From Halieaceae bacterium (GTDB lineage: Bacteria > Pseudomonadota > Gammaproteobacteria > Pseudomonadales > Halieaceae), in contig CACMGJ010000005.1 of assembly GCA_902613175.1 (NCBI GenBank), positions 1 to 64,000 of the forward strand: a stretch of DNA of 64,000 nt, written 5' to 3'. Position 1 is the stretch's first letter. The number at the start of each line of letters is the position of its first letter. Below are positions 1 to 64,000 of this stretch, piece after piece. The notes below the pieces were generated by a model, which saw nothing but the letters and a program-made list of their open reading frames with translations, had not been told where the DNA came from and searched no databases. The position numbers and the translations under genes were made by a program.

Positions 1-270
1 GCTGAGCCGAGCAAGAGCAGCCGAACCCTCGCCCTTGTCCTCTCCGAAGAGCGCGTTTAACTCATGCGCTCTCAGCGGTCCGCTGGAGGCATTTTTGTTG
101 CCCATCAGGTGCGAAGCTACCGAAATGGCGTCGGAGCTGATTTCTGCATCGCACCAGTGAAAGGCGACAAGCTCAACGCCGAAACGTTTCCTGACGAGAT
201 CACAAAACAACGTGGCGAGATCTTCGTATGAGCCTCGCTCTGCGATAGAAGCGATAAGATCATTACGGTT
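1..270 (-). pseudogene. DUF484-family protein fragment, runs off left edge and is broken near 260-270
   Basis: Minus-strand open frame reads ...[90 protein letters not shown], resembling DUF484 (GAF-like), usually encoded next to xerC. Confidence 0.5.
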
Positions 271-687
271 ATTGGTAAGGGCCAGAAAACCCGCGTTGTT
301 CCCGTAGGTGGCCCTGCGTTGGCTGCCTTGGCAGAGTGGATGAAATATCGACCAATGGGGGACGAAGCGCTTGGCTACGACTCGCCGCTTTTCGTTACTC
401 AACGCGGAAGGCGAATCAGTCCAAGAGCTGTACAAGATAGAATTCGTCAGCTAGCAATTAAACACGGCATGACCCAACGCGTGCACCCGCACGTGTTGCG
501 TCACGCTTTTGCGAGCCATCTACTGGAATCCAGTGGCGACTTGCGCGCGGTACAAGAGCTCCTGGGACACGCCAATATTGCAACGACCCAGATTTATACC
601 CATCTCGATTTTCAGCACCTTGCCAAAGTCTATGATCAGGCGCACCCGCGGGCACAAAAGCGCGGTAAGCGAAATACGGACTCATGA
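232..687 (+). pseudogene. xerC: Tyrosine recombinase XerC, C-terminal part only
   Basis: [12 protein letters not shown]...[42 protein letters not shown] has HxxR, H and Tyr catalytic residues; N-terminal domain and first catalytic Arg absent; in-frame stop upstream at about 229-231. Confidence 0.8.
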
Positions 688-1379
688 TCACAACCCTCTC
701 ATTCGATCTTGACGATACACTCTGGGATCCAAGACCTGCCCTCATCGCGGCTGACAAAGCGCAATGGTTGGCACTCGCCCACCGCTACCCCGATCTCACC
801 GAGCGCTTTACCCGGGACCAAATCTTCGTTTGTAGAAAGCAGATTCTTACCGATGCGCCGTCCATCGTGGGTAATGTAACAGCGCTGCGAATTGAAGTGA
901 TGTATAGGCTCTTACTGTCTCTCGATATCGTGCCAGCAGAGGCCGATGAATCCGCAAGAATGGCGTTCGAGGCCTTTATGGCAAAAAGAAATGACGTAAT
1001 TCTGTTTCAAGAGACAATTCCAATGCTCGAAAGCGTCTCGGAGTCCTACACTGTCGTAGCCATTACCAATGGCAATGCGGATGTTTTCAAGACCGGGATC
1101 GGGCCCTATTTTGACCTTTCGATTCGGGCTGATGAAGCCGGAATAGCAAAACCGGATAGAGGCATTTTCGACCTGACCTGGGAAAAACTTGGCTGCCAAT
1201 CAAGCGACGTTATCCACATAGGCGACAGTATTGAAAATGACGTTCAGGGTGCGATCAATGCTGGAGTGACACCTATTTGGTACAACCCTGATAAGGAACA
1301 AAACACGCTAAGAGTTGATGAAGTAGGAGCCCTATCAGAGCTCCCTTCAATGATTCAGCAGCTTAGCGACAGGCACTAA
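684..1379 (+). CDS. HAD-family hydrolase (YigB-like)
   Basis: [14 protein letters not shown] and [17 protein letters not shown] motifs; follows xerC as in many gammaproteobacteria. Confidence 0.85.
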
Positions 1380-1397
1380 GCTTTACGAAGCAATTGC

Positions 1398-4146
<2,749 letters not shown>

Positions 4147-4335
4147 AAATACCACCTCCAAAAGAGACTTATTGTTTTCTTGGAAGAGACTGAAACCAGT
4201 CCTCCCATGACAACTAATCTAGTCCTCTTGTCGGTAGCGTTCCAATCGGAATATCTGTCGAACTTGATCGAAATTTCTAATCAGTGATTTGGGAGGCTGG
4301 ATACGCTGTCAAAGCATGCAGCCCATAGCTGATAA

Positions 4336-4835
4336 TTAGGCTTTTGACGTTCTCTCAAGAGATCGCATCAACGTGGTGTTGAAGGGTGCCAGCGCAGCCT
4401 CGGTAAACCGGGCCATGTTTTCTTCACGGTTGCCGAGAATGTCTCTACTATGATGGAAGCGTTGACGGGCCCACTGACCCCAATAACGCTGGTGCCAGGC
4501 GCATGCCCGTAAGGGGTTCCCTTAGGCCCTGCAGCGCCGAGCTCCGCGATGCCCCAAGTGGCATCAAGTTTCAGTCTTGCAGAATGAGCGAATTCGGCCA
4601 CCATGGGTTCCGTGAGGGGTTTGAGTCCTTTCAGTTTGACCACATCAAGGTCAAGAAAGGCGTGTCGCGATTCGTGGGTGTAAATAACGCTACCGCCGCG
4701 AAAGTAGCTGGATGCGCCAGCGACGGATAGTAGGTTTGCCGCAATGAGACCGCCCGTGGACGACTCTGCGACCGAGACGGACTGTCCGTTGGCGACAAGT
4801 TTCGAGGCGATGGTAGCGCAAGCAGCTGAGAACAT
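4336..4835 (-). pseudogene. CinA C-terminal family (nicotinamide-nucleotide amidohydrolase-like), apparent frameshift near the 3' end
   Basis: VAESSTGGLIAANLL and GAAGP motifs; a neighbouring frame restores ILGNREENMARFTEAALAPFNTTLMRSLERTSKA* ending at 4336. Confidence 0.65.
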
Positions 4836-4978
4836 AGGGGCGTCCCTTGCGATCTAAGAAAAACATCACGCTAATCGTAAAAGGCATTGTTTGCTACGTA
4901 GGCTGGTGCCGCGGGTCGCAAAGAGGTAAGCATCGCAGGCCAAACCCGCGCTGACACACGTTTTTTGCAGAAAAAAAA

Positions 4979-4997
4979 GGGGGAGCAAAGCTCCCCC
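4979..4997 (-). terminator. Rho-independent terminator for amtB
   Basis: GGGGGAGC-AAA-GCTCCCCC next to an A8 run on + (U-tract on minus). Confidence 0.8.
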
Positions 4998-5027
4998 AAC
5001 GTCTCACTCAAACATCTAGCGGGCGGT

Positions 5028-6254
5028 TTAAGCCTTAAATTCTGGGTACGCCTCGAGTCCACACTCGGCAATATCTGAACCCATCTCTTCCTCTTCATCG
5101 GAAACACGAACCGGCATAACGATGCCGATCAACTTGAAGGTGAGGAAGGACGTGACGAAGACCCACACAAAAATTGTTGCACCACCAATTAACTGACCCG
5201 AGATGCTTGCGTCTGAATTGGTGAAGGGAACAGCTAGCAGACCCAATAATCCTACAGTTCCGTGAACCGAAATCGCTCCTACAGGATCGTCTATATTCAG
5301 CTTGTCTAGCGTGACAATTGATCCAACTACCAAGGCACCACCCAAGCCCCCGATAATGGTAGCCACTAACGGTGATGGTGTATCAGGACCAGCCGTAATC
5401 GCAACCAGGCCAGCCAAACAGCCGTTAAGTGCCATAGTCAGATCTGCCTTACCAAACACACTTTTCGCAACCAAAAGAGCAACGATGCACCCGCCTGACG
5501 CGGCAGCATTAGTATTTAAAAATACGACTGCAACCGCATTTGCGTCGCTGACTGTGGCGGTAGCCAATACCGATCCGCCATTAAAGCCAAACCACCCCAT
5601 CCATAGAATGAACGTACCTAAGGTCGCTAAGGGCATGTTCGCGCCAGGCATGGCATTTATGGAACCGTCTGCTCCATACTTACCCTTTCTCGCCCCGATC
5701 GTTAATACCCCTGCCAGGCCAGCTGCTGCACCAGCCATGTGTACGATTCCTGAGCCAGCAAAGTCTACAAAACCAAGATCACCAAGGGTGTAGAGTCCGA
5801 ACACTGGATTGCCACCCCAGGTCCACGATCCTTCCATAGGATATATAAACGATGTCATTACGACCGCGAAAATTAGGAATGCAAATAACTTCATTCTTTC
5901 GGCCACAGCGCCGGACACGATCGACATTGCAGTTGCAACGAATACAACTTGGAAATAAAAGTCGGCTGACGGAGCGTAGCCCGCCGGCTCGTCCGCTCCG
6001 GTGACGCCATCTCCCGCGAGACCATCTAGGAGTACACCACCGCCATACATAATGTCGTAGCCAACCACCATGTACATGGTGCACGCGATAGCGAATAACA
6101 CTACGTTTTTAGTCAGAATCTCGGTCGTGTTCTTGCTTCGAACAAGGCCGGCTTCCAGCATGGCGAATCCTGCCGCCATCCACATAACTAACGCGCCGCA
6201 CACCAAAAAGTAAAAGGTGTTTAACGCATAACTTAACTCTGCTGTTGCTTCCAT
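5028..6254 (-). CDS. amtB: Ammonium transporter
   Basis: FYFLVCGALVMWMAAGFAMLEAGLVRSKN; multiple TM segments; paired with PII gene. Confidence 0.95.
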   Translation of the reverse strand: MEATAELSYALNTFYFLVCGALVMWMAAGFAMLEAGLVRSKNTTEILTKNVVLFAIACTMYMVVGYDIMYGGGVLLDGLAGDGVTGADEPAGYAPSADFYFQVVFVATAMSIVSGAVAERMKLFAFLIFAVVMTSFIYPMEGSWTWGGNPVFGLYTLGDLGFVDFAGSGIVHMAGAAAGLAGVLTIGARKGKYGADGSINAMPGANMPLATLGTFILWMGWFGFNGGSVLATATVSDANAVAVVFLNTNAAASGGCIVALLVAKSVFGKADLTMALNGCLAGLVAITAGPDTPSPLVATIIGGLGGALVVGSIVTLDKLNIDDPVGAISVHGTVGLLGLLAVPFTNSDASISGQLIGGATIFVWVFVTSFLTFKLIGIVMPVRVSDEEEEMGSDIAECGLEAYPEFKA

Positions 6255-6276
6255 AGTTCTTGTCCTTTTTTAAAAT

Positions 6277-6654
<378 letters not shown>

Positions 6655-7395
6655 TTAGAGGCTTTTACCAATCGATAGAATCAAAGCAGCATCAGCCCAG
6701 TCATAACCGTAGGCGTCTTCCTTATCCAAATCGGTATCCTCATACGTAATAGCAAAATCAAGGCCGCCGGCTGAGGTAGACAACGCCACTGACCAGTTCA
6801 TGTGTTCAGTTGCACCATCCAAGTAGCCAGCTTCATCGTAATCGCCAGAACCTACGAGTAAATCTAAAGCCACGCTTTCGGAGAGCGCCATGCTGTAGGT
6901 GGCATAAGTGTATGTAAACTTGCCAGTTTCGCCCCAGTACTCATCGGAGTAGTTCATACCAATGCCGAAATCACCAAAACTCAAAGACCCGTAAATCTCA
7001 CCGTAATCGCCCAGCAAACCTTCGTCCTGAGGGTAGTCGTAGTAGATATAACCAATGTCGAATGAAACACTGTCGCTGATGTCGGAGGCGAAGCCTGCGT
7101 AGTAGTCGAGTTCGATACCGCCATTTAGGCCACCACACGTATCGATCGCGCAATCAAAATCGACCGCCGCGCCCCATGTACCGATGTATGCCCCGTTGTC
7201 AAAAGCGATATCGAAACCGCCCTGCACTGACGGCGCGCTATCTGACTGCGAGATGCCGCGGAACTTATAATCCGTTGTTAAAGCGATGTTACCACTAACT
7301 TCTGCTCCGAACGCCTGAGTGATAGGGAAGGAACTTAGGGCTGCCGCGAAGGCCACTTTCTTTAAAGACATTATGCTCTCCTTTAATAAAGACAA
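6655..7395 (-). CDS. TorF-family putative porin
   Basis: VSGNIALTTDYKFRGISQSDSAPSVQGGFDIAFDNGAYIGTWGAAVDF pattern; signal peptide; upstream of glnK-amtB. Confidence 0.8.
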   Translation of the reverse strand: MSLLKESIMSLKKVAFAAALSSFPITQAFGAEVSGNIALTTDYKFRGISQSDSAPSVQGGFDIAFDNGAYIGTWGAAVDFDCAIDTCGGLNGGIELDYYAGFASDISDSVSFDIGYIYYDYPQDEGLLGDYGEIYGSLSFGDFGIGMNYSDEYWGETGKFTYTYATYSMALSESVALDLLVGSGDYDEAGYLDGATEHMNWSVALSTSAGGLDFAITYEDTDLDKEDAYGYDWADAALILSIGKSL

Positions 7396-7636
7396 ATCCA
7401 GAAGACAACACCCCGTGCTGCTCCTTTGGACATATTTCTTCTTGCGAGTGGCGCGCCAATAAATTTAAACCTAACAAAAACAATAAGTTATCGTTTTTTA
7501 AGACCGTCTAAAATGGTGGATAGCAGTTGGATTGCACCACGATAGTGCGAGTCGAAATCACTGATGCGCAAAAATGATGCGACACCGAGACCTCAAATTT
7601 AGTTAACCTGTACCCTTTTTAAGCGAGTCACATGGC

Positions 7637-7915
7637 ATGAGTGATCGGAAACCTAAGCCTGACCCAATTGGATCGGTATCATCAACGCTCGGCGATATGT
7701 TAGCGGACGGTAAATCCATAGCTGACGAGGTAACAGATAACGCAAAGGCGGTTGCGCGAGTAGCCCTGGGCAATCTCGGTGTTGTAAGTCGTGATGAATT
7801 TGACGGTCAAGTCGCAATGTTGAGGAGGACGAGAGAGCGCGTGGAGCAGTTAGAGTCTGAGATTTCGACACTGCTTATAAAAATCGATGAACTCCAAAAC
7901 CAATCGAACGATTGA
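7637..7915 (+). CDS. ubiK: Ubiquinone biosynthesis accessory factor UbiK (YqiC/BMFP family)
   Basis: VSRDEFDGQVAMLRRTRERVEQLESEI coiled-coil; synteny with glnK-amtB. Confidence 0.8.
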   Translation: MSDRKPKPDPIGSVSSTLGDMLADGKSIADEVTDNAKAVARVALGNLGVVSRDEFDGQVAMLRRTRERVEQLESEISTLLIKIDELQNQSND

Positions 7916-8223
7916 AATAATCGCGACTGGCTCTTTAAGCTGCTGACTCCTTTTTTGACAATGCCTGATCGTGCAAAAAAGCTTGACCTTTACCAATTTA
8001 GCGTGGATTCTAACGTGGCCCAAAGGGCAAAACACGTTCATCTGGCACGAGTAAAAGTAGGTCAGACGGAAGTAGGCAGATAAAAATACATCTCTTCAAA
8101 AAGAGAGGTTCGCATCAAGCGTTCGCTTGTTGCACTAAACAATCTACCGAAGGAACGCATTGAAAGAAGGTGTGTTGTCGTAAGGCAGCGCGTGTTTAAT
8201 CAATCGTAATGTTGGAGGTTGAC

Positions 8224-8394
8224 ATGACTTCATGCACTTATCGTGGCGCAGAGTATCACCCATCTCAGAAGGCAGGCACCCAAATTTTGGGCGCGGGCGT
8301 GTACCGAGGTGTGAATTGGAAGCGCCGCTCTATGAAGCCTGCTGCTAACCCAGAAAGAAATCTTATCTGGCGCGGCACAACTTATACAAAGTAA
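8224..8394 (+). CDS. DUF4278-like small protein
   Basis: MTSCTYRGAEYHP...GVYRGVNWKRRSM...IWRGTTY repeated YRG-x-Y/W motifs. Confidence 0.6.
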   Translation: MTSCTYRGAEYHPSQKAGTQILGAGVYRGVNWKRRSMKPAANPERNLIWRGTTYTK

Positions 8395-8616
8395 AGACCA
8401 TTTGGTCGTCTCGCTCAACAAAACAAGGGGTCCATGAATGACCCCTTTCTCTAGCTTCCTTACACAAATACGGAATGACTGCTAACGGTATAGCAACTAA
8501 TCCCATACTTCGAATTTTACAGCGGGCGACGCTGCGTTGAACGGAATTAAAGCTTAAAAAGTAGTACCTTGAATCCGCAAACGTCAGCCGGATAGTTCTC
8601 GAATTTGCCGGATGCA

Positions 8617-9011
8617 TCAGAAGCTGGTGACGTACTCCGCAAGATCTCGGATGTCGTCATCACTCAGCGCAGCGGCCTGTCCCCACATGAGTGCACTCTG
8701 AGCGCCGACCGTCTCGTTTGAACGGTAGGCCGTCAGTCGGCCCACAATATAATCAGCCTCGCGCCCTGCTAGTGCTGGGCCAATGCCGCCACCGCCATTT
8801 GGCCCATGACATGCAGCGCAGCCTGCGTATTTTGCTTCACCGGGAAGAGAGGCTACCGCCGCATCAGCGACAGATGCGCCGCCGCAACCCTGTCCTGCAA
8901 CGCAGACGTTTGAAAATGACTTAATTCGATGAGCAATTGCAGCACGTTGCTCGTCTGTCTGCGCAAAAGCTGAAGCAGAAAGAGCTAGTGTAGTGACAAA
9001 AAGGTATCGCA
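8617..9011 (-). CDS. c-type cytochrome, periplasmic
   Basis: Signal peptide MRYLFVTTLALSASAFA; CAACHGPNG haem-binding motif; distal Met. Confidence 0.85.
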
Positions 9012-9216
9012 TGGCTCTGGGAACTCGTTTGGCAGTTTTTCTGGAGCGCGGAGTATACAGACTAAAGTGGCATTGAAAAAACTCTGTTGTCCAGATAATG
9101 CCTATAACAATGATCTTTAATACCCAGCTTCTGTTAGGTAGCCACTGCAAAAAAAACAGGCTTTATGATTAAGACAGTGCACCCTAGACAGCAGCCCAAC
9201 CCCAATAGGACTCCTT

Positions 9217-9840
9217 ATGAAACTTTACACCTTCGACCCTGCCCCCAACCCACAGCGCCTCAAGATATTCATCGATTACAAAGGTATTGAGTTAGACGCC
9301 ACGCAAGTTAACTTTCAAGAGGGCGAACAGCGGACCGATGCTTATAAGGCCGTTGTTCCCACGGGTACGGTTCCAGCACTCGTGCTTGATTCAGGGCGCG
9401 TACTAAGTTCCGTGTTTGCGATCACACAATATTTGGAAGCGTTACATCCGGATCGTCCGCTTTTAGGGACGTCCGACGAAGAACGAGCGCTTATCCTAGA
9501 TTGGAATCACCGTATCTTTACCGATGTGTTCAAGGCAATTGCCGACCTCTTCCGAAACACTAATCCGGCATTTGCAGGGCGCGCGCTCCCCGGAACACTG
9601 GACACCGAACAAATTCCAGCGCTCGCCGAGCGCGGAAGAAGTCAACTCGTGCACGCGCTGAACATCATGAATGATGAGCTTTCCTCCCGAGATTACGTGG
9701 CTGGTGACAGCTTCAGCATGGCGGACATCGACTTACTCGTATCAATGCATTTTGCTGGCTGGGCGGCAAAGGTTCAGCCCGATCAGTCACTTACCGCGCT
9801 ATCCGACTGGCGTCAGCGAGCGCAAGCGGCACTCGGCTGA
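9217..9840 (+). CDS. Glutathione S-transferase family protein
   Basis: MKLYTFDPAPNPQRLKIFIDYKGIELD; VPALVLDSGRVLSSVFAITQYLE. Confidence 0.85.
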   Translation: MKLYTFDPAPNPQRLKIFIDYKGIELDATQVNFQEGEQRTDAYKAVVPTGTVPALVLDSGRVLSSVFAITQYLEALHPDRPLLGTSDEERALILDWNHRIFTDVFKAIADLFRNTNPAFAGRALPGTLDTEQIPALAERGRSQLVHALNIMNDELSSRDYVAGDSFSMADIDLLVSMHFAGWAAKVQPDQSLTALSDWRQRAQAALG

Positions 9841-9904
9841 GACAGCACTAATGCATAAAGCACTGACGTATACAGCCCTGATGTAAAAAGAGAAACGTGG
9901 AACC

Positions 9905-10963
9905 GTGTTACTAGGCCAACAGACATCGCGATCGGGTATGCGGATCTCAATACTTTGGATCGGGCTCATCGCAAGCCTCGTGATTTCGAGTTGTGCTGAG
10001 CGCGAGGTCGGTGCCGCAAAGCTAGCAAATTACGTTGACCGTCTGAGCACCGCCGCCGACATTGATATCGGAATAGTCGAAGGGGACCAAAATACTTGGC
10101 AGCGAGTAGACCTCCCATCTGACCTCGATGTGGATCCCTTGACGGCTACCGGCTCATTATCGCTAATCGACTTCCTGTCCCTGAGTGGCTGTAAGTTGCA
10201 AGCCAACATTGCCAAACGCAATACGTCGATGGGACGGACGGCATCGGCATCACAACGCCTTATCTTCGATCTTGAGTTTTTGAGACTGGCACCTGCTTGC
10301 GTAACGCTCATGGAAGAGAAAGAGGAAAACAGCGTTGCCGAAACGCTGGGGGAAAATATTGAATTACGACGTACCAATCTGCCTATACGCATCTTCGCGG
10401 CAACCCTCGGGGGTCCGGAATGGCAAAAATTCTGGGACCAGCCCATGTTATTAGGGTCGTATCCCGAGTCGGCAAGTGGTGACTCGGCACAAGCGTTGTG
10501 GGAGCTATCCGAGCGGGTGCAGCGTTTTCTGGACCATAGCTGGTCTGCCGCCGACGAGGATCTCGAGCCGCTGCTATCCTCAATAAGGGCAAACTCAGGG
10601 GGACAGCTGCTGGCAGCCGCTGCACTTCAGTCAGGTTACCTTGAACACGCCAACGACGTACTGCGCAGCGCGGGTAAAGAAGGCATTTACTGTAAAAATG
10701 AGGCCATGACCGAAGCGGGGACGATCACAAAAACGGTGGTGGCCAAATACTTTGCTTCAGACGTGCAGCGATGGTCTGCACAGGTGTCGCAGCGGCATTA
10801 CGAGATTCAATCGGCTTTGATTGCGCTGGAGTCTCACCTGACATCGACGTTACCGCCCCGTTATTTAGACTGGGTTACCGAGCGCGATGCACTGCTTCAT
10901 CGGCTTTACGCTGCAACGAGAGAGCACGTTGCCGTCATAAAGAAGACGGTTAATGCCTGCTAG
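9905..10963 (+). CDS. Lipoprotein-like protein, possibly DUF3080 family
   Basis: ISSCAE lipobox; LANYVDRLSTAADID; DLPSDLDVDPLTATGSLSLIDFLSLSGC. Confidence 0.5.
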   Translation: MLLGQQTSRSGMRISILWIGLIASLVISSCAEREVGAAKLANYVDRLSTAADIDIGIVEGDQNTWQRVDLPSDLDVDPLTATGSLSLIDFLSLSGCKLQANIAKRNTSMGRTASASQRLIFDLEFLRLAPACVTLMEEKEENSVAETLGENIELRRTNLPIRIFAATLGGPEWQKFWDQPMLLGSYPESASGDSAQALWELSERVQRFLDHSWSAADEDLEPLLSSIRANSGGQLLAAAALQSGYLEHANDVLRSAGKEGIYCKNEAMTEAGTITKTVVAKYFASDVQRWSAQVSQRHYEIQSALIALESHLTSTLPPRYLDWVTERDALLHRLYAATREHVAVIKKTVNAC

Positions 10964-11082
10964 GTACCCAGTTAGAGGGGTCATGTCCCACCTTGTGCTC
11001 TGATATATTCGACCTAGGGCATTGAGCGCCCATTGCGGAGCCAATCGACTACCAGACAATACACACGGATTAGAGATACGAC

Positions 11083-12084
11083 ATGATTCAGGTCATTTCA
11101 GCAACACTGCAACCCAGCCTATGTGCGACGGGAGAGTCGGACTCGCGGCAACTGCGTGTCGGCCTCTATCAGATGAAGTGGTATGACGATGCGAGCGAGC
11201 ACCTCCGACAGCTTCATGCGGGAGTCACCGCCTGTGCACATGCGGGCGCACAGATTGTTTTTTTGCCCGAGCTCACGCTCGGTCGCTACCCAGCGGATAA
11301 ACGACCAAAGTCCCAGGACGATCGCCAACCAGAAAATATTATGACGGGACCGACCGTTGCGTTTGCGAAAGACGCTGCGCGCAAGAACGACGTCTTCGTT
11401 CAGGTCTCCCTCTACGAGCAAGTTGAGCGAGATGATGGCCTGGGTTTCAACACGGCGGTGCTGGTAGCACCTAACGGTGAGATCGCCGCGCAAACGCGCA
11501 AGCTGCATATCCCCGTTACCGAGGGCTATTTCGAGGACTGTTATTTCGCTCAAGGCCCCAGTGAAAACCCCTACCCCATCCATCGGATTGCAGTGGACTC
11601 GGCAGACATCAATGTGGGTTTACCAACTTGTTGGGACGAATGGTTCCCGGAGGTTGCGCGTAACTATGGCCTTCGAGGTGCAGATCTACTCTGCTACCCG
11701 ACTGCCATTGGATCAGAGCCTGATCACCCTGACTTTCATACACGCCCGCTGTGGCAGTCGGTGATCATTGGGCACGCGATTGCCAACGGGCTCTTTATCG
11801 CCGTGCCGAACCGAACGGGTATGGAAGGCCTGATCCGATTCTATGGCGGCAGCTTCATTGCCGATCCGTTCGGACGAATCTTGGTGGAAGCCCCCGAAAA
11901 CGAGGAAGTCGCACTGGTAGCTGAAATTGATCTAAGTCACCGGCAAGACTGGCTGCAACTCTTTCCGTTCTTTGCAACACGACGGCCCGACACCTACGCC
12001 ACGCTCACAGAGCCAATGACCAACCCTCGACAGTCCGACGGGCGGGGGTCGATGGGGCCTATCCCAGGCATTTCAGTCGAGTGA
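11083..12084 (+). CDS. aguB: Carbon-nitrogen hydrolase, likely N-carbamoylputrescine amidase
   Basis: Nitrilase motifs FLPELTLGRYP, KLHIP, GLPTCWDEWFPE; adjacent to aguA. Confidence 0.75.
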   Translation: MIQVISATLQPSLCATGESDSRQLRVGLYQMKWYDDASEHLRQLHAGVTACAHAGAQIVFLPELTLGRYPADKRPKSQDDRQPENIMTGPTVAFAKDAARKNDVFVQVSLYEQVERDDGLGFNTAVLVAPNGEIAAQTRKLHIPVTEGYFEDCYFAQGPSENPYPIHRIAVDSADINVGLPTCWDEWFPEVARNYGLRGADLLCYPTAIGSEPDHPDFHTRPLWQSVIIGHAIANGLFIAVPNRTGMEGLIRFYGGSFIADPFGRILVEAPENEEVALVAEIDLSHRQDWLQLFPFFATRRPDTYATLTEPMTNPRQSDGRGSMGPIPGISVE

Positions 12085-12088
12085 GTCA

Positions 12089-13087
12089 TTGACCATGTGG
12101 ACCATGCCGCCTGAATGGCAACCCCACTCTGCCACCTGGATGGGCTTTCCAACCGGTACCTACGACACTGCCGGTGTCAGCGACGACGATGTCTTTAATG
12201 CTTGGTCTATGGTCGCAAACACTATCTCTGAGCATGAGCCTGTTCACATGCTCTGCCATCCGGGAAAGCTGACAATTGCGCAAAAGAAATTAGCAAGTGC
12301 TGTCACATTGCATGCCTTCGAGATTGACGACGCGTGGATGCGGGACTCAGGACCTACCTTTGTCACAAGCGAGCAGGGCCTTGGCGGCGTGGACTGGGTT
12401 TTCAATGGCTGGGGCGACCACACTGCATTCGATTGGCGCCAAGACGCTAAAGTGGCCAGTCACATTACCGAGCTGACGGGTGCCAAACGCCTTGGATCGG
12501 ACTTGGTGAACGAGGGTGGTGGTATTCACGTAAACGGCGATGGCGACGTATTGCTTACCCGCACGGTGCAGCTCGATCCCGGCCGAAATCCGACGGCAAC
12601 GGAGGACACTGTCGAAGCAGCGATCCATCAAAAATTGGGTACTGAGCGAGCCATCTGGTTTGATCGCGGTCTGTGGCGAGATTATCAGGACCATGGCACA
12701 CGCGGACACGTCGATATGATCGCAATCTTTGTCCCTGATGGCTCAGTACTCCTGCATCGGCAATTTGATACCAACCATCCCGACAATGCTCTTTGGCAGG
12801 ACCACTGCGAGACCCTAGAGGCAGCCGGCTTCACAGTGCGGGCACTACCAGCACCACGGATAGCGAAGGACAACAACGGGTGGGTCGATTACAGCTACGT
12901 CAATCACTACGTAGGGAATGGCTTCGTGTTGTTGCCCGCCTTCAAAGATCGCACAGACGAACATGCCCTTGAGATCCTTAAAGATCTGTATCCCGATCGC
13001 CACGTAACTAATTTGGACGCTCGAGTGCTGTTTGCCATGGGTGGCGGTATACACTGCATCACTCAGCAAGAGCCCGCCCTACCCTGA
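12089..13087 (+). CDS. aguA: Agmatine deiminase (peptidylarginine deiminase-like)
   Basis: MPPEWQPHSATWMGFPTG; DDAWMRDSGPTFV; GGGIHCITQQEP. Confidence 0.9.
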   Translation: MTMWTMPPEWQPHSATWMGFPTGTYDTAGVSDDDVFNAWSMVANTISEHEPVHMLCHPGKLTIAQKKLASAVTLHAFEIDDAWMRDSGPTFVTSEQGLGGVDWVFNGWGDHTAFDWRQDAKVASHITELTGAKRLGSDLVNEGGGIHVNGDGDVLLTRTVQLDPGRNPTATEDTVEAAIHQKLGTERAIWFDRGLWRDYQDHGTRGHVDMIAIFVPDGSVLLHRQFDTNHPDNALWQDHCETLEAAGFTVRALPAPRIAKDNNGWVDYSYVNHYVGNGFVLLPAFKDRTDEHALEILKDLYPDRHVTNLDARVLFAMGGGIHCITQQEPALP

Positions 13088-13126
13088 GGATTGCGGGCTC
13101 TCATACAAAGCTTAAAGGGATAATCG

Positions 13127-13942
13127 ATGTTTACATATCTAAAGCCAGGCATACGAGAGCGCCTTGTCCGCGAGAACAAGCTATTCCGAATCGATGCTGA
13201 CGGAAACCGTCTCGATGCAGAGAGTGCCGGTTCTTCAGGGCAGCGCATCGTCAACTTGCTTGGCCCTATCCCACTGCCGCTTGCGCGGGGTGAGGAGCAC
13301 CCGACGGCCAAGTGGTATGCGACGGTTCGTGCAACCGAATTGGCTGAAGTTGAAAATCTTGCATCTGACCTTCGTGAGCAGGGTGGTCAACATCTCTTTG
13401 CACACCTCGCGTCGAGTATGGCGGTCAATAGTGTTTTAGAAATTGGTCCCGCGGCGACATCCAAATCTCCTTTGGTCCGAGTCCACTCATCTTGTTTAAC
13501 CGGCGATGTCTTCGGCTCTCAGCGCTGTGAATGCGGCCCTCAGTACGAGGCAGCCATCGATCGAATCGCACGCAACCCTGAGGGTGGCTATCTAATTTAC
13601 ATGGCGGGACATGAGGGTCGCGGCATTGGTTTATGGGCAAAGGCAGCGACGTATCTGCTTCAGGATGTGGGCGAGAACACCTATCAAGCTAACCGCTCGC
13701 TGGGTTTGCCCGACGACTCACGCGACTTCAGTGATGCGGCGTCCCTACTCAAGTACTTTGGGCAGGAAAGACCCCTCAGGTTGCTGACCAACAACCCAAA
13801 GAAGATGGAAGACCTCACAGCCATGGGCGTACAAAATCTTACGCGCGTTAAGCACGTCTCAGGGGTTAACGACTTCAATCGACGCTATCTAGAAGCGAAG
13901 CGCGAATGGGGCCACGGACTCGATGAGGACGACCTCGGTTAA
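13127..13942 (+). CDS. GTP cyclohydrolase II-like protein
   Basis: VRVHSSCLTGDVFGSQRCECG zinc motif; GHEGRGIGLWAKAATYLLQD; LRLLTNNPKKM. Confidence 0.8.
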   Translation: MFTYLKPGIRERLVRENKLFRIDADGNRLDAESAGSSGQRIVNLLGPIPLPLARGEEHPTAKWYATVRATELAEVENLASDLREQGGQHLFAHLASSMAVNSVLEIGPAATSKSPLVRVHSSCLTGDVFGSQRCECGPQYEAAIDRIARNPEGGYLIYMAGHEGRGIGLWAKAATYLLQDVGENTYQANRSLGLPDDSRDFSDAASLLKYFGQERPLRLLTNNPKKMEDLTAMGVQNLTRVKHVSGVNDFNRRYLEAKREWGHGLDEDDLG

Positions 13943-13975
13943 ATCTGACTGATCCCCACCCGTCGGTTAAGGCGC

Positions 13976-14296
13976 TCAGTTCAGCCACTCCGGTAGCGGC
14001 TGGTCACCCAGCGACAGCTCCATGGTGTTATCGCCTGACGATGACGCACTCTTCCCCACCATTTCGTCATAAGCGCTGCGCTGACGAAGTACCGCTTCCA
14101 CCTTGCCGAACTGCTTTATTTGGCGCTGCATTGACGGCAGATTGGTGGTCTTCAAGGGCTTACCGGTATTGTCAGCTATCAGGTGCTCCTCTCCTTTTAT
14201 CTGCACGAACGCAATGTAGAGACTTAGATCGACCGACTCGATGACAAAGCGGTCAATATTGGATTTATACCTGATTTCTTTGAGTCGGAGCTTCAT
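13976..14296 (-). CDS. DUF6482-like protein
   Basis: MKLRLKEIRYKSNIDRFVIESVDLSLYIAFVQIKGEEHLIADNTGKPLKT. Confidence 0.5.
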   Translation of the reverse strand: MKLRLKEIRYKSNIDRFVIESVDLSLYIAFVQIKGEEHLIADNTGKPLKTTNLPSMQRQIKQFGKVEAVLRQRSAYDEMVGKSASSSGDNTMELSLGDQPLPEWLN

Positions 14297-14357
14297 CGTT
14301 TCTGACCTTAATGACCCAGCCTTTCATGCCTCGTAAGTCTAGTCTTACGAAAAACGC

Positions 14358-15206
14358 TCAGACTCGGTTTTTCCGCCGCCAATTGCCGATGACCGGAGTT
14401 AGAATATCGAGGCCCTTGTGGCGACGGAGATCGTCGGGAGCCGTCTCTACCGCAGACCATAAAGACTCCAGGGCCCCCTCGATGGGCAACAAGGCCGTGA
14501 GATCACAAATATGGACGCGAATTGTGAACGCAATCGCACCCGATCTAGGAAGTCGCCGAAGCGACTGTCGCTCAGCGCGGTACCACAGCTGATCAGAGGC
14601 GGGGTTCACCTGCCATTCATCGCGTGACATAAGATCAGGATGCGGCATGAGCGACCAATTGAATCGCTGGGTGAAGCGGTCGGTAGGTAACCGAGTGAAG
14701 AACCGGTCAATCTGATGACCAATCTCATCGTTCAACCGAGGAATCGGACTATGGACTTCCGCCATGGTCGCACCTAGCTTTTCTTCCAGGCTCAAGTCAC
14801 TGGGACTACACAACGAAGCCGCTACGAGTCGATACTTACCGTGATCATCTGACTGCATCACTACCAAATCGTCAGCTACCTCCAGAGAAGCGCGCCACAA
14901 CGCCTCGGTATCGGGCAGTTCGGATTTTTCCAACCTGGATCGCTCGCCTACGACGTCAAAGACCAGTCCCGTAAATTCATTTGCGGCGGCGACCCCCTCG
15001 TCAAGAACCGCATAAACCCGTCTGCCCAGCTGCTCACGGACGCTTGTCTTGTGCGCGCGCCACGCGTCCGATGGCGTCGTGTCGACCCATGAACCCAGCA
15101 TCGGCGCTAAACCCATCGCAACAATGCGTGGATCGTTACAGTGGGGAAGAAACGCCGGAGCCTGTTCTATCCGTTCAAAAGATGGACGGCTCTGGGTCAT
15201 TGGATC
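14358..15206 (-). CDS. Heme-dependent oxidative N-demethylase family (DUF3445)
   Basis: FLPHCNDPRIVAMGLAPMLGSWVD; SLCSPSDLSLEEKLGATMAEVHSPIPRLN; RFNWSL. Confidence 0.8.
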   Translation of the reverse strand, partial: DPMTQSRPSFERIEQAPAFLPHCNDPRIVAMGLAPMLGSWVDTTPSDAWRAHKTSVREQLGRRVYAVLDEGVAAANEFTGLVFDVVGERSRLEKSELPDTEALWRASLEVADDLVVMQSDDHGKYRLVAASLCSPSDLSLEEKLGATMAEVHSPIPRLNDEIGHQIDRFFTRLPTDRFTQRFNWSLMPHPDLMSRDEWQVNPASDQLWYRAERQSLRRLPRSGAIAFTIRVHICDLTALLPIEGALESLWSAVETAPDDLRRHKGLDILTPVIGNWRRKNRV

Positions 15207-15227
15207 GTCTTGGGGAATCATCCGCGC

Positions 15228-16142
15228 ATGATGCCAGAGCTTGCCAAGACCACCATTACCTCTAAAGGAGAAACTCTGGACGAACTTCCAACGTACAGCG
15301 GCGTTTACCGTTTCTTCTCATCCGAGAACACCCTGCTCTACGTCGGCAAAAGCATCGACATACGCGCTCGCGTTCTGTCCCATTTTCAAGAAGGCAGAAA
15401 GCCGGGGCGACATCAACGCATCATGTCGCAGGTCTCGCGAATCGAGGCTCAGTCCACGGCAGGTGAAATTGGCGCGCTTCTCGTTGAAAACGCAGCAATC
15501 AAAGCGGAGACACCGCTCTACAACCGTCGTCAGCGGCAGGTCAGGAAACTGTGGACCATTCATCTGAATCGATCTCGCGACAATTTCCTGCAACCCGTTA
15601 GCGCTGACTTCTCACCATGGGGTGAACGAGCACTGGACAGTTATGGCTTATTTCATAACCGCCGCCACGTCGACAACACCATTCGCCGCCACGCCCGTGA
15701 CCATGGACTCTGCCTGCGTATGCTTGGGCTCGACTCGGGCAAAGGGCCTTGCTTTCAGTACCAGCTCAAACGCTGCGATGGCGCTTGTGCGGAAGATGAA
15801 ACCCCTGAAGAACACAACGCTCGCCTACTGTCCGTGCTCGACCGCGACCGAATCGCTGCTTGGCCCTTCGCAGGACCTCTGTTCCTGGTGGAACGCAATA
15901 TCCGGCCGCAAGATCAGCAACCTGCAGAGCAGTATCATCTCGTCAACCACTGGTCTTGGCTCGGTTGTTTCGACAATACCGAGGCGGCACGCAAAGCATC
16001 TCAGGATAACCATCAAACGGTCTTCGACCGGGATGCCTATCGCATGCTGATGAGTGCCTTACGCCAGGGGAAATTAGAACTCGTCGATGCGGCAACCATG
16101 CAACCAGTCGATAACCCGCTGATTAGAGAGAACTTCGACTAA
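15228..16142 (+). CDS. GIY-YIG nuclease, Cho/UvrC N-terminal-like
   Basis: [54 protein letters not shown]. Confidence 0.8.
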
Positions 16143-17620
16143 TGGCGGTCAACATTGTCTGGTTTAAACGCGACTTGCGATTCGTCGATCACGCGCCGCT
16201 GGAGCTTGCACTCAAGTTAGACGAGCCAACGCTGATTATTTATCTCATCGAGCCGAAACTGCTTCGCAATCCGCATTATCGCGGCCGCCATTGGCAGTTC
16301 ATTGGTCAGTCGCTCGAAGACCTCCAGCGCACTGCCGAGGCTTCAGGTCATCGAATAGAAGTGCTCGAAGGCAAGGCTGTTGAGGTCTTTAATGAAGTTC
16401 ACCGAAAGCTCGGTATAACGCGTTTGCTTTCCTATGAAGAGACCGGTCTCGATCTGACCTTCCAGCGAGACCAAGCCGTAGCCAAGTTTTGCCGATCAGC
16501 GGGTATCGAGTGGCGCGAATTCCAAACCAACGGAGTCGAGCGAGGCCGGCGGGATCGAAAAGGCTGGAATCGGTCATGGCACCGTTTTATGACCGCTGAC
16601 CCACACCAGATTGAGCTTGGATCAATGAAGTCCATCAGTTCGGAGGCTTCAGAGCAACTCAATGCTCTGCGTAGTACCAAGCATCGACAATGGATTAAAC
16701 ACAGCGGCGACATGCAAGCCGGCGGACCCAATCAAGCACAACAAGTGCTCAACAGCTTTCTCACTGACCGCGGCTGGGGCTATCAAAAATTCATTTCCAA
16801 ACCCGAGAAAAGCCGGACGCATTGCTCTCGGCTTTCTCCCTATCTTGCCTGGGGAAATCTCAGCATGCGGCAGGTCTACCAAGCCCTCCAGCAACAGGAG
16901 AAAAAGCAGGGCTGGGGGCGTGCGATGAGTGCTTTTGAATCACGGCTCCACTGGCACTGTCACTTCATCCAGAAGTTCGAAATGGAGTGCCGGATGGAAT
17001 TTGAGGACATCAACAGAGGCTATGCGGCGCAGCCACGAGGTCATAATGAGGACCTCGTCACCGCCTGGAAAGAGGGAATGACAGGCTATCCCTTAATTGA
17101 CGCCACTATGCGCGCGCTCAAGGCCACCGGCTATGCCAACTTTCGGTCTCGCGCCATATTAGTGAGTTTTCTCACCCATCATCTATGGCAGGACTGGCGG
17201 GCCGGGGTAACCCACTTGGGTTCGCTGTTTTTGGACTTTGAGCCCGGTATTCACTACCCACAAATGCAGATGCAGGCAGGGGTCACGGGCATCAATACGA
17301 TACGCATCTACAACCCTATCAAGCAGTCTTTAGATCACGATCCGAACGGTGAATTCATCCGCAAATGGGTGCCAGAACTGAAGGATTTACCGATACCTCT
17401 GGTTCACCAACCATGGCTGATGTCCCCCATCGAGCGAGTGCTCCAACCCATCGACTACCCGGAGCCCATTGTTGACCTGAAGGAATCTTACAAACGCGCC
17501 CGCGATACGCTATGGAAATTAAAATCCGATCCAATGGTTGGAAGGGAAAGAGAGCGTATACTCAACCAACACGTTGAGCGACGTCACCAAAAACGCTTCG
17601 AGGAAAAGGAAGCGAGTTAA
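16142..17620 (+). CDS. Cryptochrome / deoxyribodipyrimidine photolyase family
   Basis: [79 protein letters not shown]. Confidence 0.9.
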
Positions 17621-17840
17621 CTTGCTCGACCAGCAAGCGTCATCGCAGTAGACGTCGTCGTATCAAAGCACACTGCTGCCCGAGGGGGAGTCGCTCACGA
17701 CTCGGAGTAAACATGCGGACATTAATCATTACCACTAGCTCGGCTGGCCTGACCTACCTATCCGCACAAGTCACAGTCCGATCGATGCTCAACGATGGCA
17801 TTAATTTCATTCAGTCACTACTTAAGAGGATACGGTAACG

Positions 17841-19331
17841 ATGGCTATTCCTCAGTGGCAGCACTCCTTTCAAGCGCTAGGAAGCCGCTACACCAGTCGT
17901 GTCAACCCGGATCCGGCTAGCTCTCCTGAGTGGATGGGTTGGAATGAGGCCCTCGCCGAACAACTGCGGTGGCCGAAAGATCTGAGAAGAACTGACGAGG
18001 CCTTGGCGGTCTTTGCCGGTCAACACCCTTTGGAAGGGACAAGTCCAAGTGCATCGGTTTATGCAGGCCATCAATTTGGTCAATACAATCCCCAACTGGG
18101 TGATGGGCGAGCCATCCTATTGGGTGAGTGGGCGCTGAGTCCTTCAGAGCATTACGACATCCAGCTAAAAGGTGCGGGGCAGACACCCTACTCCCGCGGG
18201 GGCGACGGTAAGTCGCCAGTAGGACCTGTTGTTAGGGAATATCTAGTCTCCGAGGCCATGCATCATCTTGGAGTACCGACGACCCGCGCACTGGCGGCGA
18301 TTGCCACTGGCGATAAAGTCTTTCGAAATACCATCGAGCCCGGCGCCGTGATGGTGCGCGTTGCCAAGAGTCATTTGCGCTTCGGGAGTATTCAGTATTT
18401 CGCCATGACACGAGAGGGTGACGGACTTGGTGAACTGGTGGACTACGCGGCAGAGCGTCACTTCGCGGAGATCACTAGTGCAAAGAGCGCGGAATCCACG
18501 GCCGCCAAAGCAGAGGTCCTCTTGGAAGAAACCGTAAAGCGGATCGCATCTCTAGTTGCACATTGGCAGAGCCTTGGTTTTGTACATGGGGTTATGAACA
18601 CCGACAACATGCTCCTTTCTGGCGAAACCATCGACTACGGCCCCTGTGCCTTCGTTGACACTTTTAAGGCCGACGCCATGTTTAGTGCCATCGATAGCCA
18701 GGGGCGGTATAGGCTTTCCAATCAACCGGGTATTGCCCACTGGAATACCAGTGTTCTTGCCTCATGCCTCCTCAAAGTCTTGGGCCCCAGTGAGGATCGC
18801 GCTGTTGCCTACGCCCAATCGGTGATTGATGAGTTTCCGCGTTGGTACACTGATGCCTTCAAAATACGCATTGCCGCGAAACTGGGTCTGGACAGTTTTA
18901 GACCTGAAGACGCCGAACTTCACGATGGCTTCTTAAGGGTATTAGAAGAAGATCAGCTAGACCTGTCACTCGCCTACCGCTGGTTGACTCACCAAGCGCT
19001 GAAAGACAGCGGCCACACGCCTATCGGAGACCTATTTATCCCCAGTGACGAGCTGCTCGACTGGCGCTTTGCCTGGGAGCGACGACGAGCGAGCAACAAG
19101 TCGGACTCTCAGGACACGGCGGAACGCATGCGTCAGGCTAATCCTGTGGTGATTCCGCGAAACCACCATGTCGCCGCGGCTATTGCCGACGCTGAGGCGC
19201 AAGACTATGAGTACTTACAGGCAGCCGTTGAGCGCTGGAAAACCCCATTCGAATGGCAAGATGATGACCGCCTATGGGCCGCTTCACCCACGCCAACTGA
19301 ACGCGTTACTCGGACATTTTGCGGGACATAA
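17841..19331 (+). CDS. selO: Protein adenylyltransferase SelO (YdiU)
   Basis: VYAGHQFGQYNPQLGDGRAILLGE; GAGQTPYSRGGDGKSPVGPVVREYLVSEAMHHLGVPTTRALA; HGVMNTDNM. Confidence 0.95.
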   Translation: MAIPQWQHSFQALGSRYTSRVNPDPASSPEWMGWNEALAEQLRWPKDLRRTDEALAVFAGQHPLEGTSPSASVYAGHQFGQYNPQLGDGRAILLGEWALSPSEHYDIQLKGAGQTPYSRGGDGKSPVGPVVREYLVSEAMHHLGVPTTRALAAIATGDKVFRNTIEPGAVMVRVAKSHLRFGSIQYFAMTREGDGLGELVDYAAERHFAEITSAKSAESTAAKAEVLLEETVKRIASLVAHWQSLGFVHGVMNTDNMLLSGETIDYGPCAFVDTFKADAMFSAIDSQGRYRLSNQPGIAHWNTSVLASCLLKVLGPSEDRAVAYAQSVIDEFPRWYTDAFKIRIAAKLGLDSFRPEDAELHDGFLRVLEEDQLDLSLAYRWLTHQALKDSGHTPIGDLFIPSDELLDWRFAWERRRASNKSDSQDTAERMRQANPVVIPRNHHVAAAIADAEAQDYEYLQAAVERWKTPFEWQDDDRLWAASPTPTERVTRTFCGT

Positions 19332-19412
19332 TGCGCACTGTTTACTGAGTATGTTCATGGCTCAACAGGGTGCGGGGCTGTATAATTAGCCGTCGCAAGA
19401 ACGGAGAGTCGG

Positions 19413-21044
19413 GTGAAAACAGAGTTCCTCGGGAAAACAGTCAGCGGTCCTTTCACGATTCCCTCTGGAATCGTCTCGACGGCTCCCAGCATTATTCAGC
19501 GAATCTTTGACGACCTCCCTGAAATCGGCGTAATCACCACCAAAAGTGTGGGGCCAGTCCCGCGCGCAGGTAATCGTGAGCCTGTCTACAGCCAGTATGC
19601 TCCGGGCTGCTTTGTCAATGCGGTTGGACTGACCAACCCGGGCGCCGAAGAGGCTCGAAAAGGGTTCGAATCGCTGACCATTCCCGAAGATCGCTTCCTC
19701 CTTGTCTCTATTTTTGGCGGCAGTATCGAGGAGTTTGTGGAGGTCGCAAAAATTCTGGCTCCTGTCTCTGACGGTCTGGAGCTCAACCTCTCGTGCCCTC
19801 ACGCTCAGGGCTACGGTATGGCGATAGGTCAGGACCCTGAAATGGTCAGGGCGATCGTAAGCGCGGTCAAAGCAGCCGTTGATGTTCCCGTGATTCCAAA
19901 ACTCACACCCAATGTGGATCGCATTGAGGACATTGGCCTTGCAGCACTTGAGGCGGGCGCGGACGGGCTCTGTGCCATCAATACGGTGGGGCCCGGCTAC
20001 ACAGAAAGTCACGGACACGCTGTACTCAGTAATGGCATGGGCGGCATGTCCGGTAGCGGCGTTCTACCCACAGCCCTCAAGTGCATTCGTGCGCTCAAAA
20101 CCATTACTGACAAGCCCATCATCGGCTGTGGCGGTCTATCGACTGCCGATGATTGCCGCGCAGCGATCCGCGCCGGTGCATCCATCATTGGCGTTGGTTC
20201 CGCCTTGAGTGGAATGGACACGGAAGACATGAATACCTACTTCCGCCAGCTTCAGACCGACCTCGATAAGGGGACCAACAAGGCGAAGGCAGGGCTCAAC
20301 CTCGACCTTGATATGGACTTTGCGCCCTACAAGGTCGTTGCTAATGACCCCGTCTGTGACGACATCACTGTGGTTACACTCGATGGCAACATCAACATTC
20401 AAGCCGGCGAGTACGTGTTTATATGGATACCCGGTGTCGGTGAAAAACCGTTTTCCTGTCTCACTGACTCGCCCTTGCGGCTAGCCGTGATTGATGTGGG
20501 GCAATTCACGAGCGCCTGTTACCAGCTAAAACCCGGCGACGATGTTTACATCCGAGGCCCGCACGGCGCACCGGTCATGCCGAAGGATGACGCCAATATT
20601 ATCTGCGTGGCTGGCGGCACCGGTTTGGCCGCTGTGTATCAGGTGGCACGAGACTTTGGGTCCAACGACAAACCGGCACAGATGTTTGCTGGCGCGCGCA
20701 GTGCCGATCGCTTGTATTTCACTGAGGAATGCAAGGATATCGCCGAGGTGCACATCGCAACCGATGATGGCAGTGCTGGCTTTAACGGCCGGGTAACGGA
20801 TGCGCTCCGTGGCTACCTTGAGACCCTCGATGCCGATACATTGGCAAAAACCGAGTTCTACAACTGCGGACCAGAGCCAATGATTCACGCAGCTGAAGTA
20901 GTCCAGCGCGAGTTTGTTGAGGCTTCGCAGATGTTCAGTGCAATTGACTACACCACGAAATGTGGCGTTGGTATCTGCGGTGCCTGTGCATCACCTGATG
21001 GCCGCCGAATTTGCGTTGATGGGCCCTTCATTAATACGCAGTAG
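19413..21044 (+). CDS. Dihydroorotate dehydrogenase-like domain fused to PyrK-like FAD/2Fe-2S electron-transfer domain
   Basis: N-terminal ELNLSCPHAQGYG/INTVGPGYTE/GSGVLPTALKCIRAL; C-terminal DDVYIRGPHG, CVAGGTGLAAVY, CGVGICGACASPDGRRICVDGP. Confidence 0.85.
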   Translation: MKTEFLGKTVSGPFTIPSGIVSTAPSIIQRIFDDLPEIGVITTKSVGPVPRAGNREPVYSQYAPGCFVNAVGLTNPGAEEARKGFESLTIPEDRFLLVSIFGGSIEEFVEVAKILAPVSDGLELNLSCPHAQGYGMAIGQDPEMVRAIVSAVKAAVDVPVIPKLTPNVDRIEDIGLAALEAGADGLCAINTVGPGYTESHGHAVLSNGMGGMSGSGVLPTALKCIRALKTITDKPIIGCGGLSTADDCRAAIRAGASIIGVGSALSGMDTEDMNTYFRQLQTDLDKGTNKAKAGLNLDLDMDFAPYKVVANDPVCDDITVVTLDGNINIQAGEYVFIWIPGVGEKPFSCLTDSPLRLAVIDVGQFTSACYQLKPGDDVYIRGPHGAPVMPKDDANIICVAGGTGLAAVYQVARDFGSNDKPAQMFAGARSADRLYFTEECKDIAEVHIATDDGSAGFNGRVTDALRGYLETLDADTLAKTEFYNCGPEPMIHAAEVVQREFVEASQMFSAIDYTTKCGVGICGACASPDGRRICVDGPFINTQ

Positions 21045-21082
21045 ATGACTCACCATGAGCAATAACAATAGGCGAGGTAACT

Positions 21083-21943
21083 ATGGGACCTAAACTGGTT
21101 ATTACATCGATCATCGTCACCGCCGCCGTGTTTGCGGTCGCATGGATGGGCGATCAAACGGGCTCAACGCTCTACGGACTCCCGCTCATGACCGTAATGG
21201 CTCTGGGTATCTTTGCGATTCAATGGGTTGGACTCATTCACGCGCGACTGTTTGAGACCGAGCACTATTTTGATCTCGTTGGCAGCCTGACTTATATCAC
21301 CGTCACGGTTTTTGCCATTCAGCAAGCCGCTGAGATAGGGTTACGCCAACAAATTGTCGCTGGCGTCGTCATAGTTTGGGCGGCACGCCTTGGGCCCTTC
21401 TTGTTCAGACGCATCCAAAAGGCTGGAGAGGACCGACGCTTCCGTAAGATCAAACTGTCGACGCCCCGATTCCTAGTCACGTGGACCCTCCAAGGCACCT
21501 GGGTCTTCCTTACCGCTGGTGCGGCACTGGCAGCCATCATGACGCCCAATACCGCCCCACTCGGAACCGTATTTTATGTGGGCGCCGCCATGTGGGTTCT
21601 AGGCTTTGCTGTCGAGGTCATCGCAGACAGCCAGAAGAGTGCCTTCAAGGCAGATCCTGCTAATGAAAATAAGTTCATTACGACCGGCATCTGGGCAAGA
21701 GCGCAGCATCCGAACTACTTCGGCGAAATTCTGCTGTGGGCGGGTGTCGCAGTCATGGCCCTTCCTTCCCTCAGCGGCAGCGCGATGATTTTCCTCATCT
21801 CACCCGTCTTTGTTGCCGTGTTACTGACTCGTATTAGTGGTGTTCCGCTCCTCCGTAAAACCGCGGGTGCACGTTGGGGAGACGACCCGGAATACCAAGC
21901 TTATTTGAAAAATACACCGCTCATAATTCCACGAATCTTCTGA
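21083..21943 (+). CDS. DUF1295 / steroid 5-alpha-reductase-like membrane protein
   Basis: GFAVEVIADSQKSAFKADPANENKFITTGIWARAQHPNYFGEILLW. Confidence 0.9.
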   Translation: MGPKLVITSIIVTAAVFAVAWMGDQTGSTLYGLPLMTVMALGIFAIQWVGLIHARLFETEHYFDLVGSLTYITVTVFAIQQAAEIGLRQQIVAGVVIVWAARLGPFLFRRIQKAGEDRRFRKIKLSTPRFLVTWTLQGTWVFLTAGAALAAIMTPNTAPLGTVFYVGAAMWVLGFAVEVIADSQKSAFKADPANENKFITTGIWARAQHPNYFGEILLWAGVAVMALPSLSGSAMIFLISPVFVAVLLTRISGVPLLRKTAGARWGDDPEYQAYLKNTPLIIPRIF

Positions 21944-21969
21944 TTCCAAACGACCGTAAAGCGCAAAGA

Positions 21970-21992
21970 AAAAGCCGGCAGTTGCCGGCTTT
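21970..21992. terminator. Bidirectional terminator hairpin
   Basis: AAAGCCGGCA-GT-TGCCGGCTTTTTTT. Confidence 0.8.
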
Positions 21993-22032
21993 TTTTGATA
22001 CTGATGATTGCTTCAAAGCTCATCACTCAAGC

Positions 22033-22971
22033 TTAGAACGTATTGAGTCCCGACAGACACTCGTGGAACCCGGCCATCGTCGAGTCGACGACCTCTGCGG
22101 CAGTTCTCGCCTCATTAATGCGCCCCATGACTTGTCCGGTTAGCGGAATAGCAGCCTCGAGATCTCCACCGAAGTACAGATCCAGGATATTCGCCATGTG
22201 TTCAAAGGGCTGGAACTGCCCTAGGAGTTCGAGTTCACCTGTGCGTTCGGTACGCATCGCTCGAAGTGCAGGTCGGCCCTGCTGGTTCAGGAAAACCGTG
22301 TCTGTCTCCTTTCCGTCGTAAATAGCGTTTTTCCAGTTCTGATGGACCGGCGAATCAGAACAGCTCAACATGGCCGTACCTAACTGCACACCCTCAGCAC
22401 CCATGGCAAATGCAGCCGCCATGGTCGGCCCATCACAGATACCACCGGCTGCAATGATCGGCACATCCGTACGCTCTCTAATCAGCGGCAACAACACCAT
22501 CGTCGAGACCGGCCGCGGATTTTTAAAACCGCCGCCTTCACCGCCTTCAACCACAAGGCCATCAACGCCTGCATCCAAAGCTTTGAGTGCCATGTCGAGT
22601 GTAGGGATTACATGGAAGACTTTGATACCTGCTTCCTGAAAGACCTTCGTACAGAGATCAGGACTACCCGAGGATGTAGTAACGAACTTAATGCCTTGCT
22701 CGATAACGAAATCAATCACGTTCGTCCCTTTAACAAACGCGAGCGCCACGTTCATACCAAAGGGCTTATCCGTGAGCTCGTGCATCTTGCGTACTTCTTC
22801 CTGAATGGCATCGAATTCACCCGAGGATGTTTCGATGATACCCATAGCGCCGGAGTTCGATACTGCAGACGCGAGCTGTGCTCGGGCAATCCAACCCATT
22901 GGGGCCTGTAAAATGGGATAATCCACCCCAGTCATGTCGGTCACACGATTTTTAATAGGCTTTGGTTTCAC
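22033..22971 (-). CDS. Nitronate monooxygenase family
   Basis: YPILQAPMGWIARAQLASAVSNSGAMGII; GGEGGGF; AAGGICDGPTMAAAFAMGAEGVQLGTA. Confidence 0.9.
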   Translation of the reverse strand: MKPKPIKNRVTDMTGVDYPILQAPMGWIARAQLASAVSNSGAMGIIETSSGEFDAIQEEVRKMHELTDKPFGMNVALAFVKGTNVIDFVIEQGIKFVTTSSGSPDLCTKVFQEAGIKVFHVIPTLDMALKALDAGVDGLVVEGGEGGGFKNPRPVSTMVLLPLIRERTDVPIIAAGGICDGPTMAAAFAMGAEGVQLGTAMLSCSDSPVHQNWKNAIYDGKETDTVFLNQQGRPALRAMRTERTGELELLGQFQPFEHMANILDLYFGGDLEAAIPLTGQVMGRINEARTAAEVVDSTMAGFHECLSGLNTF

Positions 22972-23097
22972 ATCTACCTCGTATTCTTATAAAGCGTTGG
23001 CCGAGCCAACATACCGGACCCGTAGTCGCGGTCAAGCAAATAGCGATAAGCTGCCACACGACGCGCGCACAGCGCACATTGATTTAGGGAACACAGA

Positions 23098-24258
23098 ATG
23101 ATCATGCGCTCACTTCCACTGTTTAGCCTGACTGTCCTCCTTGGTGTTTTGTCACTTACAGAACACGCAGAGGCCACAGAGTCACGCGAGTTGCGTTTTC
23201 CTCCGCTGAAGGATGGGCGCCTCCTACTGTCTGTAGACACTCACACACACACTGTCTTCTCCGATGGGCACGTCTGGCCTACGGTACGGGTTTGGGAGGC
23301 CAATAAGGATCGGCTCGACGCCATGGCTATTACCGAGCACCTTGAATATCAACCCAACCGTGACGACATCCCTCATCCAGACCGCAATCGCGCCTTCGAG
23401 CTCGCGGTAAAGGAAAATAAGCAGGGCCGAGAACGAACCGATTTACTACTGATTTCTGGCGCTGAGATAACCCGCAAATACGCTCCGGGTCACGTAAACG
23501 CGCTGTTTATCGAGGACACAAATCCACTACTCACGGTAAAGCTCCGGCGCGAGGAGACCTTTGCTACTGCGCGTAAAGCGCTCAAAGCGGCAAAGGCGCA
23601 GCAGGGCTTTATGATCTGGAATCATCCTGCCTGGCCACGCGATTTCCCCGATGGCGTCATCAAGATATCCAAAGAGCAGCAGTCCCTGTTTGATGAAGGT
23701 CTCATTCAAGGTATCGAAGTTGCCAACGGCGAGTACTTCAATGACTCATCGCTCCAAGTCGCGTTAGATCATGATCTAACTATCATTGGCGCCTCAGACA
23801 TCCATGGCCTCATCGACTACGACTACGACATAAACGGTGGCAGCCACCGTACAGTGACTTTGGCCTTCGCCAACGAACGCAGTGTTGAAGGCATCGCAGC
23901 AGCCCTCTTCCAAAAACAAACCGTTGCGGTCTATGACCGCCAGTTCATTGGACGTGAGACCGAACTCCAAACCTTGTTCGATAGCCTGATGCGCTTCGAG
24001 CGCCTCCCGGCCCGCCGCAATGACAGCCAACAAACCGCGGTGCGCATCAGCAATGCAGGCCCCATCGACATTGAACTCGAAGTGCTCAGCGATGTGAGCC
24101 TCAACAAATCAGCTGGGTACGTCACAGTGCCATCCCACGGATCGACGATTATCGTCGTGCTCGATCACGCACCGAGCGACGACATGAAGCTAACACTTAA
24201 GTGGCTGAATAGCTGGCAGGCCCCAAAGACGCACGCCCGGATTGATGTAGGGCTGTAG
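23098..24258 (+). CDS. PHP-domain phosphoesterase, Sb-PDE-like, secreted
   Basis: SVDTHTHTVFSDGHVWPTVRVWEA; AITEHLEY; ASDIHGL; N-terminal signal sequence. Confidence 0.8.
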   Translation: MIMRSLPLFSLTVLLGVLSLTEHAEATESRELRFPPLKDGRLLLSVDTHTHTVFSDGHVWPTVRVWEANKDRLDAMAITEHLEYQPNRDDIPHPDRNRAFELAVKENKQGRERTDLLLISGAEITRKYAPGHVNALFIEDTNPLLTVKLRREETFATARKALKAAKAQQGFMIWNHPAWPRDFPDGVIKISKEQQSLFDEGLIQGIEVANGEYFNDSSLQVALDHDLTIIGASDIHGLIDYDYDINGGSHRTVTLAFANERSVEGIAAALFQKQTVAVYDRQFIGRETELQTLFDSLMRFERLPARRNDSQQTAVRISNAGPIDIELEVLSDVSLNKSAGYVTVPSHGSTIIVVLDHAPSDDMKLTLKWLNSWQAPKTHARIDVGL

Positions 24259-24312
24259 AAAAAAACAACCGCGCATACAAAAGGATGCAAAGGCACTACC
24301 ACCGACCTTTGA

Positions 24313-24921
24313 CTATGCTCTGTTTTGGAGCCACCACTCCATTTCTTCGATATGGTCCTTGCCAAAGAACTGCTCATCACCCACAAAGAAGGCGGGAATA
24401 CCAAAGACGCCTCGATCAACAGCGCCTTGTGTGTTCGCCATGAGTTCAGCCTTTACTTCGGGGTCCTGAGTGGCTTTCAACAACGCTTGACCGTCAAAAC
24501 CGGCGGCGTTGAAGGCACTGACAAACACGTCAGGATCGTCCATCTTCAGACCGTCTTCCCACATCATTTTGACGCCCGCTTCAATGTAGGGCGCCACATC
24601 ATTGTCACGACCGTAAGCGACACAGGCGCGCATCAGCAGCAAGGTGTTGATGGGGAAATTAGGATTCATCGCGAACTTGTTAAGTCCGTGACGATCGCAA
24701 TAGCGCTCGATTTCGCGCATGAACATCACATTTTTCCCAGAGACACCCGCGAAATTCATCATAGGCGGCTGGTTGTTGGTCGACTTGAAAATACCGCCAA
24801 GTAAGCACGGTGTAATCTTGAGCTGGGCGCCGGTTCGCTCGGCTACGTCTTTTACAGTGAAGTAAGACAGATAGGCGTTTGGACTGCCAAAATCAAAGAT
24901 GACTTCGATGGTTTTACTCAT
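24313..24921 (-). CDS. 2-hydroxychromene-2-carboxylate isomerase / DsbA-family protein
   Basis: IEVIFDFGSPNAYLSYFTVKDVAERTG; GVFGIPAFFVGDEQFFGKDHIEEM. Confidence 0.85.
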   Translation of the reverse strand: MSKTIEVIFDFGSPNAYLSYFTVKDVAERTGAQLKITPCLLGGIFKSTNNQPPMMNFAGVSGKNVMFMREIERYCDRHGLNKFAMNPNFPINTLLLMRACVAYGRDNDVAPYIEAGVKMMWEDGLKMDDPDVFVSAFNAAGFDGQALLKATQDPEVKAELMANTQGAVDRGVFGIPAFFVGDEQFFGKDHIEEMEWWLQNRA

Positions 24922-25049
24922 GAAGAGCCCCTTATTGTTGTTATAAAAATTAGACCGTCAGTAGGCCAATAAACACTTGCGCTGTCCAGTAATGTAGCCG
25001 GCTTACTTAAGGACTCAAACACCGGTGCGCGGGTTCTGGGTAGTCACCA

Positions 25050-25463
25050 CTAGACGAACTGAATTCCAACCAACAAAACCAGCTGCACCATATTAATGCC
25101 GACCGATAGCTTGTGGTCCCGATCGAAACGCCGACCCGCTTCAGCATTACCCGCCAGTTGCTCGTCGCGTGCCGCATTGATGCGCGGCAATAGCCACTGC
25201 CTTACCCAGAGCGTCGATACGCCTACAAAGAGACAAACGATGGCCGCTTGGTAAGCAGACTCATCATTGGCCACCAAGAACAACAACGCCGCAATAAGAC
25301 TGAGGGCAATCATGAAACCGTAATAGCGGGGAAACATCGAACGCAAAAACACACCGGCTTGCGCCTCAGGCAGTGAGCTGAAAACCACCGGTGCCACGAC
25401 CGAGGGAAAAAACAGCATAGCGCCCAATAGCATTAAGACCAGCGCGTTTGCGAACTCCAGCAT
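25050..25463 (-). CDS. DUF4149-like membrane protein
   Basis: Four predicted TM segments; FFPSVVAPVVFSSLPEAQAGVFLRSMFPRYYGFMIALS. Confidence 0.7.
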   Translation of the reverse strand: MLEFANALVLMLLGAMLFFPSVVAPVVFSSLPEAQAGVFLRSMFPRYYGFMIALSLIAALLFLVANDESAYQAAIVCLFVGVSTLWVRQWLLPRINAARDEQLAGNAEAGRRFDRDHKLSVGINMVQLVLLVGIQFV

Positions 25464-25472
25464 CGATACCTG

Positions 25473-25736
25473 CTACCGTTTGTATTGCGTAGGACAGTAG
25501 CCACGCCCGACATCGAAGCCCCGCAATTTGCGATGCTTGGTGACGCGGCCTGTGACCCGCTTACGCCAAAGCCGAAACGAGCTCGCTTTCATCTCACGAC
25601 GCATGAGCTTGATGGTCTCAGACTCGCTCAAACCAAAGGTTGCTTCGATAACCTCAAAGGGCGTTCGGTCCTCCCATGCCATTTCAACGACGCGGGATAC
25701 CTCTGATTCGGTTAATGTGTGCTTGGATATCGACAT
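25473..25736 (-). CDS. TIGR03643-like protein
   Basis: EVSRVVEMAWEDRTPFEVIEATFGLSESETIKLMRREMKASSFRLWRKRVTGR. Confidence 0.75.
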   Translation of the reverse strand: MSISKHTLTESEVSRVVEMAWEDRTPFEVIEATFGLSESETIKLMRREMKASSFRLWRKRVTGRVTKHRKLRGFDVGRGYCPTQYKR

Positions 25737-25810
25737 GGCGGGATGGTAAGACTCTGAAAGAGGCGATACCTCTGCCGTCTGGGCTGTGTTCGGGTTCGTA
25801 CTCGAAAAAA

Positions 25811-27553
25811 TCAGGACTGCGTAAGCTTGCAGCGACGCCAGCCGCGCAGAGAGTTAATTAACCACCATGACTCTACCTTCTCGAGATCCGACACAGGCAG
25901 TGACCGTTCAGACACCGTGCCTTCATCGATTAACTCGTCGCGTAATACCCCGGGCAGTAGGCCGTCAGAAAGTGGCGGTGTGAATAAACGACCGCCCATC
26001 TGATACACGACATTAGCAATAGCACTCTCAGTGACATGTCCCAACTCATTCACCAGAAGTGGCGATACACCGTCGGGTACTTCAGCGACCGCGCGATCAT
26101 AGGCCTCTCGGCGACTCGTTTTATGAATTAAGAAGGAGTCCGTAGAGTCAACCGGTGTCGGTGAGACCGACAGAGGTAGGCATTTACGGTCGGTAACCGC
26201 TTCGTCTGGGACAAAGGGATGAAGGTTGTGACTCAGAACACCACATCGATTGAGTTGTAGTCGCAATCGCCAATGTTTGGCGCTATCGATGGAGCTTATT
26301 AGCTCGTGAAGGTACGACTCGACAGCCTGTCTATCAAACGCAAAGGACCAGTACTGCGCGGATTTTTCGAGCCGGCGCAAATGACGCGCTAGGCGAGTAA
26401 TCTTGCCGTGACTGATACCCATGGTTTCGAACAAATGAAAACCAGGGTCGGGCTGCTTAAGTATGCGCGCTTTGGTCTGCAGCTCCTCAAACTCGTCGCT
26501 GGGGTCCGAATCCCAGACGATGCCACAACCCACACCAAACCGGCTCTTCCCGCTGCGCGAATCGCTCCAAGCCGTTCTTATCGCAACGTTAAAGCTAGCA
26601 AACCCGGATGGCTGAATGATGCCAAGCGCGCCGGTGTAAAGTTCGCGCGGGCTGTCTTCTAACCCATCGATGACATCGACTGCCGCGTGCTTTGGTGCAC
26701 CAGTGATCGACGCCGCCGGAAACAGGGCCGTAAAGATATCGGCGATACTAGCTGACACCTCGGTTTTAACCGTAGAGGTCATCTGCCAAACACTGGGGTA
26801 GCGCTCGACCCCGAATAACTGATCGACGGACACCTTGCCAGTGGACGACAAGCGCGCAAGGTCGTTGCGCACCATATCGGTGATCATGACGTTCTCAGCT
26901 CGGTTCTTTATCGAAGTCTGCAGCCAGTGTGCATTGGCTTCATCGGCAAGGGTTTCGGGTTTGCGCCCTACCGTGCCCTTCATGGGTTTACTCCACACGA
27001 CACCGTCTTCACGCTCGAAAAACAGCTCAGGTGAAGCCGAGCACACCGACACCTCAGGTCCGCTCATGAAAACAGCATACGGCATGTCTTGTGACCAGCG
27101 AGCAAAGTCCGCAAGCGTCACCTGCCCCTTATTCGACATCCGTGACGTGAGGTTGATCTGGTAGACCTCCCCCGCGCCAATCATCAATTTAATACGGTCG
27201 ACCTTGGATTCGAAGGAGTCCCGCGACTCTAAAAGGTGCCAGTTAGCATTCGTTTGCTCATCAGGTGAATAGAGATCTGTGAGGGATGTGATGGACGTCT
27301 CGGCGGCGAACAAAGCAAAACATGCGAGAGGCACATCGATATCACGCTTTGGAAACTTGCGATCAAAGGCGTGACTTGCCTCGTAGGCAACATAGCCCAC
27401 GGCGTACATTCCGTCTTTCTGAGCTCGCTCCTCGGCCTGATTCAAAACCGATAAGACAGCGCTGTGCTCCGCGGCCACTAGAACATCCTGGCAGTGCTCA
27501 TACACTAACCAACTATGTGTCTTGGCATTACGAACAATGGCGCGGTTAAACAT
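25811..27553 (-). CDS. pabB: Aminodeoxychorismate synthase component I fused to aminodeoxychorismate lyase
   Basis: GEVYQINLTSRM, SKPMKGTVGR, SITGAPKHAAVDVID (PabB) followed by a class-IV aminotransferase-like domain (FLIHKTSRREAYDRA, NELGHVTESAIANVVYQ). Confidence 0.85.
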   Translation of the reverse strand: MFNRAIVRNAKTHSWLVYEHCQDVLVAAEHSAVLSVLNQAEERAQKDGMYAVGYVAYEASHAFDRKFPKRDIDVPLACFALFAAETSITSLTDLYSPDEQTNANWHLLESRDSFESKVDRIKLMIGAGEVYQINLTSRMSNKGQVTLADFARWSQDMPYAVFMSGPEVSVCSASPELFFEREDGVVWSKPMKGTVGRKPETLADEANAHWLQTSIKNRAENVMITDMVRNDLARLSSTGKVSVDQLFGVERYPSVWQMTSTVKTEVSASIADIFTALFPAASITGAPKHAAVDVIDGLEDSPRELYTGALGIIQPSGFASFNVAIRTAWSDSRSGKSRFGVGCGIVWDSDPSDEFEELQTKARILKQPDPGFHLFETMGISHGKITRLARHLRRLEKSAQYWSFAFDRQAVESYLHELISSIDSAKHWRLRLQLNRCGVLSHNLHPFVPDEAVTDRKCLPLSVSPTPVDSTDSFLIHKTSRREAYDRAVAEVPDGVSPLLVNELGHVTESAIANVVYQMGGRLFTPPLSDGLLPGVLRDELIDEGTVSERSLPVSDLEKVESWWLINSLRGWRRCKLTQS

Positions 27554-27767
27554 GATTTCAGCGATAAGTTTGTGGGCTGTCTATGGACTGAGATAAACGC
27601 AGGCGGATGGCAACTCGATCACCCGTGCATTATGCCTATTTTTTGAAGCTAGTTAATATCTCGTGACGAAGAAACAGGCGGAAGACAGCAACGAGTCTGC
27701 GGTTTTCAGGGCTTGGTATCGTCAGCATTACCGCGTATAACGTCACAGTCGGGTGGGAGAGCGCAAC

Positions 27768-28214
27768 ATGAAAGTTGACCTTTTGGATAATACAAAATTG
27801 TCTTGGCAAGACTATGGGCCAGATGATCGATTCAATTATCCGATCGGCTATGGCGGTGCTTTACTCGCTCATGACGAGCAAGGCCACATCGATCTAGTCT
27901 ATCGATGGGAGCCCGGAAAATACTGCCATTTCCATCGTCACCTTTGCGAGGTGAGATCCACCGTATTGCAGGGCTCCCTCGAGGTCGTGACCTTTGAGGA
28001 CGGTGTTGAAGTCTCCACGGTCACCCGACAGGCCGGCAGTTACTCACACATGCCAGAAGGCGATGTGCATATGGAGCGCGGTGGCCCCAAGGGCGCCATC
28101 ATCTTGTTTAATCTTTACTCACCCAATGGCCGTTTGACGCAAATGCTCGATGAGCAAGGGAATGTGCTTAAAACGATCACCATCGAGAATGTACTCAAGC
28201 AGTTTGCGAATTAA
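27768..28214 (+). CDS. Cupin-domain protein
   Basis: WEPGKYCHFHRHLCEVRSTVLQGSLEVVTFEDG...HMPEGDVHMERGG. Confidence 0.75.
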   Translation: MKVDLLDNTKLSWQDYGPDDRFNYPIGYGGALLAHDEQGHIDLVYRWEPGKYCHFHRHLCEVRSTVLQGSLEVVTFEDGVEVSTVTRQAGSYSHMPEGDVHMERGGPKGAIILFNLYSPNGRLTQMLDEQGNVLKTITIENVLKQFAN

Positions 28215-28300
28215 GTAAGCCAGTGCTTTAAGCAATAGCGTATGGGAGAAAATGCCCCCCGGAATAGACTTAGCGCATTGAAAGCCAATCGGAATAATCG

Positions 28301-30040
28301 ATGCGCAACGTTCTAAGCCTTACCCTCTTCAGTCTTCTTTTTTTGGCTCAGCAAGCATCGGCATCCCTCATGGACGCCGATGTCGTGTTGCGTGGCGGCA
28401 CCGTCTACTCAATGGACACCCAGGGGAACCGGCATAGCGCCATTGCCATCGCCGGCGACCGAATCCTTGCCATCGGCAGCGAGGCGGATATTGCTCTCTT
28501 CACGACCGAAGCGACGCGCATCATCGAGCTTGAGGGGCGTGTCGTTTTTCCCGGGTTCGTCGACACACACATCCATACGATGGACACCTTGCCACTCCTC
28601 AAAGGAGCGATGCTTTCACCGGGACAGAGCGCCGATGAGGTCTTAGAAACCATCGCCGCGCATGCAGAGCAGTATCCCGAGCAAAACCCAGTTTTAGGCT
28701 CAGGGTTTTTGGCCCGTGCCTTTGGCATAGACGGCCCCACCGCAGCCCAACTCGACGCCGTGGTTCCTGACAGACCTGCGCTGATTATTGATGAAGGAGG
28801 CCACACAGCCTGGGCCAATTCACTCGCTCTGCAAGCCGCGAACATCACCGCAGATACGCCAGATCCGGTACCGGGCGCCCACTTCTTTCAGCGCGACATG
28901 CTCGGCACCCCAACAGGGTGGTTGGTTGAAGGCGCTGCCATTGACCCTGTCACCGATGCCTTGGGCGTAGTCAGCGAGAAGACCTTGAGAGAGCGGGCCC
29001 CTCAGTTCTTTTCCGACATGGCCGCGGTCGGCTTAACCGCTGCATTTGATGCCGGAATGATCGACACGGGTCGGTATGGGATGAAGGTGGCCGATGAGCT
29101 TGCGCAAGCGAATACCTTACCGCTGCGACTCGTCGGTTCGCTGTACATCAACAAGCCCAAAGACCTCAAAACCGCGCACGCGAGGCTGTCTGAACTGCGT
29201 GAGGAGTACCAGCACGAGCTCTTCTCAATGACCACCTTAAAACTCTCGCTTGATGGCACGGTGGAGGCTAAAACGGCGGTGACGCTCGCACCTTACATTG
29301 CCCCAGAGGGTCATGAAGCATCGCCTCTGTTGCCGGATGAGCAAGTATTCAACGCGGTGTATGAAGCCTACAGCCTTGGCTTTGATCTACACCTACATGC
29401 TATTGGCGATGGCGCTGTCAGAACAGCATTGGATGCCATCGAAGCAGGCCAGGCGGCGCATCCATCGTCGGATGTACGAGCAACCATCTGCCATATTGAA
29501 GTGGTGGATCAGAAAGATATCGAGCGATTCGGAGAGCTTGGTGTCGTTGCCCAGACGACCCCCACCTGGTTCGAGTACGATGAGATTGCCATGGAGTTTT
29601 TGGGACCTGAGCGTTTCGAGCAGCTCTATCCTCTTGCATCCATCCGGCGCAACGGCGGTCGTGTGACCTTGGGCAGCGACTATCCGGTGTCGTGGATTGG
29701 CAAGGATGCCCTAAATCCATTGTTTAACATTGAAATGGCGGTCACCCGTCAGCGAGCCGGCGACAAGCTGTATCCAGTACAAGCACGCGCTAGCGAACGA
29801 CTCAGCGTCGATCAGGCCATTCGCGCGCACACGGTCGATGCTGCATGGCAGATTCGCATGGAAGACATGATTGGTACTTTAGAGCCCGGAAAGAAAGCCG
29901 ACCTTGTAGTGCTTGATCGCGACCCCTATCTGAGTGACTCATATGCCATACACAAAATCGAGGTTGATCTCACTGTCTCGAACGGACGACTGGTTTACGA
30001 AAAAAACGAACTGTGCTGCGGGCCCGCACGGGCGCTTTGA
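28301..30040 (+). CDS. Amidohydrolase, YtcJ-like, secreted
   Basis: VVFPGFVDTHIHTMDTL; HLHAIGDGAVRTALDAIE; LGSDYPVSW; GTLEPGKKADLVVLDRDPY. Confidence 0.9.
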   Translation: MRNVLSLTLFSLLFLAQQASASLMDADVVLRGGTVYSMDTQGNRHSAIAIAGDRILAIGSEADIALFTTEATRIIELEGRVVFPGFVDTHIHTMDTLPLLKGAMLSPGQSADEVLETIAAHAEQYPEQNPVLGSGFLARAFGIDGPTAAQLDAVVPDRPALIIDEGGHTAWANSLALQAANITADTPDPVPGAHFFQRDMLGTPTGWLVEGAAIDPVTDALGVVSEKTLRERAPQFFSDMAAVGLTAAFDAGMIDTGRYGMKVADELAQANTLPLRLVGSLYINKPKDLKTAHARLSELREEYQHELFSMTTLKLSLDGTVEAKTAVTLAPYIAPEGHEASPLLPDEQVFNAVYEAYSLGFDLHLHAIGDGAVRTALDAIEAGQAAHPSSDVRATICHIEVVDQKDIERFGELGVVAQTTPTWFEYDEIAMEFLGPERFEQLYPLASIRRNGGRVTLGSDYPVSWIGKDALNPLFNIEMAVTRQRAGDKLYPVQARASERLSVDQAIRAHTVDAAWQIRMEDMIGTLEPGKKADLVVLDRDPYLSDSYAIHKIEVDLTVSNGRLVYEKNELCCGPARAL

Positions 30041-30043
30041 TGA

Positions 30044-31105
30044 CTAGAGCCGAATAGCACCAGCCAGCGGGACAGGGCCATTAATGAGTTCATGGAACTC
30101 ATCAGCCAGTCGCTGTGACTCTTTGACGCAATGTCGCCAATAGGTCTCTCGAACACGCTCAGGGATCTTTCCAAAATCTCGCCGATCGGGGATTTTCCCA
30201 AACGGTAACTGCGACAAAAACTCATCGCTGGGACAAATCATAATGAGCTGGTCGGCCGATACCATCTGGTCAGCACGCCAGGGCAAAAACTTATCAAACC
30301 ATCCCACGGTGGTGCGGCTATTAAAGTGTGGATAGAGCCAAACCTGATCCTCGGGTAGCCGCGTGAGGTCAAAATGGTAATCGATAATACCACCATCCCA
30401 GAAAGCACCTTTTCCCGCGCCCTCGATGTCATAGACACCCTCAAATACGTAGGGAATCGCACCACTCGCCATCAAAGCTTTGAAAACATTGTTTTCCGCA
30501 AGATCGATGTAGCGCGTGCCAAACCCATCAAACAGTGGCGTGAGTGGCTTGGCGCTGTGCGAGGCGAACACAACACGTTGAAATGAAGCCGGAAGCGTTC
30601 CGCGGCTGACAGCATTCCCTAATGCAGCCATCCCCATGCCCACAATGAGGCGCTTACCCGGCTGTCGACCATTAAGACCCCGCCCGCGCGCAGTGACAAT
30701 ATGGGAACGAAGCCACGAATGCTCGGCCACGTGACGTTCACCATTATCACCAAGCAGCGTTTGCATAAGCCAGAGGGCAACCTCGGTGATCTCCGGAACC
30801 GTTGGTTTAGCCGACGCGTAGTGCTGCGTGAGGTAGGCTTGCTCGAATCGATCGTAGGCTTGAATGGGGTCGGGCTGCGCCATCGCCGCATGGCGCCACG
30901 AGCCTATGGAGGAGCCAATAGCGTCTAGTGGTCTTGATCGTCCGGACAGCAGTTCACTGATGACGACTCGATCGAGCCGCCCCAGTATCAGCCACTTGGG
31001 TCCACCAGATGCCCCGATGAGTCCATCGATGAGATCGGCATGCCAACCCTCGTTTTCGAGGCGCTTGGCAGCCTTGGCACCGACTCTTAGCTCAAGTGCT
31101 TTCAC
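30044..31105 (-). CDS. Patatin-like phospholipase family protein
   Basis: LIGASGGPKWLILGRLDR; IGSSIGSWRHAAMAQ; FWDGGIIDYHFD. Confidence 0.75.
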   Translation of the reverse strand: MKALELRVGAKAAKRLENEGWHADLIDGLIGASGGPKWLILGRLDRVVISELLSGRSRPLDAIGSSIGSWRHAAMAQPDPIQAYDRFEQAYLTQHYASAKPTVPEITEVALWLMQTLLGDNGERHVAEHSWLRSHIVTARGRGLNGRQPGKRLIVGMGMAALGNAVSRGTLPASFQRVVFASHSAKPLTPLFDGFGTRYIDLAENNVFKALMASGAIPYVFEGVYDIEGAGKGAFWDGGIIDYHFDLTRLPEDQVWLYPHFNSRTTVGWFDKFLPWRADQMVSADQLIMICPSDEFLSQLPFGKIPDRRDFGKIPERVRETYWRHCVKESQRLADEFHELINGPVPLAGAIRL

Positions 31106-31263
31106 TTTGGATACTCTGACGAACTTGCTTGAACGTTGATGGCCATATCACTAGCCATACGCTGCGAGTGGCGACACGGCTTAATGCATTGAAGTAAAGG
31201 GAGAGGGGCTGGCGTCTCAGCCGCCAGCCACTAGTGGCAAGGAATAGCTAATTAAGGGCAGCC

Positions 31264-31557
31264 TTACTCGATGCCGTCGAGGTACTCAATATCCGGACGT
31301 CCGCCGACCAGACCTGCCAATTTGACGTTCGCTGCCTTGAAGTAATCGGTTTGCCCGTGCGCTTCCAAAGCCGCCTGATCCTCATAAGACTCGAGCACCT
31401 TGTAAACCTGCGGATCGGACTTACTGCGGTTGAGCGCGTAAAACTTGCAGCCCGGTTCGTTGGCTAGGACCTGCGCTGCAAGCTCCATAAAGACCGCTTC
31501 GAACTCGTCATTTTTTCCTTCTTGGACTGGAATTGTGGCAATAGCACCGATAGCCAT
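31264..31557 (-). CDS. Putative quinol monooxygenase (antibiotic biosynthesis monooxygenase family)
   Basis: EFEAVFMELAAQVLANEPGCKFYALNRSKSDPQVYKVLESYEDQAALEAHGQTDYFK. Confidence 0.85.
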   Translation of the reverse strand: MAIGAIATIPVQEGKNDEFEAVFMELAAQVLANEPGCKFYALNRSKSDPQVYKVLESYEDQAALEAHGQTDYFKAANVKLAGLVGGRPDIEYLDGIE

Positions 31558-31773
31558 GATGTACCTCTCATTTTTTTTGTTGGTTTGTTGTCGTTTTAAT
31601 GGGCGTATCAGCCGATACCCAATCGACCCTAAACGAGCATACACGAATCGCACCCATACCCGTGCCTTAGCTCCTATTTTTGCCGTCCAACGTTTAAAAA
31701 TTGATGTCCCTGTGAGACCTTGTGGAGAAGGGGCTGAGCGAACACCCCGCAGAATAATAACGAGGACCTTTAG

Positions 31774-33321
31774 ATGGTTTCCAGGTTATGGCGGTCGTCA
31801 CCCCATGGGCGACTGAATTTTAGTTGGATTTTCATTATTGCCTGTATTTGTGGTGCGCGGGCAGTCTCCGCATCGGGCGAGGCAACGCAAGACTCAGTAG
31901 TCCGACCCAACATTGTCATCTTGTATGCAGACGACATGGGATGGGGCGATACAGGTGCCTACGGCCATCCCTACATCAAAACCCCTTCGTTGGACCGACT
32001 CGCCAACGAGGGCCAGCGCTGGACCGACTTTTATGTGCCCGCTCCCGTGTGCTCGCCGAGCCGCGCTGCACTGCTCACGGGACGACATCCTGTCCGCTCG
32101 GGGCTCTATGGCGTGGGCAGTCCGGTGTTATTTCCGGACGACAAGTACGGTATCCCTGAGAGTGAAGTGACGCTTGCGGAGATGCTCAAGGACGCGGGTT
32201 ATCTCACCGCCATCATGGGAAAGTGGCACCTGGGTGATGCACCTGAACACTTTCCCACGCGCCATGGTTTCGATTACTGGTTTGGCATCCCCTACTCCAA
32301 CGACATGAAGTTCGAGGGAAGACCGGGTATCGAAGAACTGTTCATGATGCAACAGACCGGTAAGACGGAAGCGTTACACAAGATCCTGAATGACTTCCTG
32401 ATCGCCTTTGAGGACCCGGATTCATCAAACTACGACGTCCCTCTGTGGCGAAGTCGCTGTGACAAGGCTATCTGTGAGGACGAACTGTTAGAGCAACCCA
32501 CCTTTCAGCCAAACCTGACGACCCGTCTTACGCATGAGGCGACTCGATTCATAGAGGAAGTAAAAGAAGAGCCCTTCTTGCTCTACCTGCCCTATACCAT
32601 CCCCCACCTCCCCGTTTTTGTCGATGAGCCTTTTCAAGGACAGAGTTTGGCGGGGCCCTACGGTGACGCCATCGAAGAGATCGATTGGAGCGTGGGCGAA
32701 ATTATTAGTGCTCTAGAGAAAGCAACCATCGACGACAATACGCTCGTCTTCTTCTCAAGTGATAACGGACCCTGGCAATTAGCGAGTATTCATCTCGCGG
32801 GAAGCACAGGCCCCTTCAAAGGTTCCAAACAGGAAATTTACGAAGGCGGTGTTCGCGTCCCCGGTATCTTTTGGTGGCCCGGTACCATTGCACCCGAGGT
32901 CATCTCGGACATGGGCAGCGTACTTGATCTCTACCGAACCATTGCAGCTATCCTCGAGTTAGATACCCCTCAAACACTCGACAGCCACAACCTCACTCCC
33001 GCACTGGTCGAGGGCGATAAAGGTCCGCGAGAAGAAATCGCGTTCTACCGAAAGGGTGAGCTACGGGCCTATCGCAAAGGCGACTTCAAACTTCATCTAT
33101 TCGACCAACCACAAGGTGGCGAGCCGCTAGAAACACCTGAGCTCTACAACTTAAGACGTGATCTAGGCGAAAAGGACAACATCGCTGACAAACACCCAGA
33201 GATTGTGGCGGATATTTTAAGTGCCATCGCCATCCATAAAGCCAATCTGCCCCGCAAGCCGCCCTTATTTGATCAGCGCTTTGTCGACATGATGAACCGC
33301 GCTGCAGAGTCTGGACGATAA
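31774..33321 (+). CDS. Sulfatase (CSPSR type)
   Basis: PNIVILYADDMGWGDTGAYG; PVCSPSRAALLTGRHPVRSGLY; MGKWHLGD; FSSDNGPW. Confidence 0.95.
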   Translation: MVSRLWRSSPHGRLNFSWIFIIACICGARAVSASGEATQDSVVRPNIVILYADDMGWGDTGAYGHPYIKTPSLDRLANEGQRWTDFYVPAPVCSPSRAALLTGRHPVRSGLYGVGSPVLFPDDKYGIPESEVTLAEMLKDAGYLTAIMGKWHLGDAPEHFPTRHGFDYWFGIPYSNDMKFEGRPGIEELFMMQQTGKTEALHKILNDFLIAFEDPDSSNYDVPLWRSRCDKAICEDELLEQPTFQPNLTTRLTHEATRFIEEVKEEPFLLYLPYTIPHLPVFVDEPFQGQSLAGPYGDAIEEIDWSVGEIISALEKATIDDNTLVFFSSDNGPWQLASIHLAGSTGPFKGSKQEIYEGGVRVPGIFWWPGTIAPEVISDMGSVLDLYRTIAAILELDTPQTLDSHNLTPALVEGDKGPREEIAFYRKGELRAYRKGDFKLHLFDQPQGGEPLETPELYNLRRDLGEKDNIADKHPEIVADILSAIAIHKANLPRKPPLFDQRFVDMMNRAAESGR

Positions 33322-33434
33322 AGTTCGCACATAGACATCAAAGTTTGCTCGCAAAAGCCATTAGGTACAGTTAAAAATAGACCATAGAGAAAGCTACACC
33401 TACCAAGAACTAAATAAAAACAGAGGGGTAAACC

Positions 33435-33827
33435 ATGGCAATCAACAAAAAATTGTATAGAGACGGGCCTTACGCCGACCTTTTCAGCCAAGGTGTTCAG
33501 GTCGGAAATACGCTCCACATGGCGGGCCAAGTCGGTACCGACGCCAGTGGTAAAGCACCCGACAGCCTCGTTGAGCAAATGAAAAATGCCTATCAACACG
33601 TTGAGTCGGTGCTCAAGGAGTTCGATTGCACCATGGATAACGTGGTGGAGGAAACATGGTTCGTTACCGACATGCATGAATGTATGTCACAGGTTGAGGC
33701 GCTCTTTGCCGCGCGGCAGATGATCTACGGTAAAACGCCCGAGGTCGCTCAAACTGTTGTTCAGGTGGTCGCACTGGTCGATTCGTCATTCAAGATCGAA
33801 ATTAAGTGCGTTGCCATCGCGGATTAA
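33435..33827 (+). CDS. RidA family protein
   Basis: PYADLFSQGVQVGNTLHMAGQVGTDASGK; C-terminal VALVDSSFKIEIKCVAI. Confidence 0.85.
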   Translation: MAINKKLYRDGPYADLFSQGVQVGNTLHMAGQVGTDASGKAPDSLVEQMKNAYQHVESVLKEFDCTMDNVVEETWFVTDMHECMSQVEALFAARQMIYGKTPEVAQTVVQVVALVDSSFKIEIKCVAIAD

Positions 33828-33840
33828 GAGGAGCTTGGAC

Positions 33841-34731
33841 ATGCCAGAACTACAACACCTCCCTGCCAATGCCGATGCCAGCACTATTGTAGCCGCAGTT
33901 GAGCAAGACGGCGCAGTCATCCTCGACAACGTCATCAGTCCCGAATTTATCGCGGCACTGCGTGAAGAGACTGACCCCTACATGGATAACACCAGTAACG
34001 GTGACGATCCCTTCGCAGGGTTCAAAACGACTCGCACCGGCGGTCTGTTAGTACGCTCAGAGAAGTGTCGAGAGCTCATCGAGCACGCGACGATTCTGAA
34101 CCCCTGCCGCGAGTTCCTCACGCCTTTCTGCGAGAAGGTGCAGCTGCACCTCACTCAGATTATCCGCATTCGCCCCGGCGAAACCGCGCAAGTGATTCAC
34201 CGTGATAAGTGGGCTTGGGGCAAACATTTGTCGCACCTTGAGCCTCAGTTCAACACCATCTGGGCGCTCACGGACTTCACCGCTGAGAACGGAGCGACAC
34301 AAGTCGTCGCCGGCAGCACGAAATGGCCCGATGACCAAGACATACAACCTGAGCAAGTCACTCAAGCTGAGATGAAAGCTGGTTCAGTACTAATCTACTC
34401 GGGATCGGTCTTCCATGGCGGCGGTGCCAACAGCAGCGACGGCGATCGCATTGGCATCAATATCACCTATGCACTGGGTTGGTTGCGACAAGAGGAAAAT
34501 CAGTACTTGAGCTGCCCTCCAGAACTGGCAAAGGATCTCAGCCGCACGTTACAGGAGCTCGCCGGCTACGCCATGGGTCAGTATGCACTGGGATACCACA
34601 CACCACCGGGCGCGCCCGGTGAGGCACCCGAAGTCGTCCCACCGCAATATGCATTAGGCATCCGTAAGGATCTCTCCAGCATGGGCGGACCGGGTGATTT
34701 GGAAGCGCTTCAAAGAGCATTGCAGACTTAA
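33841..34731 (+). CDS. Phytanoyl-CoA dioxygenase family protein
   Basis: AVILDNVISPEFIAALREE; VIHRDKWAWGKH; TIWALTDFTAENGATQVVAGSTKWP; VFHGGGANSS. Confidence 0.9.
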   Translation: MPELQHLPANADASTIVAAVEQDGAVILDNVISPEFIAALREETDPYMDNTSNGDDPFAGFKTTRTGGLLVRSEKCRELIEHATILNPCREFLTPFCEKVQLHLTQIIRIRPGETAQVIHRDKWAWGKHLSHLEPQFNTIWALTDFTAENGATQVVAGSTKWPDDQDIQPEQVTQAEMKAGSVLIYSGSVFHGGGANSSDGDRIGINITYALGWLRQEENQYLSCPPELAKDLSRTLQELAGYAMGQYALGYHTPPGAPGEAPEVVPPQYALGIRKDLSSMGGPGDLEALQRALQT

Positions 34732-34796
34732 AGCGTAACATGGGCACAGGGTGCTTGAGGTGCATCAAGACACCCCTTATACTCTGCCGCCCTTAT

Positions 34797-34873
<77 letters not shown>

Positions 34874-35069
34874 ACCTTACTCAGCCTCTACAGGACTGTC
34901 AGAGAAACCCCGCAAAAGCCCTCTCAAGTTAGCGCGGATAGATGAAAAACTGGGCCAAAAACAAACAGTCGCTCACAACATCAAGATTTTTACTGATTTG
35001 AAAATTAGCATAGACTTGAAAACTGGAATGCTTTAGAAAGTTTAGGAGGTCGGTGTCTTAGGAGTAATT

Positions 35070-35606
35070 ATGCGACTTAAATATCAGAGTCAGGATAGTA
35101 CGCAAACGTTGGGCGAGGCTATCGAGGAATACCAAAGGTATTTGACGTATATGGGGCGTAACGTCCTAACGGACGCCGTCTCGGACGACGATTCGATTTG
35201 GCTCTATCACGACGCGACGCATGCCATTTTTGGACAGGACACCACCATAGAGGATGAAACCGCCCTAGATTTTTGGGTTTTATTCGGTACTTCGTTTTCA
35301 TGGAAGCTACTGAGAAAGTATCAACAAGTGCCAGAAATAGGAAACCTGACCAAAGCATTGACATTGAAGATGGGTATCATGTTTCTCCCGAAATTATACT
35401 GGAGGAACAAGAGCGTCATTTGGTCGGTCATTCAGCACTCTCGCCGAATGAAAAAAAAATGGCCTCTCAAATTACCTCCTGAACTTTTGAGTAAAACGCT
35501 CAAGGAGCTCCGTGAGGAATACGGAATCAGCGTTCTCACTGACAAACAAAAAATCCCTACTCGCGTCACGGAATTTGACTACTCAGTCGTGAGCAAAATG
35601 ACTTAA
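35070..35606 (+). CDS. Coq4-like protein
   Basis: WLYHDATHAIFGQDTTIEDE matches the Coq4 metal-site pattern HDxxH-x11-E. Confidence 0.65.
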   Translation: MRLKYQSQDSTQTLGEAIEEYQRYLTYMGRNVLTDAVSDDDSIWLYHDATHAIFGQDTTIEDETALDFWVLFGTSFSWKLLRKYQQVPEIGNLTKALTLKMGIMFLPKLYWRNKSVIWSVIQHSRRMKKKWPLKLPPELLSKTLKELREEYGISVLTDKQKIPTRVTEFDYSVVSKMT

Positions 35607-35785
35607 AGATCCTTCAACCCGCCTATGGATCACCAAGCACGCCAGGGTAATCAGCGAAAACGACCTCGATTGTGATTAGTCAAGTGCCTGTAGCCTCATC
35701 TAGATCAGCTAGAACTCTAGTGCGTGGCGCCTTACATCAGGGTCTCCAAAGAGAAAATCAGTGCCTATCGTTCGTAACGTCATGT

Positions 35786-37147
35786 TTACAGCTCCAAATA
35801 GCGCATCATCGCATCATAGATATCGCGTTGACGCATGAAAGGACTTAAGACTGATTCGGCCTCAGAGTTAGCAAATAGGGGTACGTTAGCACCCGTGTGT
35901 TCCTCTGAGCGGATATTGTTTGTAGCGTAGTTAATCCGCATCACACTGCCCTCGGGGGTCACAATACGCGCGACCTTTCCCGGACTGAACACAGGAATGG
36001 GTAAAGAGGTGTATAAGGTGGGATCCGGCACAATCTGGGCAGCTTGAGAGTGGTCAGCCGTGACCATAATGAGTGTATTGGGATTGTCACTCGCGTAATC
36101 CATGGCAACTGCGAGCGCTTCCTCTAGCTGTTTGATTTCACCAATTGAACCGCAAGCATCACGTTCATGACTCTTCTTATCAATAGAGGCGGATTCGATA
36201 GTTAAGAAGAAGCCCTTGTCATTGTCGCGAGATAAGTGATCGAGGGCATACCGTGTCATCGCCTTCATGGTAGGCATCTCAGCGAAGCTCGGGTTGGCTT
36301 CACACTCGATCACCTCCGGTTGAGTGATGGAGCCAATCATTTCATGGATGTGGTTCAGCCAGCTTCGCTCGATGGACTCGGCGATTCGACCATTTTTTCC
36401 GCGCCATGCCACGGGCATGGTGTCCTCGGAAAACAGACCGATAACGCGACCCGAGTATTGCTGGTATAGCGCGTTACGTTCGGTCAGGATGGTCACACCT
36501 TGTTCCTGAGCCAACGCGAGTGCTGTTGGATCTGACTCATAACGAGCGACAAAGTGCTCCATACCACCGCCGAGGATGACGTCTACATTAGCGACCGCGA
36601 GTTGCTCGGAGATAGAACCCAAGCCGCCGTTCTCTTTTAGATCCTCGGGACAGCCGTCGAACGTCACGCCGTATTTTTCGCCACCGCGAATCGTGACTGG
36701 ATTCTCGCAAGCGCGAATTGTGACATGAGCAGCAAAGGCTGCGGGTGATGCATCTGTGATGGACGCGGTACTAACGATCCCCGTTTTGTAGCCAGCACTC
36801 GCTGCAGACTCGAGTACTGTTTTTACAGACTGATCGGCCGCGTTTTTGCCAATCCTACCAATCTGTGTGATGGCACCCGTCGCCAGGGTTGTCGCTGTAT
36901 TCGCCGAGTCCGCAACATAAATCGGTGTGCCTTCGCTGTTGACCGTTTCAACCTGCACAGCGCCGCGAAAGGGCATTTGATCGAGCAGTAATTGTCCGGC
37001 TTGTCCTTTGAGATAATTACGGCCCATCGTGACGTGAATGTCGTCAAATCCATCACCAATAATGAGAATGACAGCTCGTTCGTCTGCGATGACAGGCTGT
37101 GTCGCCATGGCAATTATGACGGCTGCTGCGGATAAGATGTTGCGCAT
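35786..37147 (-). CDS. Alkaline phosphatase (PhoA-like), secreted
   Basis: MRNILSAAAVIIAMATQPVIA signal; VILIIGDGFDDIHVTMGRNY; YVADSANTATTLATG; ITDASPAAFAAHV; MVTADHSQAAQ; EEHTGANVPLFA. Confidence 0.9.
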   Translation of the reverse strand: MRNILSAAAVIIAMATQPVIADERAVILIIGDGFDDIHVTMGRNYLKGQAGQLLLDQMPFRGAVQVETVNSEGTPIYVADSANTATTLATGAITQIGRIGKNAADQSVKTVLESAASAGYKTGIVSTASITDASPAAFAAHVTIRACENPVTIRGGEKYGVTFDGCPEDLKENGGLGSISEQLAVANVDVILGGGMEHFVARYESDPTALALAQEQGVTILTERNALYQQYSGRVIGLFSEDTMPVAWRGKNGRIAESIERSWLNHIHEMIGSITQPEVIECEANPSFAEMPTMKAMTRYALDHLSRDNDKGFFLTIESASIDKKSHERDACGSIGEIKQLEEALAVAMDYASDNPNTLIMVTADHSQAAQIVPDPTLYTSLPIPVFSPGKVARIVTPEGSVMRINYATNNIRSEEHTGANVPLFANSEAESVLSPFMRQRDIYDAMMRYLEL

Positions 37148-37379
37148 GAGATACCTATTAGTTGCCCAGAGTGATCGTTTTTGTGAGCGGAGAATAAACC
37201 CAATGTGGTTGGATAAAAACCCTGACAACCCGGACGGTTTTTCACATGGCGTGTCATCCATGGGTGGACAGCTTTACGTCCAAATCTAAAGAGTCACCGA
37301 AGGTTAACATTCGAGTAACTCCAGATTAATCGATGGTCGTTATAACAATAGAAAGTTTTTCCTAAGCAGGTACACCTTA

Positions 37380-39849
37380 ATGTTCGCCTCACCCAGATTA
37401 AACTTTTTAAACCTTTTATCAATAGCGGTACTGATCGCATCGCACGGTTCCTTGGCTCAAGATCGTCAACTTGAAGAAGTGATCGTTACCAGCTCGCCAA
37501 TTAAGCAATCAGAGATGGCTTCGATTGAGGCAAAGCGCTTCGCTGTGAATGTTCTTGATGCCGTTTCTGCTGACACCATAGGACGTTTCCCAGACCAAAA
37601 CCTTGCAGACTCGTTGGCTCGAGTGCCTGGCGTCGCTATCGAACGAGACCAAGGACAAGCACGTTATGTAAATCTACGTGGCGCTCCGTTTAGGTACACC
37701 GCAATTGCGTTCAACGGCATCGATGTCCCGGGCGCGGAAAATGGTCGAATTCCTCGTTTTGACAGCTTTCCAGCGGTGATTACCCGCAGGCTCACGGTGA
37801 ACAAGGCCATAACGGCAGATATGCCAGGTGAAGCGGTCTCAGGATTCGTCAATATCGAGACCAATAGCCCCTTCGACAAAGAAGGTGCGTCTTTTGCGTT
37901 TGACGCGGGCCTCGGTGAGCAAGAGTTGGGGGGGGGGAGACGTCAATAAGCTCAGCTTACGCGGTTCTTTCTCTAACGATAACTTCGGCATTCTCGGTTT
38001 TTATTCCGAGAATAGTCGGGAGCAGGTTACGGACAATCGTGAGTACGATTTGGGCCTCGAGGGTTCAGCGTTAGTCGTTAACGAGCTTGATTACAGATCT
38101 TATTTCATCAAGCGCTCCGATGAGGCCTACGGGTTCAACGCTGAGTATCGTGGTACTGGTGCTGTGTCCCGAGTATTTTTGAACAGCGTGTATTCGGAGT
38201 TCACTGACGAGGAAGAGCGTAATCAGTACGTCTTCGAATTCCTTGCACCTACAGCAGGAGAGACGGGCAGTAACGCGCCGCTTCAGCTAACACGTGCGCT
38301 CGAGGATGGTATCTACGAAAACTCAACGTCTACTAACACCCTTGGTATTGAGTTTACTGCTGCAGAGTTTGACGTAGTTGCCTATTACACGTTCACGGAA
38401 ACGGAGTTCGTGCAGAACTTGCCGATTACCTATCAATTGGCGGGATTTGCCGGACTTACTGCAGATGGACCCGTGCCTTACTTCGGTGATTTTGACGTGA
38501 CCAATATCACCGACCCAATACTTACCCTGAGTGGGAACCCAGCTAACGCTATATTTTTGGCCAATTTCGGTATTGGCTTTTACAGCCCAATGGACCAGGA
38601 AGTCGATAAGTTTAAAGTAGATTTTAAGCGAGCGTTAATGGGCAAAAGCGAACTTAAGTTTGGCCTACAGTTAGACCAGAGAGAAGCCATCGGTGGCGCT
38701 AATACTGTCGCATTTGGAGGCTACCCAGAGGACTTGGCCCTGCGAGTAAATGACTTCGACACTGGCCGACCATGGGTGTCAAACACTACCAATTCCATTG
38801 GAGGCACTTACTTTGACAACCCTGGTTTGGATAGAGCTTGGCAGTCGTACGACATTTATCCTAGTGGTTCGGTTGACCCTGAAAATGCCGTGGCGATAGA
38901 CGAAGACATCCTTGCAGGTTATGTCAGTTACATGAAGTCGACTGATTGGGGCAACTACGTTGTGGGTGTTCGAGTAGAACAGACTGATGTGACCAATCAA
39001 GGAGTTGATGGGTTTGAGTATTCGACAGACTTTACGGATGTGCTACCCAATGCCCACATCAACTTTGATCTCTCGGACAATATGAAGCTTCGCCTCTCTG
39101 CTAGTTCTGGTGTCAACCGCCCTACGTACAACGAGTGGCGCGCTGCAGCAGGCATCGACGTTATTGAAAAGGAGATCTCAGGAGGTAACCCCTCGCTCGA
39201 ATCCGAAACTTCATTTGGATTTGACGCCTCGCTGGAGTACTACCTAGACAGCGGGTCGCTACTATCAGTCGCGGCGTTCACACGCAGTATCGATGATGTG
39301 ATCTACGCTGATTCCAGTACAGTGGATGCAGGAGCCTACATAGTCGAATACGCCGGTGAGCAGTGGGCATACACAGGATTTTTGAACGGTTCAGACGGCA
39401 CATTCTCGGGTGTTGAGTTGAACGCGGTCTACTTTGCGGACCAGATCGTGGAAGGGCTGGGTGTCAGTGTAAATATCACTTTGGCAGATGGCGAATTCAA
39501 GCGCGTCAATGGTGAGAAAGTAGGTTTACCCGGCACTTCAGATTCCATTTACAATGCCGTAGTTTTTTATGAGAACTTTGGTTTGTCCGCAAGAGTCAAC
39601 TATAGCTATCGTAACGAATGGATTTCTCCTATTGAAGATCCAGAGGAGTTTTGGGGCGAGATGGAGCGACTAGACGCCCAGATCTCCTACACGTTTCAAC
39701 GGCCTATCGCCGGTAGTGAAGTCAGTATTTACGCCAACTTCAACAACATTACGGACGAAACGGACGTGAGATTTGCTGGCAACGGTACTATTAATCAGTC
39801 AGAGAGCTATGGCTCGCATTACTTGGTGGGAATACGCGTAAACTACTAA
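37380..39849 (+). pseudogene. TonB-dependent receptor, split into two frames at a G10 tract
   Basis: 37380-37949 encodes signal, LEEVIVTSSPIKQ and plug (FPDQNLADSLARVPGVAIERDQGQARYVNLRG); 37828-39849 encodes the barrel ending YLVGIRVNY. Removing one G at 37928-37937 restores a single ORF. Confidence 0.9.
37928..37937 (+). repeat. G10 homopolymer inside TonB receptor
   Basis: gagttGGGGGGGGGGagacgtc; count supported by both ORF translations. Confidence 0.9.
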
Positions 39850-39866
39850 ATCGAAGCTCAGACTCT

Positions 39867-39889
39867 CGGCGCCGTACGGCGCCGTTTTT
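39867..39889 (+). terminator. Rho-independent terminator after TonB receptor
   Basis: CGGCGCC-GTAC-GGCGCCG followed by TTTTT. Confidence 0.85.
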
Positions 39890-39925
39890 GTTAGCGCTGA
39901 CAATAGCAACCAGAATAAAACACTG

Positions 39926-40852
39926 ATGACATTACGTAATGACTTCACTTATTTATGTGTATCGGCAGTAATCGCAGTGACTTTTGGCCTATTAGCTGGA
40001 CTCTCAAATCAGGTTATTGCTGCCGAGGACAGCGACAACGCTGAAGTACTCAGTTTTAGTTATCGACGATTGTTACCGTTGGAGGGTGGGAGTAATTTTA
40101 GGGACCTGGGTGGCTATCCCACCGATGATGGAGGGCAGGTCAAGCGAGGACTGTTATTTAGATCCGGCGCCATGACGGGGCTTACTGACACAGACCAGAA
40201 TTACTTAGATAACTTTGGATTTAAAACCATAATTGATCTCCGATCGACCGAAGAGGTCGAGCTCTATCCTAATCATTGGGCAGTAGCGTCAAACATCGAC
40301 CATTTGCGGGTGCCGTACAGCATTCTCGAAATGATGGCTCAAGCGGTTGAGGTCTCGGAACAGAAAGATGGCGACAGTCATGGTGGAATGTATGACACGC
40401 TGCTGACCACCATCAAACCGCAGCTAAAGCTCTATTTTAAGGCGCTCCTCCAGGGAAGAGCCCCCCTAGTGGTTAACTGTTCTGCCGGCCAGGACAGGAC
40501 TGGCGTGACCTCAGCGCTTTTGTTGGCTTCGCTTGGTGTGTCGCGAGAGCAAATTATTGAAGACTATCTGCTATCTACCGATTTTAGGCGACCACTGATT
40601 GAGGCGGGCAGTGTTGATCTTACGGAGGCGGCAAAAACAAACGGGTTCGCGGCGATGATGCTGCAGTACGGTGAAGGGAAGGATCCAAGCCGTCCCAGTC
40701 CGCTGGTAACTGCCGAGGGCGTGCCGTTCATTGTCGCTACACTCGAGGGTATAAAAAAACAATATGGCACAGTCGATGCTTACTTAAAATCCGAATTAGG
40801 TCTCAGCGAAGACGACCTCAGTAAACTCAGAGAGCTCTATGTAGCTTACTAG
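39926..40852 (+). CDS. Tyrosine-protein phosphatase (secreted, DSP-like)
   Basis: GGSNFRDLGGYPTDDGGQVKRGLLFRSGAMTGLT; NCSAGQDRTGVTSALLLASLGV P-loop. Confidence 0.9.
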   Translation: MTLRNDFTYLCVSAVIAVTFGLLAGLSNQVIAAEDSDNAEVLSFSYRRLLPLEGGSNFRDLGGYPTDDGGQVKRGLLFRSGAMTGLTDTDQNYLDNFGFKTIIDLRSTEEVELYPNHWAVASNIDHLRVPYSILEMMAQAVEVSEQKDGDSHGGMYDTLLTTIKPQLKLYFKALLQGRAPLVVNCSAGQDRTGVTSALLLASLGVSREQIIEDYLLSTDFRRPLIEAGSVDLTEAAKTNGFAAMMLQYGEGKDPSRPSPLVTAEGVPFIVATLEGIKKQYGTVDAYLKSELGLSEDDLSKLRELYVAY

Positions 40853-40986
40853 CCTCGAGCAATCGCAATTGTTGTCGTTACAGTGTGACAATTTGGGAGT
40901 GCCGTCATAGCTATTTGGCCCGGGTTTGTATTAGCGAGACTTGTGCGGTAGCGCTAATATTCGTGAGACGCCGTGCACTAACCGCT

Positions 40987-41031
40987 TTGACATGGTAGAG
41001 GTCGCCAGTTCGAATCTGGCTGGTCCTACCA
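40987..41031 (+). repeat. tRNA-Val 3'-half remnant R1 (putative attachment site)
   Basis: TTGACATGGTAGAGGTCGCCAGTTCGAATCTGGCTGGTCCTACCA, 45/45 identical to tRNA-Val; no 5' half. Confidence 0.97.
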
Positions 41032-41570
41032 AATTTTTAAGTCTCTATTTTTCCTCGATTTTATTTTTCGTTTTCACTGAGTCGTCGCGTGTTCTGGCGA
41101 GTTACCTCTACCTTAGAAAGGTAGTGATCGGGCAATTGCCTTGTAAAAGTAGTGATCTGCCCTGCCAGCGCCGTGTGAAGCCGTGAAGCTGCCAAAGTCG
41201 CTAGTAGTTAATCTGACTGGTCCGCGGTAATTTTCGACAGCCCCTTGATCAACTCTCTTTCAGTCCGTTGCCGGTCGTATGGTTTCAAGCCCTGTCAAGT
41301 CCGTGCTTCTGCTTTTGTCCGTCCGCACCCCAGGCACCAACCTTTGGGTCCAGAGAAATCACATATGTCTCGGCACGGACTCCGTTGCTTTTTCAACTAG
41401 ACCTCCAAACGATTTGGCCAAAAATAAATCGGCTATCGTGCCAGGCTCTGCAGCGCTTTATCGACACTCGACTCGAGTTGACGCAAACGGTTGAGTTTCT
41501 CAAGCAAGCGCTCCTCGAGATTTTTGAAATTCAAAGGCAGCTCTCTTTGGCAGATGGAGTAGCCTTCACC

Positions 41571-41700
41571 GATAAACTATTTTTGCACCTGCAGGTCGGT
41601 GACACGAGATCTGGCATATACAACGTCTTTGATGTTCGGCATGGGTTCCCTTATGTTTAACTTGCCAATTGACAAGCAACATATAACATTGCCTCGAATT
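41571..41700. repeat. Diverged copy of the VOC-gene 5' end plus VOC/tetR intergenic region
   Basis: Closely similar to 45161-45290. Minus-strand reading MPNIKDVVYARSRVTDLQVQK* (vs MPSIKDILYVRFRVTDLQAQKQ) hits TAG where the intact gene has CAG. Confidence 0.85.
41661..41676. promoter_or_regulatory. Palindrome, candidate TetR operator copy 2
   Basis: CTTGCCAATTGACAAG, 14/16 palindromic; identical to 45249-45264. Confidence 0.55.
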
Positions 41701-41726
41701 ATAAAAAACAACAGGTCTTCCCGGCG

Positions 41727-43208
41727 ATGCCACTGCTCAAACACTACTTAGCGATTTGTATCTTCTTTTTCCTCGGCAACACAGCGCTTACGGCGACTAC
41801 GGCCGACATCGTATCCGCGGACGGCGAAGCAATATCAATATCCAAACCCAATATGGTGATCCTCTTGGTTGACGATCTCGGCTGGGGTGACGTCGGCTAT
41901 CACAATGAAAATGTTGTTTCGCCTCATATTGATGGCATCGCTGCACAAGGTGTGGAGTTTGATCGATTCTACGTTAACCCTACCTGCTCACCCAGCCGAG
42001 CCTCGCTGCTGACAGGCCTATTCTCTACCACCCATGGCGTTAAAGGCCCTATACAAGCGCACTCTAGCGAGGGATTACCGCTGCAATGGCAAACGCTGCC
42101 TGAGTATCTCAAAGGCGTGGGCTATCAGACACACTTAGTTGGCAAATGGCATTTGGGCAACGCCAATACCGCCTACTGGCCTCAGCAGCGCGGCTTTGAC
42201 TCTTTTTACGGGCACCTCAACGGCGGCATAGGTTACTTCGACCATGTGTTCTCTGGCGGTCTGGATTGGCAAAAAAATGGTACGACCCTACGTGAGGAGG
42301 GCTACACCACAGACCTAATTAAAGACGCAGCCATCAATATCATTGAAGGCCGCACCGCAAGCGACGCCCCACTGTTCTTATTTGTCTCCTTCAATGCTAT
42401 CCACACGCCTGTTGAAGAACCCAAAGACGCCAGCGTCGAACATCAAGGACGTGCCACCCTGTTGCGTATGATCTCAGCCCTCGACAATGCGGTTGGAGAT
42501 GTTGTTGAAGCTATAATGAATCAGTCGTGGGGCAAGAATACGGTAATTTTGTTTGCCAGTGACAATGGTGGCTCCTCACCGAAGCCCTGGCTAGTCGAAC
42601 TACTCATTCCACCGATGCGCGATGGCTTTAGCGATAATGGTAGCCTTAAACAGGGTAAAGGATCTGTATTCGAGGGTGGTATCCGTGTCCCTGCTGCAAT
42701 TTGGTGGCCGGGTAAAATGGAGTCCAGCGAGCCGTTCTCTCAGGCTATTCACATTGCCGATGTGTTGCCAACGCTTACCGATATAGCGGGTCTTAGCATT
42801 AACAATGTGGATGGACGGAGCATCAAAGCCGCTCTTTTAGGCGAATCGCCCTTACCAGCAAAGCCTTTTGTTGTTGCTAATTTCGATAGCGAGGCCCTGA
42901 TAGATTGGCCCTGGAAGGTGGTCCGCGAAGGCTCACTGCCCGTTATGCCTGACTTTTTGAAGTCCGACACTTGGTATCTTCACAACATCGAAACAGATCC
43001 CCGTGAGCTAGAAGATTTAAAGGAACAATTTCCTCAGCGATTCTCACAAATGCGCGAAGCCTTGCTCGCAGTGCCGCGGAGCAAGCCGGTGGAATTCGCG
43101 ACGGATCAGCCTTGGGACACATTTGGGGGCGAGGAGACCCGTCCACCCTGGGCCGAGGCTGCTAGTCGGCGCAATGAGGGCTCAACAACCCAAAGCCCAG
43201 TTGAGTAA
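41727..43208 (+). CDS. Sulfatase (CSPSR type)
   Basis: PNMVILLVDDLGWGDVGYHN; PTCSPSRASLLTGLF; VGKWHLGNA; FASDNGGSS. Confidence 0.95.
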   Translation: MPLLKHYLAICIFFFLGNTALTATTADIVSADGEAISISKPNMVILLVDDLGWGDVGYHNENVVSPHIDGIAAQGVEFDRFYVNPTCSPSRASLLTGLFSTTHGVKGPIQAHSSEGLPLQWQTLPEYLKGVGYQTHLVGKWHLGNANTAYWPQQRGFDSFYGHLNGGIGYFDHVFSGGLDWQKNGTTLREEGYTTDLIKDAAINIIEGRTASDAPLFLFVSFNAIHTPVEEPKDASVEHQGRATLLRMISALDNAVGDVVEAIMNQSWGKNTVILFASDNGGSSPKPWLVELLIPPMRDGFSDNGSLKQGKGSVFEGGIRVPAAIWWPGKMESSEPFSQAIHIADVLPTLTDIAGLSINNVDGRSIKAALLGESPLPAKPFVVANFDSEALIDWPWKVVREGSLPVMPDFLKSDTWYLHNIETDPRELEDLKEQFPQRFSQMREALLAVPRSKPVEFATDQPWDTFGGEETRPPWAEAASRRNEGSTTQSPVE

Positions 43209-43246
43209 ACGATTGCAAGGATCCAAGCAGTCTGGCCGGCTGAGCC

Positions 43247-44248
43247 TTACTGAGGAATTTCCGAAGGCCATCGCTGCAGTTGTTTAAGACCCACAAGTTC
43301 CTTGGTCGCCTGAACGACAGCGGGATGTTCGTGCTCTAGACAGCCCTCGCGATAGCTTTGCCGCTGCTGCAGGGCGCTCCAGTAAGCATTTAGGACCGGC
43401 CGGTCCTTTACCAGCAGAGTTAGCCAGTCTCCCTCTCTCAGACGATCAAAAACCACCATCATGCCCACATCGGCAAGACTGAACTGTTGGCCGCAAATCC
43501 ACGGCCCTTGGCTGCTAACAAGTTGCTGCTCAAGATCATCCAGATGTGCGGTCATCGCCTCGGATGCTCGGTTAACGATATGGATTACGGGCTTCAAGGT
43601 CAGCGTTTTTGGCAATCCAACAAGTCTCATCATCAGAAAGAAGAACGCCCGCTGCTTAATACGATGAAACAACAGCCCCTCAAAAATGTTCAGCACCGGG
43701 ATCTTTGCCACCATGGAAGCAAAGATTGGGATAGTGAGACCGGGAACCGCGTTGCCGGCCGTGGCTTCTGGCGACTCGATTGGATCGTCGCCAATTAGGG
43801 AGGTTTTATGCACCCATGCATCCATCACTTGTCGTTGCTCTGTGCTGTCTGGCACCAACAGGCCGGTCACATCAACCGTGGCGGCAACATATTTTAGCTG
43901 CTCGTGTGATTCGTAAATTGGATGCCCGTTATGCAAGAGTACCGGTACAGTTGCTCCGGGGTTCACCTTGAGAAATTCCCGACTGATGTTCTGATAACTA
44001 CCGGTTTCAATGAGATCTATCGCAATACTGTCAAAAACCACGCCATACTCTGCTAAGCAGACGCGGATCTTCTTGGAGCATAGCGAAAACGGATTGTGAT
44101 AAAGCGTCCACTCAGCCTCAAAAGGCAGACTGATATCAGACTGCAAACCCGGAGGAACCACCCGGGTTTGTCGCATCGAGCGCTCTCGAAGCATCACAAC
44201 CATTGCCAACGTGATGCCGACGAAAATCAGACTAAGCAAGATAGTCAT
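43247..44248 (-). CDS. Glutathione S-transferase-like protein with N-terminal hydrophobic segment
   Basis: EWTLYHNPFSLCSKKIRVCLAEYGVVFDSIAIDL; NPGATVPVLLHNGHPIYES. Confidence 0.85.
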   Translation of the reverse strand: MTILLSLIFVGITLAMVVMLRERSMRQTRVVPPGLQSDISLPFEAEWTLYHNPFSLCSKKIRVCLAEYGVVFDSIAIDLIETGSYQNISREFLKVNPGATVPVLLHNGHPIYESHEQLKYVAATVDVTGLLVPDSTEQRQVMDAWVHKTSLIGDDPIESPEATAGNAVPGLTIPIFASMVAKIPVLNIFEGLLFHRIKQRAFFFLMMRLVGLPKTLTLKPVIHIVNRASEAMTAHLDDLEQQLVSSQGPWICGQQFSLADVGMMVVFDRLREGDWLTLLVKDRPVLNAYWSALQQRQSYREGCLEHEHPAVVQATKELVGLKQLQRWPSEIPQ

Positions 44249-44305
44249 GGTGCTTCTTACTCCCGAGGTTGACTGGATGCGTGCAACTGCTGGTTTACCA
44301 CTTAC

Positions 44306-45229
44306 TTATTGCCCTGGCATACCCTCTGGCCCCCAGTGAGTACCGAGCAAATCCGCAGGGCTGCGCTTATGCGAACCAAAGGACTCATTGAAGAGATCGC
44401 CATCGGTGAAATGCTCCAGCATAAAACCGTTTGGATCTTTCCAATAATCAAAGGTTTGGCTACCTAGTAAGTGCTTGCCCACACCGAAAGAATGCTGGTG
44501 ACCCGCTTTTTTCAGCTCATAGTGACCCCGCATAAGTACATCCCAATTGGCCACTTCAAAAGCGGCATGATTGAAGTCTGCATGCCCCGCGTCAATGAAA
44601 AATAGCGTGTGGTGGTCAACGAATTCTTCCCCTCGGTTGCAGCGCGTGAACGCTCCCAGGGTGTGCTCTTCGCCTTCCTTTTCCATGACAATTTCATCGG
44701 AAATTAGCAACCCCAGACGGCATTGATACCACTCAAAGGTTTCCTGAAAGTTGTTCACCATCAGCACCACGTGACCAAGACGCTTGATCGAACACTCAGG
44801 GTCTGCGAAAGCAACCCGTTCGCCCAAGCGCTGCTTCTCATTACCACTGTTGAGGCCTGAGCGTCCGGCCACGGTAAGCGACGGCGCAGCCGAGATATTG
44901 GCCACCACATCTACAGCGAAACCGTTGGGGTCGGTAAGACGAGCAATCAGCCCGCCTCCCTCCAGCGGATTAGTCTCTACCGGCACTTGGTCGATGGCAG
45001 CGATTTCCCGCAACGCATCTGCCGACTCTGCAGCAAAGCCGACACAAACAAAACCGGGCTCTACAGCCTCTTGAGCAAGATAGATATATGGGGTTTCATC
45101 GGTACCCCGAGCCATCAACAGATCGCCGTCTATTTTCGTTTGGAAGCCAAAATCCTCCAAAAACTGTTTTTGCGCCTGTAGGTCGGTGACACGAAATCTG
45201 ACATATAGAATGTCTTTGATGCTCGGCAT
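44306..45229 (-). CDS. VOC-family protein, two-domain type I extradiol dioxygenase-like
   Basis: VRFRVTDLQAQKQFLEDFGF; candidate metal ligands H-H-E in LGHVVLMV, NHAAFEV and GFMLEHFTDGD. Confidence 0.85.
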   Translation of the reverse strand: MPSIKDILYVRFRVTDLQAQKQFLEDFGFQTKIDGDLLMARGTDETPYIYLAQEAVEPGFVCVGFAAESADALREIAAIDQVPVETNPLEGGGLIARLTDPNGFAVDVVANISAAPSLTVAGRSGLNSGNEKQRLGERVAFADPECSIKRLGHVVLMVNNFQETFEWYQCRLGLLISDEIVMEKEGEEHTLGAFTRCNRGEEFVDHHTLFFIDAGHADFNHAAFEVANWDVLMRGHYELKKAGHQHSFGVGKHLLGSQTFDYWKDPNGFMLEHFTDGDLFNESFGSHKRSPADLLGTHWGPEGMPGQ

Positions 45230-45248
45230 GGGCTACCTTATTGTTTAA

Positions 45249-45264
45249 CTTGCCAATTGACAAG
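45249..45264. promoter_or_regulatory. Palindrome between divergent VOC gene and tetR, candidate TetR operator
   Basis: CTTGCCAATTGACAAG, repeated at 41661-41676. Confidence 0.6.
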
Positions 45265-45313
45265 TAATATATAAAATAGCCAAATACTATACAAGTTCAT
45301 TCTAGGGACCCAT

Positions 45314-45970
45314 GTGAATTCGGCCCGGCGCGCGCCCACAGCCAACTGCGTAAACAAACTTCGCGATGCCCAGACTACGAAAAAAAAGCTGGTGCATGCG
45401 GCCCTTCTCGCATTCTCCACTAGAGGCTACGATGCCGCTTCAACGCGAAGTATAGAGACCGCCGCAGGCGTTAAGCGGGGCTTAATCAATCATCACTATG
45501 GCTCTAAACAGGCGCTCTGGCAGGCTGCTGCAGACCATATGATGTCGATTACCGAGCAGGATCTTGGCGGAGCGTTAGAGAACATTAAGCAGATAGACGA
45601 CCACTTAAAACTGCGTTTTTTTGTGCACGCCTACGTTACCTTTTGCGCCAAACATCCGGAGCTCAACCGCTTGATGATTCAAGAAGGCATGGACAACAAC
45701 TGGCGTTTGCAGTGGTTGTTGGAGCGATCAGTAAGACCGTGGTATCGCCAAGTATGTTGCGTATTTAATCGAGCTAAGGACCTCGGCGCTGCGCCGAAAA
45801 TGGATGCGCATCATTTTTATTACATTCTAACGGGAGCGGCGACGCTGGTGTTCTCTAACGCTTCTGAAGCCGAGGCATTGTCTGGCCAAAACCCGTTAGA
45901 CCCGCAAAGGATCGAGGCCCACGCGGATGCAGTCGCCAATTTATTTACCCCGTCAGAGAAACCACTATGA
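45314..45970 (+). CDS. TetR/AcrR-family transcriptional regulator
   Basis: TKKKLVHAALLAFSTRGYDAASTRSIETAAGVKRGLINHHYGSKQALWQAAADH. Confidence 0.9.
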   Translation: MNSARRAPTANCVNKLRDAQTTKKKLVHAALLAFSTRGYDAASTRSIETAAGVKRGLINHHYGSKQALWQAAADHMMSITEQDLGGALENIKQIDDHLKLRFFVHAYVTFCAKHPELNRLMIQEGMDNNWRLQWLLERSVRPWYRQVCCVFNRAKDLGAAPKMDAHHFYYILTGAATLVFSNASEAEALSGQNPLDPQRIEAHADAVANLFTPSEKPL

Positions 45971-46842
45971 AGCTGATTACATTTACCGAATCTTCACGAA
46001 CCCGAATTGGACTGCTACAGGGCGAGCAAATCGTCGATTTATCTCAGGCAGCCCCGGCGTTGCCTGACGATATGCTGACCCTGCTTGAAGTAGGCGATAC
46101 AGCCCTGCAGGAAGCCGCAAAGCACGTTGATGCCGCAACACACTTTGCTGCTGTTGACGTAGTAATCGAAGCCCCCATGCGAAGACCGCCAAAGATTCTT
46201 GCCATCGGCCTGAATTACCAGGCTCACGCCAAAGAAAGCAATTTGGACATCCCAAAATATCCAGTGGTCTTCACCAAGCAGGCGACCTCGGCCAACGGAC
46301 CGTACGCACCGATTCACTCGCCTCAAGAAACCAAGATGCTGGATTACGAGGGTGAGCTAGGCATGGTTATCGGCAAACGGTGCCGGCGAGTTAGCAAGGC
46401 TGACGCCAGCAAAGTCATCGCAGGCTTCTGCGTGTTGAACGATGTCAGCGTTCGCGAATGGCAGTTTCTCTCAACTCCACCACAGTTCACTATGGGTAAA
46501 TCTTGGGATACGCATAACCCGTTCGGGCCGGCCATCGTCACCGCAGATGAAGTTGACCCTCATCACCTCATGCTCAGAACCTTCGTCAACGGTGAGCTGC
46601 GGCAAGAGACCAATACCGACGACTTAATATTTAACTGTTACGACATTATTGAGTTTTTGAGCACCGCATTCACCCTGGAACCCGGCGATCTAATTGCTAC
46701 TGGCACACCAAGCGGCGTGGGAGCAGCTATGCAGCCACAAGCGACGCTGCAAATCGGCGATACAGTGAAAGTCGAAATTGAGGGTCTGGGTTTTATTGAG
46801 AACGAGGTGATTGTGGAACCAGATACCGCCTCTATTCAATGA
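45967..46842 (+). CDS. Fumarylacetoacetate hydrolase family protein
   Basis: ILAIGLNYQAHAKE; DYEGELGMVIGKRCRRV; GDLIATGTPSGVG; ATGA overlap with tetR. Confidence 0.95.
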   Translation: MKLITFTESSRTRIGLLQGEQIVDLSQAAPALPDDMLTLLEVGDTALQEAAKHVDAATHFAAVDVVIEAPMRRPPKILAIGLNYQAHAKESNLDIPKYPVVFTKQATSANGPYAPIHSPQETKMLDYEGELGMVIGKRCRRVSKADASKVIAGFCVLNDVSVREWQFLSTPPQFTMGKSWDTHNPFGPAIVTADEVDPHHLMLRTFVNGELRQETNTDDLIFNCYDIIEFLSTAFTLEPGDLIATGTPSGVGAAMQPQATLQIGDTVKVEIEGLGFIENEVIVEPDTASIQ

Positions 46843-48437
46843 CCACAGAAGCGCACAACGGCTTGAGCCGTCCATTTGATGTTGCCATCGTCGGCTTAGG
46901 ACCGGTGGGATGCTTGGCGGCCATTTTATTCGCCGACGCAGGCCTTACGGTTGTTGCGGTCGAGAAAGAAGCACAAGTATATACCCTGCCGAGAGCGGTT
47001 AATTTAGATGGCGAAATCATCCGCGCGTTGCAGCCATTAGGGTTAGCAGAAACGGTTAATCAAATGATGCAGCCCATTCGCGCCAACGAACGGGCGGGCT
47101 TCGCGAACTCTAAACGGGAGTGGTTGTTCGGCGGCAATGCTGTGGCTTTAGGCAGCAGTGGCTGGCAGTCTGCCAATATGTTTGACCAGCCAGAACTGGA
47201 GACCTTCCTGCGCACCCAAGCAATGTCTCATGCCAATGTCTCTCACTATGTAGGCTATGAAGTTACCGAGTTTTTCAACAGTCCAACCCAGGTCACACTT
47301 AATGCCTCAAGCATCGACAAAAGCGTTTCACTGACTGCCAAATATCTCGTTGCCTGCGATGGGGCAAACAGTCCAACGCGCAAAGCACTGGGTGTTGGAT
47401 TGCGGGACCTTGGCTATGATCAAGATTGGCTGGTTGTCGATGTGGAAATGCTGAAACCACACAATCTGCCCAATGAGGTGCTGCAGGTCTGTGATCCTGA
47501 CCGAATTCACACCTATGTCGCCACCAAGGACCCTTACCGCCGTTGGGAGTTCCAGCTAAACCCAGGTGAAAGCGCGGAACAGATGCTCGAGACTGACACC
47601 ATACATGCGCTTTTAGATAGCTGGACACCGCGTGACACCTACAAACTTCGTCGCACTACCGTGTATCAATTTCACGCGGCTATCGCCGATATTTGGCAGC
47701 AGGGGCGCGTCTTTCTCGCTGGCGACGCCGCCCATCAAACGCCACCCTTCTTGGGGCAAGGCATGAATTCAGGCATGCGCGACGTGATCAATTTGGCCTG
47801 GAAGCTGCCCCTAGTGCTGAAGGGCGTGTGCAAACAATCACTGCTTGATACCTACCAAACAGAACGTGATGCCCATGCTCACGATCTGGTGTCTTGGGCA
47901 GTAGACATGGGCCACCTAATGCAGCACCTGGCGACAACCGAGGCGGCCGAGCGCGTCGGCGAAGCACCCCCAGAAATGCAGCAAACATCGCGCTCGTCTG
48001 GCTATGGCCAAGGCAGAGAGCAGCCGCCCATTCGTTCAGGGGTCGTGCTTGTTGAGCAGGTTTCTAACCGGGGCGCGACAGGTTACTCGCTAGCCCAACC
48101 GGTGGTTCGTGATACGACAGGCGAAGAGCAACGGTTCGACGAACTCCTGGGCACACAGGCGGGCTTGATTACACAGGGCTCAGTTGCCTTGAACGAAAAC
48201 AGCAGGGCTTTAGTCGAGGCATTGAGCATCAAAGTTATTGATCTTGACGAGATTGAACTGCTGCAAGGTAAATATCCTGCAGAATTAACCAGTGGTGAAA
48301 CGGTACTTCTGAGGCCAGACAGACTAGTGTTTGGGCATACAGAACCAGAGGTGTCGGCAGATCAGTTAGTTAGCTCATTCGCAACGGCGATTGGGCTCGA
48401 TCTGACCAAGATATTGCGCCATAAGTATCAAGCATGA
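46839..48437 (+). CDS. FAD-dependent aromatic monooxygenase (MhpA-like)
   Basis: DVAIVGLGPVGCLAAILFADAGLTVVAVEK; VFLAGDAAHQTPPFLGQGMNSGMRDVINLAWKL; overlaps FAH gene. Confidence 0.9.
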   Translation: MTTEAHNGLSRPFDVAIVGLGPVGCLAAILFADAGLTVVAVEKEAQVYTLPRAVNLDGEIIRALQPLGLAETVNQMMQPIRANERAGFANSKREWLFGGNAVALGSSGWQSANMFDQPELETFLRTQAMSHANVSHYVGYEVTEFFNSPTQVTLNASSIDKSVSLTAKYLVACDGANSPTRKALGVGLRDLGYDQDWLVVDVEMLKPHNLPNEVLQVCDPDRIHTYVATKDPYRRWEFQLNPGESAEQMLETDTIHALLDSWTPRDTYKLRRTTVYQFHAAIADIWQQGRVFLAGDAAHQTPPFLGQGMNSGMRDVINLAWKLPLVLKGVCKQSLLDTYQTERDAHAHDLVSWAVDMGHLMQHLATTEAAERVGEAPPEMQQTSRSSGYGQGREQPPIRSGVVLVEQVSNRGATGYSLAQPVVRDTTGEEQRFDELLGTQAGLITQGSVALNENSRALVEALSIKVIDLDEIELLQGKYPAELTSGETVLLRPDRLVFGHTEPEVSADQLVSSFATAIGLDLTKILRHKYQA

Positions 48438-48509
48438 GTGGTAACGATTAAGGCTATAGAGCAGCTTTCGATGCTAGTCTGCGCGATGTTCTGACGAGTT
48501 CTGTGAGCC

Positions 48510-48554
48510 TTGGCATGGTAGAGGTCGCCAGTTCGAATCTGGCTGGTCCTACCA
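48510..48554 (+). repeat. tRNA-Val 3'-half remnant R2
   Basis: TTGGCATGGTAGAGGTCGCCAGTTCGAATCTGGCTGGTCCTACCA, 44/45 identical. Confidence 0.97.
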
Positions 48555-48766
48555 AATCAAGATTCAATCAACCAACCTGCTGTGCATAGCTTCTGCCGAT
48601 CATTGAATTCCACCAATGCGACGCGAAAACAGCGTAAGCTAGCGCGCCCTGTAAACAAATGTTGGTAAATCTATATTGACTCACGCTTAGGTCATATACT
48701 GAACCCAAGTCCAAATAACTTTACACGAGCAATGCGCTCAAAAACCGCACAGAGAAAAAGACAAAC

Positions 48767-48791
48767 AACTCTTAAAAAAAAGAGTTTTTTG
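48767..48791 (+). terminator. Terminator-like hairpin in the leader of the TPR glycosyltransferase gene
   Basis: AACTCTT-A6-AAGAGTT followed by a T-run, just before GGAGG and the 48809 start. Confidence 0.45.
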
Positions 48792-48808
48792 AGTTGGAGG
48801 GCAAAGCG

Positions 48809-50437
48809 ATGCTCGATTTAATTAATTTTCAGAACGGCCTAAAGTTACTCTCCGATGGAAACTTTGTAGAAGCGCGCAACATATTCTATGAAATATGGAT
48901 TCGTGATCAGAACTCAGCATCTACTGCCGCTCGTTATGTCGCATATATTGATGAACTTAACGGCCAGCTAAATGATGCAGTCACGCTTCTTGAATCATCC
49001 ATGGCACAATACGGTGAAGATCCAGCGACGCTCGCGCAAATATCTGAACTCGCGATGAAAATGGGGCTCCACAAAAAAGCAATTGATCGAGCAAAAAGGT
49101 CATTAGAACTCTCTCCGAATAATGCAATTACGGCCTTGAATAAGACAATCTGGCAGAGTAACTACAGTAGTAACGGGCCTGCTATAAAAACCGCATTTGA
49201 GTTGTGGGCTTCAAGATATATTGAGCCAACGCAATGTACCACTCCCATGAAAAACTTCCACGATTTTGAAAGATCGAAGTCAGAAACTTTAAAAGTCGGT
49301 TTTTTGTCAGGAGATCTGAAAAATCATGCAGTCCGCTATTTTATTGAACCTTATTTGAAGCTACACGATCGCTCCAGAATAGAGTTACACATATTCATGA
49401 CTGCAGAAGAGGACGAAATATCTCAGATTCTCAAGCAATGGGTACCTAACTGGCATAACGTAAGAGACCTCAATAGTGATTCCCTTTTAAGCTATATTCG
49501 AACTCTGGGGATCAACATCCTTGTTGATCTGTCAGGCCATACCGAACACTCGAAGCTAGATGTATTTGCCGCACGAGCTGCACCCGTGCAAGTAACTTGG
49601 TGGGGATTCGTCCATACGCTAGGAATAAGAGAAATAGACTATAGATTAACAGATTATGAGGCGTGCCCCCCAGATGCCGAAGACCACTACACGGAAGCGC
49701 TGTGTAGAATGGCCTGTCTTACAGCATATGTTCCCCCAGTCGGCTGCGAAGAAGAGTACTCTTCACCATGGGGTCAGAACCAGTTTGTTACTATGGTGAG
49801 TCTGAACCACACAAGGAAAATTAGTGACGCTGCTCTGAATACCTGGAGAGAAATCCTAGAAAAAAACCAAAACGCCGGCTTGATTATCGTCACCGGTGAA
49901 GTATCCGAATTGCAAAAAGATAACTATTTCGTTCAGCGGCTCACGGAGAGTAACTTGCCAATGGATAGAGTTGCTGCAGTTCCCAAGCTAACAATGTTGG
50001 AGTACATGCGAGTGGCATCAGTAGCGGATTTTGCTGTAGATACCTTCCCAATATCCGGGGGAGTAACGACATTTCATAGCCTTTGGATGGGACTACCGGT
50101 ACTCACGATGTGCCCCGGAAACAAAATTGCTATTCAGACATACACAGCTAATGTTTTAAGTAAAATTGGCCTATCTGAGGGCATCACAAATAACATCAAT
50201 CAATACGTTGATCTGGCAACATATTGGATTCAAAATCCCAGCGTTATAAGTCAGCTCAGATCAACTATTCGCCAAAAGATGATTACAAGCCCGTTTTTAA
50301 ATCATGATGAGCGGGTAAAGGAGTTGGAGTCTTGTTTCAGAGAAATGTGGAGACGTTTCTTGCTAAATGAATCGGTCAGAAGCTTTGATAGCGAGCTTGC
50401 TACACATCCCGAGCTTAGCGACGCGACAGAAGATTAA
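48809..50437 (+). CDS. TPR-containing O-GlcNAc transferase/SPINDLY-like glycosyltransferase (GT41-like)
   Basis: KVGFLSGDLKNHAVRYFIEPYL; NILVDLSGHTEHSKLDVFAARAAPVQVTWWGFVHTLG; DTFPISGGVTTFHSLWMGLPVLT. Confidence 0.85.
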   Translation: MLDLINFQNGLKLLSDGNFVEARNIFYEIWIRDQNSASTAARYVAYIDELNGQLNDAVTLLESSMAQYGEDPATLAQISELAMKMGLHKKAIDRAKRSLELSPNNAITALNKTIWQSNYSSNGPAIKTAFELWASRYIEPTQCTTPMKNFHDFERSKSETLKVGFLSGDLKNHAVRYFIEPYLKLHDRSRIELHIFMTAEEDEISQILKQWVPNWHNVRDLNSDSLLSYIRTLGINILVDLSGHTEHSKLDVFAARAAPVQVTWWGFVHTLGIREIDYRLTDYEACPPDAEDHYTEALCRMACLTAYVPPVGCEEEYSSPWGQNQFVTMVSLNHTRKISDAALNTWREILEKNQNAGLIIVTGEVSELQKDNYFVQRLTESNLPMDRVAAVPKLTMLEYMRVASVADFAVDTFPISGGVTTFHSLWMGLPVLTMCPGNKIAIQTYTANVLSKIGLSEGITNNINQYVDLATYWIQNPSVISQLRSTIRQKMITSPFLNHDERVKELESCFREMWRRFLLNESVRSFDSELATHPELSDATED

Positions 50438-50526
50438 ACGCGTTACAAATTAAACTTTATCAATACCTATAGATATTCAGTTTACCTGCTTCATGGAGGT
50501 TGGATGACGTTAGTGAGGTTAAGATC

Positions 50527-51540
50527 ATGAGGATTCTACTAATCCGATGTATGGGTTTGGGAGATGTTGCGTCGATATTGGCCCCAGCCGTATCTATCTA
50601 TAAAAATCATTACTCGACCGCAGTGATTACTACTCTCACTTATGAAGCCGGTGCGGAAATTATGCAACTCCACCCAGAGGTGGATGATGTAATAACGATT
50701 AAAAAGGAAGACTGGCCCGATGATTTAGTCCCTGCTGTAGACATGTTTATGCGTTTGGCGCAGTTCATTGCCGCAAAAAATTTTGATTTAGTAGTGAATC
50801 TAGATACTTGGTTTATGCCATGCTTCTTGACACAAATATTACGAGACGCCGGAGTTACAGCTATTGGAAATCATTTAAATCAGGGCGCTGAGAAACTCTT
50901 TTCACGCGCCCTTACTCATCAGCTGTCACAGGATTACTTTGATTTCCCTTCAAATTATATGGATAGCACGTTCCCGAATATGACCGAGTGGAGTTGCCCT
51001 TGGTGGACGAGATATTCTGAAATAAGTTACCCGGAATTCTATCTACGCTTTTGCTGTGGATTTGACGATTATCCGGCGCTGAGACTTCCGTGTGAGGCAG
51101 ACACCGACCTGTTAAAACGAGCCGATGGACGCCCTATTGTTGCAATCTCCACTCGCGGTCGTAGCGACTATAAGCAGTATCGGTACAGCGATGAACTGAT
51201 CCAAACCCTGAACGACAAAGGTATCTTTTGCTGGAGCGAGTTTGATGGGTCTGTAACGATCAAGGTCACCCTCAACCGGCTACATAGCAGTAAGTTAATC
51301 GTAACCGTGCCGACCTCTACGCAATGGCTAGGGCGTTTGGCAGGGTGCCCATCCCTCATGCTGCCGGGACCCATGCCGCCCTCATTACTTGGCGCCGAAT
51401 TCTACCCACCCAGGCAAACAAGCTGTCAGTACTGTGGCCATGAGAAACAATGTCCCGAGAGGCGAAATTTTGACTGTATGGATATCTCTCCCAATATCAT
51501 AGCTAATAACGTCGTAAATATTTTGGCACAGAACTTTTGA
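50527..51540 (+). CDS. Glycosyltransferase family 9-like protein
   Basis: MRILLIRCMGLGDVASILAPAVSIY; VPTSTQWLGRLAGCPSLMLPGPMPPSLLG. Confidence 0.7.
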   Translation: MRILLIRCMGLGDVASILAPAVSIYKNHYSTAVITTLTYEAGAEIMQLHPEVDDVITIKKEDWPDDLVPAVDMFMRLAQFIAAKNFDLVVNLDTWFMPCFLTQILRDAGVTAIGNHLNQGAEKLFSRALTHQLSQDYFDFPSNYMDSTFPNMTEWSCPWWTRYSEISYPEFYLRFCCGFDDYPALRLPCEADTDLLKRADGRPIVAISTRGRSDYKQYRYSDELIQTLNDKGIFCWSEFDGSVTIKVTLNRLHSSKLIVTVPTSTQWLGRLAGCPSLMLPGPMPPSLLGAEFYPPRQTSCQYCGHEKQCPERRNFDCMDISPNIIANNVVNILAQNF

Positions 51541-51551
51541 AATAAACTCGT

Positions 51552-51601
51552 CTCACCTGCGGCCGTCGGGTAACCTAATCTCATCTACGGCCGTCGTGTA
51601 A
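51552..51601. repeat. Two imperfect 22-bp direct repeats, period 28
   Basis: CTCACCTGCGGCCGTCGGGTAA (51552-51573) and CTCATCTACGGCCGTCGTGTAA (51580-51601). Confidence 0.7.
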
Positions 51602-51754
51602 AAAAGGTATCATCAATCTAGCGAACGTTCCGATTAAATGATCGGATAACAATAAAGACTTGAGAAAGCAGGGTGCTTCGCGCACTCAACGCTCTTGAGA
51701 GTCATTACTCCTTAATAATTATTTGACAGCCGATCTTGAAGGTTAGCCGGAGCA

Positions 51755-51799
51755 ATGAAATGGTAGAGATCATCAATTCGAATCTGGCTGGTCCTGCCA
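51755..51799 (+). repeat. tRNA-Val 3'-half remnant R3 (degenerate)
   Basis: ATGAAATGGTAGAGATCATCAATTCGAATCTGGCTGGTCCTGCCA, 38/45 identical. Confidence 0.92.
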
Positions 51800-51921
51800 A
51801 CTCACTAAATATTCATTTAAAACCTCGCATACCCTTGTGTTATGAAGGTGCAAGCACAAAGACGCTGAACTAAAAATGTATGTTACGGTAGGTTGATTGA
51901 AGTGAGTTGCGACACGCGGAT

Positions 51922-53304
51922 ATGACTAACAATTATTTGGCGGATGAAAAAAACAGATTTGCAAACGAGCTCAGGTCAAATAGCAAGTTTAAAGACGCTA
52001 TCGATTTGCATCAAGAAGCAATTGCTTTGGATCCTAGCGAACCTAAATTTTGGTACGACTTATCTGAAACATATCTCAACTGGAATAAGCCAGAGGCCGC
52101 TGAGCTAGGCTTCCGTCATGCCTTAAAAATCAATCCTAGCAGTGCTCAACTATTAACAGGTCTAGGATCTGCGCTGCAACGCCAGAAAAAACTTCGCGAG
52201 GCCATACAGTGTTATGCCGAGGCCACCAGTTCGGATCCAACCTATGTTCCAGCCTGGATAAATCTTGGTACGGTTCAAAAACAATTAGGGGACTACGAAG
52301 ATGCTTTTTTGTCTCACCAAAATGCGGTGCAACTTGACCCAACAAATAAAATTGCCAATTGGAACCTATCATTAACCTTGCTCTTAGTCGGTAATTATAA
52401 AGAGGGCTGGTCTCTTTATGAATTTAGGCACGAGCGATCCAGCGATTTGGAGCGACTAAGAGAAGAACGGCATGGCTCTTATAAACGCAAGCAAAAGTTA
52501 CTTGTTAAAGCAGAACAGGGTTTGGGAGATGTGCTCCAATTTGTAAGGTTTCTACCTGAATTAAAAAAACTCACTGATCATTTGACATTGGCTGTCGATA
52601 GTAGGCTAAAAAAACTACTTACCTCAGGGCTCAGCGCTGTAGATGAAATCATAGACATTGAGCAGGACGAACCAGAAGAGTTTTGTGCCACCATCTACCT
52701 GATGAGCGCCCCCTTCTTGCTCAATTTTCAGAGCGAACAGCAACTTTCATCAAAAGCCTACTTAGTTGCAGATCGGCAACTGGAACAAAGTTGGCGAACT
52801 CACCTACAGAATTTGGAGTCCAAAAAATGTCTTAGGGTAGGCATTGCTTGGCAGGGTAATCCAATGTACGAGGCGGATTACCAAAGATCAATTCCACTCA
52901 CATACTTCGTATCTTTACTCGAACTTCCTAATATTCACTTCGTAAGTCTTCAAAAGCAGCACGGATTAGAGCAGCTAGATAATATTAAAACAGATTTTAG
53001 GTTAGATAATTTGGGCGTAGCTTTGGATAGCCAAGGCCATGCTTTTGTCGACACTGCTGCTGTCTTAACGAATCTTGACCTGCTCATCACATCGGACACT
53101 GCTATTGCTCATTTAGCAGGAGCTATGGGGGTGGAAACATGGCTTGCCCTGAGTAAAGTTCCCGATTGGCGCTGGGGGCTCGAGGGAACAGAAACGTTTT
53201 GGTATGGGAACATGCGGTTGTTCCGTCAGAGAGAATTTGGAGACTGGTCTTCAGTTTTCGTCGACATAAAAAATAACTTAATAGCAAGGTGCAGTGATCA
53301 ATGA
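51922..53304 (+). CDS. TPR-repeat protein with GT41/GT9-like C-terminal domain
   Basis: Repeated TPRs; LLVKAEQGLGDVLQFVRFLPELKKL; VGIAWQGNPMYEADYQRSIPL; ITSDTAIAHLAGAMGVETWLALSKVPDWRW. Confidence 0.85.
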   Translation: MTNNYLADEKNRFANELRSNSKFKDAIDLHQEAIALDPSEPKFWYDLSETYLNWNKPEAAELGFRHALKINPSSAQLLTGLGSALQRQKKLREAIQCYAEATSSDPTYVPAWINLGTVQKQLGDYEDAFLSHQNAVQLDPTNKIANWNLSLTLLLVGNYKEGWSLYEFRHERSSDLERLREERHGSYKRKQKLLVKAEQGLGDVLQFVRFLPELKKLTDHLTLAVDSRLKKLLTSGLSAVDEIIDIEQDEPEEFCATIYLMSAPFLLNFQSEQQLSSKAYLVADRQLEQSWRTHLQNLESKKCLRVGIAWQGNPMYEADYQRSIPLTYFVSLLELPNIHFVSLQKQHGLEQLDNIKTDFRLDNLGVALDSQGHAFVDTAAVLTNLDLLITSDTAIAHLAGAMGVETWLALSKVPDWRWGLEGTETFWYGNMRLFRQREFGDWSSVFVDIKNNLIARCSDQ

Positions 53305-53687
53305 TTCAAATACAAGTATCTGCCGGTGAGCTACTCGACAAGATCACGATATTAGAGATCAAAAATGAAAGAATCAGCGACCCAAAAAAATTAATAAACG
53401 TTCGCAAAGAACTTGCCTCGCTCAAAGCTGAAAATCCATTTGACCTTAATAACCGGACTGAATTAAGCGCCCTTCTGGAGGAACTGCGCATGGTTAATAG
53501 AAACCTTTGGGATATCGAGGACCAGATCCGTACCTGTGAGAATATCTCTGACTTTGGTGATACGTTTGTACAACTCGCTCGTTCCGTCTACATACAAAAT
53601 GATGCTAGAGCGGATATCAAAAAACGTATAAATATACTCACTAAATCGAATCTCACCGAAGAGAAAAGCTACGCTCCTTACCAATAA
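53301..53687 (+). CDS. DUF6165-like protein
   Basis: IQVSAGELLDKITILEIKNERI; LRMVNRNLWDIEDQIR; ATGA overlap with upstream TPR gene. Confidence 0.75.
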   Translation: MIQIQVSAGELLDKITILEIKNERISDPKKLINVRKELASLKAENPFDLNNRTELSALLEELRMVNRNLWDIEDQIRTCENISDFGDTFVQLARSVYIQNDARADIKKRINILTKSNLTEEKSYAPYQ

Positions 53688-53899
53688 TACCTCTAACCTC
53701 GCGTCGTCTGCATGTCAAAGAGCAGAGCCCGATCTATCCCGCACTAAACAACGACCAAACCGCACCGGAAGGCTAAGTGGACGGCACTCTCAAGAATTCG
53801 CCAAAGGTCAGCAGAGGCAGACGAATTTCCGGAATCAAGTTAAACCGCTGCAACGCTAACCTAGGGAATGAGCTGTGTACGTTTGTGCACCCGTCTATA

Positions 53900-53927
53900 T
53901 TGACATGGTAGAGGTCGCCAGTTCGAA
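53900..53927 (+). repeat. tRNA-Val remnant R4 (truncated)
   Basis: TTGACATGGTAGAGGTCGCCAGTTCGAA, 28/28 identical, then identity stops within the T-loop. Confidence 0.93.
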
Positions 53928-53976
53928 AAACGCGACCTTAGAATCTATAGAGCAATCAAACGGTAGCATCCCGCCG

Positions 53977-55479
53977 CTAAGGACATCCTTTGTGAGAAAA
54001 GCCTTTTCGCTGACAGACCGCCATCTCAGTTTGAACACCTTGGTCATTTTGTTCACGCATCCACTTATGTAAATGAGTCTGCATTCGCTCCAGCTCGTTT
54101 GTCTGCGTGGCATTAAGTTGTCCCACTAAATTATGTAATTCGAACGGATCTCGCTCTAGGTCATAAAACTCACGCTTTGGTCTTTTTAGATAATTTAAAT
54201 AACGGTCGCTACCCGCTTCCACCTCATCTGCCAGCTCCTGCTGAAACCAGGTACTCGCCGTTGTGAAGCTTGAAAACTGGGTCTCAGGACGGAGATTTTC
54301 AATCAGTTTATAACGCTCTGTGCGTACCCATCTGATCGGGTAAGGGACGCCATTATGGATGTTTTTACTCGTCTGAATGCCGACGGCAAACTCTTTATGG
54401 GTATCGCCAGTCCCGCTTAGCAGCGATGAAAAACTACGACCGTCTAAATCCGTTGGGACTTCATTGACGGATAGCTCCATAAGCGTCGGAAGCAGATCGA
54501 CTGACTCCACGATCGCTGAAGAAATACCTGGACTTATCTTATTGGGCCACCGAACAACCAAAGCCACCCTCACACCCGCGTCGTAGCCGGTCCATTTTGC
54601 AAAGGGCAGATCGCTTCCGTGCTCGGATGAAAATACGAAAATGGTGTTGTCGGTCAATCCTCTCTTATCAAGCTCCTCATCAATCAAACCCACCTCTCTA
54701 TCTAGCTCGGAAACCTCTGCCAAATAAGAAGATAATTTGGCTCTTAATTCAGGCGAATCATGTAGATACGGTGGCACCGTAATACTGGCTGGAGGGTGGT
54801 TTTTCGCGTTACCACGATTCCATGGGATATGCGGGTTACTTGACGCCACAACGAGCACAAAAGGTGTTTGTCCAATACCGTCCAAGAACGCCCTAGTTTT
54901 TGCAATACCAAAGGTGGTCTCGCCGGCGGGGCCTTTGTTTTCACCTCCTGCTTTTGTAAACGAAAATACGTGGCGGGGATACACGTGAGATTTGCCAGCC
55001 AGTGCCACCGCATACCCGTGTTCTGAAAAGTAACTGACGATGCTCTTTGTATCCTCGTAAACACGTGAATGGTTTCCATAACCGCCGCTTCGAACAGGGT
55101 ACAACCCCGTATAAATTTGATGTCGTGCCACTGAACACATCGCTGTGGCGGTAAAGGCACGTTCAAAAACGACGCCTTCACTTGCCAACTGATCGATATT
55201 CGGAGTGTTATTCGCACCCATTAATGAGCTCGTCAGCCTCTGATAGACACCCACGTCGTGCCAAGCCATGTCATCAGCAAGAAAAATGACGATGTTTGGC
55301 TGCGATTGGTCCTGACGGCTCCCCAGAACAGCCGGGGGCTGTTCAGACAAAGTGGTTTCACGGGGCACTGACTCGCTCAAGTCAGTTATCGATTGCAAAC
55401 AACCTAGGAGCTTGGCGCACGCCGCAAAAAGCAATAAATGAAGTACTCTACTTTTACTCAGTCTCATTATTTTTGGCAC
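53977..55479 (-). CDS. Sulfatase with non-canonical CSVAR motif
   Basis: PNIVIFLADDMAWHDVGVYQ; TATAMCSVARHQIYTGLYPVRSGGYGNHSRV; AGKSHVYP. Confidence 0.9.
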   Translation of the reverse strand: MPKIMRLSKSRVLHLLLFAACAKLLGCLQSITDLSESVPRETTLSEQPPAVLGSRQDQSQPNIVIFLADDMAWHDVGVYQRLTSSLMGANNTPNIDQLASEGVVFERAFTATAMCSVARHQIYTGLYPVRSGGYGNHSRVYEDTKSIVSYFSEHGYAVALAGKSHVYPRHVFSFTKAGGENKGPAGETTFGIAKTRAFLDGIGQTPFVLVVASSNPHIPWNRGNAKNHPPASITVPPYLHDSPELRAKLSSYLAEVSELDREVGLIDEELDKRGLTDNTIFVFSSEHGSDLPFAKWTGYDAGVRVALVVRWPNKISPGISSAIVESVDLLPTLMELSVNEVPTDLDGRSFSSLLSGTGDTHKEFAVGIQTSKNIHNGVPYPIRWVRTERYKLIENLRPETQFSSFTTASTWFQQELADEVEAGSDRYLNYLKRPKREFYDLERDPFELHNLVGQLNATQTNELERMQTHLHKWMREQNDQGVQTEMAVCQRKGFSHKGCP

Positions 55480-55564
55480 CCATGCTTGGGTCTATTAGCA
55501 GGTATCGTTACTGAATGAGCGCTTTTCGAACGCGTTTTAGCTAACTTCAGGGTGCTTTGCATGT

Positions 55565-56980
55565 CTACGAACCGTGCCAATGCTTAAAGCGCAACGCCTC
55601 AAGCGAGTCCAAAACAGGTGCCAGCTTTTTATTATCCGCAAGATTAAGCGTTGGCAGTAATTCGGTACGATGGTCATAGAGTTCTCTGGACACTATTTTA
55701 CCTGAAGGCACTGAAACCCAAGCGGTATAGCGATATCGATCATCTCTTACCGACTGCCCCTGCAACTTAACCCCAGACACCCAGCGCGTAATTTCGGAAT
55801 AAGCTGCCTTTTTTGCCACATCCGTTTGACCCAATGTGACGCCCTTAAATGAAGTACCCTCGAGATGACTGGGAAGCTCTATCCCTGCAAGGTCGAGGAC
55901 CGTTGGGTAGATATCCACCGTTTCGATAATAGCGAGGCTACGCGAACTCTGGGGTATCAGTCTCGGTGAAACCATGAACAATGGAATTTTTAGATCGACC
56001 TCATGTGTAGTGTGTTTTGACCAGGCTCCGTATTCACCCAACTTGTAACCATGGTCACTCCACAACACAATCAGCGTATCGTCAGACAACCCCGTCTCGT
56101 CTAACGTTTGCATTAGATCTCCTATTAAGGTGTCCACATAAGTAATCGAGGCCGCATAAGCACGACGCAGGCGTCGGGTCTGAGCTGGCGTCATAGGGCC
56201 GGGTTTCTTCGGCAAGTCATCGTAGTTCCAAATTTCGTAAGCGACTACAGACCACGGCGGTGCGCCTTCAGGCGATTTTTGTAATGCCTGCGAGATAGAC
56301 CTCTTTTGAGGCGTTGCGTCCCATGCAGATTGTGGGACTCTAAACGGCAAGTGGGGCTTGTGTGTCCCCACAGCCATGAAGAAAGGTGTTTTGCTTGAAG
56401 ATAGCGATACAAGTGCCGCACGCGCCTGGTCGATATTAAGACGATCAGGCAGCCCTTGATCTGACGCCACAATATCGATCACAGGATTAGGTTGGCCGGG
56501 CTCCTTTCGCCGCATTCGCATAGCGGGCTCGTGATCAATTGGGGGTTGGCTCCAGCCCTCAAGGTCATCATCAAGATGATGGTAAACCTTACCAAAGGCA
56601 AGCGTCTTATAACCCGCATTTTTAAATGTTTTGTTAAGTGTCGGTAAGTCGGGAACCCACTCAGACACTGGCTGGTCGAGGCGTCTGATCCCGGTGGTTT
56701 TCGGTCTGAGTCCAGTGAGTAGCGATGCTCGGGACGGGGCACAAATCGCCTGATGTGCGTAGGCTCTGTCGAACACAATGCCGCGCTGAGCCAAGTCGTC
56801 GATATTAGACGTATTAGCCTGCGAATCTCCGTAGATGCCTAGATCGGCTCTAAGGTCATCAACAATAATCAGCAAAATATTCTGTTTATCCGACGCTACA
56901 ACATCGTCCGCCTGTGCAACCGCATGGACTGTCGAAAGAACCACAACACTGCCGATTATTAGCTTTCCTGGAGAGAACAT
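55565..56980 (-). CDS. Sulfatase (CAPSR; iduronate-2-sulfatase-like)
   Basis: QNILLIIVDDLRADLGIYG; AICAPSRASLLTGLRPKTTGI; GTHKPHLPF; LWSDHGYKLGEYGAWSKHTTHE. Confidence 0.95.
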   Translation of the reverse strand: MFSPGKLIIGSVVVLSTVHAVAQADDVVASDKQNILLIIVDDLRADLGIYGDSQANTSNIDDLAQRGIVFDRAYAHQAICAPSRASLLTGLRPKTTGIRRLDQPVSEWVPDLPTLNKTFKNAGYKTLAFGKVYHHLDDDLEGWSQPPIDHEPAMRMRRKEPGQPNPVIDIVASDQGLPDRLNIDQARAALVSLSSSKTPFFMAVGTHKPHLPFRVPQSAWDATPQKRSISQALQKSPEGAPPWSVVAYEIWNYDDLPKKPGPMTPAQTRRLRRAYAASITYVDTLIGDLMQTLDETGLSDDTLIVLWSDHGYKLGEYGAWSKHTTHEVDLKIPLFMVSPRLIPQSSRSLAIIETVDIYPTVLDLAGIELPSHLEGTSFKGVTLGQTDVAKKAAYSEITRWVSGVKLQGQSVRDDRYRYTAWVSVPSGKIVSRELYDHRTELLPTLNLADNKKLAPVLDSLEALRFKHWHGS

Positions 56981-57070
56981 ATGAAAACCCTTTAGAGAAT
57001 CCCTTGATTGACAGGCGTTAACGTATATCCGCGCATAATAAGCTGAGTCACAGCGGCCAATTTGACCGCA

Positions 57071-59380
57071 TCACTTCGGCATAACCCGCAGTGTGACCAT
57101 TTCAAGTTCAGGACTCCGGGAAGATCCACCAACCATGATGCTGAAGTCACCAGGTTCGACCTGCCACGACATATCGATACCGTAGTAACCAAGCGCCTCA
57201 GACGTAATGTCAAAGTGAATCACTTGCGCCTCACCCGGCGCCAGTGAAACGCGCTGGAATCCCTTGAGCTCCTTCACTGGTCGCGTTACAGCGGAAAAAT
57301 TGTCGCGAACATAAAGTTGCACAACCTCATCGCCAGGCAGTTCACCTACGTTCTTCACCACCACAGAAAGTCGTGTCGACTCGTCCACTGACACCGTTGA
57401 AGACGATAACTTAGCATCCGAGTAGGCGAAGTCCGTGTAGCTCAAGCCGTCACCAAACTCATACAGATTGTGACTAGGCGCATCAACATATTTACGAACC
57501 CTAGCCGTAGGTTTGTGGTTGTAAAAGGCTTTCAGATGACCTGTTGAGTAAGGCACCGTAATGGGCATTTTGCCACTGGGGTTGACGTGTCCAAAAAGTA
57601 TTTCAGCAAGCGCCCTACCGCCCAATGCACCGGGCTCCCAGGCTTCGAGCAGTGCAGACACGTTTTCAGCAATCCAAGGTTCTGCTAGTGGCCTACCGTT
57701 AATCAAAACCACAACCGTAGGCACACCTGTGGCATGAATTGCCTGCACTAGGGCTAGTTGCTGTCCGAATAGACCAATTGAACTTCGAGCAACGTTCTCG
57801 CCCGACGTTTTCTCTTTGCGCTCGTATCGTAGGGGGTTGCCTCCCACGACCACAACTGCCACATCGGCCAATTCAGCCCGCTTTGCTGCAGTCGCAATCA
57901 TGTCCGGCTCAATATTTTTTACGGTACCCTCAACGTCAAAATAATCAATCTCTGCAATGTTGCTACCAACTTCTCTCAAGCCTTCAATAATCGTCGTAAT
58001 GTTTTCCTCGGGTTGCCGCAACACCCAGTCGCCCATCAGCGAGTGATTGCTAGCGTTGGGGCCCGTGACAAAGACGCGTGCACCCGCAGAGAGAGGCAAG
58101 GTATTGGCATCATTTTTCAACAACACTATGCCCTGTCTTGCCAGTTGCAGCGCGGTTTGCTGGTGTTCTTTATTGAACATGACGGTTTTTACGTCGGATA
58201 GGTCGACCTGTGCGCTCTCAAATAAACCGAGTCGGAACTTGGCGAGCAATATTGGTCTTACCGCAGCGTCAATTCTTGCCTCACTGATTCTGTGATTAGT
58301 GACCAGTTGACGCAACGGATCAAAAAACTTTGGACCATGCATGTGCATATCGATACCGGCACTAACACTCTGGTACACCGCCTCCTTAAAATTTTCCGCA
58401 GTACGGTGATAGGTGTGTAAGCGCTCGACATCCATCCAGTCACTTACAACAAAGCCCCGAAAGTCCCATTCGTCACGCAAGACCTCTGAGAGTAAAAAAT
58501 GGTTGGCATGCGCCGGTACGCCGTTCACCTCATTATGCGCAGCCATTACCGAAAAAACGCCCGCGTTGATAGCACGCTCAAAAGGCGGGAAGTGATCCTC
58601 ACGAAGCGAGCGGATCGATAGGTCCATTGGCGACAAGTTCAGTCCATTACTTGGATCACCGCCTGCGATAAAGTGCTTAGCTGTAGCTAGCACCTGACCC
58701 TCTTCATCGAAATTTCCCTGCTGCAGACCCTCAATGACGGCGACGCCCATTTCGGCCACCAGAAAGTCATCTTCCCCGAAAGTCTCGCCCACCCGCCCCC
58801 AGCGCGGATCTCTCGCGATATCAATATTCGGTGTAAACGTCCATTGGGCACCATTTACCCTAACCTCTCGCGCAGTCTCCACAGACGACTGTCTGACTAA
58901 ATCCAGATTCCAGCTACTGGCCATGGTGATGGGTGAGGGGTAAATAGTGGCGCCCCTAACCAAACCGTTACCGTGTATAGCATCGATGCCAATCAATAAT
59001 GGAATGCCCAGACGACTCTCACTCGCGTAACGCTGTAAGAGGTTTGCTTCCTCAGGGTCGGTGACATGTAAAAAAGAACCTATTCTGCCGGCTCTTATGA
59101 CGTCCGGGATTTGTGAGGAGTGCAGGCTGGGGTACATGCCAAACGCGTCACTGGCTTTCATCTCTTCCAGAGTCAAATTTTTCTCGGAACGGGCAATGTG
59201 CTTTGGTCCTACATATTGAGACATCTGCCCGATCTTTTCGGCCAGCGTCATTCTACTAAGCAAGTCCTCAAGTCGCGCCTCGTCGCTTAAATCGGCGTTT
59301 TTATAAGCCGGCATCGGTGATCCTAGTGCCGGATTTATCAGCGTACTGATCAGAAACAGTAGCGGGGCATATCGCTTCAT
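57071..59380 (-). CDS. Glycoside hydrolase family 3 (beta-glucosidase-like), secreted
   Basis: IPLLIGIDAIHGNGLVRGATIYPSPI; HFIAGGDPSNG; GFVVSDWMDVERL; fibronectin-III-like C-terminus; signal MKRYAPLLFLISTLINPALG. Confidence 0.95.
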   Translation of the reverse strand: MKRYAPLLFLISTLINPALGSPMPAYKNADLSDEARLEDLLSRMTLAEKIGQMSQYVGPKHIARSEKNLTLEEMKASDAFGMYPSLHSSQIPDVIRAGRIGSFLHVTDPEEANLLQRYASESRLGIPLLIGIDAIHGNGLVRGATIYPSPITMASSWNLDLVRQSSVETAREVRVNGAQWTFTPNIDIARDPRWGRVGETFGEDDFLVAEMGVAVIEGLQQGNFDEEGQVLATAKHFIAGGDPSNGLNLSPMDLSIRSLREDHFPPFERAINAGVFSVMAAHNEVNGVPAHANHFLLSEVLRDEWDFRGFVVSDWMDVERLHTYHRTAENFKEAVYQSVSAGIDMHMHGPKFFDPLRQLVTNHRISEARIDAAVRPILLAKFRLGLFESAQVDLSDVKTVMFNKEHQQTALQLARQGIVLLKNDANTLPLSAGARVFVTGPNASNHSLMGDWVLRQPEENITTIIEGLREVGSNIAEIDYFDVEGTVKNIEPDMIATAAKRAELADVAVVVVGGNPLRYERKEKTSGENVARSSIGLFGQQLALVQAIHATGVPTVVVLINGRPLAEPWIAENVSALLEAWEPGALGGRALAEILFGHVNPSGKMPITVPYSTGHLKAFYNHKPTARVRKYVDAPSHNLYEFGDGLSYTDFAYSDAKLSSSTVSVDESTRLSVVVKNVGELPGDEVVQLYVRDNFSAVTRPVKELKGFQRVSLAPGEAQVIHFDITSEALGYYGIDMSWQVEPGDFSIMVGGSSRSPELEMVTLRVMPK

Positions 59381-59590
59381 GTAGTGTTGTTCTCCAGTCG
59401 CGAGTTGCACTATGTTCATTTGGTTTAACACACAGTGATGGCGCCTCCTCCACGAATGCCAACTCGAGATTGGCATCCGTTTAGCATCTGCTCTAAGGCC
59501 ATAACCTGACTTCCGCCAGACCGAAACTGGCCAACACCGACTGACTAATGACACGCCCGAAGCACACGCAACGACCGTCTGCAGCCCAAA

Positions 59591-61279
59591 TTAATTAAGC
59601 TGTGGTTCCTCCACCTCTGCCGCTTTCTTCTGAGCCTTTACACGTCTATGGTCGGGAACAAAAAAGTTGGTTAGTCCCGGATCGCTATCTTTCTTTAGCC
59701 ACCGATCTGGAAACTCAGCAGCTTTGGATCGATCACGCTCCCTAAAGACCGCGCCGCTACTAAACTTCTCTGTGTAAGGTACGACGTGTTGCCCTTGGTT
59801 GTTCACCAGTCGCTTAAAGAGCTGTTGCCGCATGGCTGCAACTATGGGTAGATACTTTGGGTCTCCGATAAGATTATTCATCTCTTTGGGGTCATTCTTG
59901 ATATCGTAGAGCTCTTCCGTATCCCAAATGCCATGGTATTGAATGAGCTTGTAGTCGTCGGTTCTCAGTGCGAATGTTGTGGGGGTGCTGGGAAAATTGA
60001 ACTCCCAGTAGTATTCGTACAAAAGCTCTTTCCGCCAGTCTGACACTGACATGCCACGCGCCAATGGAAGCAGGCTTTGACCTTCAAACTGGACCGGCGA
60101 CTTCAAGCCGGCAATATCAAGCATGGTCGGTGCGATATCCAGATTGGCGACTATTTCATCCACCTTATGGTTCTCTGGCAGCAGGCTGGGGCCCCAGGCA
60201 ACAAGAGGTACGCGCATAGACTCTTCGTAGGCATTTCGCTTGTCTATCAGGCCATGCTCGCCAAACAAAAAGCCATTGTCGCCCATCAACATAACAATCG
60301 TATTTTCCGCGTAACCATTTTCCGCTAACCAGGCTAGTAGCCGACCGATGCTGTCATCAACAGCCGACATGGCCCGGTGGTATTCCATCTTGTATGCCTG
60401 TACGTCCAGTGAACTGTGGTAGGGAAAGTCCACGCCATGCCAGCTATTACGCTGATTTTTCACCCACATGGGTTTTCCATGGTAATTCTCATCCGTATCA
60501 GCTTGACTGGCCGGAATCGGAATCTCGCGGTCAGCGTACTGCTCGGCATGCCGCTCTGCTGGGGAAAAGTTGGCGTGGACGGCTTTGTGTGACACATAGA
60601 GAAAGAACGGATTATCGGATGGCCGTTCCGACAAATAATCTAGCGCATAATCGGTGAGCTCATCAGTGATATAACCCTTTTGTGGGACGTGCTCACCATT
60701 AATGTTCAGTTGATTCACGAGACCATTACGCAGTTGTGTCGGATAGTAATGTCCCTGCCCCGCGAAACTAACCCAGTGGTCGAAACCTGGCTGAGGATCG
60801 TCCAAGCTCCTCGATGCCGATGCCGCCTCGCCCATGTGCCATTTACCGACGAATGCCGTGTCATAGCCGGCCGCTTGCAAGTATTGAGGAAAGAAAACGC
60901 TGTTAGGATTGGGGGGGGCGTTGTTGTCTACGACCCCATGGTTGTGCATATATTGCCCGGTCAGTATCGTCGCCCTGCTTGGCGAGCACAAAGCCGTAGT
61001 CACAAACGCATTTTTAAAATGCACACCTTCTCGTGCCAGGCGATCTATATTAGGGGTGTCTATGATCGGATTCATAAACCCCATCTCATCGAAGCGCTGG
61101 TCATCGGTCAGAATAAATATGACGTTCAGTTGCTGGCTTAACTCAGTGGTGGTCTGCCATTGCACATCGAGTATCTTAGATGTTGCGTCCCCCGCCCGGA
61201 GTGGCACTACGCTGAATATACATAAACACATGGCAATTAATTGAAGGGCAAGAATGCGTTCACGTTTAATCTTCTTCAC
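59591..61279 (-). CDS. Sulfatase (CSPSR type)
   Basis: NVIFILTDDQRFDEMGFMN; TALCSPSRATILTGQYMHNHGVVDN; FVGKWHMGE; GDNGFLFGEHGLIDKRNAYEESMRVP. Confidence 0.95.
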   Translation of the reverse strand: MKKIKRERILALQLIAMCLCIFSVVPLRAGDATSKILDVQWQTTTELSQQLNVIFILTDDQRFDEMGFMNPIIDTPNIDRLAREGVHFKNAFVTTALCSPSRATILTGQYMHNHGVVDNNAPPNPNSVFFPQYLQAAGYDTAFVGKWHMGEAASASRSLDDPQPGFDHWVSFAGQGHYYPTQLRNGLVNQLNINGEHVPQKGYITDELTDYALDYLSERPSDNPFFLYVSHKAVHANFSPAERHAEQYADREIPIPASQADTDENYHGKPMWVKNQRNSWHGVDFPYHSSLDVQAYKMEYHRAMSAVDDSIGRLLAWLAENGYAENTIVMLMGDNGFLFGEHGLIDKRNAYEESMRVPLVAWGPSLLPENHKVDEIVANLDIAPTMLDIAGLKSPVQFEGQSLLPLARGMSVSDWRKELLYEYYWEFNFPSTPTTFALRTDDYKLIQYHGIWDTEELYDIKNDPKEMNNLIGDPKYLPIVAAMRQQLFKRLVNNQGQHVVPYTEKFSSGAVFRERDRSKAAEFPDRWLKKDSDPGLTNFFVPDHRRVKAQKKAAEVEEPQLN

Positions 61280-61335
61280 TGCGTTACTCCTTATTGATGC
61301 ACCTCGGCATCTTGAACCCGTTGACCCTCAGATCG

Positions 61336-62832
61336 CTAAATCAGAGCATCAGTCAGGCACTCGCCTTCATAACTTGTCGACACGTTAACTGGATAACGTT
61401 CCAAAAATCGCGTCTTTGTCTTTCCTTTTTTCCCTGGTTTAACCCAACTACTGCTGTCCTTTGGCTGCTCCGCGCCAACTGCAGTCAAATAGGTATCTAG
61501 GAGCGCCTCGAGTTTGTCCACGCACGCGGCATTAGACTCCGCTATGTCACGCGCCTCACCGAGATCCGTCGCCACATTGAACAATAACGAGCGCATCGAT
61601 TGGTCAAATCTGACTAGTTTGAAGTTACCGACGCGAATGGCCGAATGAGGCTCATTGAGCCCCACTTGGTTGTAGTGCGGAAAGTGAAAGACAAGACCGT
61701 GGGGCGGTCGCTTAAGATGTGCATCCGGTGAACCGAGAAGCGGTACGATACTGACCCCGTCCGAGTCCTCCGGTACGTGCTGTGACGACCCGGCCAATTC
61801 GGCAAACGTCGCCATCAAATCGTATCCAATAATGGGCTCATTTGACTGCGAATTTGGCTTGATATCCGGCCCTACTGCCAAAAAGGGAACCCGTATACCA
61901 CCCTCCATTAGATCCCATTTGCCTCTCAGAAGGGGCGCATTAAGGCCATTTTTATAGGGCCGTCCTCTGTTTACCTGTTGCGGCAATACGGGCATCCCAC
62001 CATTGTCCGAGGTGACAATAAAATAAGTATTTTCGTTCAAGCCTAATCGCTTATAAGCATCAAACAGTCGGCCGATCGACTCATCAAGATCTGTCATCAT
62101 CGAGGCATAGGCTACATTCTCATGCAAACTGCCCGGGGTCTGACGCGATACTTGATCGAAAGTTGTTTGACGGTAGGCGAGGTTTGAATGCAACGCATAG
62201 TGAGAAACCTGAAGAAAAAATGGCGTGTCGCGCTTGACGCTTTCGGTCATGAATTCAATCGCACGATCTGTCAGAGAAAACATCTTTTTCGGGTCGTCCC
62301 CCGAATCGCCATACCACTGGGATTTATCGTTTACGAACCCTCCCTCCTTGTTCCCAGTTTGGCCGTCGTGAACGTCATAGCCATACCGAGCCGGATCGGC
62401 CTTTATATGCCACTTACCCAAATGAGCAGCTCGATACCTCGGATCGACCGCTTTTAGGACTTGAGGAATCGCCGCTTGATCGTGATTGACATTGTTGTCA
62501 CCCAAGACACGTGTGTGTAGCAAGCGAGCGGGCGACTTGCCAAACTGTATGCTGTAACGACTGGGAGCGCAGACCGGCGATGCCGCATAGGCATTGGAAA
62601 AGCGAATACCCGAGGCCACAATCTGGTCAAGTGATGGTGTTACATGAAAATCACTCTTCGCATCAGGAACACGCTTGTCCATTGACGACGACATTGAAGA
62701 CCATCCTTGGTCATCGGTCAGCACTAATATGAAACTGGGCGGCTTCGTAACCGCAGGTGTTGCCCAAAGCGAGAAACTCAAAGTCATTAAAACCAGTGCG
62801 CTTACTACTTGCCTATTGCTCCCTAGCTTCAC
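61336..62832 (-). CDS. Sulfatase (CAPSR type), probable GTG start
   Basis: PSFILVLTDDQGWSSMS; SPVCAPSRYSIQFGKSPARLLHT; LGKWHIKADPARYGYD; TSDNGGMP; GTG at 62832 preceded by GAGG and just after the upstream stop at 62837. Confidence 0.9.
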   Translation of the reverse strand: MKLGSNRQVVSALVLMTLSFSLWATPAVTKPPSFILVLTDDQGWSSMSSSMDKRVPDAKSDFHVTPSLDQIVASGIRFSNAYAASPVCAPSRYSIQFGKSPARLLHTRVLGDNNVNHDQAAIPQVLKAVDPRYRAAHLGKWHIKADPARYGYDVHDGQTGNKEGGFVNDKSQWYGDSGDDPKKMFSLTDRAIEFMTESVKRDTPFFLQVSHYALHSNLAYRQTTFDQVSRQTPGSLHENVAYASMMTDLDESIGRLFDAYKRLGLNENTYFIVTSDNGGMPVLPQQVNRGRPYKNGLNAPLLRGKWDLMEGGIRVPFLAVGPDIKPNSQSNEPIIGYDLMATFAELAGSSQHVPEDSDGVSIVPLLGSPDAHLKRPPHGLVFHFPHYNQVGLNEPHSAIRVGNFKLVRFDQSMRSLLFNVATDLGEARDIAESNAACVDKLEALLDTYLTAVGAEQPKDSSSWVKPGKKGKTKTRFLERYPVNVSTSYEGECLTDALI

Positions 62833-62836
62833 GACC

Positions 62837-64000
62837 TCAACCTGCCCCAACTTTAGGCGCGTCTTGCGACACGGGATTACCAAAAATATCTTTATGCGGT
62901 ATTGCACTAATGTGCGAAAAAATACCTATACCTGCCGCCGGGAACAAGGGGTGCTCAACCGCGACTCCCAATAGCCCCTTCGGCATCGCAAAATTTTCTA
63001 ATGACGACCCGTTAGCATCAATCTTAATGGTAGGCGTTTGTGCAAAGCGGTCCAACGACGTAAAGGCCGGCGATACCAGTCCGGAAAAGAGATTATGTGA
63101 GAGTTGCGGGCCGTTGTGATCATTCCAAACAACGGTCACTCGACTCCCGATCCGACTTCCGGACACGGCTATAAACGCATTGTTAATGAGATTTAGGTTG
63201 CGACCATTAAGCTCTATCTGAGGCTCTGTATTTTCGAATGTTACATAGGTGTTGTTGTACAGGTAGATGTCTTCAGAGACGATACGCTTAGGCGACGCGA
63301 AGTCGCTGACAAATACAGTCTTACCCGGAAACTGGCTTTTAATACCCTCAGGTCGGGCCACTCTCGGCTCTCGACTGCCATCCCCGACACTGACGTTGTA
63401 ACGCCAGATGACATTCTTGTTTTTACCCAGAATTTCTGTCCCGTAACCCTCGTTGTCGTAGAAGAAATTGTATTGAACCAGGATATTTTCATTACCAAAA
63501 TCCACATGCAGACCGCTCGAGTCATTGTGACCGCGCGAACCTATGGCTGCGTTGTACTGAGCCACGATATTTTTCGACCTGAAGAACCAAGCGCCACTGC
63601 CGCGGGTGACAGAGATGGCCTTGTTGCGCAGCGAGCCGGATCTAAGAAAGGTGTTGCTCTCTAACAGCCCCTTATCGACGCCGTTGAGCAAGACACAGCT
63701 CCCGCCCAAGTCCTCGCAAAGGTTGTTTACGATTCTGATGTTTTGGTCAAAATGATCCTTAAGATTGGCCGCTGACTTGTTCTCGGGCGCCCGATGACGA
63801 ACGGCAATACCAAAGCGACCTGTGTACCGAATTACGTTATCGTGTATGTAGATATCGGACGTATTAACCACTGGACTACCGGGTTTCGAAGGTCGGGTCT
63901 CGATTCGAATTCCACTGACGGTATTTAAATTGAAGGCTTTACGACGCTTGATTGGATAGACGTCTCTCACTTCAAGATCAAAGAGCTCAAACCCTTTTAG
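62837..64000 (-). CDS. Right-handed parallel beta-helix protein (polysaccharide-lyase-like), N-terminus beyond window
   Basis: Repeated IYIHDNVIRYTG, IRIVNNLCED, IVAQYNAAIGSRGHNDSSGLHVDFGNENILVQYNFFYDNEGYG; frame open to the right edge. Confidence 0.85.
   Translation of the reverse strand, partial: LKGFELFDLEVRDVYPIKRRKAFNLNTVSGIRIETRPSKPGSPVVNTSDIYIHDNVIRYTGRFGIAVRHRAPENKSAANLKDHFDQNIRIVNNLCEDLGGSCVLLNGVDKGLLESNTFLRSGSLRNKAISVTRGSGAWFFRSKNIVAQYNAAIGSRGHNDSSGLHVDFGNENILVQYNFFYDNEGYGTEILGKNKNVIWRYNVSVGDGSREPRVARPEGIKSQFPGKTVFVSDFASPKRIVSEDIYLYNNTYVTFENTEPQIELNGRNLNLINNAFIAVSGSRIGSRVTVVWNDHNGPQLSHNLFSGLVSPAFTSLDRFAQTPTIKIDANGSSLENFAMPKGLLGVAVEHPLFPAAGIGIFSHISAIPHKDIFGNPVSQDAPKVGAG

Follow-up and report, generated by a model that had tools for sequence, protein, structure and literature searches.

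Known systems

Aromatic catabolic clusters of the meta-cleavage (Mhp/Hpa-like) type are known. The locus described here resembles them in having an MhpA-subfamily FAD hydroxylase, a VOC extradiol-type dioxygenase, a FAH-family hydrolase and a candidate GST-like isomerase, but differs in that a secreted-type S1 sulfatase is attached. It is also known that regulons can expand when a regulatory region is duplicated or transferred, as in horizontal regulatory transfer or promoter capture. (The term is used in PMC5890482.) Here too an existing promoter-operator segment seems to have been moved before a gene so as to rewire it. However, unlike the general case, the event is a duplication within one cluster that carries a coding relic along, it has apparently taken place twice, in parallel, before one and the same gene, and that gene was a pathway neighbour beforehand. 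Duplication of a regulatory region that rewires a neighbour is a known kind of event; what is of interest is that it seems to have been repeated in parallel at one gene.

KstR and KstR2 (PMC3068626) and BkaR (PMC3920632) are examples of local TetR-family repressors that control neighbouring catabolic genes. The present locus shares with them a TetR gene, a nearby operator and adjacent catabolic genes, all putative in this case, though here there is a second putative operator within the cluster, from a recent duplication. Literature searches for sulfated phenolics and for the catabolism of aromatics by marine bacteria found nothing directly relevant and no description of the cluster.

The sulfatase cluster and its predicted products

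The window, the whole stretch of 64,000 nucleotides analysed (G000:C5:1-64000), comes from an assembly of 1.9 Mb that is 58.6% complete. The cluster and its borders are:

40987-41031, plus strand: tRNA-Val(GAC) 3′-end repeat, left border of the cassette
41727-43208, plus strand: S1-type sulfatase (Pfam; CSPSR motif), the gene on which the copied operator would act
43247-44248, minus strand: GST-like protein, best NCBIfam match maleylacetoacetate isomerase, below cut-off
44306-45229, minus strand: VOC-family extradiol-type dioxygenase, its H-H-E positions aligning with catechol 2,3-dioxygenase
45314-45970, plus strand: TetR-family regulator (TetR_N HTH domain, Pfam)
45967-46842, plus strand: fumarylacetoacetate-hydrolase-family (FAH) protein (Pfam/NCBIfam)
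46839-48437, plus strand: FAD monooxygenase (FMO), MhpA-like subfamily
48508-48554, plus strand: tRNA-Val(GAC) 3′-end repeat, right border of the cassette

The sulfatase matches PF00884 with 163 bits and has the C-x-P-x-R motif as CSPSR. Its best PDB matches are carrageenan and GalNAc-4-sulfatases and its arylsulfatase equivalog score is far below cut-off; the best solved relatives thus being sugar sulfatases, an aryl substrate is no more than a possibility. The VOC protein has H, H and E at the iron-ligand columns in alignment with catechol 2,3-dioxygenase 1mpy and reaches no equivalog cut-off in NCBIfam. The regulator matches PF00440 with 44.9 bits (cut-off 24) and none of the NCBIfam TetR equivalogs at cut-off, while the monooxygenase matches NF004829 with 463.9 bits (cut-off 390). 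Together the products suggest a pathway that would begin with desulfation and go on through hydroxylation, extradiol cleavage and isomerisation to hydrolysis.

The copied control region

The region between the divergent VOC and tetR genes recurs upstream of the sulfatase:

41032-41432, strand not assigned: downstream flank of an unrelated gene, reaching the tRNA-Val 3′-end repeat (homology comparison)
41433-41571, minus strand: 3′ end of the unrelated gene, fused to the VOC relic (relatives G018, G042 and G029)
41574-41694, plus strand: duplicated copy of the VOC/tetR control region (alignment; control-region tree)
41577-41642, minus strand: relic of VOC codons 1-21, then in-frame TAG; in G054 the start codon is additionally lost
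41661-41676, plus strand: copied putative TetR operator CTTGCCAATTGACAAG before the sulfatase (site search, cross-cluster comparison)
41662-41689, plus strand: sigma-70-like promoter TTGCCA-N16-TAACAT toward the sulfatase, its −35 in the operator (promoter scan, comparison)
45249-45264, plus strand: original putative TetR operator in the VOC-tetR gap (palindrome conserved across clusters)
45250-45277, plus strand: promoter TTGCCA-N16-TAAAAT toward tetR-FAH-FMO (promoter scan, comparison)

An earlier note on this DNA had proposed that a diverged copy of the control region stands here, and its coordinates hold: 41574-41694 is 87.6% identical to 45161-45281 across 121 nt by both BLAST and MAFFT. 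Chance resemblance is ruled out by a BLAST E value of 1e-36 and by the presence of the copy in the sister species G054. Similarity is gone by about 41706, ahead of the sulfatase ATG at 41727, and BLAST gives no support to a MAFFT alignment that extended it into the tetR and sulfatase starts. On its minus strand the copy reads MPNIKDVVYARSRVTDLQVQK and then TAG, which are the 21 VOC codons and in-frame stop noted before; it further contains the VOC upstream region and the 16-bp palindrome, which is indeed the same in both places, CTTGCCAATTGACAAG, but imperfect by one mismatched pair. The tetR-proximal end faces the sulfatase, as had been said, and what was duplicated is, to judge from its letters, the whole operator-promoter module, oriented to the sulfatase as to tetR.

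The left side of the segment is of other origin. Positions 41433-41571 (minus strand) encode the last ~45 codons of another, unrelated gene, which in G018, G042 and G029 is clustered with ABC-transporter-like, CobW-like and WD40-like genes (identities read from the gene sequences). Homology to the downstream flank of that gene runs as far as the tRNA-Val repeat at 40987-41031, and the same flank-to-repeat arrangement is present in G029 (L045 5643-6198). With a gene tail and its flank to the left of the VOC relic, the copy is an illegitimate fusion and not a clean tandem duplication; the duplication claimed earlier is real, but the segment is chimeric, with operator and promoter joined to the 3′ end of the unrelated gene. 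This structure, and the position of the cassette between tRNA-Val 3′-end repeats, favour the main alternative to regulatory rewiring, namely that a neutral rearrangement in a recombination-prone tRNA-Val array left the copy as a scar, its operator undecayed through youth and the sulfatase not regulated by it.

A candidate operator with an embedded promoter

In all 15 clusters compared, down to 53% TetR identity, the palindrome is found between VOC and tetR, which makes it very probably the operator of the TetR encoded beside it. All 12 clusters found with the TetR in GTDB genomes have a palindrome of this class in the gap, embedded in a near-invariant 30-bp core, TTTAACTTGCCAATYGACAAGYAATATATAAA, and the class extends to clusters whose TetR is 62% (CTTGTCAACTGACAAG) and 53% (CTTGCCAATCGACAAG) identical. 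The comparison of palindrome conservation proposed earlier as a check gave a CTTG-N8-CAAG-class site in 15 of 15 clusters (TetR identity 53–100%), though in L055 one half has CTAG; the L091 cluster, whose TetR is 50% identical, has a different, spaced inverted repeat. A search of 13 whole genomes placed exact-class sites at these clusters and nowhere else (0.26 expected by chance), and so gave none of the further sites that a wider regulon would have. In the whole G000 assembly, at its 58.6% completeness, these two sites are the only ones within one mismatch. This conservation, with exact-class sites in the 13 genomes confined to the clusters, constitutes phylogenetic-footprinting evidence for a TetR operator. 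A match in G125, AACTTGTTAAACGACAAGCAA, was dropped as a regulon site because the sequence it lies in is unrelated and cluster genes are missing from its neighbourhood.

A sigma-70-like promoter resembling TTGYCA-N16-TAAAAT is present in 13 originals and in three sulfatase copies, and its −35 lies within the operator in every one compared. The −10 in originals is TAAAAT, TAAAGT or TATAGT; in the sulfatase copies it is TAAAAT in G054, TATAGT in MED824 and, having drifted, TAACAT in G000. A scan of the plus strand of the region picks out exactly 45250-45277 and 41662-41689, with a total count no higher than in shuffled sequence.

It is most improbable that the promoter is the only useful part of the captured piece, with the sulfatase essentially constitutive or otherwise regulated and the operator a passive passenger. 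The piece does have a complete sigma-70-like promoter, and the former promoter region of the sulfatase, which in L049 and L050 faces a divergent GFA-like gene, is absent here. However, since operator and −35 overlap, a TetR that represses tetR would also act on this promoter, and in MED824 the operator, with a variant core matching that of its original, has outlasted the relic.

The sulfatase in related clusters

The order SULF> <GST <VOC TetR> FAH> FMO> is found in 8 of the 12 clusters that the TetR search of GTDB genomes recovered (among relatives in the same genus, GTDB titles give an uncultured Luminiphilus, G033 = L051, and a Halieaceae, G029 = L056). Within the sequence stretches examined there is no sulfatase match in L048, L054 and L058, and the sulfatase of L055, placed on the VOC side downstream of GST, is a different one (40% identical). 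VOC is accompanied by a sulfatase orthologue in G054, G033, G029, G001, G017 and G018; the last-named three have a more distant SULF-VOC-FAH-FMO arrangement in a single direction, operon-like and without a TetR match. In the outgroup clusters L091, L109 and L110 no sulfatase was seen within the stretch examined. Being present in the clusters of most relatives and not seen in those outgroup stretches, the sulfatase is probably a later but recurrent partner of the ring-cleavage cluster. In the G033 cluster the FAH (L023 7061-7933) is only 49% identical to that of the window, its neighbours being ~70% identical, and gene replacement within that cluster is the explanation that these values indicate.

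The earlier proposal that the sulfatase was brought under the TetR has to be amended in that no stranger was recruited; in most relatives it is already a cluster neighbour or operon partner. Across lineages it is in an operon, under an unrelated promoter of its own, or absent. No operator or palindrome precedes it in L049, L050, L051, L053, L056 and L057, and with most orthologous clusters lacking one there, co-regulation is not obligatory.

A sister species and a probable second capture

Over the cassette G000 and G054 share 95.7% identity, and both have the control-region copy, the VOC relic of G054 being without its ATG too. In MED824 (L052), known from one MAG, CTTGTCAAACGACAAG is immediately upstream of the sulfatase, next to a VOC relic that shuffling shows to be genuine (22 of 29 nt in register, p<5e-5). 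The core AAACG is common to both MED824 operators and occurs in no other cluster operator compared, the other originals having AATTG or AATCG. In the control-region tree the copies fall with the originals of their own lineage (UFB 100/88 and 85): those of G000 and G054 form a pair beside the pair of their originals, and the MED824 copy is beside the MED824 original. From this grouping the module was probably captured before the sulfatase twice independently; a single ancestral duplication for G000/G054 and MED824 is disfavoured on the same grounds, although gene conversion may have made copies and originals alike after one older event. That two lineages were wired in parallel, each separately copying the operator-promoter with a VOC relic before the same sulfatase, is a proposition for which we would give even odds.

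The argument from decay of the coding part and exact retention of the palindrome is true of the window as described, but it does not exceed chance there. With 15 differences in 121 columns, the probability of no change in the 16 operator columns is 0.10, and the longest identical run, 23, has p=0.49, so conservation in the window pair was discarded as proof of selection. The unchanged operator of G000/G054 is likewise not significant (p=0.10–0.17) because the copy is too young; an intact 16-mer at 12% divergence is also what a neutral scar could display. In the MED824 lineage the argument does reach significance: the operator has 1 change in 16 (15/16 kept) and the relic 38 in 86 (56% identity; Fisher p=0.0027), while operator plus promoter have 3 changes in 32 (Fisher p=0.0002 against the relic). 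That the site before the sulfatase may be in use is best supported by this retention together with the shared AAACG core. Against a neutral scar there is, then, the same module in the same orientation before the same gene in MED824, operator and promoter preserved and the relic not, and also the retention of the promoter consensus upstream of the sulfatase ATG in both species. We regard a scar without regulatory effect as unlikely.

Proposed mechanism

We consider it a good deal more probable that duplication of the operator-promoter rewired the sulfatase to TetR control, so that it is co-regulated with the cluster. Put forward in the earlier note, this proposal has good support from the comparison (15 clusters, the promoter and MED824), with three corrections, and is unproven. 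Duplication, its sharing with G054, the footprinting, the promoter geometry and the apparently independent capture in MED824 are shown; TetR binding, repression, the inducer and the pathway are inferred. The TetR encoded at 45314 would bind CTTGYCAAWYGRCAAG, overlapping the promoter −35, and repress the promoter as long as no pathway compound is there. A segment with the operator-promoter and the first VOC codons would have been duplicated and recombined before the sulfatase, replacing its former promoter, and through this replacement the sulfatase would now be repressed and induced jointly with VOC-GST and tetR-FAH-FMO. The enzyme may desulfate an aromatic ester, the product of which hydroxylase, extradiol dioxygenase, isomerase and hydrolase would then degrade.

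The locus offers what may be a two-fold natural example of a gene joining a regulon via a copied operator and promoter without itself being moved, with donor, copy, sister species, independent replicate and unwired relatives all visible. In abundant marine Halieaceae, whose sulfatases are usually read as polysaccharide enzymes only, it points to an aromatic catabolic cluster with a sulfatase as its first enzyme. Parallel capture suggests that desulfation and aromatic ring cleavage need to be switched on jointly; if the parallel wiring is true, it would imply strong selection for their co-induction, and also that planktonic marine Gammaproteobacteria have a pathway for sulfated phenolics.

The tRNA-Val repeats and the rest of the window

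The cassette lies in what is, by its repeats, a tycheposon-like array: a tRNA-Val GAC gene (34797-34873) is followed by direct repeats of its own 3′ end at 40987-41031, 48508-48554, 51760-51795 and 53900-53927. These separate an alkaline phosphatase/TonB receptor cassette, the sulfatase cluster and glycosyltransferase/TPR-like cassettes. Of the tyrosine recombinase expected beside the tRNA in such elements there is no sign at the tRNA-Val of the window, next to which no integrase was found, but G006, G036 and G045 have one of ~300 aa beside the tRNA-Val or a repeat of it. Such repeats recur in many species of the genus, up to five per contig. In G045 (L095 5117-5252, 8293-8427 and 10529-10663) they are broken into two pieces, bases 33-60 and bases 59-77, ~90 bp apart, a structure that may show where in the attachment site the recombination core lies. 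The cassette is repeat-bounded both in G033 (L023/L051) and G029 (L024/L056) and in the window and G054 (L022), but its orientation to the tRNA in the first pair is opposite to that in the second, which suggests separate insertions or an inversion.

A TonB-receptor-like gene is in two overlapping frames (37380-37949 and 37828-39849), probably through a frameshift, real or of assembly. Several further sulfatases and a beta-glucosidase-like gene are present at 53977-63970 and 31774-33321, and the right end of the window looks like a region for utilisation of sulfated polysaccharide.
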